From Flavobacteriales bacterium (lineage in GTDB: Bacteria; Bacteroidota; Bacteroidia; Flavobacteriales_F; PHOS-HE28), in NCBI GenBank assembly GCA_017987115.1, contig JAGNUG010000008.1, forward strand, positions 1-60,920: a stretch of DNA of 60,920 nt, read 5' to 3'. A program made the position numbers and the translations under genes. Below the pieces are notes generated by a model, which had not been told where the DNA came from, searched no databases, and saw nothing but the letters and a program-made list of their open reading frames with translations. Of this stretch, positions 1-60,920 are shown piece by piece. The stretch's first letter is position 1, and each line of letters opens with the position of its first letter.

Positions 1-1122
1 GCTGTAGTGACCGGTGCAATGGTCGTTGTACTGAGTACGTTGAACGGGATCGGTGACCTGGTCGACTCGATCTACAGTCCGTTCGATCAGGACATCACGA
101 TCACACCAACAACGGGTAAGACATTTCCGAAGCATACGTTGGACCTTTCAAAATTGAATGCTTTACCGGAGGTAGAACGTTCCAGTTGGGTGATCGAGGA
201 GAACGTCCTGTTGCGCTGCGGTGACCAGCAAGGAGTTGCAACCATGAAAGGCGTGGAACCGCAATACATTGAGATGAGCCGCTTGAACGATTTCCTCTTC
301 GACGGTGTCATGGAACTCAATGGAACCACCGGCCCCACTGCGATCCTCGGCATTGCGCTAAAGACCGATCTAGCTGTTCCGTTGGATGATGGTGTGTTCC
401 AGCCGTTGGAGATCAGTGCTCCGATCCGAGGAAGAAAACTGAGCAAATACCAGCAGCGGGCATTCGAGCATTCATCGCTTGCGGTAAGCGGAACGTATAC
501 GATGAACATGGAGTTCGACGCTAAGTACGCGGTGGTTCCGATCGAATTCGCGCAAGAAGTGCTGCATTACGACAGCGCTGTGAACGCTCTGGAGATCCAA
601 CTAAAAAATTCCAAGGACATGGATCGGGTAGCGGAAAAGCTCCGTGCGGACCTCGGCCCAGGGTTCATCATTAAAACGCGTTATCAGAAAAATGCGCTGA
701 TGTACCAGACCAATGCTTCGGAAAAACTGTTCACGTTCATCATCCTTGTGTTCATTGGCCTTATCGGTGCGTTCAACATCATCGCATCGTTGACCATGAT
801 GATGATCGAAAAACGGCAGGACATGGGAACTTTGATAAGCATGGGCGCCACACCGAGCATTGTACGCAGCGTATTCTTCAATGAAGGACTGTTGATCGTG
901 GTCGTCGGTATCGCTGCGGGGCTGATCCTCGGTCTTGGGATCTGTTTCGCGCAACAATACTTTGGCTTCGTTGCGTTGAACGGGTCCGTCGTAGAAGCCT
1001 ATCCTGTATTGGTGCAAGGCGAGGATCTCGTGGTGATCTGCCTCACTGTGCTTGCCATAGGTGTATTGGCCGCTTGGGTGCCCTTACGGACGTTGAGCAA
1101 GCGGTTCCTGCAAACTGTATAA
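1..1122 (+). CDS. FtsX/LolE-type ABC transporter permease, 5' end missing
   Basis: C-terminal 373 residues of an inner-membrane permease of the FtsX/LolC/LolE (MacB-like) family; the frame is open to the window edge, so the true start and first membrane helix lie upstream. The visible beginning (VVLSTLNGIGDLVDS) resembles the end of TM1 and start of the periplasmic domain in this family. A periplasmic domain of about 230 residues follows, then three hydrophobic segments (about residues 235-262, 285-310 and 330-355), the first followed by the typical EKRQDMGTLISMGAT stretch that contacts the ATPase. In Gram-negatives such permeases usually move lipoproteins or other amphiphiles from the inner membrane; the substrate cannot be told here. 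No partner ATPase gene is in view. Confidence 0.9.
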   Translation, partial: AVVTGAMVVVLSTLNGIGDLVDSIYSPFDQDITITPTTGKTFPKHTLDLSKLNALPEVERSSWVIEENVLLRCGDQQGVATMKGVEPQYIEMSRLNDFLFDGVMELNGTTGPTAILGIALKTDLAVPLDDGVFQPLEISAPIRGRKLSKYQQRAFEHSSLAVSGTYTMNMEFDAKYAVVPIEFAQEVLHYDSAVNALEIQLKNSKDMDRVAEKLRADLGPGFIIKTRYQKNALMYQTNASEKLFTFIILVFIGLIGAFNIIASLTMMMIEKRQDMGTLISMGATPSIVRSVFFNEGLLIVVVGIAAGLILGLGICFAQQYFGFVALNGSVVEAYPVLVQGEDLVVICLTVLAIGVLAAWVPLRTLSKRFLQTV

Positions 1123-1213
1123 TATTATCGTGATCCATTATTGTGACGAAGAAGCGCTGGACCCTTGTGGAAGCGCTTGATCAATTGCGTGCGCTGCACT
1201 GAACTCAATTTCC

Positions 1214-1374
1214 TGCGACCCCGCCAGGGTCGTGAAACGCAAACAGATCAAAATTTTTAATTTCTGTGACCCCTTCAGGGTCAGGTCTCAGACAATAATA
1301 CTTAAGACCCCGTGGGGGTCACAAAAATTAGAACAACGAATAAACCGTGATTTCACGACCCTGGCGGGGTCGCA
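1214..1374. repeat. Nested palindromic element (REP/MITE-like), 161 bp
   Basis: The outer 24 bases at 1214-1237 and 1351-1374 are perfect reverse complements. Inside sit four short palindromes with a GACCC...GGGTC core, at about 1216-1233, 1267-1283, 1306-1321 and 1355-1372. The inner two are also arranged as an inverted pair (aatttctgtgacccc at 1259-1273 against its near-complement at 1315-1329). The element fills the gap between the 3' end of the ABC permease and the 3' end of dusB, so it lies between convergent genes. It could work as a bidirectional transcription stop or be a small non-autonomous mobile repeat. No ORF in it looks real. Confidence 0.8.
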
Positions 1375-1382
1375 GCCTGTAT

Positions 1383-2375
1383 TCAAACTAATACCTCCAC
1401 CGCGTACATCGCTACCACCTCATCCAGGATCTCTTCCAGGATCTTCGGATCACGCTCCGTACAAAGACGAAGCCGCACTTCCTTCACATTGGGTAGACCG
1501 CGCAAGTAGTTGCCGTAATGCCTGCGCATTTCAACGACACCTTCCCACGGACCTTTCCAAGCCAGTGAGCTCAACAAGTGTTCACGACAAGCCTCAACGC
1601 GGTCTTCAATGGTCGGCGCAGCCAAGTGTGTACCCGTGGCCATGAAATGCTTGATCTCGTTGAAAATGAACGGATGTCCTATCGAACCACGACCGATCAT
1701 GATCCCATCAACACCATAACGGTTGCGGTATTCCACAGCCTTTTCCGGCGAATCAATATCGCCGTTGCCGAAGATGGGAATGTTGATGCGTGGGTTGTTC
1801 TTCACCTCCCCGATCAATGTCCAATCCGCGGGGCCTTTGTAGAGTTGTGCGCGTGTGCGACCATGGATCGCCAAGGCCTGAATTCCAACATCCTGCAAGC
1901 GTTCGGCCACTTCCATGATGTTCTTGGTGTGGTCGTTCCAACCAAGGCGTGTTTTCACCGTCACCGGCACATTGACCGCTTTTACAACAGCTTCCGTAAG
2001 CCGCACCATTTTGTCCACATCCTGCAACAGACATGCACCGGCACCTTTGTTCACAACCTTGTGTACGGGGCAACCGTAGTTGATATCGATCAGGTCCGGT
2101 CGCACCTCTTCTGCAATGCGGGCCGCCTCTTCCATGGCATCCTCTGAGCCTCCGAACAGCTGAATACCAACAGGCCGTTCATTCTCGAAAATATCGAGCT
2201 TCTTCATGCCTTTGGCAGCCCTGCGGATCAAGCCTTCACTGCTGATGAACTCCGTGTACATCAGATCAGCACCGTGCTTTTTGCACAGCGCACGGAACGG
2301 CGGATCGCTCACATCCTCCATGGGAGCCAGCAACAGCGGAAATTCGCCAAGTTCTATGGGGCCGATACGGACCAT
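1383..2375 (-). CDS. dusB: tRNA-dihydrouridine synthase, DusB type
   Basis: Flavoenzyme that reduces uridines in the D-loop of tRNAs to dihydrouridine using FMN and NAD(P)H; cytoplasmic. The 330-residue product has the family length. Visible landmarks are LAPMEDVSDPPFRALCKKHG near the N-terminus (FMN-barrel start), the NYGCPVHKVVNKGAGACLLQ segment around residue 100 with the catalytic cysteine, an IHGRTRAQLYKGPADW motif and IFGNGDI/MIGRGSIGHPF phosphate-binding loops. The start is supported by a TACCTTTG -7 box 17 nt upstream of the ATG. Convergent with the ABC permease, divergent from the AAA ATPase. Specificity (DusB against other Dus types) is inferred only from overall resemblance. Confidence 0.95.
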   Translation of the reverse strand: MVRIGPIELGEFPLLLAPMEDVSDPPFRALCKKHGADLMYTEFISSEGLIRRAAKGMKKLDIFENERPVGIQLFGGSEDAMEEAARIAEEVRPDLIDINYGCPVHKVVNKGAGACLLQDVDKMVRLTEAVVKAVNVPVTVKTRLGWNDHTKNIMEVAERLQDVGIQALAIHGRTRAQLYKGPADWTLIGEVKNNPRINIPIFGNGDIDSPEKAVEYRNRYGVDGIMIGRGSIGHPFIFNEIKHFMATGTHLAAPTIEDRVEACREHLLSSLAWKGPWEGVVEMRRHYGNYLRGLPNVKEVRLRLCTERDPKILEEILDEVVAMYAVEVLV

Positions 2376-2392
2376 TTTTTTCTAAGGGTTTG

Positions 2393-2400
2393 CAAAGGTA
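2393..2400 (-). promoter_or_regulatory. Bacteroidota -7 box for dusB
   Basis: TACCTTTG read on the minus strand, matching the TAnnTTTG consensus of the primary sigma factor of this phylum, 17 nt upstream of the dusB ATG. No clear TTG -33 box is visible at the usual spacing. Confidence 0.55.
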
Positions 2401-2556
2401 GGGAAGGCGGGTTAGGTGGTGAATGCTAGGTACAGCTACAGTTCGCAGTAACGTTTATCCAATTAGACCTTGCCTGAATAGCTGTTTATCAAAATAAATA
2501 ACAATAAGAACGATTAAAAGATCTTATATCCTACATTTACATCAAATAATCCCAAA

Positions 2557-3987
2557 ATGCTAAAATCCATTTCTAAAACCCAAGTTCTTGATCGCATCAG
2601 ATTCGAGAACCCTTGGTGGGTTGATGGTCATATTGAAACCGATTACAATGAAATGCCACGGAGATTATACTTCGACCTCTTCAAGCCGTTGGTATACGAG
2701 CGAGATGTGAGACGCGCAGTTGTGCTAATGGGCCCCAGACGAGTGGGAAAGACCGTGATGCTTTATCACATGGTTGAGGATATGATCCAGAATGGGATGG
2801 ATCCGAAAAAGATCATTTTCGTGACCATTGAGAATCCCATCTACAATAACATCTCCCTCGAGCAACTGTTCAGTTATGCAAAGGAGGCAACTGGGCTAAC
2901 CGATAAAACAGATTGGCATATCATCTTCGATGAGATCCAGTATTGCAAAGACTGGGAAGTCCACTTGAAAACACTGGTAGATAGTTATAGAAAGGACAAG
3001 TTCATTGTATCTGGATCCGCTGCTGCTGCATTAAAATTCGCAAGCAACGAAAGTGGTGCTGGACGGTTCACGGACTTCTTGCTTCCCCCATTAACGTTTC
3101 ATGAATACATAGCATTAAAGGGTCTGGACCATCTGATCAAACCGTACACCTTATCTTGGAAAGGGCAATTAGCAGAATTCTATAGCTCTTCCTATTTGGA
3201 TGAACTGAATAAGCACTTCATCAACTACATCAATTTTGGTGGCTATCCCGAAGTGATCTTCTCAGAAAAGATACAGGCAAACCCCGGCAGGTATATCCGA
3301 CAGGATATTGTAGACAAAGTACTGCTGCGTGATCTGCCTAGCCTTTACGGCATCAGTGACACACGTGAATTGAATTCGCTTTTCACGACCATCGCATATA
3401 ACAGCGGTAATGAATTTTCGCTAGAAACACTCTGCAAGCAATCACAGGTTCCCAAAGCCTTACTGAAAAAGTACATAGAGTATCTTGAAGCGGCATACCT
3501 CATTAAAAAAGTTAGAAGGATCGATCAAAGTGGAAAAAGATTCAAGAGGGACAATTTCTTCAAGATCTATCTCACGAATCCCTCGCTTCGGTGTGCCCTT
3601 TTCTCGCCCATATCAGCAACCGACGAGCTTATGGGTAGTCAAGTGGAAACCGCCGTCTTCGCGCAATGGATGCACCGCGACTGGTTTACCCCTTATTACT
3701 CCCGCTGGACAAACGGCGAAGTTGACATGGTCGGCCTCAGCGAAAAAACGCTAAAACCACAATGGGCACTTGAAGTAAAATGGTCCAACAGATACTTTGA
3801 AATGCCAAACGCTTTAAAGAGTCTCGTTAAGTTTTGTCTTGAAAACGATCTTGATTCTCCTATCGTTACCACAATAGACAAAGAAGGCGAAAAACAGTGC
3901 AAAGGGATCAACATTCAATTTTTCCCAGCAGCAGCCTACGCATACACAGTTGGCAGAAATACACTGAGTAAACTGAAGGCGAAATAA
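2557..3987 (+). CDS. AAA+ family ATPase with C-terminal DUF4143 domain
   Basis: 476 residues. Walker A GPRRVGKT at residues 59-66, Walker B HIIFDE at 121-126 and a VSGSAA sensor-like segment at 151-156 define the AAA_14 ATPase; residues from about 270 carry a winged-helix-like part and a DUF4143 region with a PD-(D/E)xK-like flavour (NGEVDMV near 388, then LEVKWSNRYFE near 407). Proteins of this architecture are common, patchily distributed and of unclear function in bacteria and archaea; a nuclease-related or toxin/defence-like role has been suggested from the fold but is not shown. It stands alone, divergent from dusB, and its base composition is AT-richer than the housekeeping genes. It marks the left edge of the accessory stretch. 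Confidence 0.88.
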   Translation: MLKSISKTQVLDRIRFENPWWVDGHIETDYNEMPRRLYFDLFKPLVYERDVRRAVVLMGPRRVGKTVMLYHMVEDMIQNGMDPKKIIFVTIENPIYNNISLEQLFSYAKEATGLTDKTDWHIIFDEIQYCKDWEVHLKTLVDSYRKDKFIVSGSAAAALKFASNESGAGRFTDFLLPPLTFHEYIALKGLDHLIKPYTLSWKGQLAEFYSSSYLDELNKHFINYINFGGYPEVIFSEKIQANPGRYIRQDIVDKVLLRDLPSLYGISDTRELNSLFTTIAYNSGNEFSLETLCKQSQVPKALLKKYIEYLEAAYLIKKVRRIDQSGKRFKRDNFFKIYLTNPSLRCALFSPISATDELMGSQVETAVFAQWMHRDWFTPYYSRWTNGEVDMVGLSEKTLKPQWALEVKWSNRYFEMPNALKSLVKFCLENDLDSPIVTTIDKEGEKQCKGINIQFFPAAAYAYTVGRNTLSKLKAK

Positions 3988-4040
3988 CCTCGGCTTGGTA
4001 GGTGAGTGGCGGCATTCGGCTTTTGAACCCACGCAGGGCT

Positions 4041-4319
4041 CTGTCGCGCATTTGGCAATGACCCTGCGCGTAAGGCCAGCGCATACCTGCTCAGTTAGTG
4101 CCGCGTGAATTGCTGAATGGTGCTATATTCAAGTTCTGGATCACGGAGATCTACACACATGGCAGCACACAAGCATAGGGTAATGGCCGAAGGGCATTGG
4201 ATCATTTGGACAGCTAACCAGGAGCTGGGCTTTACCACCCTTATTAGCACGTTATCACTAACTCCGATCTTCGATAAGTCCGGAAATATCAACTTCAGTT
4301 GGTTATACCTACTAGTTGG
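4041..4319 (+). repeat. Mosaic repeat copy A (modules 1+2+3)
   Basis: First of three diverged copies. Positions 4041-4250 match copy C (5598-5815) at roughly 90% by eye; the middle part (about 4155-4250, starting tacacacatggcagcacac) is shared by all three copies; the last part (about 4251-4319, ending tactagttgg) is shared only with copy B. The shared block ends in cccttattagcacgttat. An inverted pair TGCGCGTAAGG (4065-4075) / ccttattagca (4239-4249) could bring the ends of modules 1-2 together. With the flanks it fills the 429-bp gap between the ATPase and the next gene; no convincing coding sequence is seen there. Confidence 0.8.
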
Positions 4320-4416
4320 CAGCAATGCACAAATATCACATGAAAGCGTATATTCAAAAATCGATTGGTCTCAACGAGATGAGTGCAACTGACTAAGCAC
4401 TTGATCAATTAACAAA

Positions 4417-4782
4417 ATGGAACCGCCTACCAGTCAAGAACACCCAGTAAAGCGACAATCGCAAGAGCAAAGGCCAGCAGTAATAGCGGTAATTTGCATT
4501 CTGGGTTTCATTAGCACTGCATTTAGAATCCCCTTAATATTCTCAGACATAGCCGCACAGGTTGGTAATTGGTATCCACCGTACTTAGTCTTTTCAGGTC
4601 TTGTCGGCTTGGCCTGTTTCGCGGGCCTTTGGATGATGAAGAAATGGGCGGTATATGCTTATGCAACCTATGTAGTTCTAACTCATGTTGTTCTATTAGT
4701 AATGGGTGTCTGGAATGTTATGGCGCTACTGTCTATAGTTATCGTCGTTATTGCATATAAGTACATTGACAGAATGGATTAA
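4417..4782 (+). CDS. Small hypothetical integral membrane protein
   Basis: 121 residues, not recognised. A polar N-terminus of about 20 residues is followed by four hydrophobic segments (about residues 21-45, 52-70, 75-98 and 99-115), so it is predicted to sit in the inner membrane with both ends on the same side. Length and topology resemble many uncharacterised small polytopic proteins, which does not allow a function to be assigned. The ATG lies about 95 bp after repeat copy A, and repeat copy B starts 2 bp after the stop codon, so the gene is framed by repeats like a cassette. AT-richer than the flanking housekeeping genes. Real gene likely because the hydrophobic pattern is regular. Confidence 0.7.
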   Translation: MEPPTSQEHPVKRQSQEQRPAVIAVICILGFISTAFRIPLIFSDIAAQVGNWYPPYLVFSGLVGLACFAGLWMMKKWAVYAYATYVVLTHVVLLVMGVWNVMALLSIVIVVIAYKYIDRMD

Positions 4783-4784
4783 TA

Positions 4785-4950
4785 TACACATGGCAGCACA
4801 CAAGCATTGGGTAATGACCGAAGGGCATTGGGTCATTTGTACAGCTGACCAGAAGTTGGGCTTTACCACCCTTAGTATCATGTTATCACGAATTCCAAAC
4901 TTAGCTAAGTCCGGAAATATCACCGACTGTTGGTGATACATACTAGTTGG
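4785..4950 (+). repeat. Mosaic repeat copy B (modules 2+3)
   Basis: Begins at tacacatggcagcacacaag, directly after the preceding stop codon, and ends in tactagttgg, 10 bp before the next ATG. It has the module shared by all copies and the 3' module shared with copy A, but lacks module 1. A perfect 7-bp hairpin TATCACC/GGTGATA (4918-4924 with 4932-4938) occupies the same place as a different-sequence hairpin in copy A. The block shared by all copies again ends in CCCTTA...GTTAT. Confidence 0.8.
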
Positions 4951-4960
4951 TAATAAGTAA

Positions 4961-5554
4961 ATGAACCTAACAATCTTAGAGCGAGGCAACTATTTGTGTT
5001 ATCTAAACCAAGATTACACAGAGGACAATTGGACGTATTCTTGCGCCTTGACAGGTGGTGGTTGGTTTGGGTTTAAGAGTGCTTATTCAGCGAATACGGC
5101 CGCCATATTTGATCGAAGCAATGAAGTTGTAGGAAATTTGAAATTTCACTCTCGGCTGTTCAGGCCTCACCTTTTGAAAGTCGAACTAGTTGGCAAGTCT
5201 GAAACAATTACGGTTGAAGCGAAATTCTTAAAAAAGCTTGCCTACTTCCCATTCACTTTTGAATTGGACGGCAGATCTTATCGCCTAGACGCTTTTCGTG
5301 GACATTATCGCATTCTCTATGAAAACGACATTCAGGTAGCTTCATTTGACAAGAAAAAATTGACCTTCTTCGATCGCGACACGTTTGTAACACGTGCAGA
5401 AAATCACTTGGACGTTGTATTGCTTTTCGCACTGAGCATATTTGACGACATCTGGACAAGTAACGATGAAAGTACGGTCACGCTGGACGTTGGGAATGTT
5501 GGGTTTCCGAAGCCGCCTGACAACAAAAACTGGAAACCAAAACTAACTACCTAA
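4961..5554 (+). CDS. Hypothetical protein, possibly LOR/tubby-like fold
   Basis: 197 residues, not recognised by name. No signal peptide and no clear membrane helix. The sequence alternates short beta-like stretches rich in aromatic residues (GGGWFGFKSAYSANTAAIFD, FPFTFELDGRSYRLDAF, YRILYENDIQVASFDKKKLT) and ends with a hydrophobic helix (about residues 150-165, DVVLLFALSIFDDIW) and a polar tail. This layout is reminiscent of LURP-one-related/tubby C-terminal barrels wrapped around a central helix, but that is a weak impression and not evidence of function. It is framed by repeat copies B (10 bp upstream) and C (about 44 bp downstream). AT-rich relative to the genome average of the window. 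Confidence 0.65.
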   Translation: MNLTILERGNYLCYLNQDYTEDNWTYSCALTGGGWFGFKSAYSANTAAIFDRSNEVVGNLKFHSRLFRPHLLKVELVGKSETITVEAKFLKKLAYFPFTFELDGRSYRLDAFRGHYRILYENDIQVASFDKKKLTFFDRDTFVTRAENHLDVVLLFALSIFDDIWTSNDESTVTLDVGNVGFPKPPDNKNWKPKLTT

Positions 5555-5597
5555 AACAGCAAATATGAAACCAGGGCGTGAAGTGTTTACCTAAACT

Positions 5598-5815
5598 CCG
5601 TCGCGTATTTGGCGATGACCCTGCGCCTAAGGCCAGCGCATACCAGCTCAGTTAGTGCCGCGTGAATTGCTGAACGGTGCTATATTCAAGTTCCGGATCA
5701 CCAAGATCTACACACATGGCAGCACACAAGCACTGGGTATTGGCCGAAGGGCATTGGATCATTTGGACACCAGACAGGAGTTGGGCTTTAGCTCCCTTAA
5801 GCGCACGTTATGTGC
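5598..5815 (+). repeat. Mosaic repeat copy C (modules 1+2)
   Basis: Matches copy A from gtcgcg(t/c)atttggc onward at about 90% by eye and ends in cccttaagcgcacgttatgtgc, just 8 bp before the next ATG. TGCGCCTAAGG (5622-5632) and CCTTAAGCGCA (5795-5805) are inverted repeats matching at 10 of 11 positions, so the element can close into a long stem. The terminal GCACGTTATGTGC is itself a short palindrome around GTTAT. The CCCTTAagcGcaCGTTATG end is reminiscent of integron attC right ends, which is the basis of a hypothesis given under findings. Confidence 0.8.
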
Positions 5816-5823
5816 AAAATAAG

Positions 5824-6567
5824 ATGATGAGAAATATCTCCCTGATAATATTCACACTTGTCAGTTTGACAAGTATTGGTCAATCCATTGAGTCAATAAC
5901 CCAAAAAGTGACCGACAAGATCTGTGAATGCATGAGCGATAGCATTAACGTGTACTCTGACATTAGACCTGAGTTCAACAGATGCTACGACAAAGAGTTC
6001 AACTTCATTTTCAATATTGTGAATGCCGATGAACAGAAGGTACTTGTTCAAGAAGGTGCTATTCCAAAAATTAAAGATGGAATAGTTCCCTTGCTCAACA
6101 CGAGCTGCGAAAAGGTCAAGACTATCATAGAGTCTGACTTAGCCGAAGCAGTAGATTCCTCCGCAGCATCAAACGCAGAACCTTTTCCCACGAATTTCAC
6201 AGGAAAGGACATTAATAAATTAAAAAAGAGAGATGGAGAAATCGTAGCATTCAATGGACTTGTTACTCAAGTTCAAAGTGCTTATAAAGACAAGCCATAC
6301 TATCAAGTAAAACTAGAAGGAGGAAACACGATCTGGATTGCTTCTCTGGTCAATAGCGGATATGAAATTGAAGGTAAAATACTCAGGATCTTAGGCTATG
6401 TATCAGCTGTCGGGGACGATCCACATGCGAAAGAGCACAGTGAAGCTGGTTATCACATTCTAGCGTTTGGCGTTGTTGATATGGAAACCAAACAAATGGC
6501 AATGATGCCAGGTTCTGAGCTTCAGATAAAGGAATGGATGAATGGGTCAATTCCCAAGGCGCAATAG
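5824..6567 (+). CDS. Hypothetical secreted protein, N-terminal signal peptide
   Basis: 247 residues from the ATG at 5824 (an adjacent ATG at 5827 is equally possible). This start was chosen because it opens directly on a signal peptide (MMRNISLIIFTLVSLTSIGQ); the frame is open further upstream, but only through repeat copy C. The mature part begins with a cysteine-containing helical region (KICECMSD near residue 32, RCYDKEF near 50, TSCEKV near 93), followed from about residue 135 by a beta-rich part (GEIVAFNGLVTQVQSAYKDK ... ILRILGYVSAV) that looks OB-fold-like. No enzyme motif is seen; probable periplasmic or surface protein of unknown role. It follows repeat copy C, so it is another member of the cassette-like series. 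Confidence 0.75.
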   Translation: MMRNISLIIFTLVSLTSIGQSIESITQKVTDKICECMSDSINVYSDIRPEFNRCYDKEFNFIFNIVNADEQKVLVQEGAIPKIKDGIVPLLNTSCEKVKTIIESDLAEAVDSSAASNAEPFPTNFTGKDINKLKKRDGEIVAFNGLVTQVQSAYKDKPYYQVKLEGGNTIWIASLVNSGYEIEGKILRILGYVSAVGDDPHAKEHSEAGYHILAFGVVDMETKQMAMMPGSELQIKEWMNGSIPKAQ

Positions 6568-6650
6568 AAACCATGCACAACAAAGGGTATAACGCATACC
6601 CTGCGGGGTACACAATCTACACAGTCCGCTGTGCTTCATTATAAACCGAG
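6568..6650. other. Structured intergenic spacer with two short stems
   Basis: Between two unknown genes. Contains a perfect hairpin gggtat-aacgc-ataccc (about 6586-6602) and a small acag-tccg-ctgt hairpin (about 6621-6632), ending in attataaaccg just before the next ATG. It is not similar in sequence to copies A-C but sits in the same position relative to an unknown gene. No U-tract follows, so it is not a typical terminator. Confidence 0.5.
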
Positions 6651-7847
6651 ATGAGATTTTTAATCGAATATAAAGACACCAAAACCAAAGATGAGACCAA
6701 TCGAAATCTTAAGGTACTGGATACTTTCTTGAATTTTCACTTGATCGAATTATTTCACGGATGGACCTTTGAAAGCATCTTAATCAGATTCATCAATTAT
6801 CCTAAACCCAACAAGAAATTAAAGTGTAAGACCCTTTACAATACATGCGCGGAGATTGAAATTGCATCGAACTTTGACTCCAACTCTGAAATTTCTCTTG
6901 AACAGTTCTTGTTTGCTTTTGATCAAGTCAAAATAGCCGTACGTCTTGCCAATGAAATACAAACTGGATCCGGAAAAGATTACGACTTACCTAGGTTAAC
7001 CCAAGACATAGACTCTTTAAAAACCCCAACTTCTGTTGAAGAATTAATTGAGTTAGAGAATCTTTCAACTAATGATATGATCCGGGTCAAACGAGTCAAC
7101 GGTTTGATCAATTCTTGGAAGGAAAATCCGTTACCCCACAATAGAAGCCTAAAAGGGGTAAGAATTTATGACCAATTTGAAAGAACGGACTTGTGGCCTT
7201 TTGCCTATATATATTCAGAGCTTCTATCTAACCTTCTCAGGCATGCTGACATCACAACACCAGGCTATCAAGAAATCTACTTTACAATTGGGAAGAGTAT
7301 AGCCGAAGCTAAAAGAGATTTGGCACTCGAAACTTGGCATAAGTATACCTACTGCTCTCTGGACATTGCACAGTATAAAAACTCAGATGAACAAGTAAGA
7401 TCAGAGATGCTATTTAATAGCCTGAAAGAAGGTCTAAGGTTAATTGCGGATTTCGACCATTTGGATAAAAAGAAGATCGAAGAAGTAATAAGCTATATAG
7501 GGTCAAATGGTACTAAAACAGAATTAGTGTTCTTAAGTAAAAGCAAAGGCGATCTCAATGCCCAAATTGTTCATAGAATACCTGACGACCATAGAAAAAA
7601 AACGGCCTATTATTTAAAGCTATCCAATGCCAAAACAGGAGAGGCGGGGAAAGTAAAAATTGCTGAATTGGATTCTTTGTGGGCTCCTTACAATCTTGGA
7701 GCGATCAAGATCAAAAATTATCTTATTGCGATAGTTGGACGGAAAAGTATGAGAGCAGAAATGTCACGTGAAATGAATGATCTGCCAGAGCTATACGAAT
7801 TTGAAATTGACAAAATATTAAAAACGAAAGCACAACAAGGTGTATAG
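6651..7847 (+). CDS. Hypothetical protein, AT-rich orphan
   Basis: 398 residues, not recognised. No signal peptide and no membrane segment, so probably cytoplasmic. Rich in Lys, Glu, Asn and Ile; predicted mostly helical in the first 300 residues, with a Lys/Arg-rich beta-like C-terminal part (residues about 280-360, ending KNYLIAIVGRKSMRAEMSRE). No Walker, nuclease, HTH or peptidase motif could be picked out. The gene is clearly AT-richer than its surroundings, which suggests recent acquisition, and it is the last gene before the 122-bp repeat array. The start ATG follows the stem-rich spacer at 6568-6650. Its length and regular composition make it a genuine gene despite the lack of recognisable relatives. 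Confidence 0.75.
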   Translation: MRFLIEYKDTKTKDETNRNLKVLDTFLNFHLIELFHGWTFESILIRFINYPKPNKKLKCKTLYNTCAEIEIASNFDSNSEISLEQFLFAFDQVKIAVRLANEIQTGSGKDYDLPRLTQDIDSLKTPTSVEELIELENLSTNDMIRVKRVNGLINSWKENPLPHNRSLKGVRIYDQFERTDLWPFAYIYSELLSNLLRHADITTPGYQEIYFTIGKSIAEAKRDLALETWHKYTYCSLDIAQYKNSDEQVRSEMLFNSLKEGLRLIADFDHLDKKKIEEVISYIGSNGTKTELVFLSKSKGDLNAQIVHRIPDDHRKKTAYYLKLSNAKTGEAGKVKIAELDSLWAPYNLGAIKIKNYLIAIVGRKSMRAEMSREMNDLPELYEFEIDKILKTKAQQGV

Positions 7848-7854
7848 TGGATAT

Positions 7855-8606
7855 GTAAGCTTTGCTTGGGTGGAGCTCTGGGATTGACCTCCCTTTAGTC
7901 GGTCTTTCCCTGAGGGGAGGGCTTCAAGTGTAAAGCCGCACTCGCTGCGCTCGCCGTCTTTTTTCATTCAGACCCATTGCTCAAGCTGCGCTTAGAGCCT
8001 TCAAGTCGGGATTGCCGTAGGACGGCTATCCCTGAGGGGGGTGCTACAAGCGAAAAGCCTCACTCGCTTCGCTCGCCGTCTTTTTTCATTCAGGAGCATT
8101 GCTCAAGATTTGCTCAGAGCCTTCAGGTCGGGATTGCCGTAGGACGGCTATCCCTGAGGGGGGTGTTACAAGCGAAAAGCCGCACTCGCTTCGCTCGCCG
8201 TCTTTTTTCATTCAGGCCCATTGCTCAAGATTTGCTTAGAGCCTTCAGGTCGGGATTGCCGTAGGACGGCTATCCCTGAGGGGGGTGCTACAAGCGAAAA
8301 GCCTCACTCGCTTCGCTCGCCGTCTTTTTTCATTCTGTCCCATTGCTCAAGCTGCGCTTAGAGCCTTCAGGTCGGGATTGCCGTAGGACGGCTATCCCTG
8401 AGGGGGGTGCTTCAAGCGAAAAGCCGCACTCGCTTCGCTCGCCGTCTTTTTTCATTCAGGCCCATTGCTCAAGATTTGCTTAGAGCCTTCAGGTCGGGAT
8501 TGCCGTAGGACGGCTATCCCTGAGGGGGGTGCTACAAGCGAAAAGCCTCACTCGCTTCGCTCGCCGTCTTTTTTCATTCTGTCCCATTGCTCAAGCTTTG
8601 CTTGGC
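7855..8606. repeat. Tandem array of a 122-bp repeat, about six units
   Basis: The marker ttgctcaag recurs at 7977, 8099, 8221, 8343, 8465 and 8587, exactly 122 bp apart: five full units, a degenerate unit on the left (about 7855-7976) and a truncated one on the right. Each full unit carries a 25-nt hairpin (first at 8008-8032, GGGAT.GCCG loop CGGC.ATCCC) and a cactcgcttcgctcgccgtc tract followed by six T. Units 3 and 5 look the same and differ from unit 4, which suggests a 244-bp higher-order duplication. Together with its flanks it fills the roughly 800 bp between the orphan gene and tRNA-Ser; the open frames inside it are by-products of the repeat. Confidence 0.93.
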
Positions 8607-8625
8607 ATGGGTCTGAATGAAAAAA
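8569..8625. repeat. Long inverted repeat closing the 122-bp array
   Basis: Bases 8569-8587 and 8607-8625 are 19-nt reverse complements with two mismatches (TTTTTTCATTC...CCCAT against ATGGG...GAATGAAAAAA). The right arm is an inverted copy of the unit junction and is an exact complement of the junction at about 7962-7976, so the array ends in an inverted unit fragment. Confidence 0.75.
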
Positions 8626-8653
8626 GCCGAACACCTTAGGTGTTACGGCTTTT
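8620..8653 (-). terminator. Rho-independent terminator of tRNA-Ser
   Basis: Read on the minus strand: AAGCCGTAACACC, a short loop, then GGTGTTCGGCTT and a run of T. It lies immediately downstream of the tRNA. The A-rich 5' side could also stop transcription coming from the repeat array on the plus strand. Confidence 0.85.
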
Positions 8654-8657
8654 CACT

Positions 8658-8747
8658 TGGCGGAGAGAGAGGGATTCGAACCCCCGTTACCCTTTCGAGC
8701 AAACACACTTTCCAGGCGTGCGCCTTCAACCACTCGGCCATCTCTCC
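8658..8747 (-). tRNA. tRNA-Ser (anticodon GGA), CCA encoded
   Basis: 90 nt including an encoded CCA (8658-8660). The acceptor stem GGAGAGA/TCTCTCC is perfect, discriminator G. The anticodon stem CACGC/GTGTG encloses loop CTGGAAA with anticodon GGA at 8711-8713. A long variable arm and GGTTCGAATCC T-loop are present, as expected for a class II serine tRNA. Unlike tRNA-Gln in this window, the 3' CCA is in the DNA. Confidence 0.96.
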
Positions 8748-8804
8748 GGTTGTATGCCACACCATCTCATTGTGCAGCGGGGCGCGAAAGTAAGGATTGG
8801 ACCG

Positions 8805-9833
8805 CTATACCGTGAGTTCACCCGCCAATGGAACAACGAATTGCTTAGCGACTTCGGCGTTCTTCGAATACTGGCCTAGCAGGAACATCAATTTGGTCAC
8901 TGCAGCTTCAATGGTCATATCCGCGCCTTCTACCATGCCCATTTTCTGGAATGCTTGGCTGGTGGCGTATTTGCCTTGTTCTACTCTACCCCCTACGCAC
9001 TGGGTAATGTTCACCAAGAGGACACCGCGTTGCGTGGCTTCTTTAAGGGCGCTGATGAACACCGGGTCCCGCGGTCCGTTCCCACTGCCGAACGTGGTTA
9101 TGATCGCTGCGCGAAGTCCTGGTTGCGACAAGGCATGGTGCACCCAGCTTGCCCGAATGCCGGGAAACAAGCGGATCACGGCCACCTCATTGTTGAACGT
9201 GGAATGCACTTTCAATTTGGAAGAACGGTGCGGCAAAATTGCCGATCGATCGTATTTGATATGCACGCCTGCCTCTGCTAGTGCCGGCCAATTGGGCGAA
9301 CGGAATGCCTCGAAGCGCTCTGCATGCACTTTCACTGTCCGGTTGCCGCGCATAAGACCATACTCGAAATAGACCGCGACCTCCGGAACCATTGCCCTGC
9401 CCTCTTCGTCCTTGGCTGCGGCGATCTCAATGGCTGTGATCAGATTCTCTTTGGCATCGGTGCGGATGGTGCCGATCGGTAATTGGGAACCCGTTAGGAT
9501 CACTGGTTTGTTCAAGCCTTCAAACAAAAAGCTCAATGCGCTGGCGGTATAGGCCATGGTATCGCTACCGTGAAGCACCACGAAACCATCATACTGATCA
9601 TAATTCTCACCAACGATCTCGGCCAAGCGCACCCAATGCTCCGGGTTCATATCGCTGCTATCGATCGGTTCCTCGAACGCGACCGCTTCAAGATCCACTT
9701 TGATGCGTTCCAGTTCTGGGACCTGCTCTTCCAAATGGGCAAGATCCATGGGCCTTAGTGCACCCGACTTGGGATCGGCCCACATGCCGATGGTGCCACC
9801 GGTATAGATCAGAAGAACTGCAGGCTTTTTCAT
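8805..9833 (-). CDS. ansA: L-asparaginase, type I (cytoplasmic)
   Basis: Hydrolyses L-asparagine to aspartate and ammonia. 342 residues, the usual length for the type I enzyme, with no signal peptide. The first catalytic threonine motif is YTGGTIGM (residues 10-17) and the second is VVLHGSDTMAYTASAL (about 84-99); the LTGSQLPIG stretch follows. The C-terminal domain with GSGNGP is also present. The start codon overlaps the stop of the upstream tatD gene by 4 bp (ATGA), so the two are translationally coupled; ansA and tatD pairs are seen in other Bacteroidota. Ends about 60 bp before tRNA-Ser, same strand. Confidence 0.95.
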   Translation of the reverse strand: MKKPAVLLIYTGGTIGMWADPKSGALRPMDLAHLEEQVPELERIKVDLEAVAFEEPIDSSDMNPEHWVRLAEIVGENYDQYDGFVVLHGSDTMAYTASALSFLFEGLNKPVILTGSQLPIGTIRTDAKENLITAIEIAAAKDEEGRAMVPEVAVYFEYGLMRGNRTVKVHAERFEAFRSPNWPALAEAGVHIKYDRSAILPHRSSKLKVHSTFNNEVAVIRLFPGIRASWVHHALSQPGLRAAIITTFGSGNGPRDPVFISALKEATQRGVLLVNITQCVGGRVEQGKYATSQAFQKMGMVEGADMTIEAAVTKLMFLLGQYSKNAEVAKQFVVPLAGELTV

Positions 9834-10606
9834 GCGGTGCGTGGGGCAAAAAGGCGTTCGGCGTTCGTTGTTGTTAGTGCCTCGATATCTTCAATGGAGC
9901 GACCTGTCGCCGAAGCAAGTTTTGCAGCGATCAACGGAATGTAACTGCTTTCATTGCGCTTTCCGCGATGCGGGACCGGCGCGAGATAGGGTGCGTCGGT
10001 TTCCAACACGCAATGATCGGGCCCTACAACGGCCATGGTCTCTGCTAGCCCACCGTTCGGAAAAGTGATCACCCCACCGATCCCGAGGTAAAACCCACCA
10101 AGGGCAACAACACGTGCTGCTTGTTCCGGTGTGCCCGTGAAACAGTGAAATACACCGCGGAGACGGTCATCATTTTCTTCCTCTACAATTGCAATGGTCT
10201 CGTCAAAGCTTTCACGGCAATGGATCACGATCGGCAACGCCAGTTCCTTCGCCCAGTGCACATGCCGACGGAACACATCCTGCTGTTGCACCAAAAAGGT
10301 CTTGTCCCAATGCAGGTCGATACCGATCTCGCCAACTGCACAATACCGGCCCGTCCGTAACAACCGTTCAACCTCCGCCATTTGTGCGGCATTATCCTCG
10401 CCCACTGAACACGGATGTAGACCCATCATCGGAAAACAAACATCCGGATAGGCTTCAGCCAATGCATCCATGGCCTCAATGCTTTCCTGGTCGATGTTGG
10501 GCAGGAACAATTTCTTCACCCCTGCATCCAATGCGCGTTGCACCATGGCTGCGCGGTCGCCTTTGAATTGGTTGTGATAAAGATGTGCGTGCGTATCGAT
10601 GAACAT
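9830..10606 (-). CDS. tatD: TatD-family metal-dependent hydrolase/DNase
   Basis: 258-residue TIM-barrel metallo-hydrolase of the TatD family, cytoplasmic. Metal ligands are visible in order: IDTHAHLYH (residues 3-11), VGEIGIDLHWDK (about 91-102), VIHCRESFDE (about 127-136), FHCFTGT (about 152-158) and ETDAPYLAP (about 201-209). Family members have 3'-5' exonuclease activity on DNA or RNA and are linked to DNA repair and tRNA quality control; the exact substrate here is unknown. First gene of a two-gene unit with ansA (4-bp overlap), divergent from the GT9 glycosyltransferase gene. Confidence 0.95.
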   Translation of the reverse strand: MFIDTHAHLYHNQFKGDRAAMVQRALDAGVKKLFLPNIDQESIEAMDALAEAYPDVCFPMMGLHPCSVGEDNAAQMAEVERLLRTGRYCAVGEIGIDLHWDKTFLVQQQDVFRRHVHWAKELALPIVIHCRESFDETIAIVEEENDDRLRGVFHCFTGTPEQAARVVALGGFYLGIGGVITFPNGGLAETMAVVGPDHCVLETDAPYLAPVPHRGKRNESSYIPLIAAKLASATGRSIEDIEALTTTNAERLFAPRTA

Positions 10607-10720
10607 TGGCGCGAAGTAACGGAGTTGATACCGATCGCGGAATACGTAGTTCGATCCGGCCTACTTTTGACCACGTATTTCGGGACTCCCCAAGACCAAT
10701 GGGGCGGCCGTTCCTCATCC

Positions 10721-11704
10721 ATGAAGATCCTCGTACTTCGATTCAGTTCCATCGGCGATATTGTACTTACCAGTCCGGTGCTGCGCTGCCTGAAACAGCA
10801 ACTAAGTGATGCGGAGATCCATTTCGCGACCAAATCGGCCTTTGCGGATCTGGTCAGGTATAACCCGAATGTTACTTCCGTCCATGAGTTGAATGAGGAT
10901 ATCAACGCGTTGATCACTGCGCTTAAGAAGGAAAAGTTCGATGTCGTGATCGACCTCCACAACAACCTCCGGACCTCGCGGATCAAACGCGCATTGGGCG
11001 TTCCGGCACATAGCTTCCCTAAATTGAACGTGGAGAAATGGATCCTGGTGAACCTGAAACGGGACCGCATGCCCAAGATCCATATCGTGGACCGCTACCT
11101 AAGTGCTGTTGCTTCGCTGGGCGTGAAGAACGATGGACAAGGCCTTGATCTATTCATTCCTGAAGAACGCGCAGTTCCATTGAACGACATCCCCGCATCG
11201 CATCAGAAAGGGTACACGGCATTGGCCATTGGTGCAGCACACGTGACCAAGCGGTTGCCTGAGCATCGTTGGATCGAACTGGTACGATCAATAAAGGGCC
11301 CACTGGTTTTGATCGGAGGAGCCGACGATGCCCGCATTGCACGTGGCATAGCGAATGAAGTGGGTGGCCGGGCTTGGGACGTTACCGGGAAATATGACAT
11401 TCTCGGGAGTGCTTCTTTGATCAAACAGGCACGCAGCGTGATAGCTCATGATAGCGGAGCCATGCACATTGCTTGTGCGTACCGCAAGAATGTCGTGAGC
11501 ATTTGGGGCAATACGGTACCGGCTTTCGGGATGGGACCATACATCCCAACGGATCCCGAACGTGCTCATATTTCCGAGGTCCTTGGACTACCCTGTCGCC
11601 CCTGTTCCAAGATCGGTTACAACGATTGTCCGAAAGGTCATTTCAGGTGCATGGAAAAGCATGACCTACAGCGCATTGCAACTTTGGCCGCACAGATAAC
11701 GTAA
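10721..11704 (+). CDS. Glycosyltransferase family 9 (heptosyltransferase-like)
   Basis: 327 residues from the ATG at 10721, which opens on the family N-terminus MKILVLRFSSIGDIVLTSPV; the frame continues upstream without homology, so a longer start is rejected. The N-terminal Rossmann lobe carries FDVVIDLHNNLRTSRIK (about residues 71-87); the C-terminal lobe carries the donor-binding part IAHDSGAMHIACAYRKNVVS and a final NDCPKGHFRCMEKHD segment with cysteines. GT9 enzymes transfer ADP-heptose or related sugars to lipid A-core; with kdsB 4.4 kb away an LPS-core role is likely but the sugar is not known. Divergent from tatD; the small gene at 11714 follows after 9 bp. Confidence 0.9.
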   Translation: MKILVLRFSSIGDIVLTSPVLRCLKQQLSDAEIHFATKSAFADLVRYNPNVTSVHELNEDINALITALKKEKFDVVIDLHNNLRTSRIKRALGVPAHSFPKLNVEKWILVNLKRDRMPKIHIVDRYLSAVASLGVKNDGQGLDLFIPEERAVPLNDIPASHQKGYTALAIGAAHVTKRLPEHRWIELVRSIKGPLVLIGGADDARIARGIANEVGGRAWDVTGKYDILGSASLIKQARSVIAHDSGAMHIACAYRKNVVSIWGNTVPAFGMGPYIPTDPERAHISEVLGLPCRPCSKIGYNDCPKGHFRCMEKHDLQRIATLAAQIT

Positions 11705-11713
11705 AACCCGCTC

Positions 11714-12058
11714 ATGAGTTGGGATATTTACATTCAGGACCTACCAAGCGTCTCCTCGATCAAGGATGTTCCCACTAGCCATGTACCCAAGCCGATCGGC
11801 AAGCGTACGGACCTCATGGAAAAGATCTATGAAGCACTGCCAAAAGCCGAGGGCGAAGGAAGTGATTGGATCTTCTTACGTGATGAAGGTGTGGACATGA
11901 GCATCCAGTTCCACATGGAGAACCGGGATGACGTTCGGTATCTATTGGTACACGTTTTTGGTGGTGATCGAAGTTCGGCATACATTTCCACGATCCTAAG
12001 AAAATTGGAACTGCGTGCTTTGGACACCGAGACCGGTGAATTCTTCCAGACGAGCTAG
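11714..12058 (+). CDS. Conserved hypothetical protein
   Basis: 114 residues starting MSWDIYIQDLPSVSSI. Small soluble protein with no signal peptide and no membrane segment; the sequence pattern (short strands around DWIFLRDEGVDMSIQFHME and DVRYLLVHVFGGDR, then helices) suggests a compact alpha/beta fold. Proteins beginning with the same MSWD(I/L)(Y/F)(V/I)QD signature occur scattered in bacteria without a known function; this is recalled from family resemblance only. It is 9 bp downstream of the GT9 gene on the same strand and probably co-transcribed, convergent with the thioesterase. Confidence 0.8.
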   Translation: MSWDIYIQDLPSVSSIKDVPTSHVPKPIGKRTDLMEKIYEALPKAEGEGSDWIFLRDEGVDMSIQFHMENRDDVRYLLVHVFGGDRSSAYISTILRKLELRALDTETGEFFQTS

Positions 12059-12085
12059 TTGAGCTTTTGTTGCGGAAGCGACATT

Positions 12086-12610
12086 TTAGACAGCGAATAA
12101 TTTCTTCAGCTCAGTTGCTTCATCGGGTTTCATTTTTCCGCTGAGGATCAATCTTAATTGGCGACGTCGCAAAGCTCCATCGAACCGGATCTGTTCTTCA
12201 TCATTGGTCGGAACAACTTCCGGAACACGTGTAGGATGCCCCGCTTGATCCACGGCGACGAACGTATAGATCGCGCTGTTCGCTTTCACTTTGGTACCAT
12301 CCAATTGGTCCTCAACGAAAACGTCCGCCCAAACCTCCAAACTGGTGCTGAAGGCGCGACTCACATGCGTCTTGATCGTTACGAAATCACCTAGTTTGAT
12401 GGGTCTATCAAAGCTGACATTGTTGACCGCTGCGGTAACCACCAACCGCTTGCAATGCCGGTGTGCACTTATTGCGCAGCTCATATCCAACCACTTCAAC
12501 AACTGCCCACCAAAAAGATTACCGAGCGTATTGGTATCGTTCGGAAGGATCAAGTGAGTTGTTTCGGTATAACTATCCGTTGTGGGTCTGGAACTATTCG
12601 GGCTCATAAA
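12086..12610 (-). CDS. Acyl-CoA thioesterase (hotdog fold, YciA/BFIT type)
   Basis: 174 residues from the ATG at 12610. An ATG 33 bp upstream is in frame, but a TACATTTG -7 box at 12641-12648 overlaps it, so the transcript should start downstream and only the inner ATG fits. The product carries the hotdog-fold thioesterase pattern: LPNDTNTLGNLFGGQLLKW (Asn/Gly of the helix start, the catalytic Asp equivalent in LDMSCAISAHRH) and NNVSFDRPIKLGDFV. Such enzymes cleave acyl-CoA to free acid and CoA in the cytoplasm and form trimers or hexamers. A C-terminal extension of about 25 residues rich in Arg/Lys follows. Divergent from the peroxiredoxin gene. Confidence 0.9.
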   Translation of the reverse strand, partial: FMSPNSSRPTTDSYTETTHLILPNDTNTLGNLFGGQLLKWLDMSCAISAHRHCKRLVVTAAVNNVSFDRPIKLGDFVTIKTHVSRAFSTSLEVWADVFVEDQLDGTKVKANSAIYTFVAVDQAGHPTRVPEVVPTNDEEQIRFDGALRRRQLRLILSGKMKPDEATELKKLFAV

Positions 12611-12640
12611 ACAGGGGGCTTCGGTAGGTTTTTCGGGAGG

Positions 12641-12648
12641 CAAATGTA
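12641..12648 (-). promoter_or_regulatory. -7 box that decides the thioesterase start
   Basis: TACATTTG on the minus strand. It overlaps the farthest upstream in-frame ATG (12641-12643), so transcription must begin downstream of that codon, and translation most likely begins at 12610. No convincing TTG -33 box at standard spacing. Confidence 0.55.
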
Positions 12649-12761
12649 GTTCCGGGTCGTGGCCTGGAATGACCTACAAATGTTAAGTTCAGAATGTGCC
12701 GAATTTGCGCTTGGATCAATGCGCATAAGAACAGCGTTCTTTGCACAAAACACTGCAAGAA

Positions 12762-13205
12762 ATGTTGAAGATCGGAAGTAATGCCCCAGAGATCGACCTC
12801 TTGGACCAACACGGTAAGCGTTTCCAACTAAGCGAACTGCGCGGAAGGAAGAATGCCGTGGTCTTTTTCTATCCAGCCGATGACACAACGATATGTACCG
12901 TGGAAGCCTGTGCTTTCCGTGATTCATATGAGACGTTCGTGAGCAACGACACGGAAGTGATCGGTATCAGTGCTCAGGACGCTGCATCGCATCAGCGATT
13001 CGCCAGTAAATTCTCGCTACCCTTCCGGCTATTGGTCGATGATAAAGGCATAGCTCGTAAAGCCTATCATGTTGGTAGGCTCTTCGGTCTACTGGACCAT
13101 CGACTTACTTACGTGATCGATAAACAAGGATCGATCATTTCGATCACCAAAAGCACGTTGGATGGAGAGAAGCATGTGGCTGATGCGTTGGCAACCATAC
13201 CCTGA
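12762..13205 (+). CDS. bcp: Peroxiredoxin, Bcp/PrxQ subfamily
   Basis: Thiol-dependent peroxidase reducing hydrogen and alkyl hydroperoxides in the cytoplasm. 147 residues, starting MLKIGSNAPEIDLLDQHGKR at the ATG at 12762. The peroxidatic cysteine sits in FFYPADDTTICTVEACAFRD (about residues 36-55), with a second cysteine five residues later, the spacing of an intramolecular disulfide in PrxQ. Oddity: the usual TPGCT signature reads TTICT, so Pro and Gly before the peroxidatic Cys are replaced. The threonine two residues before the cysteine and the arginine of the active site (LGR/KAYHVGR region) seem present. Divergent from the thioesterase. Confidence 0.9.
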   Translation: MLKIGSNAPEIDLLDQHGKRFQLSELRGRKNAVVFFYPADDTTICTVEACAFRDSYETFVSNDTEVIGISAQDAASHQRFASKFSLPFRLLVDDKGIARKAYHVGRLFGLLDHRLTYVIDKQGSIISITKSTLDGEKHVADALATIP

Positions 13206-13210
13206 GCGAG

Positions 13211-13861
13211 TTACTTTGTAAGCGCGTAGAAAAGCACCTGTCCGTCATCGGTACCGGTTATGAACCAATCATCCCAGATGAGCAATGGCGCTCGGTGATG
13301 TTGGTCCTTATTCTCCGGAAATTCGATGGTCTGCACCACTTTATTCTCAGCATCCACGAATTCGATCACACCATTCTTTCCGGTTCGCACAGTATAGTCC
13401 CCGATGGTGGCTTCGCTTTGTTGATAGAAGCGATCGAAATTGGAATTCTTTCCCACCAATCCCATTCTGGTAGCGTCCTGATAGGTGGGGATCCACATGT
13501 TATCCCGCAGCACCATTTCCCGCTTGCCGGCCTTCACATTCCACACGGCTCGCTTACCGGAGTGACCGATCAATACCACTTTCTCGCCATTGTCATTGAA
13601 GCCCACATGGTACACCGCTGTACCATCATCTTCATTGAAGGGGTAAGTTCCGACTTTCTTACCGCTCTCGATATCGTAAAGCTCTGCACCATCATTGAGA
13701 CCAACGAGAATTCGATCTCCTTTCGGCGCAATGGCCAAGGAAACAACTTCGGCTTTGCTGTTCTTGATCGTCTTTGCAGGAGGCACAACTACGACTTGTG
13801 CCGCTGAAAAGACAGGAAGGGCCAATACGGCTGTAATAATGCTCCAACGTAATAAACTCAT
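13211..13861 (-). CDS. Secreted beta-propeller-like protein, unknown role
   Basis: 216 residues from the ATG at 13861, which begins a clear signal peptide (MSLLRWSIITAVLALPVFSA, cut after AAQ). An upstream in-frame ATG would bury the signal peptide and is rejected. The mature part has WD40/kelch-like repeats: AIAPKGDRILVGLNDGAELY, GFNDNGEKVVLIGHSGKRAV, and a final LLIWDDWFITGTDDGQVLFY. It is too short for a complete seven-blade propeller and has no catalytic motif. Its start overlaps the stop of the upstream small gene by 4 bp, suggesting coupling. Convergent with the peroxiredoxin gene (5 bp between stops). Confidence 0.8.
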   Translation of the reverse strand: MSLLRWSIITAVLALPVFSAAQVVVVPPAKTIKNSKAEVVSLAIAPKGDRILVGLNDGAELYDIESGKKVGTYPFNEDDGTAVYHVGFNDNGEKVVLIGHSGKRAVWNVKAGKREMVLRDNMWIPTYQDATRMGLVGKNSNFDRFYQQSEATIGDYTVRTGKNGVIEFVDAENKVVQTIEFPENKDQHHRAPLLIWDDWFITGTDDGQVLFYALTK

Positions 13862-14250
13862 GCTCCGATCAAATTGCGCTGCATGGCCAACCAATCCATT
13901 GCCTTGTTCTTATCATTGAACATTTGGATGGGCCTATGCGGCTTGTGGTGACGAACGAACACGTTGGCCGCCAATTGATGTCCGAAATCGCGAACGAGGA
14001 TCGCATCCGCGGCAATGTATTTACAGGAATCCTCGGATGAAGCGTAGGCACGCGCTTCATTGCTCATGGTGGTGCCTTCTCCAACGGAGACCATTAACAA
14101 CACCTTACGTCCTCCGCGTTCTTTCTCGATCGCATCGAACATCTCTTGTACTTGTTCTGCAGAGATAGTGCGTTCTCCTTTGAAGTGCGTGTGTGCCACA
14201 TCGTCCTCCAAAAAGTGAATAGTACAGAATTCTAGATCCAATTCGTGCAT
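13858..14250 (-). CDS. Small SpoIIAA/STAS-like protein (DUF7793-like)
   Basis: 130 residues, soluble, no signal peptide. The layout (an N-terminal strand pair ELDLEFCTIHFLEDDVAHTH, a helix ISAEQVQEMFDAIEKE, a strand KVLLMVSVGEG, the S.EAR.YA segment and ADAILVRDFGHQLAANVFVR, then IQMFNDKNKAMDWL) is that of a family of small STAS/SpoIIAA-like proteins that are common in Bacteroidota and have no fixed function. Identification is from pattern memory. It lies 39 bp downstream of the SPOR-domain gene and overlaps the propeller gene by 4 bp, so the three form a probable unit. Confidence 0.75.
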   Translation of the reverse strand: MHELDLEFCTIHFLEDDVAHTHFKGERTISAEQVQEMFDAIEKERGGRKVLLMVSVGEGTTMSNEARAYASSEDSCKYIAADAILVRDFGHQLAANVFVRHHKPHRPIQMFNDKNKAMDWLAMQRNLIGA

Positions 14251-14289
14251 TTCTGCCGTTCTCGTAGGGTACTAAGTTATAGCGTATGA

Positions 14290-15366
14290 TCAACGGATCA
14301 GTAACCAAGCTGAACGCGAAGGATCCGTGCGCAACTCATCAAGCGCGTTAACTGCTTCGGCCTTTGTGGCATAGCTGCCGAACGCGACGGGGTGAAGACC
14401 TTTATGTTTTTCAAGTCGAACTGCAGCGTACCCCGAATTGCGTAGTTGCTCCAACAATTTATCTGCATTCTCCGGTTGCGCGAAACAACCACCGATCAAG
14501 TGGAAACGTTTATGCATAATTGGCACTTCCACTTTGGGTGCCGATATAGGTGTACTGAACTCCTTCACAGGGGTCGCAGGAGTTGGATCAACAACCATTG
14601 TTGATGGAACTGGCATACCTAGATCAACAGTGATCATGGTCTCATCATCCGCTGAAATTGGGATCTTTTGCACACCCAATTGATCGTGAGGTAAGGTAAA
14701 GACCGGTAGTTCAGCAATGTCAGGAACCGCAATTGTCGCTGCAGAATATGTAATAGCAGGTTTTCCAACTGATCCAAAACTGCTCCATTCCGTTCGATGT
14801 CCTTGCCCGGAGGAGAAGTACCAAACAGTTGAAGCGCTTAATAGCAAGGCCACTGAGGCGGCAGCGGCCCAGAAAATGGTTCTGGAGCGTTCAACTGGTT
14901 CTGCTACCGGACCCACAGGCTCAATGCTTATGACAACAGGGGCCTTCTGTTCCATTGCGATCGCAGGAACCGGGCGCAAACCGTAGGCATCCTTCAGAAA
15001 ATTGACGCGCTTATCCGGATCGAATTGCAGGTTCCGATCGCTATCTCTGTAAAATATCCCGATATGGGGCACTTCAACCCTGCCATGCTGGTCCATTGCA
15101 CTACGCCAATTGGCAACTTCCGTAGCGATCTTAGCTGTTGCACGATCGAATGAGATCCCTTCGCATTTAGCGATATGATCGGCCAGGATCCCATCATTCC
15201 GCACCAGATTCCGGTTGAAACTTAGGTCCTTGTAAGGCGGATGCACCAGTTTACGGCCTTCATCCAATCTGGCGCTCTTGTATTGCGTTAGGAAACCGCC
15301 CCAATGCGGAACAATAACACAGTCATGACAATAAAGAAGCTGATGCAATTCCCGCGCAATACCCAT
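14290..15366 (-). CDS. HU-CCDC81-like and SPOR domain protein
   Basis: 358 residues. An N-terminal part (about 1-135, HDCVIVPHWGGFLTQYKSAR ... EVPHIGIFYRDSDRNLQFDP) matches the HU/CCDC81-like DNA-bending-fold domain that Bacteroidota put in front of a membrane helix; the helix is at about 167-188 (TIFWAAAASVALLLSASTVW); a Pro/Ser/Thr-rich periplasmic linker follows; the last ~75 residues form a SPOR domain (FHLIGGCFAQPENADKLLEQ ... HPVAFGSYATKAEAVNALDE) that binds denuded peptidoglycan glycans at division sites. So the protein likely links cytoplasm and septal cell wall. Same strand as kdsB upstream (16 bp gap) and the small STAS-like gene downstream. Confidence 0.88.
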   Translation of the reverse strand: MGIARELHQLLYCHDCVIVPHWGGFLTQYKSARLDEGRKLVHPPYKDLSFNRNLVRNDGILADHIAKCEGISFDRATAKIATEVANWRSAMDQHGRVEVPHIGIFYRDSDRNLQFDPDKRVNFLKDAYGLRPVPAIAMEQKAPVVISIEPVGPVAEPVERSRTIFWAAAASVALLLSASTVWYFSSGQGHRTEWSSFGSVGKPAITYSAATIAVPDIAELPVFTLPHDQLGVQKIPISADDETMITVDLGMPVPSTMVVDPTPATPVKEFSTPISAPKVEVPIMHKRFHLIGGCFAQPENADKLLEQLRNSGYAAVRLEKHKGLHPVAFGSYATKAEAVNALDELRTDPSRSAWLLIR

Positions 15367-15382
15367 TCTTAGCGGTGCGAAT

Positions 15383-16141
15383 TTAATACCCTGAAATTCG
15401 TTTTCGTGCTAATTCCAGATCCGCAGGCGTATCCACACAAAATGAAGGATGTTCGGTAATGCCGATACGCACCATATGGCCGTTCTCCATCCAGCGCAAT
15501 TGTTCCAGACCTTCAGCCACTTCCAAAGGCGATGGTTCCAACCTGACCAATTGCTCCAACACTTCGGATCGGTATCCGTAGAGGCCAACATGCTTCAAGA
15601 ACCGAAAACGCTTATGCCTTTCACCATCGCTGATATCCCGTAGGAATGGGATCGCGGCACGACTGAAATAAAGTGCATCCATCTTCGTGTTGACCGTGAT
15701 CAATACTTCCCCGGGATCTTCCAGGTCATGATCATCCGTTACCACTTGAGCCAACGTAGCAATTCCACCAGGCGCAGCAACAAGTGTTCGGCAAAGTTGG
15801 TCGATCTGCAACGGCTCAATGAACGGCTCATCCCCTTGTACATTCACAACAGCGTCATAGCGATGCGCACCGCTGCTTTGCAGTGCTTCGAAGCAGCGAT
15901 CCGTACCACTCGGATGATCATGTGAGGTCATGACTGCTTTTCCACCGAACTCAGTAACATGGTGCATGATCCGTTCATCATCCGTTGCCACCACCACCTC
16001 CAAGATGCCTGCTGCCTTGCTGGCTTGTTCCCAAACGCGTTGAACCATGCTCTTGCCACCGATATCCACCAACGGCTTACCGGGCAAACGGCTACTTGCA
16101 TAGCGCGCCGGGATCACCGCAAGAACGCGCATGCTTTTCAT
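15383..16141 (-). CDS. kdsB: 3-deoxy-manno-octulosonate cytidylyltransferase
   Basis: CMP-Kdo synthetase: activates Kdo with CTP for attachment to lipid A in LPS synthesis; cytoplasmic, Mg-dependent. 252 residues, the family length. The CTP-binding motif IPARYASSRLPGKPL (residues 10-24) and the VVNVQGDEPFIEP segment (about 97-109) are intact, as is HVGLYGYRSEVLE. The ATG at 16141 overlaps the TGA of the upstream TonB receptor gene by 4 bp, so the two are coupled; a second Met three codons in is possible. Presence of kdsB shows that the organism makes a Kdo-containing LPS. Confidence 0.97.
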   Translation of the reverse strand: MKSMRVLAVIPARYASSRLPGKPLVDIGGKSMVQRVWEQASKAAGILEVVVATDDERIMHHVTEFGGKAVMTSHDHPSGTDRCFEALQSSGAHRYDAVVNVQGDEPFIEPLQIDQLCRTLVAAPGGIATLAQVVTDDHDLEDPGEVLITVNTKMDALYFSRAAIPFLRDISDGERHKRFRFLKHVGLYGYRSEVLEQLVRLEPSPLEVAEGLEQLRWMENGHMVRIGITEHPSFCVDTPADLELARKRISGY

Positions 16142-18531
16142 AACTCGAAGGTCATCTGTACTTGGAACGTACGCGGAGCTTCGATCGCCAAAGGACGCAA
16201 CGCATATACTTCATTCGTGAGGTTGTTCACGATAACCGAAAGACGTACCTCTTCCGTTAGGTCCATCCCTGCACGAACATCCAACAACGTAGTTCCGGTC
16301 GTATGGCTCTTCATCCATGAGCTCACACCGGTCTTCAGGCTTAATGCTGCGGAAGTCGACTCGTCCAGGTCCACGAATACTTTATCGATGTTGCGTACAT
16401 GGCTGTTGTAGCGCACACTGAATCCGCAGAAGATCTTGTGATACGCCAGCTGAACGTCAGAGCGGAACATATCGCGTACACGGAATTTCAGGATGTTGCC
16501 ATCGGTATTGGAACTTGTTGTGTTGTACGTGTAAGGAAGAGCTCCAATACCTGCGGACCTTGAATAAACTTCATCCGGCGTAGTTGAAACAGGTGTGGTA
16601 TGGGTGTAACCCGCAAGCACTCCTATCTCCACTTCACCGATCTTTCCCGTGCCACCTAGCTCGAATTCATATCCGGTAACCTTGGCTCCACCCGTATTCA
16701 CGCTTTTGAAACCGAAACCTGGATCGTCGAATGATACGAACGGGGTCCACTGGCCGAACGTGAACTCCACATAATCAGTGAATGTTTGTTGGAAATAAAC
16801 GGCATCAACATACCCCATGAAATTACCGATCTTGAAGCCTTGTTTAGCACCACCCTCAATATTCCAACTTTCCTCTGGTCGCAGCTCTGCATTGGGGTAT
16901 ATCACCAATTGGCCTACACTGGTATTGATGAACCGTTCACCGATCGTGGGGAAGCGGAAACCTTCGCCATAACTGGCACGCAAGAATGTGGCTTTATGAA
17001 TTTGGTAGGTAGCACCTGCCCGCAAAACCGGCCTGGCCGCAACTTCGTCGTTCACCGTGAATTGCTCATACCTGACGCCTGCGGAAATAGCCAGTTTGTT
17101 CCAAAGTTTCTTATCCAATTGAATGAAACCGGCAAGGTTCTCCGCAGAGTTAAGACCCGAGCTGGATTCCGTAAGCCTGTATAGTTCCGCATCACTCTTT
17201 ACCGAACGTAGGACCAACCCACCGGTAAAAACGGTCTCGCCGAATAACTGCAATTTCTGTTGGATCTGGTATTCAGCATGCAGCACATCATTCCTATTGC
17301 TCTGGCCACCACTGTTCTCAAAGATCTGGCGGTGCCAGCGCGTTCGGATGGAATGCCTTGTGCCGGCATTCGAGAAATAATTCAGGAACGGGTCGAAATA
17401 GAACTGTGTGCCACGCGTAACGGTAACGGTATTCGGTTCGGGTCGGTATTGTCCTGATTCCACATCGTCCCAGATGAAAACGCTCGTACTGCGGCTCTCC
17501 ATCGCGTTGGTATTTATGCCATAGTTGAGGCCTTTCACTTTCTTATTGCGCCAACGCAACCCTGTATTGAATCGGATGCGCTTATCGTACCCTCCCGGCC
17601 CGGTGCGAAGCGGATCAACGGCAAGGGAATCCGGAGAGATCGGTTCGGGACCTACGAAACCATCATCCGAAAGTGCATTCCCACCTACCACGAGATCCAG
17701 GTTGCCGATCATTCGGGAGTGGAAAAAATTGACACCGGAAATGGTCGGATTATTATCTCCCCACCACTTTGCTTGGGGATTACCCGGCGTATCATAAATA
17801 CCAGTGAAGGCTACGACTCGTGTTTTAGGTTCCTCTCTCGGAAATGCGGTCCGTACATTGATCACACCGCTAAGCGCGGCACTACCGTAAAGGACCGAAG
17901 AAGCCCCCTTGATCACCTCTATCTGTTCCAGATTCTCGAGTGGTAGAAATGTCCAATTCGGCCGTCCGATATCACCGCTAAGAATGGGAATGTCATCCAC
18001 CAATACCTGTACACGGGATCCCGCTCCATAGCTGAATCCACTACCAGCTCGTATCTGTGGGTCTTCATCCACTACCACCACCCCAGGCACTTGGTCCAGT
18101 GCGTCACTCATGGACGTAATGTTCTTATTCTGCACAATTTCAGGTCGCAGCACGCTCAATGATTGTGTGACCTCCCCTACACGTTGCTCGAACCTACCTG
18201 CACTAACAACAACTTGATCGAGTTGGGCTGTTGAGACCTTGAGCTTGACATCGAACTTGCGGTCTTCTCCGGCCGTAAGTAATACGTTCTCGATAAGCGT
18301 GACATAACCGATCATGCTCACACGGACTTCATATTCACCTGGGGGTATAGTGAACAGAAAGGCACCGTCCACATCGGTCACCATACCCTTATTCGATGCG
18401 TACTGCACACTTGCACCGACCAATGTCTCGCTGCCTGATGCATCGCTCACAATACCATGCAACGTAGCATCCTGTGCATGTGCTTGGAGCAGACCAAAGC
18501 CAGCAAGCGTTAAGTAAACAAACCTTTTCAT
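16138..18531 (-). CDS. TonB-dependent outer-membrane receptor
   Basis: 797 residues. Signal peptide MKRFVYLTLAGFGLLQAHAQ; a CarboxypepD_reg-like domain (about 23-105, LHGIVSDASGSETLVGASVQ...); a plug domain (about 110-225, with VVVDEDPQIR and the LVDDIPIL loop); then a 22-strand type barrel ending in an aromatic/hydrophobic C-terminus (RTFQVQMTFEL). It imports a substrate across the outer membrane with energy from TonB-ExbBD; the substrate cannot be told, and no SusD-like lipoprotein partner is present, which speaks against a classical glycan-uptake pair and leaves siderophore, metal or vitamin uptake. It shares its upstream region with divergent dprA and is coupled to kdsB. Confidence 0.93.
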   Translation of the reverse strand: MKRFVYLTLAGFGLLQAHAQDATLHGIVSDASGSETLVGASVQYASNKGMVTDVDGAFLFTIPPGEYEVRVSMIGYVTLIENVLLTAGEDRKFDVKLKVSTAQLDQVVVSAGRFEQRVGEVTQSLSVLRPEIVQNKNITSMSDALDQVPGVVVVDEDPQIRAGSGFSYGAGSRVQVLVDDIPILSGDIGRPNWTFLPLENLEQIEVIKGASSVLYGSAALSGVINVRTAFPREEPKTRVVAFTGIYDTPGNPQAKWWGDNNPTISGVNFFHSRMIGNLDLVVGGNALSDDGFVGPEPISPDSLAVDPLRTGPGGYDKRIRFNTGLRWRNKKVKGLNYGINTNAMESRSTSVFIWDDVESGQYRPEPNTVTVTRGTQFYFDPFLNYFSNAGTRHSIRTRWHRQIFENSGGQSNRNDVLHAEYQIQQKLQLFGETVFTGGLVLRSVKSDAELYRLTESSSGLNSAENLAGFIQLDKKLWNKLAISAGVRYEQFTVNDEVAARPVLRAGATYQIHKATFLRASYGEGFRFPTIGERFINTSVGQLVIYPNAELRPEESWNIEGGAKQGFKIGNFMGYVDAVYFQQTFTDYVEFTFGQWTPFVSFDDPGFGFKSVNTGGAKVTGYEFELGGTGKIGEVEIGVLAGYTHTTPVSTTPDEVYSRSAGIGALPYTYNTTSSNTDGNILKFRVRDMFRSDVQLAYHKIFCGFSVRYNSHVRNIDKVFVDLDESTSAALSLKTGVSSWMKSHTTGTTLLDVRAGMDLTEEVRLSVIVNNLTNEVYALRPLAIEAPRTFQVQMTFEL

Positions 18532-18562
18532 ATGTGCTGACCGATGAGGATCGAGTTGCGGT

Positions 18563-18570
18563 TACATTTG
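18563..18570 (+). promoter_or_regulatory. -7 box upstream of dprA
   Basis: TACATTTG on the plus strand, 65 bp before the proposed GTG start of dprA and inside the divergent TonB/dprA spacer. It argues against any dprA start upstream of about 18575. A TACATTTA on the opposite strand (18616-18623) could serve the TonB gene. Confidence 0.45.
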
Positions 18571-18635
18571 CGCGAACACCCTCTGAAATTGAGTTGGTTG
18601 TGTTCGTGGTGCGGGTAAATGTAGAAAAAGAGCGC

Positions 18636-19742
18636 GTGGAAGATCAGAAATGGATACATCGCATTGCACTCTCGATGCTAAAAGGCATTGGTCCAGTGAA
18701 TGCCCGGAACCTGGTTGCCTACTGTGGCGGGGTGGATGCGATCTTCACGGATAGGAAATTGAAGAATACCTTGGAAAAGGTACCAGGTATTGGTCCGAAG
18801 TTGATCGGTAGCATAACGGATAAGAAGATCATTCCATTGGCTGAAAAGCAATTGGCTTACGTGCAGAAGCATAACCTGCGCATGCTGTTCTATTTGGACC
18901 GTGACACCTATCCGAAACGCATGCATGAATGCGTGGATTCACCGGTGCTCATGTACGCGAAAGGCAACGCCGAATTGGATGCTCAGCACATGGTAGCGAT
19001 CGTGGGAACGCGTACGCCAACAGAACAAGGAAAACGCCTGTGTGTTGAATTGGTGGAAGGCCTGAAGGAATGCAACGCCACCATTGTAAGTGGATTGGCA
19101 TATGGTATTGATATTGTTGCCCACCGTAGTGCGCTGAAGAACGGAATGGAAACCATTGGGTGCGTAGCCCATGGACTGGACCGATTGTATCCGGCTGAAC
19201 ACGCAGCAACAGCCAAGGACATGATCACGAATGGTGCTTTGATAACGGAATTGCCAAGCGACAGCCCTTTTGCACCTGGGAATTTTCCGGCCCGGAACAG
19301 GATCATAGCCGGACTTACGGATTGTACCGTTGTTGTGGAAAGCGCGCCTAAGGGAGGATCTTTGATCACAGCTGATATAGCAAGCAGTTATGATCGCGAT
19401 GTGTTTGCTTTTCCCGGAAGGCCAACGGATCCGAGAAGTGAAGGATGCAACAAACTGATCCAACAGAATAAGGCCGCGTTGATCACTTCTGCAAAGGATG
19501 TGATCACCTTGATGGAATGGCTGCCTAAGAACAAAAAACCAGTTCAGCCTTCACTTTTCGTGGACCTCATGCCGGATGAGCAGATCCTGGTGGACATACT
19601 TAAGACCCACGGCAAAATAGATATTGATACACTGTGCATCCAAAGCAGGATGGCACAGGGCAAAGCAGCTGGTCTTTTATTGAATCTGGAATTCAGTGGA
19701 GTGGTCCGTGCATTACCGGGCAAGCTTTATGCACTTAACTGA
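18636..19742 (+). CDS. dprA: DNA-processing protein DprA (Smf)
   Basis: 368 residues from a GTG at 18636 (VEDQKWIHRIALSMLKGIGP); the frame is open upstream to 18474, but that part overlaps the start of the TonB receptor gene and has no similarity, so the GTG was preferred. The protein carries the N-terminal helix-hairpin-helix region (LKGIGPVNARNLVAYCGG, KVPGIGPKLIGS), the Rossmann core with VAIVGTRTPTEQGKRLC, SGLAYGIDIVAHRSAL, and ARNRIIAGLT ... SAPKGGSLITADIA, and a C-terminal winged-helix part. DprA loads RecA onto incoming single-stranded DNA in natural transformation; it is also widespread in bacteria not known to be competent. Confidence 0.93.
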   Translation: MEDQKWIHRIALSMLKGIGPVNARNLVAYCGGVDAIFTDRKLKNTLEKVPGIGPKLIGSITDKKIIPLAEKQLAYVQKHNLRMLFYLDRDTYPKRMHECVDSPVLMYAKGNAELDAQHMVAIVGTRTPTEQGKRLCVELVEGLKECNATIVSGLAYGIDIVAHRSALKNGMETIGCVAHGLDRLYPAEHAATAKDMITNGALITELPSDSPFAPGNFPARNRIIAGLTDCTVVVESAPKGGSLITADIASSYDRDVFAFPGRPTDPRSEGCNKLIQQNKAALITSAKDVITLMEWLPKNKKPVQPSLFVDLMPDEQILVDILKTHGKIDIDTLCIQSRMAQGKAAGLLLNLEFSGVVRALPGKLYALN

Positions 19743-19814
19743 CCAAAATTCGACGAAGGATCCAGCTTCTAGGCATGGTTCCGATCCGTATGGACCGTAT
19801 CCTTTCAAACACAC

Positions 19815-19844
19815 TTGCGGATATACTTGGACCAGCTACCTTCG
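19815..19844 (+). promoter_or_regulatory. gdhA promoter (-33 TTG, -7 TACCTTCG)
   Basis: TTG at 19815-19817 and TACCTTCG at 19837-19844 are 19 bp apart, the spacing of the Bacteroidota consensus (TTTG-N19-TAnnTTTG). The ATG of gdhA follows 28 bp downstream of the -7 box. Confidence 0.6.
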
Positions 19845-19869
19845 CGCCTTCAAATTCACAAACAACTAA

Positions 19870-21246
<1,377 letters not shown>

Positions 21247-21266
21247 TCCAATTGAAACAGACATTG

Positions 21267-21298
21267 AAAAGCCCTGCCTTGAATGGTAGGGCTTTTTG
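21267..21298 (+). terminator. Rho-independent terminator after gdhA
   Basis: aaaagccctgcc, a 6-nt loop and ggtagggctttttgg form a stem with a U-tract, starting 20 bp after the gdhA stop codon. Confidence 0.85.
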
Positions 21299-21362
21299 GT
21301 TTCGACCCCATCTCATCGTACTAGGATAATCCGTAGTATTGTTCTACACAAACACACCACAC

Positions 21363-22379
21363 ATGATGAAAACCACTACCCTACTTGGCTTAGCCTTGAT
21401 CACGTTCGCAACATTACCTGCCCATTCGCAAACACTTACTAACACTACGAACAACCCTACTGTTGGTGAGACTTGGACACAGAACAGCTATACCTACCTC
21501 TCGGAAGGTGCCGCAGGCGCGAGCCAGACATGGAACTTTTCAGCCGCTGGCACGAACTCAACCTTCAGCCAACAATTTGTGACTCCAGCTTCTACGCCCT
21601 ATGTCAGCAATTTCCCGAACGCCAACATTGCGACGATGAATGGAGGTGATTATTCGTACATGAAAGTTGATGCGACAGGCTGGGAGATCCATGGTGTTCA
21701 TGGCGGAAGTCAAGGAATAACGATCGTCTATCAAGACCCAGAGAAGATCCTTGCGTTACCATGCTCATACAATACAACATGGACCGATAACTTGGCTGCA
21801 ACTTTCACTTCTGGAGGGATCCCAGCTACACGTGCCGGAAGCATTAGTGGTGTGGCCGATGGTTACGGCACATTGATCATGCCCTATGGTACGGTCTCCA
21901 ATGTTCTACGCGTAAAAACGATCGAGGACTATTCCGATGATCTGGATGGTAATTACGAGATCGATTATCTGTTCACGAACTATTACTACTACAAGCCTGG
22001 GGTCCATTTCGCATTGGCCTCTGTTTATGATCAGGACATAACCATCTTCGGAAATACGAGCACTACGCTAAGCATGGTGTGGGCTCCCGGAACAGCGATC
22101 GGAATGGATGAATTGTTGCGTAACTCGATCGGGATCGACCTTTATCCGAATCCAACTTCGGCACAGACCAAAGTAGTATTCAGTGGAACCGCAGGAGAAA
22201 TGCAACTTGAGTTATTGGATGGAACTGGACGTGTTGTACTAGCAGAGAACCTGATGGGCACTTCACTTGGTATTATGCAACATGACCTTGACGTTAGTGA
22301 TATGCCAAGCGGCATCTACATGCTGCGTATCACAGCAGAGGACGGCCAGCAAGGCGTTAAGCGCTTGGTCGTACAGTAA
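21363..22379 (+). CDS. Secreted protein with T9SS type A sorting domain
   Basis: 338 residues from the ATG at 21363 (adjacent ATG at 21366), which opens a signal peptide (MMKTTTLLGLALITFATLPA, cut after HSQ). The middle part is rich in Thr, Ser, Asn, Gly and aromatic residues and is predicted all-beta; no known enzymatic motif was seen. The last ~80 residues are a T9SS type A C-terminal sorting domain: IDLYPNPTSAQTKVVFSG, the LELLDGTGRVV strand, and MPSGIYMLRITAEDGQQGVK RLVVQ at the end. So it is exported through the type IX system and attached to the outer surface or released. Monocistronic, between two terminators. Confidence 0.85.
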   Translation: MMKTTTLLGLALITFATLPAHSQTLTNTTNNPTVGETWTQNSYTYLSEGAAGASQTWNFSAAGTNSTFSQQFVTPASTPYVSNFPNANIATMNGGDYSYMKVDATGWEIHGVHGGSQGITIVYQDPEKILALPCSYNTTWTDNLAATFTSGGIPATRAGSISGVADGYGTLIMPYGTVSNVLRVKTIEDYSDDLDGNYEIDYLFTNYYYYKPGVHFALASVYDQDITIFGNTSTTLSMVWAPGTAIGMDELLRNSIGIDLYPNPTSAQTKVVFSGTAGEMQLELLDGTGRVVLAENLMGTSLGIMQHDLDVSDMPSGIYMLRITAEDGQQGVKRLVVQ

Positions 22380-22401
22380 TACTCATACCCCTAAAATTGA
22401 T

Positions 22402-22433
22402 AAGCCCCGCTGTTTGATCCAGCGGGGCTTTTG
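22402..22433 (+). terminator. Rho-independent terminator
   Basis: aagccccgctg, loop tttgatc, cagcggggctttt; 22 bp after the stop of the T9SS cargo gene. It separates this gene from the convergent one on the minus strand and may serve both. Confidence 0.85.
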
Positions 22434-22460
22434 CTTGGTGTAATGAACTTGAATACAAGA

Positions 22461-23480
22461 TCACTCCACGATCACCTTCCGCGCTTTACTACCAAAGAAT
22501 CCTACGGTATAGAGCCCCGATGCCAGGCCCGAGACATTCATGACCACATTGGTGGCACCATTACCGACGCGTTCCTGCAGTACTACACGTCCAGCAGCAT
22601 CACGCAAAAACAAAATGTTCCCTGTAGCGGTTGGGTCCACATTGATCACTACTGCGTCAGTTGCAGGTATTGGATAAATAGTTCCGATCATTGAAGCTCG
22701 TTCTTGATCATCTATTGTCGTTGTGAAGCCACCATCGGCATTCACCTGCTTTACTTGATAAACTGCGCCGGTAGTTGGCCCAACAAATGCTACAACGCGC
22801 AGATCGGCAATGGTCCAACTCGGGTCCAACGTCATGGTGTATGAACGCTCGACCAAAGTCCCTTCCGTATTTATTGCAACCGGGTCTCCAGGTACATCCG
22901 TGATCATATCACGCAGTACATGACGGTGATCGTAATTCGGTTGTGCACCATTCCCATAATCCTGCTGGTACCCGATAATATGGTCTTGGATCAGTGCAAC
23001 ATGGATCTCATCATTATTCGCTGGAGTGCTGGTATAATACACCTCAACATCAACAGTCAGCGTACCATTCTCTATGGTAGCAGCAATGCCAATATTGGCT
23101 GGCGAAGTTTGTGAAAGGATAGTGCTGATCGAAGCATTCCAAACAGAAGCTCCGGTCAATGGTTGGCGGTTCACCATGCCCTGCGGCTGAAACGCAACAC
23201 CGAACGCACTCCAAAGCGCTGCTCCATCCGCAGTACGGAAGTCAGGTTGCCCTGTGGAAGGGTTCGCAAGGGACCCACCATGTACCTCAACGCCTACCAG
23301 CTGATCTCCAAACTGTGCAAAGAGATCCGTAGCGATAGCATGTGCAGCTGGGCAATTACCGCAGTTGATCGCCGTGAATTCTTCCAATAACGCGGTACGC
23401 GGCTGTGGCATGGTACTGACCAGTGATTGGGCATTGGCGAATAAGGGCAGCAAAAGAAGTAGCGTAATGAGGTGTTTCAT
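22461..23480 (-). CDS. Omp28-like secreted protein with T9SS sorting domain
   Basis: 339 residues from the ATG at 23480 (signal peptide MKHLITLLLLLPLFANAQ); an ATG ten codons upstream would precede the signal peptide and is rejected. The mature N-terminal half has a thioredoxin-like fold with the motif EEFTAINCGNCPAAHAI (CxxC in CGNC, about residues 33-49), followed by VGVEVHGGSLANPS and PQGMVNRQ, as in the Omp28/OMP28-type family of Bacteroidota surface proteins. A beta-rich domain follows, and the last ~75 residues (IYPIPATDAVVINVDPTATG ... SGLYTVGFFGSKARKVIVE) are a type A T9SS sorting domain. Likely a surface lipoprotein-like or released disulfide/redox-type protein; activity is unknown. 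Confidence 0.85.
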   Translation of the reverse strand: MKHLITLLLLLPLFANAQSLVSTMPQPRTALLEEFTAINCGNCPAAHAIATDLFAQFGDQLVGVEVHGGSLANPSTGQPDFRTADGAALWSAFGVAFQPQGMVNRQPLTGASVWNASISTILSQTSPANIGIAATIENGTLTVDVEVYYTSTPANNDEIHVALIQDHIIGYQQDYGNGAQPNYDHRHVLRDMITDVPGDPVAINTEGTLVERSYTMTLDPSWTIADLRVVAFVGPTTGAVYQVKQVNADGGFTTTIDDQERASMIGTIYPIPATDAVVINVDPTATGNILFLRDAAGRVVLQERVGNGATNVVMNVSGLASGLYTVGFFGSKARKVIVE

Positions 23481-23597
23481 AGGTAATAAATGAAGCGTGA
23501 AATTATTCAACGTAGATCACACAAGTGTCACAGGCGGTAAAGATTTGTCGTATTAGCCCTCTCAACCTTACAAAATGACAATGGTGAAAATGAACAA

Positions 23598-23616
23598 GGC
23601 CTCCCATAAGGAGGCC
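23598..23616 (-). terminator. Possible terminator downstream of the bacilliredoxin gene
   Basis: GGCCTCC-cataa-GGAGGCC is a perfect 7-bp stem. On the minus strand it is followed by a T-rich tract (TTGTTCATTTT), between two minus-strand genes. The U-run is imperfect. Confidence 0.5.
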
Positions 23617-23694
23617 CATCCAAAAAAGCATTCAGTCCAATTATCAGTAACTCGTCATATCGACCAGAAATAGTCGATCGGACAACTTATAGAA

Positions 23695-24105
23695 CTAACA
23701 GAACTCTTCATATGCCATCGTCAAATTCTCTGCGATCATTTCCGCACTACGGCCTTCGATGTGATGACGCTCCAGAAAATGCACAAGCTTTCCATCCTTG
23801 AACAACCCCATTGCAGGACTACTCGGCGGATAGGGCAGGAAATGTTTACGTGCTTGGTTCGTCGCATCGGTGTCGACGCCTGCAAAAACGGTCACCAGGC
23901 TATCGGGACGTTTCTCTCCTTTCAAGGATTGCTTCACTCCAGGACGAGCAGCACCTGCGGCACACCCGCAAACGCTATTCACAACACACAATACGGTACC
24001 GGGCTGTGACAACGCTTTATCAACTTGCTCAGGTGTATGTAGATCTACAAAACCGACGGAGGTCAGTTCTGTTTTCATTGGGGCAACTAATTCAGCTGGG
24101 TACAT
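23695..24105 (-). CDS. Bacilliredoxin, BrxA/BrxB (DUF1094) family
   Basis: 136 residues, the family length. Cytoplasmic thioredoxin-fold protein that removes bacillithiol (or a comparable thiol) from oxidised protein cysteines. The diagnostic active site is VVNSVCGCAAGAARPGV (about residues 41-57), with CGC in place of the classical CxxC, plus the conserved YPPSSPAMGLFKDGKLVHF stretch and the terminal EFC. Presence suggests low-molecular-weight thiol chemistry of bacillithiol type, though biosynthesis genes are not in this window. A TACCTTTG box 118 nt upstream (24223-24230) is a likely promoter. Confidence 0.92.
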   Translation of the reverse strand: MYPAELVAPMKTELTSVGFVDLHTPEQVDKALSQPGTVLCVVNSVCGCAAGAARPGVKQSLKGEKRPDSLVTVFAGVDTDATNQARKHFLPYPPSSPAMGLFKDGKLVHFLERHHIEGRSAEMIAENLTMAYEEFC

Positions 24106-24222
24106 TGGGTCTTGGTTGTTCTTTGTTCGTTATCCGTTGTGCAGTACGGCTGTCGCAAAATGCCGCCGTTCCTTACCTGAACCATGGGATCACATCAACT
24201 CCACAGGCATTCAAGCGTGGTA

Positions 24223-24230
24223 CAAAGGTA
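24223..24230 (-). promoter_or_regulatory. -7 box upstream of the bacilliredoxin gene
   Basis: TACCTTTG on the minus strand, in the spacer between tadA (whose 3' end is at 24304) and the bacilliredoxin gene. No clear -33 box; the implied leader is about 110 nt. Confidence 0.4.
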
Positions 24231-24303
24231 AGAATTGAGGAAACCTGTGGTCCGCGTTCGGGCCTATCAACTGTCGATAAATAAAAAGTCATCCGGTCAA
24301 CGA

Positions 24304-24753
24304 TCACAAAGCCCGCTTCCGCTTAAAGAACGCTTTCAACAGATCGGCACATTCCGCTTCCAAAACGCCACCAACAACTACGGTCTTGGGATGCAACGTA
24401 CGTTGACCGAACCTTCGGTACCCTGCTTTTTCATCGAACGCTCCGAATACGATCCGGCCCATTTGTGCCCATTGCAATGCACCAGCGCACATTACACATG
24501 GTTCCAGCGTAACAAAGAGCGTACAGTCCTTCAGGTATTTTCCGCCGAGGTTCTGTGCCGCTGAAGTGATAGCTTGCATTTCAGCATGAGCAGTTACATC
24601 ATTCAAGCGTTCAGTGAGATTGTGTGCCCGTGCGATGACCTGGTCGTTGCAAACGATAACGACACCGACCGGCACCTCATCAGCTTGAAAAGCCAATTCC
24701 GCTTCACGCAATGCATGCCGCATGAAATGTTCATCCGAAGTGTGATCGATCAT
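24304..24753 (-). CDS. tadA: tRNA-specific adenosine deaminase
   Basis: 149 residues. Zinc-dependent deaminase that turns adenosine-34 of tRNA-Arg(ACG) into inosine; cytoplasmic and usually essential. The zinc site is complete: HAEMQAI with His56 and Glu58 and the PCVMC motif with Cys86 and Cys89; the FGAFDEKAGY segment and the N-terminal HFMRHALREAELAFQADEVP helix are also typical. The start codon overlaps the stop of the upstream haem/copper protein gene by 4 bp, an unusual pairing of a housekeeping gene behind a secreted-protein gene. Nucleoside deaminases of other specificity share these motifs, so specificity is inferred. Confidence 0.92.
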   Translation of the reverse strand: MIDHTSDEHFMRHALREAELAFQADEVPVGVVIVCNDQVIARAHNLTERLNDVTAHAEMQAITSAAQNLGGKYLKDCTLFVTLEPCVMCAGALQWAQMGRIVFGAFDEKAGYRRFGQRTLHPKTVVVGGVLEAECADLLKAFFKRKRAL

Positions 24754-26330
24754 TCAAGAAGCACTTTCACGCGTTCTGGTGCCAGGCCATTCTTCCCGGA
24801 AAGTTCAACAACATAGACACCACGAGCGACATCGCCAACACTGAACCTTACCACATCACTGGACGCTAATTCCTGCATGATCGATCGACCACTGATATCG
24901 AGCAAACGAACGACTCCACGTCGGCCATGGGTTGCTACTTGCAAGAGATCGCTTGCTGGTATGGGCCATGCACTTATCCCTGGAACTGACCGTAGCTCAT
25001 CCACACCTACTTGGAACGCAGGGTCGCAATCTTCGTAGTGTGCCGTGTGCAGGGCGTCATCCACAACAATTGTTACATCGTTAGGAAGTCCGAACGTATA
25101 GGCGAAATAGAAGAGCATCATTTCGTTGTTCGTGGCCTCACCGAGCCATACCCAGTCCGGCGGGGAATTCGGGTTACTCAGGTTGTTCGCCGTGTTATCA
25201 TATTCTGCTTCACCATACAATACCGTACCTGCTGGCAAATAGATGGGATTCCGGAATTGGTACATGCCCTGCCAGCGGAAATCCCATTTGGGAATATCGA
25301 TCAACGGAATGGTATCACCTCCCGGTGGGATGGCATATGCCTTCATTCTCTTTCCAAGTAAGTGACTATGTGGCCCAATAGCTGTGATGGTTGCAGGGAT
25401 CGTGCTCGTATACTGTGCATGGAAAGTGCGCACCTCATTCGGTGCAATGACAAGTGGGCCGTCCGTGATAGTTAACAAATGGTCAAGTACGGGATCTATC
25501 GCGATCTCGCGCATGAAGGGTGCCGCGCCGAATTGAATATTCACTCTCGTACTATCCAACTGAACAGTACTTCCTGCCGGGTAATGCACTTGAATAACGA
25601 GATCTGCCCCGGCAAGCAATTTGATCCCCATTCCATCGGGTGTTTCCAACGCATCGGATCCGGGGACCCAGATACCAACAAGCTTGGCACTGCTCACGCC
25701 GATCCCACCAAAATTGGTGTAACCGGGTTCGCTATCCTGCGCATCCAGCACTTGTGCTTGGCCGGAGGTATCCTGAAAAACAAGGACATGGTGAACGATA
25801 GGACGGTTACCAGGGATGACTTCCAGCTTTGTAATGAACTGATCGATCGGGTTATCAATGTCCAATACAAAGCATCGATAGAGATCACTGCTACTTGGTG
25901 GTACCACATAATCCTCCATGATCGCGGTAAGGTCCGGTTGAGGTATTTGCGATGCATTGGAGTAAACGGGTATTGGTGGCGCCAAAAGTGGATCACCTTC
26001 AGGCGCACCTCCATCGACCCATGAACCAATGATATCGATCTCCTCCTGCGTAAGCACGCGTTCATGGGCCAAGGACCGATAGTTCGGGTCTGGAGGCCAA
26101 GGTGGCATATAGCCCAATTCAGTTGCTGCCTTCACGTCATTCCGCGAATAGTATGCCTCCGTGAATGTAGTTAAACTGAAATGTGCAGCTCCACCCTCAT
26201 GATGACAAGTTGTGCAATGCGAGTAAACTATGCATGCTACATCCTCGCTCCACGTTGGCGTTTGCGCATTTGCAGTAAAAAACATGAGACACGTAAACCC
26301 GCACGTGAATAATCGCTCTGTATTTTTCAT
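24750..26330 (-). CDS. Cytochrome c / copper monooxygenase-like protein with T9SS domain
   Basis: 526 residues. Signal peptide (MKNTERLFTCGFTCLMFFTA, cut near NAQ). Residues about 25-120 form a cytochrome c-type domain with the haem-attachment motif CTTCHH (HCTTCHHEGG) and a candidate axial Met in GYMPPWPPDP. The middle (about 150-430) resembles the copper type II ascorbate-dependent monooxygenase fold: PIVHHVLVFQD, VIQVHYPAGS, and IGPHSHLLGKRMKAY carry candidate copper-binding His. The last ~75 residues (AWPIPASDLLQVATHGRRGV ... ARGVYVVELSGKNG) are a type A T9SS sorting domain. So a haem protein is predicted to be sent to the cell surface; substrate unknown. Coupled to tadA by a 4-bp overlap. 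Confidence 0.83.
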   Translation of the reverse strand: MKNTERLFTCGFTCLMFFTANAQTPTWSEDVACIVYSHCTTCHHEGGAAHFSLTTFTEAYYSRNDVKAATELGYMPPWPPDPNYRSLAHERVLTQEEIDIIGSWVDGGAPEGDPLLAPPIPVYSNASQIPQPDLTAIMEDYVVPPSSSDLYRCFVLDIDNPIDQFITKLEVIPGNRPIVHHVLVFQDTSGQAQVLDAQDSEPGYTNFGGIGVSSAKLVGIWVPGSDALETPDGMGIKLLAGADLVIQVHYPAGSTVQLDSTRVNIQFGAAPFMREIAIDPVLDHLLTITDGPLVIAPNEVRTFHAQYTSTIPATITAIGPHSHLLGKRMKAYAIPPGGDTIPLIDIPKWDFRWQGMYQFRNPIYLPAGTVLYGEAEYDNTANNLSNPNSPPDWVWLGEATNNEMMLFYFAYTFGLPNDVTIVVDDALHTAHYEDCDPAFQVGVDELRSVPGISAWPIPASDLLQVATHGRRGVVRLLDISGRSIMQELASSDVVRFSVGDVARGVYVVELSGKNGLAPERVKVLLE

Positions 26331-26371
26331 TCTTCTGTGATCAGGTCATTCAAAGGTCGCATGTTCAAGGT

Positions 26372-28135
26372 CTAACCTGCAACCCCTGCAGTGGATTCCA
26401 TCTGTTCTTCGCCCACCAACAAGTTGGTCATGCCTGGTTTGATATCCTTGACGTTCAACTGCATTTTCACTTGGCCGTTCCATTCGTTCTCTTCCACGGT
26501 ACACAGCACACTGAACGGTTTTCCGGTCTTGATCATTTCGAAATGGTGTCCCAATTTGAACCCTATCGCGTCGAAACTGATCCTAGGCTCCTCCGGATGC
26601 ATAAGCTCCATTTTCACATGATCCTCACCAACGATCCTAGCGCGACCGCGATCCACCAGCTCTCTGATCAGGAACATCGGTCGCATATTCCCTGGGCCAA
26701 ACGGAGCCATGTAGTGCAGTAGGCCAACCAAGGGCTTATCCAGATCTTTCAGTCGCAGTTCGAGATCGGCAATTTCTTCCGGCGTTCGTAGTTCAGGATC
26801 CATTGTATTGCGCACCACCTCTTCAAACTTCTTCTTGAATGCGTCAACGTTCTCAAGTGGCATGGTCAGGCCAGCCGCATACATATGTCCACCGAATTGC
26901 TCCAATAGGTCACTGCATGCATTGATCGCTTCGTACACATCGAACCCCTTCACACTTCGCGCACTACCAACCGCCATGCCGTTGCTTTCAGTCAGCACAA
27001 CCGTGGGTTTGTAATGTTTCTCGATCAAGCGCGATGCCACGATCCCGATCACGCCCTTATGCCAGGTATCCTGAAAAACCACGGTGCTCCAACCATCTTG
27101 CGTTACAAGATCATCAATGTGTTCAAGGGCTTCACGCGTAATGTCCTTGTCCAGCACTTGGCGTTGTGTATTGTTCACATCCACTCGATTGCCGATCTCC
27201 GCAGCTTGCTGTGCTTGGTTGGCCAGCAATAATTCAACTGCTTGGCTGCCATGTTCGATCCGCCCGGCGGCATTGATCCGCGGTCCGATGGTAAAAACGA
27301 GGTCCGTAATGCCTTGTACCCGTTTTGCATTGCTCATATCAAGCATTGCTTTTATACCCGGCCTTGGCATTGTATTCAATCTCAGCAATCCGAAGTGTGC
27401 TAGTACTCGGTTCTCGCCGTTCACAGGAACAATATCACATGCTGTACTCACGGCCACCAGGTCCAACAATGGCTCCAGATCACTGAATGGCATGTTGTTG
27501 TTCTGCGCCAAAGCCTGCATCAACTTGAAACCAACGCCACAACCGCTCAATTCCTTGAACGGATAATTGCAATCATTCCGTTTCGGATCAAGTACGGCCA
27601 CCGCAGAGGGCAACACATCACCTGGTCTGTGGTGATCACAAATAATGAAATCGACCCCAATGGAGTTGGCATATTCTACTTTGTCGACGGATTTGATACC
27701 GCAGTCCAACGCAATGATCAACGCAACTCCTTCGGACTTTGCATGATCGATCCCTTGTCTGGAGATCCCATACCCTTCCGCATAGCGATCGGGAATATAG
27801 AAGCAGATATTGCTCGTGAATTTCTGTAGAAAGGAATAGACCAACGCCACTGCAGTGGTACCGTCCACATCATAATCGCCATAGACCATTATGCGTTGCT
27901 TCCTGGCCAGTGCTTCCTCGATCCGTTCCACTGCTTTCTGCATATCGGCCATGAGGAACGGATCATGCAACTGATCCAATGACGGCCTGAAGAAAACAGA
28001 TGCTTGTTCATGATCCGTAATTCCGCGTTGCACCAGGATCCGCGCTCCCAATTCCGGGCAACGACCATGCACCAATGCGTGGACCTGGTCGTTATCAACC
28101 TCAGGCAGCAATTTCCATCGTTTTAGTTTTCCCAT
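26372..28135 (-). CDS. recJ: Single-stranded-DNA-specific exonuclease RecJ
   Basis: 5'-3' exonuclease acting on single-stranded DNA in recombination, mismatch and base-excision repair; cytoplasmic, Mn/Mg-dependent. 587 residues from the ATG at 28135 (MGKLKRWKLLPEVDNDQVHA); an upstream in-frame ATG adds a sequence without similarity. DHH-family motifs are intact: VYGDYDVDGTT (residues 84-94), IALDCGIKS (141-149), ICDHHRPG (165-172) and, in the DHHA1 part, GPRINAAGRI and SARSVKGFDVYEAINACSDL ... FGGHMYAAGLT. The C-terminal OB-like part is present. Single gene between the haem protein gene and ppk2. Confidence 0.96.
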   Translation of the reverse strand: MGKLKRWKLLPEVDNDQVHALVHGRCPELGARILVQRGITDHEQASVFFRPSLDQLHDPFLMADMQKAVERIEEALARKQRIMVYGDYDVDGTTAVALVYSFLQKFTSNICFYIPDRYAEGYGISRQGIDHAKSEGVALIIALDCGIKSVDKVEYANSIGVDFIICDHHRPGDVLPSAVAVLDPKRNDCNYPFKELSGCGVGFKLMQALAQNNNMPFSDLEPLLDLVAVSTACDIVPVNGENRVLAHFGLLRLNTMPRPGIKAMLDMSNAKRVQGITDLVFTIGPRINAAGRIEHGSQAVELLLANQAQQAAEIGNRVDVNNTQRQVLDKDITREALEHIDDLVTQDGWSTVVFQDTWHKGVIGIVASRLIEKHYKPTVVLTESNGMAVGSARSVKGFDVYEAINACSDLLEQFGGHMYAAGLTMPLENVDAFKKKFEEVVRNTMDPELRTPEEIADLELRLKDLDKPLVGLLHYMAPFGPGNMRPMFLIRELVDRGRARIVGEDHVKMELMHPEEPRISFDAIGFKLGHHFEMIKTGKPFSVLCTVEENEWNGQVKMQLNVKDIKPGMTNLLVGEEQMESTAGVAG

Positions 28136-28257
28136 CCGATCAGTATCCAAATTTGGTCCTTCCAAGAACAGCATTCCACTGGATCAATAACGCCAGTTCG
28201 AACAGCATTGAGAACAGCGAACAACTTTCGACCAAGCACCGAAGGTACTTGAACCGA

Positions 28258-29151
28258 TCATACAGTTCTTTCAGCCAACAATAAAGCCTTCCCTTCTTCC
28301 AGCTCCTTCTTGACTTTTGCGCTCATGTTCGGGTCTTGTGGGTCGATCGCTTCCAATTCCTCACGTACCAAACGCCCAACGATCGCGCGACTTTCCCATT
28401 GATCATCTGCCGGAACAATGAACCAAGGTGCATGCGGAGCAGCAGTGGAGCCGATCGCGTCTGCGTACGCTTTCTGGTATGCATCCCAATGTCCGCGTTC
28501 CGCTATATCTCCCATGCTGAATTTCCAGTTCTTCGCTTTGTCTTCTATGCGTTCGAGGAATCTTTTCTTTTGAGCACCCTTGCTCAAATGCAAGAAGAAT
28601 TTCATAATAACGGTTCCTTGCCGCGCAAGGTGCGCTTCAAACTCCCGAATACTCGTGTATCGATCTTCCCAAAAAGCATTGCCCGCGTTCTCCGGCTTCA
28701 TGATCCCAGGAATATGCTGGCCCAACAAATACTCCGGATGCACCTTAACAACAAGCACCTCTTCATAATGACTGCGGTTATGGATACCGATCATTCCCTT
28801 GGCAGGAAGTGCTTTGGCGTGTCGCCACAAGAAATCATGGCTCAGCTCCTCGGTATTGGGTGCTTTGAAGCTGTGCACAGCGCAACCTTGCGGGTTCACA
28901 CCACTCATAACGTGGCGAATACAACTGTCCTTTCCCGCTGCATCCATGGCTTGAAAGATCAAGAGAAGCGACTTTGAACCTTCTGCGTACAATTTGGTTT
29001 GCAGGTCACTTATACGATCTCTGTCCTTCTCCAATGAATCCTTCAAATCCTTTTTCTTGAGGTCATCACCAAGGTCGGTCCTGAAGGAATTAAGGTCGAC
29101 CTTTCCTTTCGTATTGATACAAAAGCTTGGCATATGAAGTAGTTCGGTCAT
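28258..29151 (-). CDS. ppk2: Polyphosphate kinase 2 family protein
   Basis: 297 residues. PPK2-family enzymes transfer phosphate between polyphosphate and nucleoside mono- or diphosphates; cytoplasmic. The P-loop-like Walker A is FQAMDAAGKD (residues 66-75), followed by IRHVMSGVNPQGC, the lid/Arg region NRSHYEEVLVVKVHPEYL and the W.RYTSIREFEAHLARQGT segment; PADDQWESRAIVGRLV near the end is also typical. Single-domain class I/III length; the preferred nucleotide cannot be told from motifs alone. Last gene of its strand group; upstream region shows a weak TATATTTC -7-like box. Confidence 0.93.
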   Translation of the reverse strand: MTELLHMPSFCINTKGKVDLNSFRTDLGDDLKKKDLKDSLEKDRDRISDLQTKLYAEGSKSLLLIFQAMDAAGKDSCIRHVMSGVNPQGCAVHSFKAPNTEELSHDFLWRHAKALPAKGMIGIHNRSHYEEVLVVKVHPEYLLGQHIPGIMKPENAGNAFWEDRYTSIREFEAHLARQGTVIMKFFLHLSKGAQKKRFLERIEDKAKNWKFSMGDIAERGHWDAYQKAYADAIGSTAAPHAPWFIVPADDQWESRAIVGRLVREELEAIDPQDPNMSAKVKKELEEGKALLLAERTV

Positions 29152-29286
29152 TTTCGTTCCGGATCTTCCGAAATATAGCTGGCAATTGCGTTTGGCCGAA
29201 TTCAGTTCTCATGGGAGTCATGAACAATTGGCCCTGATCCGATCAACGTATGTCGAACCGGAAAGTGCATGAAGGACCATAAGAAC

Positions 29287-29316
29287 GTAACAAAGCCCCA
29301 ACTTTCGTAGGGGCTA
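29287..29316 (-). terminator. Possible terminator of the small gene at 29365-29541
   Basis: AGCCCC/GGGGCT stem (29310-29315 with 29294-29299) followed on the minus strand by TTTGTT. A second imperfect stem (about 29322-29341) lies closer to the stop codon. Confidence 0.45.
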
Positions 29317-29364
29317 TGCTACCTGAGGGCTTTCAGCCTTCGGCAGGGCGAACGCTCAGCCTTG

Positions 29365-29541
29365 CTAACGGTAGCCGTTGATATATGCGTTGGCGATGAT
29401 CTCGCTTTCGCGGATAAGGCCTTGCACGATCTCTCGGATCACGTCATTCAACTGTTGTTCCGTGTAACGGTTCAGGTCATTGTACACGTGCGTTTTTCGC
29501 TTACTGCTTTTGATGAAGGCTATCTTGTCCTTCTTCGTCAT
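29365..29541 (-). CDS. Small hypothetical protein, 58 residues
   Basis: Begins MTKKDKIAFIKSSKRKTHVY and ends ESEIIANAYINGYR. Highly charged, two predicted helices (about residues 27-55) and a basic N-terminus; no signal peptide or membrane part. The amino-acid composition is protein-like and the start and stop fit the spacing of the region, with a hairpin terminator after it. It stands alone between ppk2 and another very small gene on the same strand. A nucleic-acid-binding role would fit the basic N-terminus but is only a guess. Not recognised; the reading could also be fortuitous. Confidence 0.55.
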   Translation of the reverse strand: MTKKDKIAFIKSSKRKTHVYNDLNRYTEQQLNDVIREIVQGLIRESEIIANAYINGYR

Positions 29542-29733
29542 GGAACCTTCTACGCAAGATCAGGCTGAAAGGATCCAGAGAAATGAAAAAAAGTTCGGTG
29601 GCCTTACAGGGACGGGACTTTAATTTAATGGACCTTACTCCGCCACGTCCTCCGACATCCCTCGAAAATCGGGTACGGACGGGTCATGGAATAGCATTCT
29701 CGACCCTCCTTGAACGTGCATGCTGACATCCAT

Positions 29734-29773
29734 AAAAAAGTACGGCGGCACCTCCAAGGAAGTGCCGCCGCAG
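29734..29773 (-). terminator. Rho-independent terminator of the small gene at 29790-29930
   Basis: On the minus strand: GCGGCGGCAC, loop, GTGCCGCCG and a run of T (TACTTTTTT). A strong GC-rich stem directly behind the stop codon (16 bp) supports that the small upstream ORF is transcribed as its own unit. Confidence 0.85.
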
Positions 29774-29789
29774 TTGTGTCGTCTTCAAG

Positions 29790-29930
29790 TTAAGAAACTG
29801 CCATCCGGCTTAACGTACGAATGGAAAGCATTTCATGCAGGATCCGCATGTAGCGCTCCACATCTCCCCTCAACATGTAACGCGTTGCTTGGCGCTTCAA
29901 CTTGAGGTAGTGGTCCATTGGGGTTGTCAT
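29790..29930 (-). CDS. Small hypothetical protein, 46 residues
   Basis: Sequence starts MTTPMDHYLKLKRQATRYML and ends LSIRTLSRMAVS. One long amphipathic helix is predicted, basic, with no signal peptide. A similar very short helical protein with a xYxxLKRQA...GDVxxY pattern recurs, from memory, in other Bacteroidota, without known function. A strong terminator follows the stop codon, which favours a real gene. Isolated between the small gene at 29365-29541 and the divergent udk. Confidence 0.6.
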   Translation of the reverse strand: MTTPMDHYLKLKRQATRYMLRGDVERYMRILHEMLSIRTLSRMAVS

Positions 29931-30095
29931 TTTCTTTCTGGTTTTTAGGAATACACCCTCACATATTCCAACGCCGTGCCAAACTGGGCAGAACGGAACA
30001 ATAACCAGTGTTTACAAGGCCTTCCGCCTACCCATGGATCCAGGTCCGGCGTACACGACGTTGAACATGGAACAAAATGGCCGATCCTGATTCGC

Positions 30096-30127
30096 TTGAT
30101 CACAACGACCCGGTTTGCCTACATTTG
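30096..30127 (+). promoter_or_regulatory. udk promoter, very close to the start codon
   Basis: TTG at 30096-30098 and TACATTTG at 30120-30127, 21 bp apart. The udk ATG begins only 5 bp after the -7 box, which predicts a leaderless or nearly leaderless mRNA if this is the promoter in use. Confidence 0.5.
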
Positions 30128-30132
30128 GCACC

Positions 30133-30792
30133 ATGCTGCGCGGAGCCTATCTGGTAGGTATTGCTGGCGGAAGCGGATCCGGGAAGACCAGCCTGGTACG
30201 CGCGCTCCGTGAACGGTTGCCCGACGGCACTGTTTGTCTGGTATCCCAGGATGATTATTATCGCTCCAAAGAAGAACAAGGAGTTGATGCGAATGGAAAG
30301 GTCAATTTCGATCTCCCTCAAGGTGTAGACCTGAATGGCTTAGCTAAAGACCTTAGGACCCTGGTTGCTGGTGATCCGATCTACCGGAAGGAATACACCT
30401 TCAACATAGAAGGTCAGGAACCGAAGTTGATCGAACTACGACCAGCTCCAATAATTCTGGTGGAGGGTTTGTTCGTACTACACCATGAACCCGTGCGTGA
30501 ACTTTTCGACCTGCGCGTATTCATTGAGGCTAGCGAAGGGGCTCAGCTGGACCGTCGTATAAAACGGGACACGAAAGAGCGCGGTTACGGAGAGGAGGAG
30601 ATCATGTATCAATGGGATAATCATGTGTTACCCGCTTACCGCAACTATCTGTTACCGTACAGGCATTTATGCGACCTGCATGTGGTGAACGAGAATAATT
30701 TTGAGCGCGCGCTTACAGTTCTACACGACCATTTGCTCAAGACAGCCAGTATCGTGGAGCCGATAACGCTGAGCGATATAAAAACTCAATGA
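30133..30792 (+). CDS. udk: Uridine kinase
   Basis: 219 residues from the ATG at 30133 (MLRGAYLVGIAGGSGSGKTS). Salvage enzyme that phosphorylates uridine and cytidine with ATP or GTP; cytoplasmic. Walker A GGSGSGKT lies at residues 12-19; VSQDDYYRSKEE (about 39-50), FDLPQGVDLN, ILVEGLFVLHH and the Arg-rich lid RRIKRDTKERGY are all typical, and the length is that of the family. Its 3' end overlaps the convergent nadD gene by 7 bp. Two in-frame codons before the ATG could extend the protein by 6 residues, which the promoter position argues against. Confidence 0.93.
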   Translation: MLRGAYLVGIAGGSGSGKTSLVRALRERLPDGTVCLVSQDDYYRSKEEQGVDANGKVNFDLPQGVDLNGLAKDLRTLVAGDPIYRKEYTFNIEGQEPKLIELRPAPIILVEGLFVLHHEPVRELFDLRVFIEASEGAQLDRRIKRDTKERGYGEEEIMYQWDNHVLPAYRNYLLPYRHLCDLHVVNENNFERALTVLHDHLLKTASIVEPITLSDIKTQ

Positions 30793-31373
30793 TACAAGCG
30801 GTGTTGCCGGATATAGCGCAACACATCGGGAGCTACCAACGCTTCAACTGGTTTCCACGCTCCGATATCCGCTCTTACACGCGTTGACGACACGTTCAAC
30901 ATCGGAGAATCACGGATGATCCTGACCTTGGCATGATCCCGGTACACGGCATTATCCAACTGACCACTAGCACCTTCACGTGGATAGACCAGGATAGTAT
31001 GGTGCTCCAGGATCTCCTCAGGGTCCTTCCAATTGTGCAACGAGGCTAGATTATCACTGCCAATGATCAGGTCGAAAACGTGATCCGGCCACCGATGGCG
31101 CATAAACCTTAGGCTATCAGCAGTATAACTGGGCCTCGGCATGTCGATCTCAAAACCACTTGCCACCAACTTATCGTTGCCCTTTACTGCAAGCCGCACC
31201 ATGGCCAAGCGATGCGTATCAGCACTTAGTACAAGGTGCTTCTTGAACGGATTCTGGGGCGTTACCACTAACCAGACCTGATCCAGATGCTGGGTCCTGA
31301 GCATATGCTCGGCAATAGCAATGTGGCCTACATGTGGTGGATCGAACGACCCGAAAAGACACCCGATATGCAT
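30786..31373 (-). CDS. nadD: Nicotinate-nucleotide adenylyltransferase
   Basis: Transfers AMP from ATP to nicotinic acid mononucleotide in NAD synthesis; cytoplasmic. 195 residues, typical. The nucleotidyltransferase motif is GSFDPPHVGHIAIA (residues 8-21) with the HxGH core, the VVTPQNPFKKH substrate segment (about 37-47), LIIGSDNLASLHNWKDPEEI, and the C-terminal (V)SSTRVRADI signature. Third gene in yicC-gmk-nadD order; overlaps the convergent udk by 7 bp. Gap to gmk is 134 bp and holds a small AGTTCC/GGAACT hairpin at about 31472-31492, so nadD may be partly separately controlled. Confidence 0.95.
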   Translation of the reverse strand: MHIGCLFGSFDPPHVGHIAIAEHMLRTQHLDQVWLVVTPQNPFKKHLVLSADTHRLAMVRLAVKGNDKLVASGFEIDMPRPSYTADSLRFMRHRWPDHVFDLIIGSDNLASLHNWKDPEEILEHHTILVYPREGASGQLDNAVYRDHAKVRIIRDSPMLNVSSTRVRADIGAWKPVEALVAPDVLRYIRQHRLYH

Positions 31374-31507
31374 GGATCAGCTAAAAGTGATTTTTCGATG
31401 GATTACCCTATTCCGACGTTCATGTAGCATTCAGTCACTACCAGCGATCGATCTTACGTAATCATCCACAATTAGTTCCAAGGCATTGGGAACTGCATCT
31501 GCCTATA

Positions 31508-32086
31508 TCAGCCAATAAATTTCTTGACCAGCTCATAAGCCTCTTCACAAGCGTGTTCAAGTGTATCGTTCACAACGATCACATCAAATTGATCGGCAAA
31601 TGTCATTTCATGGGCCGCTTTATCGATCCGCTTCTTCAGTGTATCAATACTCTCTGTATCCCGTTTTCGTAGACGAGCCTCCAATTCCTCGATGGAGGGT
31701 GGGCTCACAAAAATAGCCAGCGCCTGATCTCCGAACACCTTTTTGAGATGCAGGCCACCGACCACATCCACATCAAAAATGGCAATGTTACCCTGTGCCC
31801 AAATGCGCTCGATCTCACTTTTCAGTGTTCCGTAAACCATGCCAGGGTAAACTTCTTCCCACTCTATGAATGCATCCTGTTCGACCTTCTCCCGGAACTC
31901 CTTCCTGGAAATGAAGAAATAATCCTTTCCATCAACTTCAAATGACCGCTTTGCCCTGTTGGTAGCGCTTACCGAGAATGTAAGTCGAAGTCCTTGGGCC
32001 AATAAACTGCGCACGATCGTGGTCTTCCCTGCCCCCGACGGAGCAGAAACAATGATGCATTTACCGGTTCCACTTTGCGTTTTCAT
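31508..32086 (-). CDS. gmk: Guanylate kinase
   Basis: ATP + GMP to ADP + GDP; essential cytoplasmic enzyme. 192 residues, family length. P-loop SAPSGAGKTTIVR (residues 14-26); GMP-binding part SVSATNRAKRSFEVDGKDYF and FIEWEEVYPGMVYGTLKSEI; IAIFDVDVVGGLHLKK Walker B-like strand; lid with EARLRKRDTES. Start ATG at 32086 lies 7 bp after the yicC stop, so the two are probably one transcript. This yicC-gmk linkage is conserved widely in bacteria. Confidence 0.97.
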   Translation of the reverse strand: MKTQSGTGKCIIVSAPSGAGKTTIVRSLLAQGLRLTFSVSATNRAKRSFEVDGKDYFFISRKEFREKVEQDAFIEWEEVYPGMVYGTLKSEIERIWAQGNIAIFDVDVVGGLHLKKVFGDQALAIFVSPPSIEELEARLRKRDTESIDTLKKRIDKAAHEMTFADQFDVIVVNDTLEHACEEAYELVKKFIG

Positions 32087-32093
32087 CGGTCAG

Positions 32094-32963
32094 TTACAAC
32101 ACATTCAGGATCTGCTCCTTCACCTTTTCCAACTCGTCCTTCATGCGCACCACTACTTGTTGGATAGCGGCATCGTTCGCCTTTGACCCGATGGTATTGA
32201 TCTCTCGTCCCATTTCCTGTGCAATGAAACTGAGCTTACGTCCTTGTTGTTCATTGCCGTTCATGGTCTCTTCAAAGTAGGTACAATGCGAACGTAAACG
32301 GACCTTCTCCTCGGTGATATCAAGCTTTTCCAGATAGAAGACCAATTCCTGTTCAAAACGATCTTGATCCACTTTTGCTTCCAATTCGACAAGCTTTGCG
32401 CGCATGCGTTCGCGCGTTCGCTCAGCCCTACCAGCATCCATTTCAGCAACCTCGTTCAACAATTTGCTGATCACGGCCACACGTTCCTTCAGATCGGTGT
32501 AGAGCCGGGCCCCTTCGCTGAGCCGGAACTCATCGAGCGCCGCAACAGCATCATTGAACAGGGTTCTCACAGCATCCCATTCACCTTCGGCAATTTCCTC
32601 CGCTGTAGTGGTCGCAACATCCGGCATGCGCAGAACGTGAGCGAATAGATCGGTCGCTATCAGCGGGTCGATGTCTTGCACGATCTCTTTCAACTCTGTG
32701 TAGTAGCCACGGACCAGCTCCCGGTCGAAGGAAGTTCGTTTTGCACTTTGCAAGCCTTCCACATTAATGAACACTTCGGCTTTGCCCCGCGATACGTGCG
32801 TCGCCAGATACTGGCGCAACTCCACTTCGAACTCCTTGTACAAAGAAGGCACCTTCAGAAAAAGATCCAATTGCTTACTGTTCAAGGACCGGAGCTCCAC
32901 GGTCACTTTCTTTTCCTTCACCACCCCTTCGGCCCGGCCGAAACCGGTCATTGATCTAAGCAT
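32094..32963 (-). CDS. yicC: YicC-family protein (endoribonuclease-like)
   Basis: 289 residues from the ATG at 32963 (MLRSMTGFGRAEG), the family N-terminus; the frame continues upstream into the repeat-rich spacer and that part is rejected. YicC_N domain: SMTGFGRAE and SLNSKQLDLFLKVPSLYKEF; a central helical part; a C-terminal DUF1732 part with RLRSHCTYFEETM and GRKLSFIAQEMGREINTIGS KAND. Members act as RNases or RNA decay modulators and influence RyhB in E. coli. First gene of yicC-gmk-nadD. A TACATTTG -7 box lies 18 nt upstream (32982-32989). Confidence 0.93.
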   Translation of the reverse strand: MLRSMTGFGRAEGVVKEKKVTVELRSLNSKQLDLFLKVPSLYKEFEVELRQYLATHVSRGKAEVFINVEGLQSAKRTSFDRELVRGYYTELKEIVQDIDPLIATDLFAHVLRMPDVATTTAEEIAEGEWDAVRTLFNDAVAALDEFRLSEGARLYTDLKERVAVISKLLNEVAEMDAGRAERTRERMRAKLVELEAKVDQDRFEQELVFYLEKLDITEEKVRLRSHCTYFEETMNGNEQQGRKLSFIAQEMGREINTIGSKANDAAIQQVVVRMKDELEKVKEQILNVL

Positions 32964-32981
32964 TCGTAGTTGACTAGTTGA

Positions 32982-32989
32982 CAAATGTA
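32982..32989 (-). promoter_or_regulatory. -7 box for yicC-gmk
   Basis: TACATTTG on the minus strand, 18 nt upstream of the yicC ATG. It supports the start at 32963 rather than any farther upstream. Confidence 0.5.
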
Positions 32990-33010
32990 GGCTTGACAAG
33001 GCCGAACGAA

Positions 33011-33092
33011 GTGAATGGTGATGGGTGAATGGTGAATGGCCCACAAAAGACGTACGAAGCGATCCATTCACCTATCACCGTTCACCATTCAC
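33011..33092. repeat. Imperfect inverted repeat of gaatggtga motifs
   Basis: Arms 33011-33039 and 33064-33092, each 29 nt, pair with four mismatches; each arm is itself made of gtgaatgg/gggtgaatgg-like repeats. The hairpin ends 4 nt inside the 3' end of the EamA gene and is followed by the yicC promoter, both on the minus strand, so it can act as the EamA terminator without a U-tract or as a repeat-derived spacer. Confidence 0.7.
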
Positions 33093-34024
33093 CTCAACTC
33101 AGTTTCACGCTTACTCACTAAATACACTCCAAGGAAGATCGCTGCACCGCAAATGAGCTGTGGCAACCCAAAAGGCGTCTCATACTGTCCGGGAATACCC
33201 AAACGCTCCGCACCGATACGCATGAATAGCCACGTGCCAAAGGCAGCCAGAACAGGTTGTATGTAGATGTACGTTCCCACTACACTTGCTGAAAGAATAC
33301 CCAACGCCCAAGTGTTCAACAAGTATGCAACGAACGTTACCATGATCACCACAAAGGCAAAGGAGACCAGAACCGCATCGGTAAGCAAATGCCATTGCAC
33401 TGCACCCAACTCCTTCCACCCGAAGGGAACCACCAAGAACAGCCCGAACAAGAAGGACCACGACATCACCGTAACAGCGCTGTACTTGCGCATAAGTGGC
33501 TTAACAATGACCAAGTAAATGCCATAACTCGTTGCATTGATCAGGATGAAAAGATCACCGAGAAGGGTTGCTCCTGTACCCCCATGACTTGGCTTGAAGA
33601 AGATCAGCGCCAAGGCACCACATGCACCAAGCACCACACCAAGCACTTTGGTAGGCGTTATACGCTCATAGATCACCACGGCAGAAAGAACCAACACCAG
33701 TATGGGCGTGGCCACCATGATGATACTGGAATTGATCGGTGACGTTCGCATAAGCCCGTTGAAGAACATCAATTGGTTGAGCGCCACACCGAAAAGCCCA
33801 CAGAGAAAAAGCCGGAACATATCCGCGATGGCAGGCCGTTCCATGCGCACCGCATAGAGCAACCAGAACAATGATCCAGCACCGAGCACACGCAAAAGGA
33901 TGAAGCCGTTGGGGCCAATAGCGTCGGGCATCAGACCCTTTGCGATCACATAATTAACGCCATAGATCGCATTCACGGTAAAGAGCGCACTATGTGCGAG
34001 GGTATTCCGGTCTGCTAAAGGCAT
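33089..34024 (-). CDS. EamA/DMT-family transporter
   Basis: 311 residues with ten hydrophobic segments in two EamA domains (about residues 10-140 and 160-300), the drug/metabolite exporter layout, inner membrane. The N-terminal repeat has FTVNAIYGVNYVIAKGLMPD and PNGFILLRVLGAGSLFWLLY; the junction ITPTKVLGVVLGACGALALI leads into the second repeat, ending AAFGTWLFMRIGAERLGIPG and LPQLICGAAIFLGVYLVSKR. Substrate is not predictable from sequence; amino-acid and metabolite export are typical. Stands alone, between yicC and the T9SS genes. Confidence 0.92.
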   Translation of the reverse strand: MPLADRNTLAHSALFTVNAIYGVNYVIAKGLMPDAIGPNGFILLRVLGAGSLFWLLYAVRMERPAIADMFRLFLCGLFGVALNQLMFFNGLMRTSPINSSIIMVATPILVLVLSAVVIYERITPTKVLGVVLGACGALALIFFKPSHGGTGATLLGDLFILINATSYGIYLVIVKPLMRKYSAVTVMSWSFLFGLFLVVPFGWKELGAVQWHLLTDAVLVSFAFVVIMVTFVAYLLNTWALGILSASVVGTYIYIQPVLAAFGTWLFMRIGAERLGIPGQYETPFGLPQLICGAAIFLGVYLVSKRETELR

Positions 34025-34123
34025 GGTGTTCCGGGGCGTTATCCGAAATGGGATGCGAATTTAGAGTGCTAAGCGTCACGAGTTCGACCCACAACAACTT
34101 GCGATGGCATTTCCGAAACCACC

Positions 34124-35695
34124 TTACTCCACCACCACCCGTTCCGTACGCACACCCTCCGGATCGGTGATCTTAAGCAGATATATGCCTCTGCCGAACC
34201 GCGCCAGATCAACCTCCTCTGTAGTTGCGCCACTTGGCAACGGGCGTTGGTAGAGCAATTTGCCCATGCTATCGTAGACCGAGTAGAACGAATCCGCGCG
34301 CAAGGGATCTACGAAATCCACGGTGAAACGGCCGGTGTTGGGATTGGGGTAGATGCGAGGTTTGTATTTATTGACATACTGTGGCCTTACCGAGGTTATT
34401 AAACAGGCATCATACGTAGAAAATGGTGTAAGAGTAGTATCTTGAAAACTCAAAGGTCTTGCTTCTAAACCATCACTAGATGTAAGTGTAAAACTACTAT
34501 CTACTGGGAATAGGTCTTCTATTCCAATGGGATACCACTGAGCGCTACAAGGCATTGAACCATCTGAGGCTGTTTTGATCAAAAAAGGAAGACTGGAATA
34601 ATTACCGGGTAGATTTCCTGCTATATTGCCGTTAAAATAATAACCACCAGTGGAAGAGGCCATTAAGCTAGAAGTTCCGTACGAATAATTTGTAACACCT
34701 GTTGATCGTGTCCATAGCGTATCTCCATTCTGATCTGTTTTCATTAGGAATGGACGCATACCCAGCTGTGTGCGAATAGTAGCAAGTAAAACATAATTAT
34801 TATCAGTGGCCCATACGATTTTAGAAGAATGAATTGTTCTCCAACTGTGGTTACTTACATATCCTCGGCACCACTGCACTTCGCCCGTTCCGTTGAGCTT
34901 CATCATAAATAATTTGGCATTGAACTCAGGAGGAATTGGCAGATCAATATCAATACTATCTGTGTATCCAGTAATAATGAATGAGCTATCTGATTCAATT
35001 ATTACGTCGTTAATTATTCCGTTTGGTCTTATGTATGACTTACACCATAAAAAATTTCCTAGCGCATCTAATCTTGCTACAACTGCACCAGCAGTGTCCA
35101 TATTAATTCCAGCGATCAGATCGCCGCTTGGCAACTCTCTTATGAATTGGAAACCGCCATTGTTCGTAAAGCTTTTGCCCCAAATGGGTTCGCCAATTGA
35201 ATCGACTTTCATTGCAAAAAAAGAAGTTTCATAACCACATGCGATCACACTTTTATTAGCTGTTACTTCTAAACTACCGGTGGCATAATAACAACCTGGT
35301 CCAGCCAGTTCATAGCTTCTCATACTTTGCACGTGCCCAATTGAGTCAATTACTCCAATAACGGGAAAAGTCCCAAGTCCACTTGGCGATGAAGCACAAA
35401 CACTAACTCGGCCTGAAATGAAATTGAATTCGTTCATTGCCCGTTGCTGAATGGATCGGAGTGGCAATATTGAATCGGCCCAAAAATGATTCGTTTCAAT
35501 AACGTTCCCATTTAGGTCCATCAGAGAAATGCCGGTACCGCGAGATATATCCGTTACTACATTACCACTAGAGAGCTCGATCAAGTCTTTTCTAAATCCG
35601 CCCACGCCGTCTCCGTAAAGCTTGCCAAACGGTTCTTGTCCAGATGTAGTAATAACACTACCCCATAGTACTGCTATTAACATGTACTTTTTCAT
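34124..35695 (-). CDS. T9SS cargo protein, paralogue 1 of a tandem pair
   Basis: 523 residues. Signal peptide (MKKYMLIAVLWGSVITTSGQ). Body of about 430 residues with recurring beta-strand units of the kind (M.VDSIGEPIWGKSFTNNGG; FLMKTDQNGDTLWTRSTG; RLDALGNFLWCKSY) seen in delta-60/PQQ-like propeller repeats of secreted Bacteroidota proteins. The last ~85 residues are a type A T9SS sorting domain (RIYPNPNTGRFTVDFVDP ... GIYLLKITDPEGVRTERVVVE). The C-terminal stretch is much more similar to paralogue 2 (36055-37581) than the body, which is AT-richer. The start lies 3 bp from an orphan sorting-domain fragment on the upstream side. Confidence 0.85.
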   Translation of the reverse strand: MKKYMLIAVLWGSVITTSGQEPFGKLYGDGVGGFRKDLIELSSGNVVTDISRGTGISLMDLNGNVIETNHFWADSILPLRSIQQRAMNEFNFISGRVSVCASSPSGLGTFPVIGVIDSIGHVQSMRSYELAGPGCYYATGSLEVTANKSVIACGYETSFFAMKVDSIGEPIWGKSFTNNGGFQFIRELPSGDLIAGINMDTAGAVVARLDALGNFLWCKSYIRPNGIINDVIIESDSSFIITGYTDSIDIDLPIPPEFNAKLFMMKLNGTGEVQWCRGYVSNHSWRTIHSSKIVWATDNNYVLLATIRTQLGMRPFLMKTDQNGDTLWTRSTGVTNYSYGTSSLMASSTGGYYFNGNIAGNLPGNYSSLPFLIKTASDGSMPCSAQWYPIGIEDLFPVDSSFTLTSSDGLEARPLSFQDTTLTPFSTYDACLITSVRPQYVNKYKPRIYPNPNTGRFTVDFVDPLRADSFYSVYDSMGKLLYQRPLPSGATTEEVDLARFGRGIYLLKITDPEGVRTERVVVE

Positions 35696-35698
35696 GGG

Positions 35699-35929
35699 TT
35701 ATTCTATTAAGAGAATTTTCATGCGCGTTGTGTGCTTATCAGCCACTCGAACGCAATAATCTCCTTTGGCAAATTCTTCGGTGGAGATATTAAGCACTTT
35801 AATAGTTTGACTGCTATATGATCGGTTCTGTTTGCCGGACAGGTCATAGATCACAACATCTTTGGGTTCATCATCATTTGGTAACAGTAAATTCAATTCG
35901 TTGCTCGCAGCGTTCGGATACAGCATCAA
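35699..35929 (-). pseudogene. Orphan T9SS sorting-domain fragment 1
   Basis: 76 codons, ending in a type A sorting domain (LYPNAASNELNLLLPND ... STEEFAKGDYCVRVADKH ... MKILLIE). It has no signal peptide and an in-frame TAG two codons upstream of the TTG/ATG that could start it, so it cannot be exported on its own. It lies 3 bp upstream of paralogue 1. It is homologous to the fragment at 37585-37719, which stands in the same position before paralogue 2. Best read as the 3' remnant of a lost gene, carried along in duplication. Confidence 0.75.
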
Positions 35930-36054
35930 CTCCTAAAGATAAGGTGAGAACGGCGGCTCGTGGGGACGTGTGATCAAACCAAGCAACTTCCTGCGCCGAA
36001 TGTGCAGACCAAGCGCTCACTGATCCGAGCCAGTGTAACGTACCGGCCATCCCA

Positions 36055-37581
36055 TTACTCCACCACCACCCGTTCCGTACTAACCCCACCGGGGTCTGTG
36101 ATCTTGAGCAAGTACATGCCTTTTCCAAACCACGCAAGATCCACTTCGGCTGTAGTTGCGCCACTGGGCAACGGGCGTTGGTAGAGCAATTTACCCATGC
36201 TATCATAGACTGAGTAGAAGGTGTCTGCTAAAAGCGGGTCTTCGAAAGAGACGGTGAATTGGCCTGTGGTGGGGTTTGGGCGGATGCGGATCGGTTTTTT
36301 GGTTGAATAGGAAGGGATCTGCGTTATTGTACAGCCGTCGATCACGGTGACTGGATCGTAAATGGTGTCATGGATATACGCAGGATACTGGACTGCTCCA
36401 TCGATAGAAGTAAGCGTGAAGCTGCTATCGGTCGGGAATAGTTCTTGAACCTGTACATAAGCAACATGTTCATGTTCAGGGCATGGCAAATGGCCGAGGG
36501 AATCAGCCTTGAAAAGGAACGTCCCTAAACCAAAGCCTTGACCATTGTAAAGGAAACCTCCATCAGAGTGAGCAAGTAAATTGTATACTTGGTAATATGT
36601 GCCACCTACACCTGAAGCGCGTGTCCAGAGGGTATCGCCATTCATGTCCGTTTTCATAAGAAATGCCTTACCGAACCCGCCAAGTACAACGTAGCTACCG
36701 TCGAGGGTCTCTACGATTTTTGCAACCTCCGACGCCCATCCGCCCGAATGATCATACCCCTTGCACCACTGCACATTACCAGTGCCGTTCAGGCGCATCA
36801 TGAATAGCTTATTCCCGGGATCATTGTCCTCGTTCGTGTATCCGATCACAGTGAACGAACTATCCGATTCTATGCGGCAATCCCGAACAACACCGGCGGG
36901 TCGGATATAGGACTTGAGCCAGATGAAATTTCCATTCGCATCCAGACGGGCTAACGCCGCACCGCCATGAGCCATATTCAAACCGACCAACAGATCGCCA
37001 CCCGGTAGTTCTTTGACGAATTGAAAAGAACCAGCATTGCTGAAATGTTTGGCCCAAACAGAACCACCTTCATTTCCAACCTTCATTATAAAGGTGCTCG
37101 GGCTTATGTATTTCCTGCCCCAAACGACTGCGCTACCATCATTAAGGATCTCCAGATCGGCTGCCGTGTTGGTACATTCTGGTCCGTTCAGATCGTAGTA
37201 GGAGGCGGTAAGAATTGTACCTACTGAATCCATCTTTCCAACCACTGGATAATTCTCTGGATAAGGAGGATCAGTTGAACACGTGTCTTTACGATAACCC
37301 CCTACAAATGAGAATTCATTATCCGTGATCATCTTTACGGATTGCAATATCAAAAAAGTATCGATGGCATAACATTGTGTGTTCAAAATGTTGCCCATTG
37401 GGTCGAAGGTCGAAGTGCCCGATTGATATGCCATTCCAACGAATAGGTTACCACTTGAAAGTTCATTCAAATTGGCCTTCGCTGTGCCCCCACCATAATA
37501 GTATTTCTGAAAGGTTGATTGCCCTTTTGCAACTGGCCCTGTGAGTGCAAGCAGCGGAAAAAACAAGGCATATTTATTCAT
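36055..37581 (-). CDS. T9SS cargo protein, paralogue 2 of a tandem pair
   Basis: 508 residues with a signal peptide (MNKYALFFPLLALTGPVAKG). Same architecture as the gene at 34124-35695: SGNLFVGMAYQSGTSTFDP near the N-terminus, repeated beta units (VGKMDSVGTILTASYYDLNG; LMKTDMNGDTLWTRASGVGG), then a type A T9SS sorting domain (RIRPNPTTGQFTVSFEDP ... MYLLKITDPGGVSTERVVVE). Predicted to be a secreted beta-propeller-like surface or extracellular protein with no known catalytic motif. The sorting domains of the two paralogues are nearly the same, while the bodies are clearly diverged. Preceded at 3 bp by a second orphan sorting-domain fragment. Confidence 0.85.
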   Translation of the reverse strand: MNKYALFFPLLALTGPVAKGQSTFQKYYYGGGTAKANLNELSSGNLFVGMAYQSGTSTFDPMGNILNTQCYAIDTFLILQSVKMITDNEFSFVGGYRKDTCSTDPPYPENYPVVGKMDSVGTILTASYYDLNGPECTNTAADLEILNDGSAVVWGRKYISPSTFIMKVGNEGGSVWAKHFSNAGSFQFVKELPGGDLLVGLNMAHGGAALARLDANGNFIWLKSYIRPAGVVRDCRIESDSSFTVIGYTNEDNDPGNKLFMMRLNGTGNVQWCKGYDHSGGWASEVAKIVETLDGSYVVLGGFGKAFLMKTDMNGDTLWTRASGVGGTYYQVYNLLAHSDGGFLYNGQGFGLGTFLFKADSLGHLPCPEHEHVAYVQVQELFPTDSSFTLTSIDGAVQYPAYIHDTIYDPVTVIDGCTITQIPSYSTKKPIRIRPNPTTGQFTVSFEDPLLADTFYSVYDSMGKLLYQRPLPSGATTAEVDLAWFGKGMYLLKITDPGGVSTERVVVE

Positions 37582-37584
37582 GGT

Positions 37585-37719
37585 CTATTGAATTACAAGC
37601 GTTTTCATTTTACTGGATCTGTCGTCATAAACGCGAACGCAATATGCTCCTTTTGCAAATTCTTCTGTGGAAAGATTCAATAGGTGTGATCGAGAAGACA
37701 AGGCGATGAAGTTTGAAAT
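37585..37719 (-). pseudogene. Orphan T9SS sorting-domain fragment 2
   Basis: Open for 44 codons after an in-frame TGA at 37720-37722, ending LLNLSTEEFAKGAYCVRV and SKMKTLVIQ. It is clearly homologous to fragment 1 (STEEFAKG(D/A)YCVRV) and in the same position 3 bp before a T9SS paralogue. There is no start codon with a signal peptide. Upstream (37723-37888) I see nothing coding before metB. Confidence 0.7.
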
Positions 37720-37888
37720 TCAGCAACGTGGGTGAGTGAGGTATTGGTTTGCTTTAGTAAACCTAATCGGTGTTCGCGATCTTTCCTAAGTAATTCGGCG
37801 GATCCATCACATTTTGTTGGACCATGCACGACCCACCTGTGCATAGGGTCATTGACGGATATCTTCGCCAGCTAGTAAACAAAATCCA

Positions 37889-39028
37889 ATGCGACGCGGT
37901 ACCAAATGCATTCATGCAGGTGTAAAGCCTGATCCAGCAACAGGGGCCATCATGACCCCGATCTATCAGACCAGCACCTATATGCAATCGGCTCCTGGTG
38001 ATCATAAAGGCTATGAATACAGTCGCACGCACAACCCGACACGGACCGCGTTGCAGAAAGCTCTTGCAGAATTGGAGAATGGCACTCATGGCCTTTGTTT
38101 CAGCAGCGGCATGGCGGCGATCGACGCTGTCGTGAAACTGCTGATCCCCGGTGATGAGGTGATCAGCACGAATGACCTTTATGGTGGGACCTATCGCATG
38201 TTCACCAAGATATTTGAGCATTATGGCATCAAGTTCCACTTTGTGGACATGAGCGACCCGGCCAATGTGAAGGCCAGCCTGAATGCGAACACGAAACTGA
38301 TCTGGGCAGAAACACCAACGAACCCTACCCTGAAGATCATCGACATCAAGGCGCTGGCGGCCATTGCGAGAACGCAGAAGTGCCTGTTGGGTATCGATAA
38401 CACGTTCGCAAGTCCGTATTTGCAGAACCCCATTGATCTGGGTGCGGATATCGTAATGCATTCAGTTACCAAATACCTCGGCGGCCATAGCGATGTGGTC
38501 ATGGGCGCATTGGTGGTAAAAAGCGATGACCTCAACGAGCGATTGGCCTTCATCCAGAACAGTTGTGGCGCCGTACCTGGTCCTCAGGATTGTTTTTTGG
38601 TATTGCGGGGTCTTAAAACATTGCACTTGCGCATGCAACGCCATTGTGAGAACGGTAAAGTCATCGCAGAATGGTTGGTAAAGCACCCGAAAGTGGACAC
38701 CGTTTATTGGCCCGGCTTGCCATCGCACCCGAACCATGCCATTGCCAAGACCCAAATGCACGGTTTCGGCGGGATGATCAGCTTCACCATAAAGGGCGAT
38801 AATATGGATGACGCCAAGAAGATCCTTTCCAGGACCAAGGTCTTTGCATTGGCAGAGTCCTTGGGTGGCGTGGAGTCTTTGCTTGGACACCCGGCCAGTA
38901 TGACCCACGCGAGCATTCCACGAGAGGAGCGCCTGAAAGTTGGATTGGCGGATAGCCTTATCCGACTAAGCGTGGGCGTGGAAGACGTGGAAGACCTGAT
39001 CGACGACCTTGCACAAGCCATGGCGTAA
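37889..39028 (+). CDS. metB: Cystathionine gamma-synthase/lyase-type PLP enzyme
   Basis: 379 residues of the Cys/Met-metabolism PLP-dependent family, cytoplasmic. Landmarks: GTKCIHAG (N-terminal), [20 protein letters not shown] (42-61), the [15 protein letters not shown] phosphate-binding loop, [26 protein letters not shown] and the Schiff-base lysine in [16 protein letters not shown] (Lys195); the C-terminal [20 protein letters not shown] and [13 protein letters not shown] complete it. Cystathionine gamma-synthase, gamma-lyase and O-acetylhomoserine enzymes share these motifs, so the exact reaction is not fixed; the symbol metB is the best guess. Divergent from the T9SS gene cluster to its left, upstream of two T9SS metalloproteases on the same strand. 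Confidence 0.9.
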
Positions 39029-39219
39029 TACCCGGATGGATCTGGCAGTTGTTCGTCGTGCTCAGGAAGACTTCCGCCGAATTTCATCATTCCTGAACGG
39101 AAGTGAGTTTCCACGCGAGCACGGTTTATGGTGGATCTGGAGACGAATTGGAGCCGTATCTTTACGTTCCCTCATTGTTCGCAGTCCCTCTCCTGGCGAT
39201 CTTAACCTTCTGATCTTTG

Positions 39220-41307
39220 ATGCGTAATTCCATTCTAGCTGCTTTGGCCGTGTTCTGCACTCCTGTTCTTGGTCAACAGGATTCCGAAGGGTTTCGTTGC
39301 AATGCTAACAATCAAGTAGAGCTGACCAAGCACTTGAACAATACGCCAGGTGCATTTGAGGATGCCATGCAGGCAAAAGCATTGTTGGAGACACGAACGG
39401 ACGGCTTTACAGCTGATGCAGAGCGGGGTGGCGACGAACCCTATATCGTCCCAATGGTATTCCACATCATTCACAACAATGGCGTGGAGAACATCACGGA
39501 TGCGCAGGTCTATGATGCCGTAAGGATCTTGACCAACGATTACACGAAACAGAATGCGGATTGGCCCAACGTACGCCCGGAATTCTTGGACATTGTTGCC
39601 GATGTGAACATCGAATTCCGTTTGGCCACGCTTGATCCTGAAGGGAACTGTACGAATGGAATAACGCGTACTGTTTCCACCCAGACCTATGACGGAGATT
39701 TCGATATGACGCAATTGATCCAATGGCCGCGTGATCAGTACATGAATATTTGGGTTGCCGCATCCGCAGGAAGTGGCGTTGCGGGCTATACGTACTATCC
39801 ACAGTGGTTGAATAATTGGCCCGAAGCGGATGGAATTGTCATCGGCCATAATTACGTAGGTTCCATTGGCACTAGCTCCATTGGCAGTTCCAGGGTCCTT
39901 AGCCATGAAGCAGGACATTGGCTCAACCTAGCACATTGTTGGGGTAGCACCAATGATCCCGGTGAAGAAGACAATTGCTTCAGCGATGATGGGGTTTCGG
40001 ATACCCCGAACACCATAGGATGGCAGTCCTGTTTCCTTCAAGCTGCATCCTGCGGGTCTCCTTTGGACAACGTGGAGAACTACATGGAATATTCCTATTG
40101 TGGCAAGATGTTCACGGTAGGTCAGGGGAACCGGATCATCGCAGCGCTTACGAGCACTATAGCACAACGCTCCAGCCTCTGGCAATCGAGCAATTTGGCT
40201 CAGACCGGAGTTACTACGGACCCTGTGCTTTGTGCAGCGGATTTCCTGCATGGCAATGCCGAGATCTGTACCGGAAGTACGGTCCAATTCACGGATATCA
40301 GTTACAACAACGTAACACAGCGCATGTGGACATTCCCTGGAGGAACACCAAGCACAAGCAGCGATGAACAACCCATCATACAATACGATGCGCCTGGTAC
40401 ATACCCTGTATCCTTGCAAGTGAGTGATGGCGTGAACGACCTCACCGTGAGCCAACAGGACCTGATCGTTGTCTATGCTGATACAGGCTATGCTGTACCG
40501 TTCAATGAAGGGTTCGAAGCACAAGCCAGTATACCGGATAATGAATGGATCGTAAGCGACGTTGATCAGAACGGAACATTCCAGCTTACTTCAAGTGCTG
40601 CGTCAAGCGGAGCGAACAGTATCATGCTCACCAATAATAGCAGCATGGTCGGCAGTCTGGACAACATCTACTCGCCCACCTATGACTACACCAATGCTGG
40701 AGAAGTGGTCATTTCCTTCCGATATGCTTTTGCAATGCGCAACGCGAATAACGATGATCGCTTACGATTCTACGTCTCCAATAATTGCGGAACGACCTGG
40801 TCAATGCGCAAGCAGTTGCGCGCCGGGATCGACCTTACTACGGGCGGTATCGTGGGTGGATCCTATGTTCCGAATGATCCAAGTGAATGGGGTTATGCTG
40901 TTGTGGACAACATAAGCTCCAATTACCACAGTAGTGATTTCCGGATCAGGTTCGAATTCCTAAGCGATGGTGGCAATAATGTTTACATCGATGACATAAA
41001 TCTATCAGGAACGCCGTTGGGACTTGATGATCTGACCACATCAGAAAACGAACTGCAAGTGGTTCCGAACCCTGCTACGGAAACCGCGTTCGTACAGTTC
41101 ACGCCATCCGGTTCAACTGCAATTGAGCTTTCGATCATTGACCCTACTGGGCGTCTCGTCAAGCATGTATTCCAAGGAAAACCGGCGATCGGCGTTCAAC
41201 GAATATCAATGCCCATATCAGAATTGTCAGCCGGGATCTACATGATCCGACTATCACAAGGTGATCAGGTCCATTCCGTGCGTTTTATCGTGGATCATAC
41301 GCATTGA
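39220..41307 (+). CDS. M43-type zinc metalloprotease, T9SS cargo, copy 1
   Basis: 695 residues from the ATG at 39220 (a TTG one codon upstream also opens the frame); signal peptide MRNSILAALAVFCTPVLG. A propeptide of about 60 residues is followed by a pappalysin-like (M43) catalytic domain with the zinc site HEAGHWLNLAHCWG (His229/Glu230/His233, His239) and the later ENYMEYSYCGKMFTVGQGNR Met-turn. A PKD-like domain (about 370-420, MWTFPGGTPSTSSDEQP), a lectin/CBM-like beta domain, and a type A T9SS sorting domain (VVPNPATETAFVQFTPSG ... AGIYMIRLSQGDQVHSVRFI) follow. Secreted or surface protease. Tandem with copy 2; a TATCTTTA box lies upstream. Confidence 0.92.
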   Translation: MRNSILAALAVFCTPVLGQQDSEGFRCNANNQVELTKHLNNTPGAFEDAMQAKALLETRTDGFTADAERGGDEPYIVPMVFHIIHNNGVENITDAQVYDAVRILTNDYTKQNADWPNVRPEFLDIVADVNIEFRLATLDPEGNCTNGITRTVSTQTYDGDFDMTQLIQWPRDQYMNIWVAASAGSGVAGYTYYPQWLNNWPEADGIVIGHNYVGSIGTSSIGSSRVLSHEAGHWLNLAHCWGSTNDPGEEDNCFSDDGVSDTPNTIGWQSCFLQAASCGSPLDNVENYMEYSYCGKMFTVGQGNRIIAALTSTIAQRSSLWQSSNLAQTGVTTDPVLCAADFLHGNAEICTGSTVQFTDISYNNVTQRMWTFPGGTPSTSSDEQPIIQYDAPGTYPVSLQVSDGVNDLTVSQQDLIVVYADTGYAVPFNEGFEAQASIPDNEWIVSDVDQNGTFQLTSSAASSGANSIMLTNNSSMVGSLDNIYSPTYDYTNAGEVVISFRYAFAMRNANNDDRLRFYVSNNCGTTWSMRKQLRAGIDLTTGGIVGGSYVPNDPSEWGYAVVDNISSNYHSSDFRIRFEFLSDGGNNVYIDDINLSGTPLGLDDLTTSENELQVVPNPATETAFVQFTPSGSTAIELSIIDPTGRLVKHVFQGKPAIGVQRISMPISELSAGIYMIRLSQGDQVHSVRFIVDHTH

Positions 41308-41457
41308 GCGTTCAGTCTGCGTATTCTGCACGAATGCATTCGTCAGGGTTTTGTAATTCCACTACCCTAATATCACCATGATCGTGTGAGACTGTGCAGA
41401 ATCAAGACCACCTGTAGTAATTTTACTACCCCCTCTATTGGACCAAAACCTACATTT

Positions 41458-43533
41458 ATGAAACTGTTCCTATCCTCAGTGCTTATTCTGGCACTTTCCG
41501 TGCCTACGATACAAGCACAAAATGGAGATGTACCGTTCAGTTGTAAAACGAACGACCTCCATCTCTTGGTTCCTGATCGGGCTGATGATCCTGCTCTGAT
41601 AGCCCAAATAGCCGCTGCTGATGCGGAGTTGGAGGTCTTTACTCAGGAATTCGAAGTAGACGCTTCACGCGGAGGAGGGAATTACACCATTCCGGTGGTA
41701 TTCCACATCATTCATGAGAATGGCCTTGAGAATATTTCCGATGAACAGGTCTATGACGCTATGCGTGTATTGAATGATGATTTCAACAAACTGAATAGCG
41801 ACTGGCAGAACGTTAGACCGGAATTCGTAGGTATTGTTTCTGACGTTGGAGTGAACTTTGAACTGGCCCGGAAAGACCCTCAAGGAAATTGCACCAAAGG
41901 CATTACGCGAACGGTTTCTGCACTTACGAACGTAGGTGACCAGGACATGAAAGACCTGATACAATGGCCACGGAACAAATACATGAACGTTTGGGTATGT
42001 GCCTACGCGGATGGTGCAGCGGGCTATACCTATCGTCCAGGTGCTGCGGACTTTTTCCCATCTGGTGATGGTATTGTGCTATTGCACAATTATACCGGTG
42101 CGATCGGGACCAGTTCACCCGGCCGCTCACGTACGTTGACGCACGAGACAGGCCATTGGCTGAACCTGAAACACACATGGGGTGATTCGAACGAACCCGT
42201 TTTAGCATCGAACTGCAATGATGAGGACAACGTTAGTGATACGCCGAATACCGTGGGTTGGACGAGCTGTGTATTGAGCGGCACCTCTTGTGGTAGCCTT
42301 GACAACGTTGAGAACTACATGGATTACAGCTATTGCTCCAAGATGTTCACCGAGGGACAGAAGACACGTATGATCGCTGCATTGAACAGCGGCACAGCAC
42401 AGCGAAGCAGTCTTTGGACAACGAACAACTTGAATGCGACCGGTGTGGGCTCACCAGCTATCCTGTGCGCAGCAGAGTTCACAAGCAGTGTTCAGGAAAT
42501 ATGCGCAGGCAGTACGGTCAATTTCAGTGATGTCAGCTATAATAGTGTTACGTCACGGACCTGGAGCTTTCCTGGCGGAACGCCCAGCACATCAACTGAC
42601 CCGAACCCAACTGTGACATACACTAATGCTGGCACCTACGCAGTAACACTGGATGTAACGGACGGCACTACGAATTTGTCAGTAACGACCAACGATCTTA
42701 TAGTCGTGTTGGCCAACCCTGGTGCTACAGTGCCGTTCAACGAAGGTTTCGAGAGCATGAGTTCGCTTAGTGGATCATCATGGACGGTAAATGACCCGGA
42801 TAACAACAATACATTCCAACTAACAAGTGCTGCTGCATTTTCGGGAAACAACAGTGTACGTTTATTGAATACGGCCTCTATGGCAACGCAATTGGACGAA
42901 TTCTACTCCGAACCATTTGACATGTCGAATGCAACGGATATCGTAGTCACTTTCCGATACGCATATGCACAGCGCAATACCACCAATGATGATCGCTTAA
43001 GGTTATACGTCTCCAACAATTGTGGAGATTCGTGGTCCATGAGAAAACAATTACGTGGATCCAGCGACCTGAACACGGCTGGCGGTACGGTTTCGAGCAG
43101 CTTCGTTCCCGCATCTGATCAATGGGGCTATGCTGAAGTGAACAATATCAGCAGCTCATACCATACCTCGGATTTCCGGATCAAATTCGAAAGTGAAAGC
43201 TATGGAGGCAATAATATCTATGTCGATGACATCAACCTGAATGGTATGCCGGTTGGGCTTGAAGAGGTTTCAGCGAACGGCGGCTCATTGATGATCATCC
43301 CGAATCCCGCTCAGGACAATGCTCAATTATTGATCGAAATGCCGACCAGTGACCAAGTGGTCATCGACCTGATCGATGTTACGGGGCGTAAGCTGATCGA
43401 ATTGCACAACGGTGGATTGCCAGGAGGAGATCAACGGATCGACCTACCGGTCTCTTCGCTACGAGCTGGTGTTTACATGGTGCGTCTACTTCAAGGTGAT
43501 CGCTCGGAAATTGTCCGGTTCGTCGTGAAGTGA
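41458..43533 (+). CDS. M43-type zinc metalloprotease, T9SS cargo, copy 2
   Basis: 691 residues from the ATG at 41458, which begins the signal peptide MKLFLSSVLILALSVPTIQA; an upstream in-frame ATG at 41386 is rejected since it precedes the signal. Same architecture as copy 1: propeptide, zinc site HETGHWLNLKHTWG (residues 229-242), ENYMDYSYCSKMFTEGQKTR Met-turn, PKD-like segment (RTWSFPGGTPSTSTDPNP), beta domain with GGNNIYVDDINLNGMPVGLE, and type A sorting domain (MIIPNPAQDNAQLLIEMP ... RAGVYMVRLLQGDRSEIVRF). The pair looks like a tandem duplication, with the catalytic and PKD parts well conserved and the propeptide and linkers diverged. A strong terminator follows 19 bp after the stop. Confidence 0.92.
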   Translation: MKLFLSSVLILALSVPTIQAQNGDVPFSCKTNDLHLLVPDRADDPALIAQIAAADAELEVFTQEFEVDASRGGGNYTIPVVFHIIHENGLENISDEQVYDAMRVLNDDFNKLNSDWQNVRPEFVGIVSDVGVNFELARKDPQGNCTKGITRTVSALTNVGDQDMKDLIQWPRNKYMNVWVCAYADGAAGYTYRPGAADFFPSGDGIVLLHNYTGAIGTSSPGRSRTLTHETGHWLNLKHTWGDSNEPVLASNCNDEDNVSDTPNTVGWTSCVLSGTSCGSLDNVENYMDYSYCSKMFTEGQKTRMIAALNSGTAQRSSLWTTNNLNATGVGSPAILCAAEFTSSVQEICAGSTVNFSDVSYNSVTSRTWSFPGGTPSTSTDPNPTVTYTNAGTYAVTLDVTDGTTNLSVTTNDLIVVLANPGATVPFNEGFESMSSLSGSSWTVNDPDNNNTFQLTSAAAFSGNNSVRLLNTASMATQLDEFYSEPFDMSNATDIVVTFRYAYAQRNTTNDDRLRLYVSNNCGDSWSMRKQLRGSSDLNTAGGTVSSSFVPASDQWGYAEVNNISSSYHTSDFRIKFESESYGGNNIYVDDINLNGMPVGLEEVSANGGSLMIIPNPAQDNAQLLIEMPTSDQVVIDLIDVTGRKLIELHNGGLPGGDQRIDLPVSSLRAGVYMVRLLQGDRSEIVRFVVK

Positions 43534-43552
43534 TCCTATTACCTGAATTAGT

Positions 43553-43586
43553 GAAGAAGCCCCTGCGTTGCAGGGGCTTCTTTGTT
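43553..43586 (+). terminator. Rho-independent terminator after protease copy 2
   Basis: gaagaagcccctgc, short loop, gcaggggcttcttt with a T-rich end. Stem of about 12 bp, 19 bp after the stop codon. Confidence 0.9.
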
Positions 43587-43697
43587 ACTGTAAACTACAT
43601 CGGGCATTTGGCTCATAATGGTCGTCACGCTAGCAGCAGAGCCTTCGCTGTCGGGTCAAAGCCGCTGTGCGGGATGAACTTCTCGCCGTGCCCGTAC

Positions 43698-43727
43698 AAA
43701 AAAACCCCGCTTTCGCGGGGTATTTTT
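43698..43727 (-). terminator. Terminator of tRNA-Gln
   Basis: On the minus strand ACCCCGC-GAAA-GCGGGGT followed by a run of T, directly after the tRNA 3' end. Confidence 0.9.
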
Positions 43728-43728
43728 G

Positions 43729-43801
43729 TTGTCCGACCAGGGCTCGAACCTGGACTCTTCTGGACCAAAACCAGACGTGTTGCCAATTACACCATCGGAC
43801 A
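43729..43801 (-). tRNA. tRNA-Gln (anticodon TTG), CCA not encoded
   Basis: 73 nt without CCA. Acceptor stem TGTCCGA/TCGGACA perfect, discriminator A; D-stem GTGT/ACAC; anticodon stem TCTGG/CCAGA enclosing TTTTGGT with anticodon TTG at 43766-43768; T-stem CCAGG/CCTGG. The base after the discriminator is not CCA (CAA), so CCA must be added after transcription, unlike tRNA-Ser in this window. Confidence 0.95.
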
Positions 43802-43929
43802 ATTTCACATTCTTTAAGCTACCATATTGGCTTAAGGAGGTGCAAATTTAACAAGATCCGCTATTCGGACGATGGTTCCATCAACTACTTTGGTATTTTC
43901 GCGGCTTATCGTTTCGTCCCCAGAGGAGT

Positions 43930-46900
43930 ATGCCGTACAAAAAACTGAATATCATCACCGGTTGGCTTGTGTTCTTGGTCGCCAGTTGGACCTATATCGC
44001 AACCATAGAACCCACTGCCAGTTTCTGGGATTGCGGTGAATTCATCGCCACGGCGTACAAATTGGAGGTCGGCCACCCTCCTGGAGCCCCCCTATTCATG
44101 ATATTGGCAAGATTAGCTGGCGCATTCGTTGATCCGGAGACCGTTCCATACGCTGTGAATGTGTTGAGCGCTATGGCAAGTGCCTTTACCATCTTGTTCC
44201 TGTTCTGGAGCATAACGCACATGGCCTATAAGTTGGCTACACGTAATGGCGCTGAGGTAACACTTGGAGCTGTGATCGCGATCATGGGCAGTGGGGTCGT
44301 GGGCGCATTGGCATACACTTGGAGCGATAGCTTCTGGTTCAGTGCGGTAGAAGGAGAGGTTTATGCGTTGTCCAGCTTTTTTACGGCCATTGTGTTCTGG
44401 GCCATTCTCAAATGGGAAAGTGAGGCCAATGAACCTCACAGCACGCGCTGGCTGATACTCATTGCCTATTTGATGGGTCTCAGCATTGGAGTTCACCTTT
44501 TGAACCTGCTATGCATCCCTGCGATCGCCTTCGTTTACTACTTCAAAAGGTATGAAGTTACCACGCTCGGTATCGTAAAAACGTTCATCGCATCGGCAGT
44601 GATCCTTGGTGCTATACAAGCGATCATTATCCCAGGTCTTGTTAAAGTGGCCAGCAAATTCGAATTGTTGTTCGTGAATGAAATGGGCATGCCCTTCAAT
44701 TCCGGCAACCTGATCTACATCCTTCTATTGGTGGGACTGATCGTATTCGGTATCCGACATACGCAACGCAAAGGGCTGGTTCTCTGGAACACGGTCATCC
44801 TTGGTGTAAGTGTGATCCTTATTGGATACAGCACCTACGCGATGATCGTTATTCGCAGCGCTGCTAACCCACCGATCGACGAGAACAATCCAGAGAACGT
44901 GTTCAACCTTTTGAGTTATTTGAACCGTGAACAATATGGGGATCGTCCATTGCTGAGTGGCCAATTCTGGGATTCACCGTATTCGAATGAACGCCTTGAC
45001 GGGACACCGGTCCATACCGCCACGTATTTGATCAAGAAGAACGACCGCCCGGTAAAGAAATTCTACGATCGCTGGAGCGCACAGCATTTCATTGCTGAAA
45101 ATCCCGACCATACCGTGGATCATGAATACATCATTACCGACCCACGCAAAGGAACCGAAGTCGTGTATGATGCGGATTTCACGATGCTATTCCCCCGCAT
45201 GTACAGTGCACAGGCCAATCACGAAGATGCTTATAAGAGCTGGAGTGATTTCAAGGGAACCCCGATAAGGACCATCGATCGGGAGAATAAACCGACGATC
45301 GTGTTCAAACCTACGTTCGCGGAGAACATTCGTTACTTCTTCTCCTACCAAATGGACTGGATGTACGGCAGGTATTTCATGTGGAATTTTGCTGGTAGAC
45401 AGAATGATGTGCAGGGCCACGGGAACAGCATGGATGGCAATTGGCTATCCGGTATTAAGCCTATTGATGCGGAACGACTGGGAAATCAGGATCAGTTACC
45501 TCCGAGCATGACCAATAACAAAGCATTCAACAGGTTCTATTATTTACCGTTGATCCTGGGGCTGATCGGCATGCTGTATCAAATTGTACGGCATAGTAAA
45601 GATGGCTCCGTGGTCGCACTACTTTTCCTATTCACCGGTGTGGCCATTGTGATCTACCTGAACCAAACACCGTATCAGCCACGTGAACGTGACTACGCAT
45701 ACGTAGGCTCCTTCTATGCTTTCGCGATATGGATAGGCCTTGGTGTGTTCGCATTGTACGATGCGGCTCGCACGCTTACCCAAAAGGAACTTATGACGGT
45801 CGTTGGCGGCGCATTGGGGGTCGGGGCACTGAAGTATGTAGTAGAAACCTTGCTCGGTGGAGACCATGCGACCTCTTACACTTTGCTTTATATGGCCTTA
45901 CTTGGAGGAGGCGCTGTTGCGGTGTTCCATGTATTAGGCAAAGCGCTGAAAAACGAAACAGTTGCTGGTGTACTTGCTACATTGATCGGTCTTACGGTAC
46001 CCGTGATCATGGTAGCAGAAGGATGGGACGATCACGACCGTAGCATACGAAAACCAGCACGTGACCTGGCAAGCAACTATCTTGAAAGTTGTGCCCCGAA
46101 TGCGATCCTCTTCACCAATGGCGACAATGACACGTTCCCACTTTGGTATGCGCAGGAAGTTGAAGGCATACGCACGGACATCCGCGTAGTGAACCTAAGC
46201 CTGCTGAACACCGATTGGTACATTGACCAGCAACGCAGGAAGGCCTATGAAAGCGAACCGGTTCCTTTCGGTATGGCACCTGAGCTTTATCGCCAAGGAA
46301 CGCGTGATGTTGTGGCGTTGATGCCGCGTGGTAACGATGGCTACCGCAACATCGATCAAATGATGGAGTTCGTTAGCAACCCGAAGAACACCGAAGTGTT
46401 GTTCCAACGCGGTGTGCGCGACTCTTACTTCCCGACCAACAAGTTCAGTATTCCTGTGGATAGCGCGACGGTGTTCAGCAACGGAACGCTCAGCGCTACG
46501 GATACGAACTGGGTGCGCAGTGTGGACTTCGAGATCCCGCGTCAAATGCTCTTGAAGAACAGCCTGATGGTATTGGACCTATTGGCACACAACGATTGGA
46601 AGCGCCCTATCTACTTTGCAGTGACGACCGGACCGGATAGCTACATCAACCTACAGGACCACTTCCAATTGGAAGGACTTACCTATCGTTTGGTTCCGGT
46701 ATTGAGCAAGAGTTCCAATCCGAATACGCAAGGCCGTGTTGCTGCGGATATCATGTACGAGAACGTAACCACTAAATTCCTGTGGGGAAATATGGACAGT
46801 CAGGAGCCGGTGTATCTGGATGAGAACATCCTGCGCATGACCACCAACCTGCGACTCCAGCTTAGCAGTCTTGCTGAAGAGTTGATCGCACAAGGGAAGG

Positions 46901-47292
46901 ATGACAAAGCGCTTGCTATCCTGGACCTTTCACTCAACAAGATGCCAGAACATAATGTTCCGTACGATCGGATCCTCTTACCAACTGTTGAGGCCTACTA
47001 CGCCATTGGTGAGGTTGAGAAAGGGAACGCATTGAGTGAGCGGATCTTTACGATCATGGAAGAGAACATGGTGTATTTCAATAGTCTGGAACCGCGCTTC
47101 GTAAGTCCTTTGAGCAACGAAATGGCCATCGCACATGCCGTCATGGGACGTTTGGCATCCGTTACATCACGTTCTGATACAGCCAAGGGAAAGTCACTTG
47201 AAGATCGTTTCCGCATAATGGAAGATGCCTATCAAGCCAAGCAATTGGAATTGCAAGGCGAAGGACGTCGTACCACAAGGCAGACGTTCTGA
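43930..47292 (+). CDS. DUF2723 family membrane protein, GT-C glycosyltransferase-like
   Basis: 1,120 residues. Eleven or more hydrophobic segments in the first 680 residues, then a soluble C-terminal half of about 440 residues with TPR-like helices (about 960-1060). The DUF2723 signature WDCGEFIATAYKLEVGHPPG lies at residues 33-52, where an Asp/Glu near the first membrane helix and an HPPG turn match the GT-C active-site layout. The eukaryotic relative TMEM260 is reported as a protein O-mannosyltransferase, so this protein may transfer a sugar from a lipid carrier to secreted proteins; this is inference. It follows a GAGGAG Shine-Dalgarno-like motif, is followed by a strong terminator and precedes a NodB deacetylase. 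Confidence 0.9.
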   Translation: MPYKKLNIITGWLVFLVASWTYIATIEPTASFWDCGEFIATAYKLEVGHPPGAPLFMILARLAGAFVDPETVPYAVNVLSAMASAFTILFLFWSITHMAYKLATRNGAEVTLGAVIAIMGSGVVGALAYTWSDSFWFSAVEGEVYALSSFFTAIVFWAILKWESEANEPHSTRWLILIAYLMGLSIGVHLLNLLCIPAIAFVYYFKRYEVTTLGIVKTFIASAVILGAIQAIIIPGLVKVASKFELLFVNEMGMPFNSGNLIYILLLVGLIVFGIRHTQRKGLVLWNTVILGVSVILIGYSTYAMIVIRSAANPPIDENNPENVFNLLSYLNREQYGDRPLLSGQFWDSPYSNERLDGTPVHTATYLIKKNDRPVKKFYDRWSAQHFIAENPDHTVDHEYIITDPRKGTEVVYDADFTMLFPRMYSAQANHEDAYKSWSDFKGTPIRTIDRENKPTIVFKPTFAENIRYFFSYQMDWMYGRYFMWNFAGRQNDVQGHGNSMDGNWLSGIKPIDAERLGNQDQLPPSMTNNKAFNRFYYLPLILGLIGMLYQIVRHSKDGSVVALLFLFTGVAIVIYLNQTPYQPRERDYAYVGSFYAFAIWIGLGVFALYDAARTLTQKELMTVVGGALGVGALKYVVETLLGGDHATSYTLLYMALLGGGAVAVFHVLGKALKNETVAGVLATLIGLTVPVIMVAEGWDDHDRSIRKPARDLASNYLESCAPNAILFTNGDNDTFPLWYAQEVEGIRTDIRVVNLSLLNTDWYIDQQRRKAYESEPVPFGMAPELYRQGTRDVVALMPRGNDGYRNIDQMMEFVSNPKNTEVLFQRGVRDSYFPTNKFSIPVDSATVFSNGTLSATDTNWVRSVDFEIPRQMLLKNSLMVLDLLAHNDWKRPIYFAVTTGPDSYINLQDHFQLEGLTYRLVPVLSKSSNPNTQGRVAADIMYENVTTKFLWGNMDSQEPVYLDENILRMTTNLRLQLSSLAEELIAQGKDDKALAILDLSLNKMPEHNVPYDRILLPTVEAYYAIGEVEKGNALSERIFTIMEENMVYFNSLEPRFVSPLSNEMAIAHAVMGRLASVTSRSDTAKGKSLEDRFRIMEDAYQAKQLELQGEGRRTTRQTF

Positions 47293-47306
47293 GCGGATCG
47301 AATGGA

Positions 47307-47348
47307 ACAGCGGACCGATGCAATAGCTTCGGTCCGCTGTTGTATTTT
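47307..47348 (+). terminator. Rho-independent terminator after the DUF2723 gene
   Basis: acagcggaccga / tcggtccgctgt form a perfect 12-bp stem with a 10-nt loop, followed by tgtatttt. Confidence 0.92.
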
Positions 47349-47374
47349 AACCCATTGCCTGAATAGCCCGTAGC

Positions 47375-48007
47375 ATGTTTTTCGCTCGAACGCCACCCCT
47401 GGTAAAACTACTCTACCCTGGACGGATCTGGAATATGGATCGCGAGGAGCGCACGGTCTACTTGACATTTGATGATGGCCCGATCCCGCAGTTGACACCG
47501 TGGGTGCTCGAACAATTAGTGGCCAATAATGCTAAAGCCACATTCTTCTGTATTGGTAAGAATGCTGATAAAGATCAGGTGATCCTAAAAAAGATCATTG
47601 AAGCTGGACATACGATCGGCAACCACTCATGGAGTCATTTGCGCGGAACCAGAACACCAACAGCGGCTTATGTCAAAGATGTACTTCGCGCTGATACCGC
47701 GTTGGGACTTATAGTTGGCGAAACCGCAAAACCATTATTCCGACCGCCTTATGGGCGCATTACGAATGACCAAGTTCGTGAGCTAAAGAACCGTTACCGG
47801 GTCGTGATGTGGGATGTCCTGAGCGGGGATTTTGATACGCGAACAACACCTGAGCAATGTCTGAAGAACGTAATACGGAATATCAGATCAGGCTCCATTG
47901 TTGTATTTCATGATAGCCTTAAAGCGGAAGAGCGGTTGCGCTATGCGCTTCCGCTGACGCTGGAATTCCTGAGAAAAGAAGGCTATACAATGAAAGCGAT
48001 ACGGTAG
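47375..48007 (+). CDS. Polysaccharide deacetylase family protein (NodB domain)
   Basis: 210 residues of the NodB homology domain. Metal/active-site motifs: TFDDGP (residues 31-36; Asp33 catalytic base, Asp34 metal), HSWSH (84-88, metal His), RPPYGR (about 122-127) and a C-terminal FHDS (HDS with His). Deacetylases of this group remove acetyl groups from GlcNAc in peptidoglycan or other polymers. No signal peptide is visible, so it may act inside, or the start could be upstream of 47375 (I saw no signal there). It follows the DUF2723 gene after a terminator, so it is probably separately transcribed. Convergent with the PorE-like gene (4 bp between stops). Confidence 0.9.
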   Translation: MFFARTPPLVKLLYPGRIWNMDREERTVYLTFDDGPIPQLTPWVLEQLVANNAKATFFCIGKNADKDQVILKKIIEAGHTIGNHSWSHLRGTRTPTAAYVKDVLRADTALGLIVGETAKPLFRPPYGRITNDQVRELKNRYRVVMWDVLSGDFDTRTTPEQCLKNVIRNIRSGSIVVFHDSLKAEERLRYALPLTLEFLRKEGYTMKAIR

Positions 48008-48011
48008 ACCA

Positions 48012-50213
48012 TTACAAGACCTTGACCACCTTGTATTCCGTCCGTCTGTTCACGGCATGTTCCTCATCCGAACATTCAGTTCCAGCAACACACCTGTTCA
48101 AGATCCTGCTGCTACCAAAACCTCTTGCCACAAGTCTATCCTTAGGAACCGCTTTACTTACCAGATAAGCCGTAGCTGCTTCTGCCTGTTTCTGGGTCAT
48201 CGGTTGGTGTTTGGTCACATCACCACGAGCGTCAGTGTACACGCAGATCTCGATCACCAATTGTGGGTTCACAAGCATGCGCTCCGCCAACGCATCGAGC
48301 TCCGTCTTGGCCAACGGGTCCAAGGTAGCTGACGAACTGTTCCAACGAACGAATTTGAGGGCAATTGCGCTGTCGAGAACGATCGGTTCAAATCGAAGAT
48401 CACGTGCTTGATTCAGATCGATCACACCTTGCTTCATACCGACGGTTGAAACCGGCACACTTTGTCCGAAGAACCCTGCTTTTTCAAAGAGCACCTCGAA
48501 CTCCTCGTTGGTCTGCAAGCGCATGCTGAAGTCGCCCCCGCTACCGGACCTGGTCGTCTCCGAAGAAAAACTACTGGTATTCACCACACTGATGTTCATG
48601 CCTTCGATGAAGCCAAGCCTGTCCTTATAGGAAACCGCACCGCGCATCCAGACACCTGCGTCCGCAACCAAGTGTACATCACGCGTTGTGATCTGTTCCT
48701 GCTCGATATTCTCCGTACTGAAATGCCCTTGGCCATCGTAACGACCAGCCATTTTGGCGACCACACGGTAGGCCTTGTTCTTTTCCACGGGGAACGTGTA
48801 CTCACCATTCGCATCAGTGAAAGCTGTACCGATCAGCTTCTTGTTCATATCATAAAGTTGAACCTCAGCAGCTATCACAGGCGTTTCGAATTCATCATCG
48901 ATAACATGCCCGGTACACAGGTAGCGTTCATCCAATGGGGCCAACATATCGAAACGATAAATATCGTCATCACCCATTCCACCGGACCTGTTGCTGGAGA
49001 AATAACCGTGTTCATCGTCCGCATCTATGATGAATGCAAAGTCATCTTTCGGTCCATTGATCGGCGCGCCAACATTCACCGCAGACTTATACATACCGTT
49101 CTCCATGCGCTGCGCAGCATAGATATCCAAACCGCCAAGGCCCGGGTGACCATTGCTCGCGAAGTACAACGTTCCCTTTGCACTAACGTACGGGAACACT
49201 TCATCCTGGGCCGTATTAATGGCATTGCCCAAGTTCTCCGGTTCACCCCATTGACCACCTTGATCACGGCATACGTAGATATCCGATCCACCATATCCAC
49301 CTGGCATGTCGCTTACGAAATAGAGCGTTCTACCATCCGTCGATAGAGCTGGGTGACCAACGGAGATCTCAGGGTTATTGAACAGGAACTGTTCCACATT
49401 TCCCCATCCATTGTTCTTGGGATACGCTTTGTAAATACCTAGCCTGCTGATACCATTCTGGCTTTTCTGTTTACGGCCTTTGAAGAAAGAGTTACGCGTG
49501 AACCAGATCACATCTCCACTTTTGCTCGCGGTAGCTGGCCCTTCATGCAGCTTCGTATTCACGTCACCTTCCACCGCATTGGCATTCGTAAGATCCATAT
49601 CCGATCCTCTAACCGCAGTGAAGAGATCCAGAAAAGGTTGATCATTCCAAGCGGCCCTTCGCTCAACGATCGTAGTAAGGTTCCTTGAGCTTGAGAACAG
49701 CACTTTATCGGTACCTAGCCAACATGTACCAAAATCCGAATACGGCGTATTGATACCAACGGAACGGACTGTGAACCGATCGGTATCCTGCGTAAGTTTT
49801 TTTGCAAAGCCATTGATGTTGCTCCTTCGAACATTGGCATCATTGGAAGAGACCAAGAGATAACGGTCCATCCATTCTTCTGCTTCTTCATAGCGCCCGT
49901 TGCTTTTCAAAGCCTCGGCATAATTGTACATGTCCAATGGTTCGCGACTCATGAACTTCACCACGGAAGCGAACCATTGTTCGGCTTCCAAGGTCTTGCC
50001 TATGTTCATATAGCTCATCCCAAGCCGGCGCGTAACGTGCTCACTGACGGCACCTAGTTCAGCTGCTATGGTGTACTCCGGAATGGCGCGTGAATAGGCC
50101 ATTTGTTCGAAGAACTTATCCCCTTCATTCACATGATAGTCCGCTTTGGTCTGAGCAACGGAGGATCCCATTGAGAACAAACCAAGAACGACTATGACAA
50201 CGCGGAATAACAT
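48012..50213 (-). CDS. PorE-like protein: TPR, propeller, CRD and OmpA domains
   Basis: 733 residues. Signal peptide MLFRVVIVVLGLFSMGSSVA. Domains in order: TPR-like repeats (about 25-130, QMAYSRAIPEYTIAAELG ... EAEQWFASVVKF); a WD40/PD40-like propeller (about 140-420, GHPALSTDGRTLYFVSDMPG and SAKGTLYFASNGHPGLGG, DEHGYFSSNRSGGMGDDDIY); a carboxypeptidase regulatory-like domain (about 430-520, DANGEYTFPVEKNKAYRVVA); and a C-terminal OmpA/peptidoglycan-binding domain (VIEICVYTDARGDVTKHQPM ... LVARGFGSS). This order is that of PorE, an outer-membrane-associated T9SS protein that binds peptidoglycan. Third gene of an operon with a PorP and the giant protein; 4 bp after the porP stop. Confidence 0.85.
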   Translation of the reverse strand: MLFRVVIVVLGLFSMGSSVAQTKADYHVNEGDKFFEQMAYSRAIPEYTIAAELGAVSEHVTRRLGMSYMNIGKTLEAEQWFASVVKFMSREPLDMYNYAEALKSNGRYEEAEEWMDRYLLVSSNDANVRRSNINGFAKKLTQDTDRFTVRSVGINTPYSDFGTCWLGTDKVLFSSSRNLTTIVERRAAWNDQPFLDLFTAVRGSDMDLTNANAVEGDVNTKLHEGPATASKSGDVIWFTRNSFFKGRKQKSQNGISRLGIYKAYPKNNGWGNVEQFLFNNPEISVGHPALSTDGRTLYFVSDMPGGYGGSDIYVCRDQGGQWGEPENLGNAINTAQDEVFPYVSAKGTLYFASNGHPGLGGLDIYAAQRMENGMYKSAVNVGAPINGPKDDFAFIIDADDEHGYFSSNRSGGMGDDDIYRFDMLAPLDERYLCTGHVIDDEFETPVIAAEVQLYDMNKKLIGTAFTDANGEYTFPVEKNKAYRVVAKMAGRYDGQGHFSTENIEQEQITTRDVHLVADAGVWMRGAVSYKDRLGFIEGMNISVVNTSSFSSETTRSGSGGDFSMRLQTNEEFEVLFEKAGFFGQSVPVSTVGMKQGVIDLNQARDLRFEPIVLDSAIALKFVRWNSSSATLDPLAKTELDALAERMLVNPQLVIEICVYTDARGDVTKHQPMTQKQAEAATAYLVSKAVPKDRLVARGFGSSRILNRCVAGTECSDEEHAVNRRTEYKVVKVL

Positions 50214-50217
50214 GGGT

Positions 50218-51147
50218 TCAGAAATAGCGCGGTGATATGGTTCTTCCGTTCACGAATCTCAGATCATAGCTCAACATGATCTCATGTGTACCTGCATTGT
50301 ACGCACCGATCTTTGTCGTTGTAAGGTCGAACGCATAGCCCGCTCGGAATTGATCGGTAATACGATATTGGCCCATTACACCGAATGAATTTCCGAGTCG
50401 GTACATAACACCGAACCAGATCTTTTCGCGGAACAGAAAATTAGCGTTCAGGTCCAAGGAAAGCGGTGCACCTTCAACCACACGCATCATAACGGATGGT
50501 TTGAATTTCAGATCACGATCCAATTCAAAGACATAACCACCCATCAGAAAATAATGGCGTGCTTCAGTGGATGTGACCAATGCCGTTGCACTTGCAGCAT
50601 CGATATCATTCGTGAGCAGTTTTGGTGCGGAAAGTCCAATGTAATACGTTGGGCTATGCCAAAAAAGACCGAAACCGAAATTGGGGAGCAATGTTGAAGA
50701 AATGTTGACACTTGCTGGATCGGGATCAACACTGGAGAGCGAGCTTAGGTCCGCTTTATAGAGATTAACTCCTCCTTTGAGTCCGAAGGCAAGCTGAGTT
50801 TTTTCTCCCGTCCGAATGCGATAAGCAAGGTCCAAATAAGCTCCTGTCTGTTTCGTTGGCCCGATCTTATCATTGATGGCAGAAAAGCCCAGAGCTATTT
50901 TTTTACTTTTCAGTGGTGTGTGAAATGCGAACGTCTGCGTTGCTGGAGCGCCTTCGAAGCCGACCCATTGATGGCGACTGAGCGCCATGATGGTGAACAC
51001 ATCGGCACTGCCCGCATAGGCCGGGTTGAAGGCCAACGTATTGAACATGTATTGGCTGTACATGGGGTCCTGCTGAGCCGAACAAGGCAGTGTTGCCATT
51101 CCACAGACCAACCCTATCGCCATAATGATATGTCGGCGATGGATCAT
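50218..51147 (-). CDS. PorP/SprF-family outer-membrane protein, copy 1
   Basis: 309 residues from the ATG at 51147, which overlaps the stop codon of the giant upstream gene by 4 bp (ATGA). Signal peptide (MIHRRHIIMAIGLVCGMATL, cleaved before AQQDPM); the frame continues upstream inside the giant gene and is not used. The family hallmarks are DPMYSQYMFNTLAFNPAYAG at the mature N-terminus, a repeated beta-barrel pattern and RYF C-terminus. PorP/SprF proteins help to attach or anchor T9SS type B cargo, such as SprB in gliding flavobacteria. The coupling to the giant protein suggests it is a dedicated partner. Confidence 0.93.
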   Translation of the reverse strand: MIHRRHIIMAIGLVCGMATLPCSAQQDPMYSQYMFNTLAFNPAYAGSADVFTIMALSRHQWVGFEGAPATQTFAFHTPLKSKKIALGFSAINDKIGPTKQTGAYLDLAYRIRTGEKTQLAFGLKGGVNLYKADLSSLSSVDPDPASVNISSTLLPNFGFGLFWHSPTYYIGLSAPKLLTNDIDAASATALVTSTEARHYFLMGGYVFELDRDLKFKPSVMMRVVEGAPLSLDLNANFLFREKIWFGVMYRLGNSFGVMGQYRITDQFRAGYAFDLTTTKIGAYNAGTHEIMLSYDLRFVNGRTISPRYF

Positions 51148-54100
51148 CTGTTCAGGTAGATATATCCAGTGAACGGTGTTTTGCTGGTGCCAAGATCCAG
51201 TACATAGAAATAGGTACCTGTCGGCGCAAGATCGCCCATGATCGCTCCGTTCGAGGTGCCGTCCCAAAGAACATTCATGTTATCATATCCGGCCGCATCG
51301 AACACTTTGGCACCCCAACGATTGAAGATCGCAATGGTATTCCCTGGGAACCCTTCAATTCCCGGAATGATCAACGTTTCATTAATACCATCTCCGTTGG
51401 GAGAGAAGGTCTCAGGTATAAAGATCTCCGTGACGAAATCACACGGTGACGATGCGACGACACGGTATGATCCACATCCAAAAGCATCCGATATGAATGC
51501 TTCGAAAGCGGCACTGGTAACAACAGGTGCACTGGTGAACGCATAGTTCTGAGCAGCATCTATTGATCCTTCCGCACCGCTAACGACATAAGACCCTGTA
51601 TCTCCACCTAGGATATTGAAGAGAACGGTATAGGTCCGATCGACTTCATTGCATATCGTGATGGCCGTATCGATCCGTGGACTCGAAACCACATCCACGC
51701 TCAATGTTGAGCTATATGGGCCGCAACCAGGAACGCTGATCGTATACAGGAAATCATAATTTCCTGGCTGAATATTGGTGGTATTCAAGTTCCCGTTGAA
51801 CAGTCCACCAGCACCATCCAGATCCTGCCATGTACCACCAACCTGAGGTGAACCGCTCAGCAATTGACGCAGTCCGAGGAAGACCAACGTATCACAGACC
51901 AACACGGATGCATCCTGACCGGGATCAGCAGGTGAATTGCTGAACAATGCGAGTGTAGCTACCCCGTCCGGGCAAGCACTATTTCCTGGAATGGAGTATG
52001 AATAGTTACCTGCTGGATCATTACTTGGATCGAACGTGCCATTGAACCCTGGCAAAGGACCAGTCCACGTGCCATTCAGTTCAGGTGTTCCGCCAAGCTC
52101 AGGGAATAAGTCGAATGGTGCAGCTGTTGTACAATACTGCACGGAACCACCGATACCGGCGTTCGGAAAATCGGAGATCGCAACCGACACAGTGGCGATC
52201 TGGTTGCCACATTGAGGATCGGAGGTCGTATAAACGAAAGTTTCCGTGTTACCCGGTAGGATCAACGTAGCGTTCAACGCTCCTGTAACCGAATCGATAA
52301 GTGCGATCGAACCAGCGGGGGACGACCAAACACCACCACCATCAGGATTCCCACCAAGCGCATTGAACAATATGAATTGTGCATCGGACCCGCAAACCAC
52401 GACGGTACTATCAGTGCCCGGGTTAGAGCCCAGACCAACTACAACAGTTACATCGCTGGATGCAGCGGAGCACGGTGGGTTCGCCGCGAACGAATACCGC
52501 AGTATCCATGTTCCGACCCCTGCACTTGATGGATCGAAAACATTGCCAGCCAATGCACCGGACCCATCAACATCGGTCCAGGAACCACCTGGTGCGGCGT
52601 TCGGTCCTAGCGCAGCGAATACGTTCAATGAATCGACCCCTGTGCAAACATTCAGCGTTGTGGAAACACCGGCATTTCCTCCCACCACCACGGTCATCAC
52701 CACAACAGAAGAATCGGACTCACAAGGCGACGAGCCGGTGATCAAGTATGTATATGATCCCGCGGCATCGATACTTGGGTCAAACGATGCAGTATGAATA
52801 TTTCCATCCGGATCTTTCCACACGCCACCGGTCTGTGGTCCACAACCAAGCAGCGTGAAAAGATTAATTGTACTTCCGCTGGAGCATAACGTACCGGCCC
52901 CATCGCACCCCGTGTTCGGAGCAATTGGTTCGGCAACGATGATATTGGCTGTAGCAGGTGCACAAGGCGCTTGAGCTGTAACTGTATACGTATATGTACC
53001 AGGCGCATCTATAGCAGGTGTATAGATCCCATTCCCTACATGTGGGTTCACGTTGAAGGTCCATGAACCACCGGTCTGTGCCGTGGGGCCTAGCAGATCA
53101 AACAATACTGTAACACCATCATTTGAACACGTTGCATAGTTCTGGTTCGGAATTCCAGCAATTGCCGCAGGCCGAACGGTAATGACCGTGGTCGCGGTAT
53201 CCGCAGGGCAACCCGCTATGGCAGCTACGACATAGTAAAAAGTACCGGTTGGTTCATTCCCTGGATCGAACGTAGCTGGATGAGGTAACCACACATCGTT
53301 GAACCATGACCCACCAGTATCCGGGTTCGAATTAAGATGAGCGATCAAATTGAACGGTGCGCTCGACGAACAAACCGTAGTTCCACCATTCGCTCCTGCG
53401 AACGGAGCATCCACAACGTTGATCGTCACTACTGCTGAGTCAGCTGGGCAAGCAGCCGAACTGGACAACAGGTATTTGAACATCCACGATGAACCTACAG
53501 GAACCGCAGTTGCATCGAATACGGTTCCTCCGATCAATGCACCACTACCGCCAAGGTCCTGCCATGTTCCACCGCCTTGCGGGTTGCCGGTCAACAAATT
53601 GAATAGTACAACTTGCGATTGTGTCTCGCAGACCGTCACGTTCGAATTATTACCCGCATTCAGCGCATTTGTAACGGTAACCATAATGGTGGAACTAGCG
53701 TTGCCACAAGAACCTGCACCCGTCAATGTGTAGGTATAATTGTAGGTTCCAGGTGACACTCCCGTTATGTTGAGCTGGCCTGTTGGTGAAACCACACCCG
53801 CATTGTTCACATTCGTCCATGCGCCTCCCGTCGTAACCGCAGTACCTAACGCGGTAAAAAGATCAACTGATCCAGAACCCACACATGCGGTGATCTGGGC
53901 ATTGCTGCCCGCATTCGGAGATTGCGAGATCGTGATCTGTACTTGGGCTGTCTTATCATCACAAGGACCATCTCCTAATACCGTATAGATGTAAGCTCCA
54001 TTAGCGGCCGTGTCCGTGCCCAAGTTGGGGCCGATAGCGATATTGTTCAAGGTCCAGGAACCATCCGTATCCGGATCACCACCAAGCAGATCGATCAGCG

Positions 54101-57100
54101 CAACTACCCCATCCGAGGAACACAATGGCGCTACCGTATTGATACCAGCATTGGAAGCTGGCGTTTCAATGATATTGACCGTTGCGCTGTCCGCAGAACA
54201 CGGGGCGGTTGCAGTGATCTTGTACTTGTAGATCCCCGGTAATGAAGTGCCAGGAGTGTATATATCACCCACTTGTATCCCATTGGAGTCGTACCAATTT
54301 CCACCGGTCTCTGGACTACCGGTAAGCACATCGAACAGAGGAAACGCCAGATCACTGCTGCACACTTGGAGTGCTCCATTGCTTCCGGCATCGGGCGCGT
54401 GTTGTTCGATCACGTTAACCTCTGCGGTTGCATTTGGGCAAGGAGCCACGCCGGTGGATGTATAGATGTATACCCCAGCCGTATCATAACCAGGCACGTA
54501 GATATTGCTATGAGAAAACCCGGAAGGACCTACCCAATAAGAGAATTGATTGGGTGTAGCACCGTTGAGCAGATCGAACATATTTATCGGATTCTGGTCA
54601 TCACAGATCGTGATCAACGCATTCCCGCTACCTGCATTCGGGGCTATGTTCACGGCCACGTTAACGATATTGGAGTCGCTGGGACAACCAGGTAGGCCCA
54701 ACACGGTATAGACATAGACCCCAACGGGATCGGATGCAGTGGCAAAAACACCTGAATGGGATGCATGTGTCGGTCTATAATTCCAGGATCCTCCTGTTTG
54801 TGCCGTTGGACCTAGATAAGGGAATAGAGGTGTGAGTCCTCCCGTGCTGCATAACGTGGCATTTCCATTTTCTCCTGCATTGGACGCTGGATTAACACCG
54901 ATGGTCAATGTGGATGACGTACTCGGACAAGTACCTGTTCCAGCAACAGTGTATGTATACGTACCAGGAGCCGTATTTCCAGGAATGAATAATCCATCCA
55001 TCGTACTTGTTGAAGGTGCTGGTCCTGTCCAAACTCCACCTGTAGCAGGCGTACCGGTCAATCGCGTGATCATATTGAAACCCGGTGATGTGTTACACAC
55101 GAAAACGGAATTAGAGCCACCCGCATTCGGAGGCATTGCCAATGTCACCACAACTTGTGCAGTACTACTGGAGCATGGCGCAGCGCCCGTAACCGTGTAT
55201 GTATAGGTACCTGTAGTTGAAGTCCCTGGGACAAATACACCATTGCTTGCACTAGCGCCAGGACCAGTCCATGTACCTGATGCATCTGGTGTACCATTCA
55301 ATCCGGTGATCAATTGAACACTTCCACCATTCGCACAAATATTCAATGAGCCATTGGTGCCTGCAACTGGTCTCCGATTCTCAATGATGGTCGCCGTTGC
55401 CGAACTATTCAGACATGGTGCAACACCAGCGACTGTATACACATATGCTCCGGGCATGCTGGTACCGGGAGTATAGAACCCATCGTTGGGCATGGCATCC
55501 GGTCCGATCCACGAACCTCCCGATTGCGTTCCGATCAGCACAGTGCTTAACGAGAAGACAGGGTCATCGCTACAAACAGTTCTAGTACCGTTGGCCCCAG
55601 CAGTGGGAGCCGGTTGTACGGTTACAGTAAGGCTGGATGTCGCATTTGCGCAGGGTGTTTGACCCAAAACAGTGTATACATAAACGCCTTGCGTATCCAC
55701 ACCCGGTATGAACAATGGCCCGTGTGGCTGGCTATTGAAGGACCACGTCCCTGCTTGCGGCGTACCACCCAATTGGGAGGTCATATTGAATTGTGTGTTG
55801 TTGGAGCAAATGGAAGTGGTAGCGGAAGTGCCTGCATTTGGTGCTATTACCTCGGTAACAGTAAGCGTAGCAGTAGCATTTGCGCAAGGTCCAGCACCTA
55901 AAACACGATACGTGAACGTGCCAGAAATATCCACAGCGGGGTCGTATGTTGGGCCGTGCATGGCAGCACCCCTGAACCAATCACCGCCACCCTGAGGAGA
56001 TCCACCTAAAAAGGGCAACATGTTGAATGCAGCACTGTTGCTGCACGTGCTGGTGGATCCATTCTGACCAGCGTTCGGTGCACTATTCACCGTTACGGAA
56101 ACTTGAGCGCTTGATGCAGCGCATGAAGGTGTTCCAGCCAACGTATAATTGAACGTATAGGTACCAGCTGTAACCATGGTCGCATTGAAGATCTGACCGT
56201 TCAGCGCTCCAGTTGCAGAAAGGTCCGTCCAAGCGCCGCCTGTTTGTGGTGAACCGGTAAGTCCTGCAAAGAGGTCCACAGCTGTATTCGTTCTACACAC
56301 ATTGAGAGCCCCGCTAGTGCCTGCATTAAGCGCAGGTACAATGATCACCTGGACCGTTGATACATCTGCAGCACACAAGCCGATACCATTCACGGTGTAA
56401 GTAAAGTCATATGCCCCAGGAGGTAGACCTGGCGGCGTAAATGTTGAACCCGTGAGGTGCCCCGTGGAATTCGTGGCTACCCATGTTCCACCCACTTGGG
56501 GCGTACCTCCTAAAAGTGGAAACAGGTCAATGGAAGGAAGATCAGCACAAACGGTAGTGGTTCCATTTGAACCAGCATCCGGTGCCGGGTTCACTGTTGC
56601 AGTAACGGTTGCTGTTGCCGTGGTACAGGGCGCCACACCAGCTACGGTATAGGTGTATATACCTGCCGTACTTGTACCAGGAATGAAGACACCCGTACTA
56701 GCGCCACCGGGTCCGGCCCATACGCCACCTGCATCCGGTGTACCACCGAGAATGGTTATCAATTGTACAGGATCATCAGTTGAACAGCGTTGAAATGCGG
56801 CGCTGGTTCCGGCAACGGGCTGTCTGTTCTGGTTCACCACGAGAACAGCCGATGCAGAAAGACAAGGGGTCGTCCCTGAAACGGTGTATGTGTATCCTCC
56901 AACTTGGGAGATACCCGGTTGGAAATTGCCACTGGGTAGAGCCGTACCATCCGGTCGTGTCCATGTACCTCCAGCCTCCGGTGTTCCGCCTAAGGCCGTT
57001 ATTAATGGAAATTCCGCAGCACTGCTACAAACCGTCGTTGTTGCATTATTCCCTGCATTTGGTGCAGCGATAACGTTCACTGTTGCGAATGCCGTATCAT

Positions 57101-59219
57101 TTACGCACGGTGACGTACCCTGTACAACATAGGTATACGTTCCGGGTGTGCTTGTTCCTGGTGTGAAAACTGCAGGCACGGACGTCAATGCAGGACCCAG
57201 CCATACACCACTTCCACTGGGTGTGCCACCCAAAGCCGTTATCAAATTGAATTGTCCGTTCGTGTTACAGACGGTGATCGACCCATTGGTTCCAGCATTC
57301 GGTGCAAGAACCCTGTTCACTTGCACAACTGAGGAGGCACTCGCGCATGGGGACGTACCCGCAACTGTATACGTGTAGCTACCTCCCGGTTGTGACGCGG
57401 GGATATACGTCCCATTATGGGCTGAACCATCAGGTCTTGTCCATGTACCTGTTGGCGCAGGAGCCCCACCGAGCAGTGTAAACAAATTCACATTGCCTGC
57501 ATCACTACAGATCGTTAATGAGCCGTTCGTTCCCGCATTTGGTGGAGATACGACCGTGACCGTAACCGTTGCCGTCGCGTTAGCGCAGGGAGATGAACCA
57601 ACTACAGTGTATGTGTAAGCACCGGCAACGTCAGTCCCTGGAGCGAATGTGCCTGAATGCGGAGTGCTAGCCGGTGTTGTCCACGTTCCAGTAGCATTCG
57701 GTGAGCCACCGAGCAATGCAAAGAGACTGAATGATGGACCATTTGAACAGGTTGTGAATGTCCCATTATTCCCCGCAACAGGTTGTTGAACAATAGAAAC
57801 CGTAACCACTGCGGAGGCACTGGCACAGGGTGCAGCACCAGCCACAGTATAGGTGTATACACCGGGAACATCGGTGGCCATGTTGAAAGTGGCACCATGG
57901 GCCATATTATCAGGGCCAACCCAAGTGCCGCCGCTAGCAGGAGTTCCACCGAGTGCATCGAACAATGAAAAGTTCGATGCATTCGAACACTTTGTAACCT
58001 GTGAATTAATGCCAGCATTGGGCGGGCTATTCACGGTAACGGTAACCGTAGCCGTCGCATTCGCGCATGGAGCAAGCCCTGCTACCGTGTACGTGTATAC
58101 ACCGGCTGAACTGGATCCAGGAATGAACGTTCCTGAAAATGCCCCACCACCCTGTGTGGTCCATGTACCGCCTGCATCCGGCGATCCGCCTAGACTCGTG
58201 ATCAACTGAAAATTTCCATCAGTGCTACACACCGCTCTGGTTCCATTGGTCCCCGCATTGGGTGCCGGCCTTTCGGTGACCGTAAGCGTTGCTGTGGCGT
58301 CCAGACAAGGTGCAGTTCCGGCAACCGTATAGGTGTATACACCACTAATGTCCGTAGCAGGAGCATAAGTCGCTGCATGTGCCACTCCACTGACTGGTCC
58401 GGTCCAAGAACCCGTAGTTGCCGGCGTTCCGCCCAAAAGAGGGCGCATTGGAAACGGCGCATCGCTGCTACAGATGGTCGCTAAATCACTAGTACCTGCA
58501 TTCGGTGCAGCCACTTGTGTTACGGTCGCAGTGGCAGTAGCTGCTGCACAGGGTGGCGAACCAAGTACGGTATAGGTGTAAATACCTGTAGCGGAACTGC
58601 CCGGAGTGAACGTTGCAGCAACCGGAAGACCATCGGGGTCGGTCCAAGCTCCGCCAGGATCTGGATCACCGTTAAGCACCGTGATCAAATTGAATGCTGA
58701 TCCATTGCTACAGACCGTGCGCGAGCCACTTACGCCGGCTTCCGGTCCTGTGGTTATCGTTGCGGACCACCCAGCTTCAACTACCGTGGCATTACTGGTC
58801 CATTGAAAAGTTAAACAACCGGTAGGACCAGTGGCAAGAAATGATTGACCGGTGAGGTCATTCGTGGAACTACCCGTAGCAAGGACTGGTGCAGCAGTTG
58901 TTGCACCGTTATGAATTACAAGCGCATCAGCACCCGCAAGAGCTTGAACCGCGAATTGTGTGAACGTTACTGAGGATGCAGGACCTGCGCCAGAACCACC
59001 CGTCGGGCATAGCACAACAGTAAAATTCTGAGAATTTCCATAATTACCAGCAGCACCACCGGAATCATAGAAAGTTCCCGAACACGAATTGATAATGAGG
59101 CCGTCTGACGCTAAGAAGATCTGTCCATAACCGACAGAAACTCCACAAGCCATCAACAACGCTGCTGAAAACCGCAGGACCGATCGTCTAAAAATTCTAT
59201 TCAAAAGAATCGCCGTCAC
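51144..59219 (-). CDS. Giant repeat surface protein with T9SS type B sorting domain
   Basis: 2,691 residues from a GTG at 59219; a TTG five codons inside (LNRIFRRSVL) is an equally plausible start. A signal peptide (RFSAALLMACGVSVGYGQ) is followed by a CUB-like domain (about 35-155, GTFYDSGGAAGNYGNSQNF). From about residue 157 there are 29 repeats of about 80 residues with pattern AGxxGxxxxC(S/D).. F.L ..L.G.P...G.W..P.........F.PG....G.YTYTV.G..PC, so two Cys per repeat. The last ~90 residues are a type B (gliding-motility-associated) sorting domain: ETFSPNGDGINETLIIPG, IFNRWGAKVFDAAGYDN, PTGTYFYVLDLG. It resembles SprB-like adhesins. Followed by its own PorP and PorE-like genes. Confidence 0.92.
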   Translation of the reverse strand: MTAILLNRIFRRSVLRFSAALLMACGVSVGYGQIFLASDGLIINSCSGTFYDSGGAAGNYGNSQNFTVVLCPTGGSGAGPASSVTFTQFAVQALAGADALVIHNGATTAAPVLATGSSTNDLTGQSFLATGPTGCLTFQWTSNATVVEAGWSATITTGPEAGVSGSRTVCSNGSAFNLITVLNGDPDPGGAWTDPDGLPVAATFTPGSSATGIYTYTVLGSPPCAAATATATVTQVAAPNAGTSDLATICSSDAPFPMRPLLGGTPATTGSWTGPVSGVAHAATYAPATDISGVYTYTVAGTAPCLDATATLTVTERPAPNAGTNGTRAVCSTDGNFQLITSLGGSPDAGGTWTTQGGGAFSGTFIPGSSSAGVYTYTVAGLAPCANATATVTVTVNSPPNAGINSQVTKCSNASNFSLFDALGGTPASGGTWVGPDNMAHGATFNMATDVPGVYTYTVAGAAPCASASAVVTVSIVQQPVAGNNGTFTTCSNGPSFSLFALLGGSPNATGTWTTPASTPHSGTFAPGTDVAGAYTYTVVGSSPCANATATVTVTVVSPPNAGTNGSLTICSDAGNVNLFTLLGGAPAPTGTWTRPDGSAHNGTYIPASQPGGSYTYTVAGTSPCASASSVVQVNRVLAPNAGTNGSITVCNTNGQFNLITALGGTPSGSGVWLGPALTSVPAVFTPGTSTPGTYTYVVQGTSPCVNDTAFATVNVIAAPNAGNNATTTVCSSAAEFPLITALGGTPEAGGTWTRPDGTALPSGNFQPGISQVGGYTYTVSGTTPCLSASAVLVVNQNRQPVAGTSAAFQRCSTDDPVQLITILGGTPDAGGVWAGPGGASTGVFIPGTSTAGIYTYTVAGVAPCTTATATVTATVNPAPDAGSNGTTTVCADLPSIDLFPLLGGTPQVGGTWVATNSTGHLTGSTFTPPGLPPGAYDFTYTVNGIGLCAADVSTVQVIIVPALNAGTSGALNVCRTNTAVDLFAGLTGSPQTGGAWTDLSATGALNGQIFNATMVTAGTYTFNYTLAGTPSCAASSAQVSVTVNSAPNAGQNGSTSTCSNSAAFNMLPFLGGSPQGGGDWFRGAAMHGPTYDPAVDISGTFTYRVLGAGPCANATATLTVTEVIAPNAGTSATTSICSNNTQFNMTSQLGGTPQAGTWSFNSQPHGPLFIPGVDTQGVYVYTVLGQTPCANATSSLTVTVQPAPTAGANGTRTVCSDDPVFSLSTVLIGTQSGGSWIGPDAMPNDGFYTPGTSMPGAYVYTVAGVAPCLNSSATATIIENRRPVAGTNGSLNICANGGSVQLITGLNGTPDASGTWTGPGASASNGVFVPGTSTTGTYTYTVTGAAPCSSSTAQVVVTLAMPPNAGGSNSVFVCNTSPGFNMITRLTGTPATGGVWTGPAPSTSTMDGLFIPGNTAPGTYTYTVAGTGTCPSTSSTLTIGVNPASNAGENGNATLCSTGGLTPLFPYLGPTAQTGGSWNYRPTHASHSGVFATASDPVGVYVYTVLGLPGCPSDSNIVNVAVNIAPNAGSGNALITICDDQNPINMFDLLNGATPNQFSYWVGPSGFSHSNIYVPGYDTAGVYIYTSTGVAPCPNATAEVNVIEQHAPDAGSNGALQVCSSDLAFPLFDVLTGSPETGGNWYDSNGIQVGDIYTPGTSLPGIYKYKITATAPCSADSATVNIIETPASNAGINTVAPLCSSDGVVALIDLLGGDPDTDGSWTLNNIAIGPNLGTDTAANGAYIYTVLGDGPCDDKTAQVQITISQSPNAGSNAQITACVGSGSVDLFTALGTAVTTGGAWTNVNNAGVVSPTGQLNITGVSPGTYNYTYTLTGAGSCGNASSTIMVTVTNALNAGNNSNVTVCETQSQVVLFNLLTGNPQGGGTWQDLGGSGALIGGTVFDATAVPVGSSWMFKYLLSSSAACPADSAVVTINVVDAPFAGANGGTTVCSSSAPFNLIAHLNSNPDTGGSWFNDVWLPHPATFDPGNEPTGTFYYVVAAIAGCPADTATTVITVRPAAIAGIPNQNYATCSNDGVTVLFDLLGPTAQTGGSWTFNVNPHVGNGIYTPAIDAPGTYTYTVTAQAPCAPATANIIVAEPIAPNTGCDGAGTLCSSGSTINLFTLLGCGPQTGGVWKDPDGNIHTASFDPSIDAAGSYTYLITGSSPCESDSSVVVMTVVVGGNAGVSTTLNVCTGVDSLNVFAALGPNAAPGGSWTDVDGSGALAGNVFDPSSAGVGTWILRYSFAANPPCSAASSDVTVVVGLGSNPGTDSTVVVCGSDAQFILFNALGGNPDGGGVWSSPAGSIALIDSVTGALNATLILPGNTETFVYTTSDPQCGNQIATVSVAISDFPNAGIGGSVQYCTTAAPFDLFPELGGTPELNGTWTGPLPGFNGTFDPSNDPAGNYSYSIPGNSACPDGVATLALFSNSPADPGQDASVLVCDTLVFLGLRQLLSGSPQVGGTWQDLDGAGGLFNGNLNTTNIQPGNYDFLYTISVPGCGPYSSTLSVDVVSSPRIDTAITICNEVDRTYTVLFNILGGDTGSYVVSGAEGSIDAAQNYAFTSAPVVTSAAFEAFISDAFGCGSYRVVASSPCDFVTEIFIPETFSPNGDGINETLIIPGIEGFPGNTIAIFNRWGAKVFDAAGYDNMNVLWDGTSNGAIMGDLAPTGTYFYVLDLGTSKTPFTGYIYLNR

Positions 59220-59488
59220 AGTGAATAATTCAACCCAGCAAAGGGAAGCCGAAGGTAAGGCTATTCGATCATGTGGACCCTAGGGCCATGCAATTATCCC
59301 TGTAAAATGGCGACGAACGACGAAAATCAATCGACGAATTGCAACAAGATCCAGCCACAGCTAAATAGAGCCACCAACTTTCTCACAATAAACCAAGGTT
59401 GATCAACTTGATCCAGAGCGTGATCAGGTCCTCCAGAACCAATTCCGAAATGGACCAAAACCCCAATGGCCACTACTATAATGTGCAA
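59220..59488. other. Spacer between two surface-protein units
   Basis: About 270 bp without coding evidence. A TACCTTCG -7-like box lies on the minus strand at 59250-59257, 30 nt upstream of the GTG of the giant gene; no -33 TTG is seen at the expected distance. The rest holds no repeat, palindrome or terminator that I could recognise; the boundary to the downstream copy of porP suggests transcription of the giant unit starts here. Confidence 0.4.
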
Positions 59489-60409
59489 TTACTCACTTCC
59501 ACTGATCACGGCTTTCTTTGTCTTCCCGATCGTAATGGCGAGCATCACTTCATGTGACCCAGTGCTGTAATTCTGAAGGTTGGAAGTGATCAGGTCATAC
59601 GAATACCCGAACTGAAAAGTCTGCTTGTGCCAATAACCGAGCATAACACTGATCGCATCATTCGTTCTGTAAGACGCACCCAACCACACTGCATTCTTAT
59701 ATTTGATGGTGGCAGTGACATCCACTTTCATGGGTACCGGATCCACATACTTCAAGAGGAAGGAAGGTTCGACCCGCCAATCCTCACCCAGAAAGAAACG
59801 ATACCCTCCTGAAACATAATAGTGCTGTTGAAGTCGGCTCAAATTACTGGTGGAAGTCTCCAAGAACGTGATCTTGTTGCCAAGGATCTGAGGTGCCGTT
59901 GCTCCCAACCAGAATTTCGGATGGTAGAGATAGAACCCGAATTTGGCATCCGGTTTTATACCGCCGCGTAACTGATCATCGATCACCGGATCATTAGGGT
60001 CATGGAAATCGATCTTGGAACCATCGATCAGGAACTGGAGCATCCCAGCGGACAGTGCGAATGAAAGCTTCAGATCACCTGTTATCTTGAAGTGGTAAGC
60101 GTATGAGAACTGCACACCGGTACGTCTCGTTGGCCCTACGTTATCCGTAAAGATGTAGCCACCAATACCCATCTTCTCACCTACCGGAGTTGCGCCACTC
60201 AGCGTAAACGTGCGCGGTGCATCCTGTATGCCCACCCATTGGTTGCGATGGCCGCTTCGCAATTCAAAGAATGGGCGACTTCCTGCAACTGCAGGGTTGA
60301 TGATATAGTCGTTGAACTGGTATTGGGAAAGCTGAGGCAATTGTTGGGCAATGGCGCCATTCAACGCCAAGATCAGGATCCCTACTAGAATATGTCTTAG
60401 GTTCATCAT
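59489..60409 (-). CDS. PorP/SprF-family outer-membrane protein, copy 2
   Basis: 306 residues, signal peptide MMNLRHILVGILILALNGA with cut before QQ. The mature start QLPQLSQYQFNDYIINPAVA shows the family motif (YQFN..IINPA.AG), followed by RPFFELRSGHRNQWVGIQDA and a barrel pattern (VGPTRRTGVQFSYAYHFKIT). The gene begins 4 bp after the stop of a type B sorting-domain protein, as a type B cargo plus dedicated PorP unit. Only distant from copy 1, so the two are old paralogues with different partners. Last gene of the unit, upstream of the giant gene. Confidence 0.93.
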   Translation of the reverse strand: MMNLRHILVGILILALNGAIAQQLPQLSQYQFNDYIINPAVAGSRPFFELRSGHRNQWVGIQDAPRTFTLSGATPVGEKMGIGGYIFTDNVGPTRRTGVQFSYAYHFKITGDLKLSFALSAGMLQFLIDGSKIDFHDPNDPVIDDQLRGGIKPDAKFGFYLYHPKFWLGATAPQILGNKITFLETSTSNLSRLQQHYYVSGGYRFFLGEDWRVEPSFLLKYVDPVPMKVDVTATIKYKNAVWLGASYRTNDAISVMLGYWHKQTFQFGYSYDLITSNLQNYSTGSHEVMLAITIGKTKKAVISGSE

Positions 60410-60413
60410 GACG

Positions 60414-60920
60414 TTATCGTATCACAGTTAATGGGCCCGTGTATGCATCCGGGAACAACGGGTCGTTCAACCTGATCACATAGTAGTATGTACCTACCGG
60501 CACATAGCCTCCATTGTAGCGCCCATCCCATGGTGTTCTGTATCCAACACTTTCAAAGAGCATTTCGCCCCAACGGTTGTAGATCTCAACTTCCATTTGC
60601 GGGAATTCATCAACGAAGTCGATCTGCCAATATTCGTTGTAGCCGTCTCCGTTCGGGGTGAACCCGGATGGGAATACCACGTCCGGTAACACAGTGACCA
60701 GAACGGAATCAACTGCGACACAACCGTTCGGTCCGGTGACCGTTACTGTAAACCATGAAGTGAAATTGGGGTCCGCTTCGGGATTAGGTCCGTTATTCGT
60801 TGAGAGCACCGAATCCGGAACCCAAACGAACGAGGACCCGGGAGGACCTGTTGGTGAACCACCCAACGTTACTGAACCGCTCAAGAAAATAAATTGATCC
60901 GGACCTGCATCGGCGATCGG
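60414..60920 (-). CDS. T9SS type B surface protein, C-terminal part (5' end missing)
   Basis: The 3' part of a large gene; the frame is open to the window edge (PIADAGPDQFIF then SGSVTLGGSPTGPPGSSFVW), so at least 168 residues are visible and the protein is longer. Residues before the sorting domain resemble a PKD-like repeat (SWFTVTVTGPNGCVAVDSVL). The last ~90 residues are a type B sorting domain: FTPNGDGYNEYWQIDFVDEF, IYNRWGEMLFESVGYRTPWD, YVPVGTYYYVIRL. With the downstream PorP (4 bp gap) it forms a second cargo-plus-PorP unit. Function of the upstream part is not visible. Confidence 0.9.
   Translation of the reverse strand, partial: PIADAGPDQFIFLSGSVTLGGSPTGPPGSSFVWVPDSVLSTNNGPNPEADPNFTSWFTVTVTGPNGCVAVDSVLVTVLPDVVFPSGFTPNGDGYNEYWQIDFVDEFPQMEVEIYNRWGEMLFESVGYRTPWDGRYNGGYVPVGTYYYVIRLNDPLFPDAYTGPLTVIR

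Follow-up and report, generated by a model that had tools for sequence, protein, structure and literature searches.

Three repeats before orphan genes in a Flavobacteriales bacterium are very probably relics of an integron family whose integrase lacks the I2 domain

The I2 domain is regarded as the invention that enabled integrons and as the feature by which their integrase is defined, and clusters of attC sites lacking an integrase (CALIN) are defined by their attC sites. In integrons of the IntI type, the integrase gene adjoins attI, cassettes are inserted between G and TT (G/TT, the slash marking the crossover point), and small genes form an array with palindromic attC sites and complementary cassette ends. 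The extrahelical bases of canonical attC sites are contacted by the I2 helix and nearby residues (PMC3053210). I2 has been stated to be necessary for cassette capture and absent from other proteins (PMC7790495); earlier surveys and attC work picked IntI by this additional domain (PMC2426708; PMC8352920), and archaeal IntI was validated by it (PMC9668308). For an 'integron-like' subgroup of simple tyrosine recombinases, the insertion is reported as not fully conserved, yet is called essential for integron function; the available part of that paper describes no cassette arrays without the insertion (PMC8138268). Other layouts are known: the 'inverted' integrase of Treponema is transcribed towards attI and the cassettes (PMC3607928), and delta-attI cassettes of class 1/2 integrons consist of attI, an ORF and an attI fragment, with no attC of their own (PMC12901181). 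IntegronFinder 2.0 yielded one newly found complete integron in Bacteroidetes proper, in Salinibacter (PMC9024848).

The repeats examined here lie in a window of 60,920 nucleotides, the whole stretch of DNA analysed, which is contig C30 of a 3.73 Mb draft genome (G000) that is 96% complete. We conclude that the three copies, A, B and C, are very probably relics of an integron whose integrase family has no I2 domain. This family shares with IntI integrons all the features of layout listed above, and with the Treponema integrase its direction of transcription. It differs from IntI integrons in that the integrase has no I2/additional domain, carries an extra N-terminal domain and forms a separate clade, and in that the attC stems mostly have no extrahelical bulges. 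Like CALIN, the window locus holds captured genes with no integrase nearby; unlike CALIN, its units have attI remnants and no recognisable attC. The features of the locus, as we read them, are as follows.

2376-8657, no strand: species-specific insertion region, between dusB (1383-2375) and tRNA-Ser (8658-8747)/asparaginase (8805-9833)
4039-4117, + strand: 5' segment of copy A (part of module 1 of the initial annotation), a direct repeat of 5596-5674, with no integrase match
4118-4217, + strand: decayed integrase 3' end of copy A, best stretch 4142-4217, ending at the stop-codon position
4219-4315, + strand: attI remnant of copy A, crossover point G4315/T4316, aligning with attI of G022 and of contigs C17, C51 and C195
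4417-4782, + strand: gene 1, a captured cassette gene for a 121-aa membrane-protein-like orphan, whose end runs into copy B and whose own attC is gone
4783-4823, + strand: truncated integrase 3'-end remnant of copy B, an integrase-end match with 86% identity to copy A
4850-4946, + strand: attI remnant of copy B, crossover point G4946/T4947 by alignment
4961-5554, + strand: gene 2, a captured cassette gene for a 197-aa orphan, without attC
5596-5674, + strand: 5' segment of copy C, common to copy A
5675-5770, + strand: decayed integrase 3' end of copy C, best stretch 5699-5739
5775-5807, + strand: front part of attI in copy C, ending at a secondary point G5807/T5808, after which the cassette-like start TTATGTGCAA follows
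5827-6567, + strand: gene 3, a captured cassette gene for a 246-aa secreted-type orphan, with an ATGATG start (5824/5827)
6651-7847, + strand: gene 4, a 398-aa orphan after the array, whose membership of the array is uncertain

Pairwise alignment and self-BLAST find the three repeats where the initial annotation had placed them. Copies A and C are 90-93% identical, with 93% over 174 nt (4039-4212 versus 5596-5769), and copies A and B 86% identical over 168 nt (4152-4319 versus 4783-4950); the self-BLAST E values of 7e-75 (A/C), 2e-46 (A/B) and 5e-22 (B/C) put the similarity far beyond chance. The mosaic layout described earlier, with module 1 in A and C, module 2 in all copies and module 3 in A and B, is borne out by alignment, and the CCCTTA..GTTAT stretch noted in every copy closes a core of about 37 nt common to all three. 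The gap to the following ATG, given earlier as 8-95 bp, measures 97 bp for A, 10 bp for B and about 8 bp for C, and copy B begins at the stop codon of the preceding gene. As had been remarked, no integrase lies near the repeats, and genome-wide searches place none on this contig either. A search against Rfam returned nothing at copies A to C.

The nature of the repeat is apparent from a sister species (G022), in which it is intact on contig C32. There it comprises the final codons of a tyrosine recombinase of 397 aa, which ends in LRYIQTLLGHSSSKTTEIYTHVSTKALGKIRSPLEDLDI, followed by an attI of about 110 bp of non-coding DNA that closes with CAACCGACTAG/TT and is followed in turn by small genes in the same direction. 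These genes are cassettes with real attC sites: the first starts with TTGGGCGC and closes with GCGCCCAAC and then a palindrome ending at G/TT, and the second starts with TTACCCGC and closes with GCGGGTAAC and a palindrome. Copy A aligns with the G022 integrase gene end over 76 nt without gaps, with a score of 57 against a shuffle maximum of 22; the corresponding scores are 47 against 24 for copy C and, over a short stretch, 35 against 28 for copy B. Given these matches, decayed integrase coding sequence, together with the 5' segment, makes up module 1 and the first part of module 2; what remains of module 2, along with module 3, is, judged by its sequence, attI. ACTAG/TT is kept in the attI remnants of A and B. 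Copy C parallels copy A precisely as far as GCACGTTAT; what comes next is TTATGTGCAA, which also opens a cassette in a relative, G028. Being short and followed by such a start, copy C may record an insertion at a secondary G/TT. BLAST of copy C, proposed as a check, gave no match in 57 other genomes, because between species only the attI tail is conserved; that tail was found in G022 by pattern. In an observation separate from the repeat, the first G022 cassette (L036:1383-2201, minus strand, on C32) encodes a sul-like dihydropteroate synthase, which scores 352 bits with NCBIfam Sul3, below the cut-off of 475, and passes the cut-off of the general DHPS model.

The region that holds the copies is specific to this species. 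Much of the genus preserves the flanking order MacB-like, dusB, tRNA-Ser, asparaginase, tatD. Between dusB and asparaginase lie 6.4 kb in the window, against a gap of 209-790 bp in five relatives; in four others it measures 2.7-10 kb and holds different genes. None of these nine relatives has the genes between the copies at this chromosomal position, where the contents differ or are nearly empty. Genes 1 to 4 had no homologue in 1.3 Mb of compared sequence and no Pfam family over the cut-off. No own attC site was recognised for any of the three window units: their cassettes had no complementary end at one mismatch or fewer, with weak matches at chance level beyond that, and no complementary outer R''/R' boxes flank them. 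After gene 3 there is a possible, weak trace of a decayed attC box (GCACAAC, 6575-6581).

Across G000, attI occurs in at least nine copies on four contigs, and each copy examined stands directly before a different gene. The tail pattern AAGTCCGGAAATA..CTAGTT occurs eight times (three on C17, two on C30, two on C51 and one on C195), the ninth copy being copy C, which lacks this tail; among the 44 other genus genomes the pattern was found in G022 only, twice. The front part of the repeat is present on contigs C195, C51 and C152 as well, the GGTGCTATATTCAAG stretch being retained even in the most diverged copy, C152. Across nine copies from G000 and G022, identity is 84% over the 40 nt left of G/TT and 36% to its right, a sharp drop that, on sequence grounds, marks the kind of boundary an integron insertion point should have. 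On C17, cassettes with exact attC sites still follow attI (1228 to 1797 and 11405 to 11877), and cassettes with palindromic attC and complementary outer boxes are found on both C17 and C51. In the alignment, the copies with an integrase remnant lack the same internal stretch of the G022 sequence, and thus the integrase-attI pieces probably multiplied as a dead piece. Front loss with retention of the integrase end and attI is evidently recurrent, since other species of the genus (G063, G007, G031, G004, G032 and G012) likewise have short pieces of the integrase 3' end, often beginning at residue ~320-365 and reaching the end. G000 further contains a second kind of attI unit (C17 8979 and 11366, C51 4947; loci L100 and L099), in which attI is preceded by the repeated end of a fibronectin-like gene and by a GC-rich hairpin, with no integrase remnant and with the junction at the position of the integrase stop codon. 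Taken together, what the initial annotation had named as speaking against gene capture was not found: the repeat occurs elsewhere and precedes different orphan genes there, and gene order is not fixed in relatives. Its idea of gene capture thus stands, with A, B and C as parts of an integron-type system.

Could the copies still be working cassette ends? The succession attI-gene1-attI-gene2-attI-gene3 has its counterpart in the attI-ORF-delta-attI cassettes known to function in class 1/2 integrons (PMC12901181), and an attI fragment in place of attC would then make the units mobile if an integrase were supplied. We consider this unlikely: unlike delta-attI cassettes, the window fragments carry a decayed integrase end, the true crossover end is missing from copy C, and no attI copies in the genome have diverged further than A and B. 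Genome-wide searches, moreover, found no intact integrase in G000, which as a draft that is 96% complete could hold one in a gap. The window units are presumably inactive, a dead relic, and their decay is ordinary.

To ask how general the G022 arrangement is, we scanned GTDB genomes with the G022 protein, which returned at least 554 relatives, of which 80 loci were retained, nearly all of them from Bacteroidota by record title. As a scan for attC by stem shape alone proved too weak for such compact sites, we used an exact rule: the first 8 nt past a G/TT at most about 250 nt from the integrase stop must recur as their exact reverse complement followed by C and then by a palindrome ending at another G/TT. 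Downstream of I2-less integrases this pattern was found at 25/55 and 17/27 loci in two samples, against 0/5 XerC/D loci and none in shuffled sequence, the two controls used for the rule; about half of the sampled loci had no such cassette within the sequence compared. The method recovers class 1 attI and its first attC as a positive control. The upstream, divergent arm gave nothing, which is a weak negative control because it was empty even for six canonical IntI loci; shuffles and XerC/D are the strong ones. In G028, five cassettes follow one another in a chain. The same cassette is joined at G/TT to unrelated attI sites in different species (G060/G065 and G025/G023), the attI sides matching at background level and the first ~60 nt of the cassette sides being nearly identical. 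Relatives of the window locus thus have attI beside the integrase, insertion between G and TT, and cassettes closed by palindromic attC with complementary outer boxes, the last of which the three window cassettes lack.

The integrases of these loci have no I2/additional domain. The distance from GKxxR to HxLRH is 63-68 residues in 41 family members, nearly all with the cassette signature, compared with 105 in seven IntI (the class 1 enzyme plus six representatives of other classes within the phylum) and 70-71 in XerC/D. In the predicted structure (mean pLDDT 88.8) helix 289-302 runs into the next strands with no inserted helix, and the best solved match is an integron integrase, 2A3V; relative to IntI, there is an extra N-terminal domain. 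Five residues (R253, K278, H342, R345 and Y377) do not vary among 45 sequences, and H368 hardly does; we take these six to be the catalytic residues, by the known tyrosine-recombinase motif. In a tree the family, IntI and Xer stand apart (98/91, 100/99 and 100/99), with long branches flagged by the program. The G022 integrase reaches 201 bits with TIGR02249, short of its cut-off of 265, and 228 bits with NCBIfam NF040815, over the cut-off of 220. The latter, an XerA-type model named 'site-specific tyrosine recombinase/integron integrase', covers the core and catalytic part (residues 128-386) without the N-terminal domain, and its name does not distinguish resolvases from cassette integrases. 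A near-full or partial copy of the I2-less integrase is present, besides XerC and XerD, in more than half of the 45 genus genomes; none of the 45 has a canonical IntI over the curated cut-off. In a phylum sample of 296 genomes, canonical IntI passed the cut-off in 85, just one of them in the window's class; the I2-less model (E<1e-90) likewise matched 85, of which 38 are in that class, some of the weaker matches having no N-terminal domain and possibly being other recombinases. One relative, with 41% identity over nearly its full length, lies on a plasmid of Pontibacter kalidii (NZ_CP111080.1, 26113-27258), and the system may thus be mobile.

These data bear on whether the I2-less recombinase is an Xer-like passenger beside arrays built by a canonical IntI elsewhere, as the reported need for I2 in cassette capture (PMC7790495) would imply. 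Such a role appears quite improbable. In many unrelated Bacteroidota, cassettes start just past the I2-less gene, on its downstream side every time and never on the upstream one; the clade is separate from Xer, beside whose five sampled loci no cassettes were found; no genus genome has a canonical IntI over the cut-off; and of the genomes behind 15 I2-less regions only G073 and G358 are in the canonical list. These two (loci L253, L265 and L274) have a canonical IntI and an I2-less integrase in one genome.

The attC sites likewise differ from those near canonical IntI. Within the first 12 columns, 12/49 distinct stems near I2-less integrases were bulged, against 29/30 near canonical IntI (Fisher P=6e-11), with one counting procedure for both sets and unique sites only, as counting both strands would double-count cassettes. 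Bulges occur in 4/18 stems of the genus and 0/6 of G000, compared with 4/4 class 1 attC sites examined. At sites near I2-less integrases, the commonest spacing is 1 nt behind AAC and 5 nt ahead of G/TT, and these unequal spacers could conceivably take over the choice of strand. That I2 and bulges are missing together argues for a link between the two.

With real attC sites at hand in G022, the initial annotation's proposal that A, B and C are themselves attC sites, or attC-like hairpins of a canonical integron, can be rejected as highly improbable. The repeats do sit between small orphan genes and end in GTT, but they match an integrase gene end and attI, the intact G022 locus already refutes the proposal, no AAC box or complementary cassette end is found, and the genome has no canonical IntI. 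An inverted pair near the ends of copy C that had been taken to recall attC is present (TGCGCCTAAGG and CCTTAAGCGCA, 10 of 11 bases), but its flanks are not attC-like and lack an AAC box, and we therefore give it no weight. Barely credible, too, is a dispersed regulatory or MITE-like element without a part in recombination that by chance precedes horizontally acquired genes: the copies are just upstream of genes and GGTGCTATATTCAAG persists even in the C152 copy as a promoter might, but they are homologous to an integrase gene end, have a right boundary exactly at G/TT and have an intact integrase-attI counterpart, no terminal inverted repeats were found, and by eye GGTGCTATATTCAAG has no convincing -33 box at the right spacing.

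We thus return to an integron without I2. In the living system, as relatives show it, a tyrosine recombinase gene points towards its own array, with attI some 40-200 bp past the integrase stop and cassettes inserted there between G and TT. Each cassette is a gene plus a palindromic attC whose outer box exactly complements the first bases of the cassette; the integrase has the extra N-terminal domain and no I2/additional domain, and most of the attC hairpins are without extrahelical bases. The I2-less recombinase itself presumably performs the capture, and attC is likely to act as a folded single strand. In G000, integrase 3' ends joined to attI are scattered over several loci, and a captured orphan gene comes after each of them; the window has three of these units in tandem, with the cassette attC lost and copy B fused to the end of gene 1.

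More broadly, we consider it probable that a second integron system extends across the phylum Bacteroidota and that, in it, bulge-less attC hairpins are recombined by an I2-less integrase carrying a DUF5710-like N-terminal domain. On this account capture needs no I2, I2 and extrahelical bases were gained (or lost) together, and surveys that rely on the additional domain overlook the system. Given the role that we ascribe to its integrase, the family contradicts the view that I2 is required for cassette capture. In open-licence PubMed Central papers (a search outside which preprints and subscription journals fall) we found no description of I2-less integrons; the family is apparently undescribed, and it is widespread in Bacteroidota. 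A common clade with the full cassette signature and no I2 makes the origin of integrons directly testable, as it offers the same reaction with and without I2 and with and without extrahelical bases. It could explain the near-absence of complete integrons from the class Bacteroidia in surveys, and it opens to study a large pool of captured genes, the sul-like gene included.

The window contains other repeats besides A, B and C. Between gene 4 and tRNA-Ser lies a tandem array (7907-8603) of 5.7 copies of a 122-nt unit with 93% matches. Farther along, two copies of about 235 bp form a diverged duplication (34124-34357 and 36055-36288, 80%), and in 39455-43232 several segments recur at a constant offset near 2235-2241 bp.
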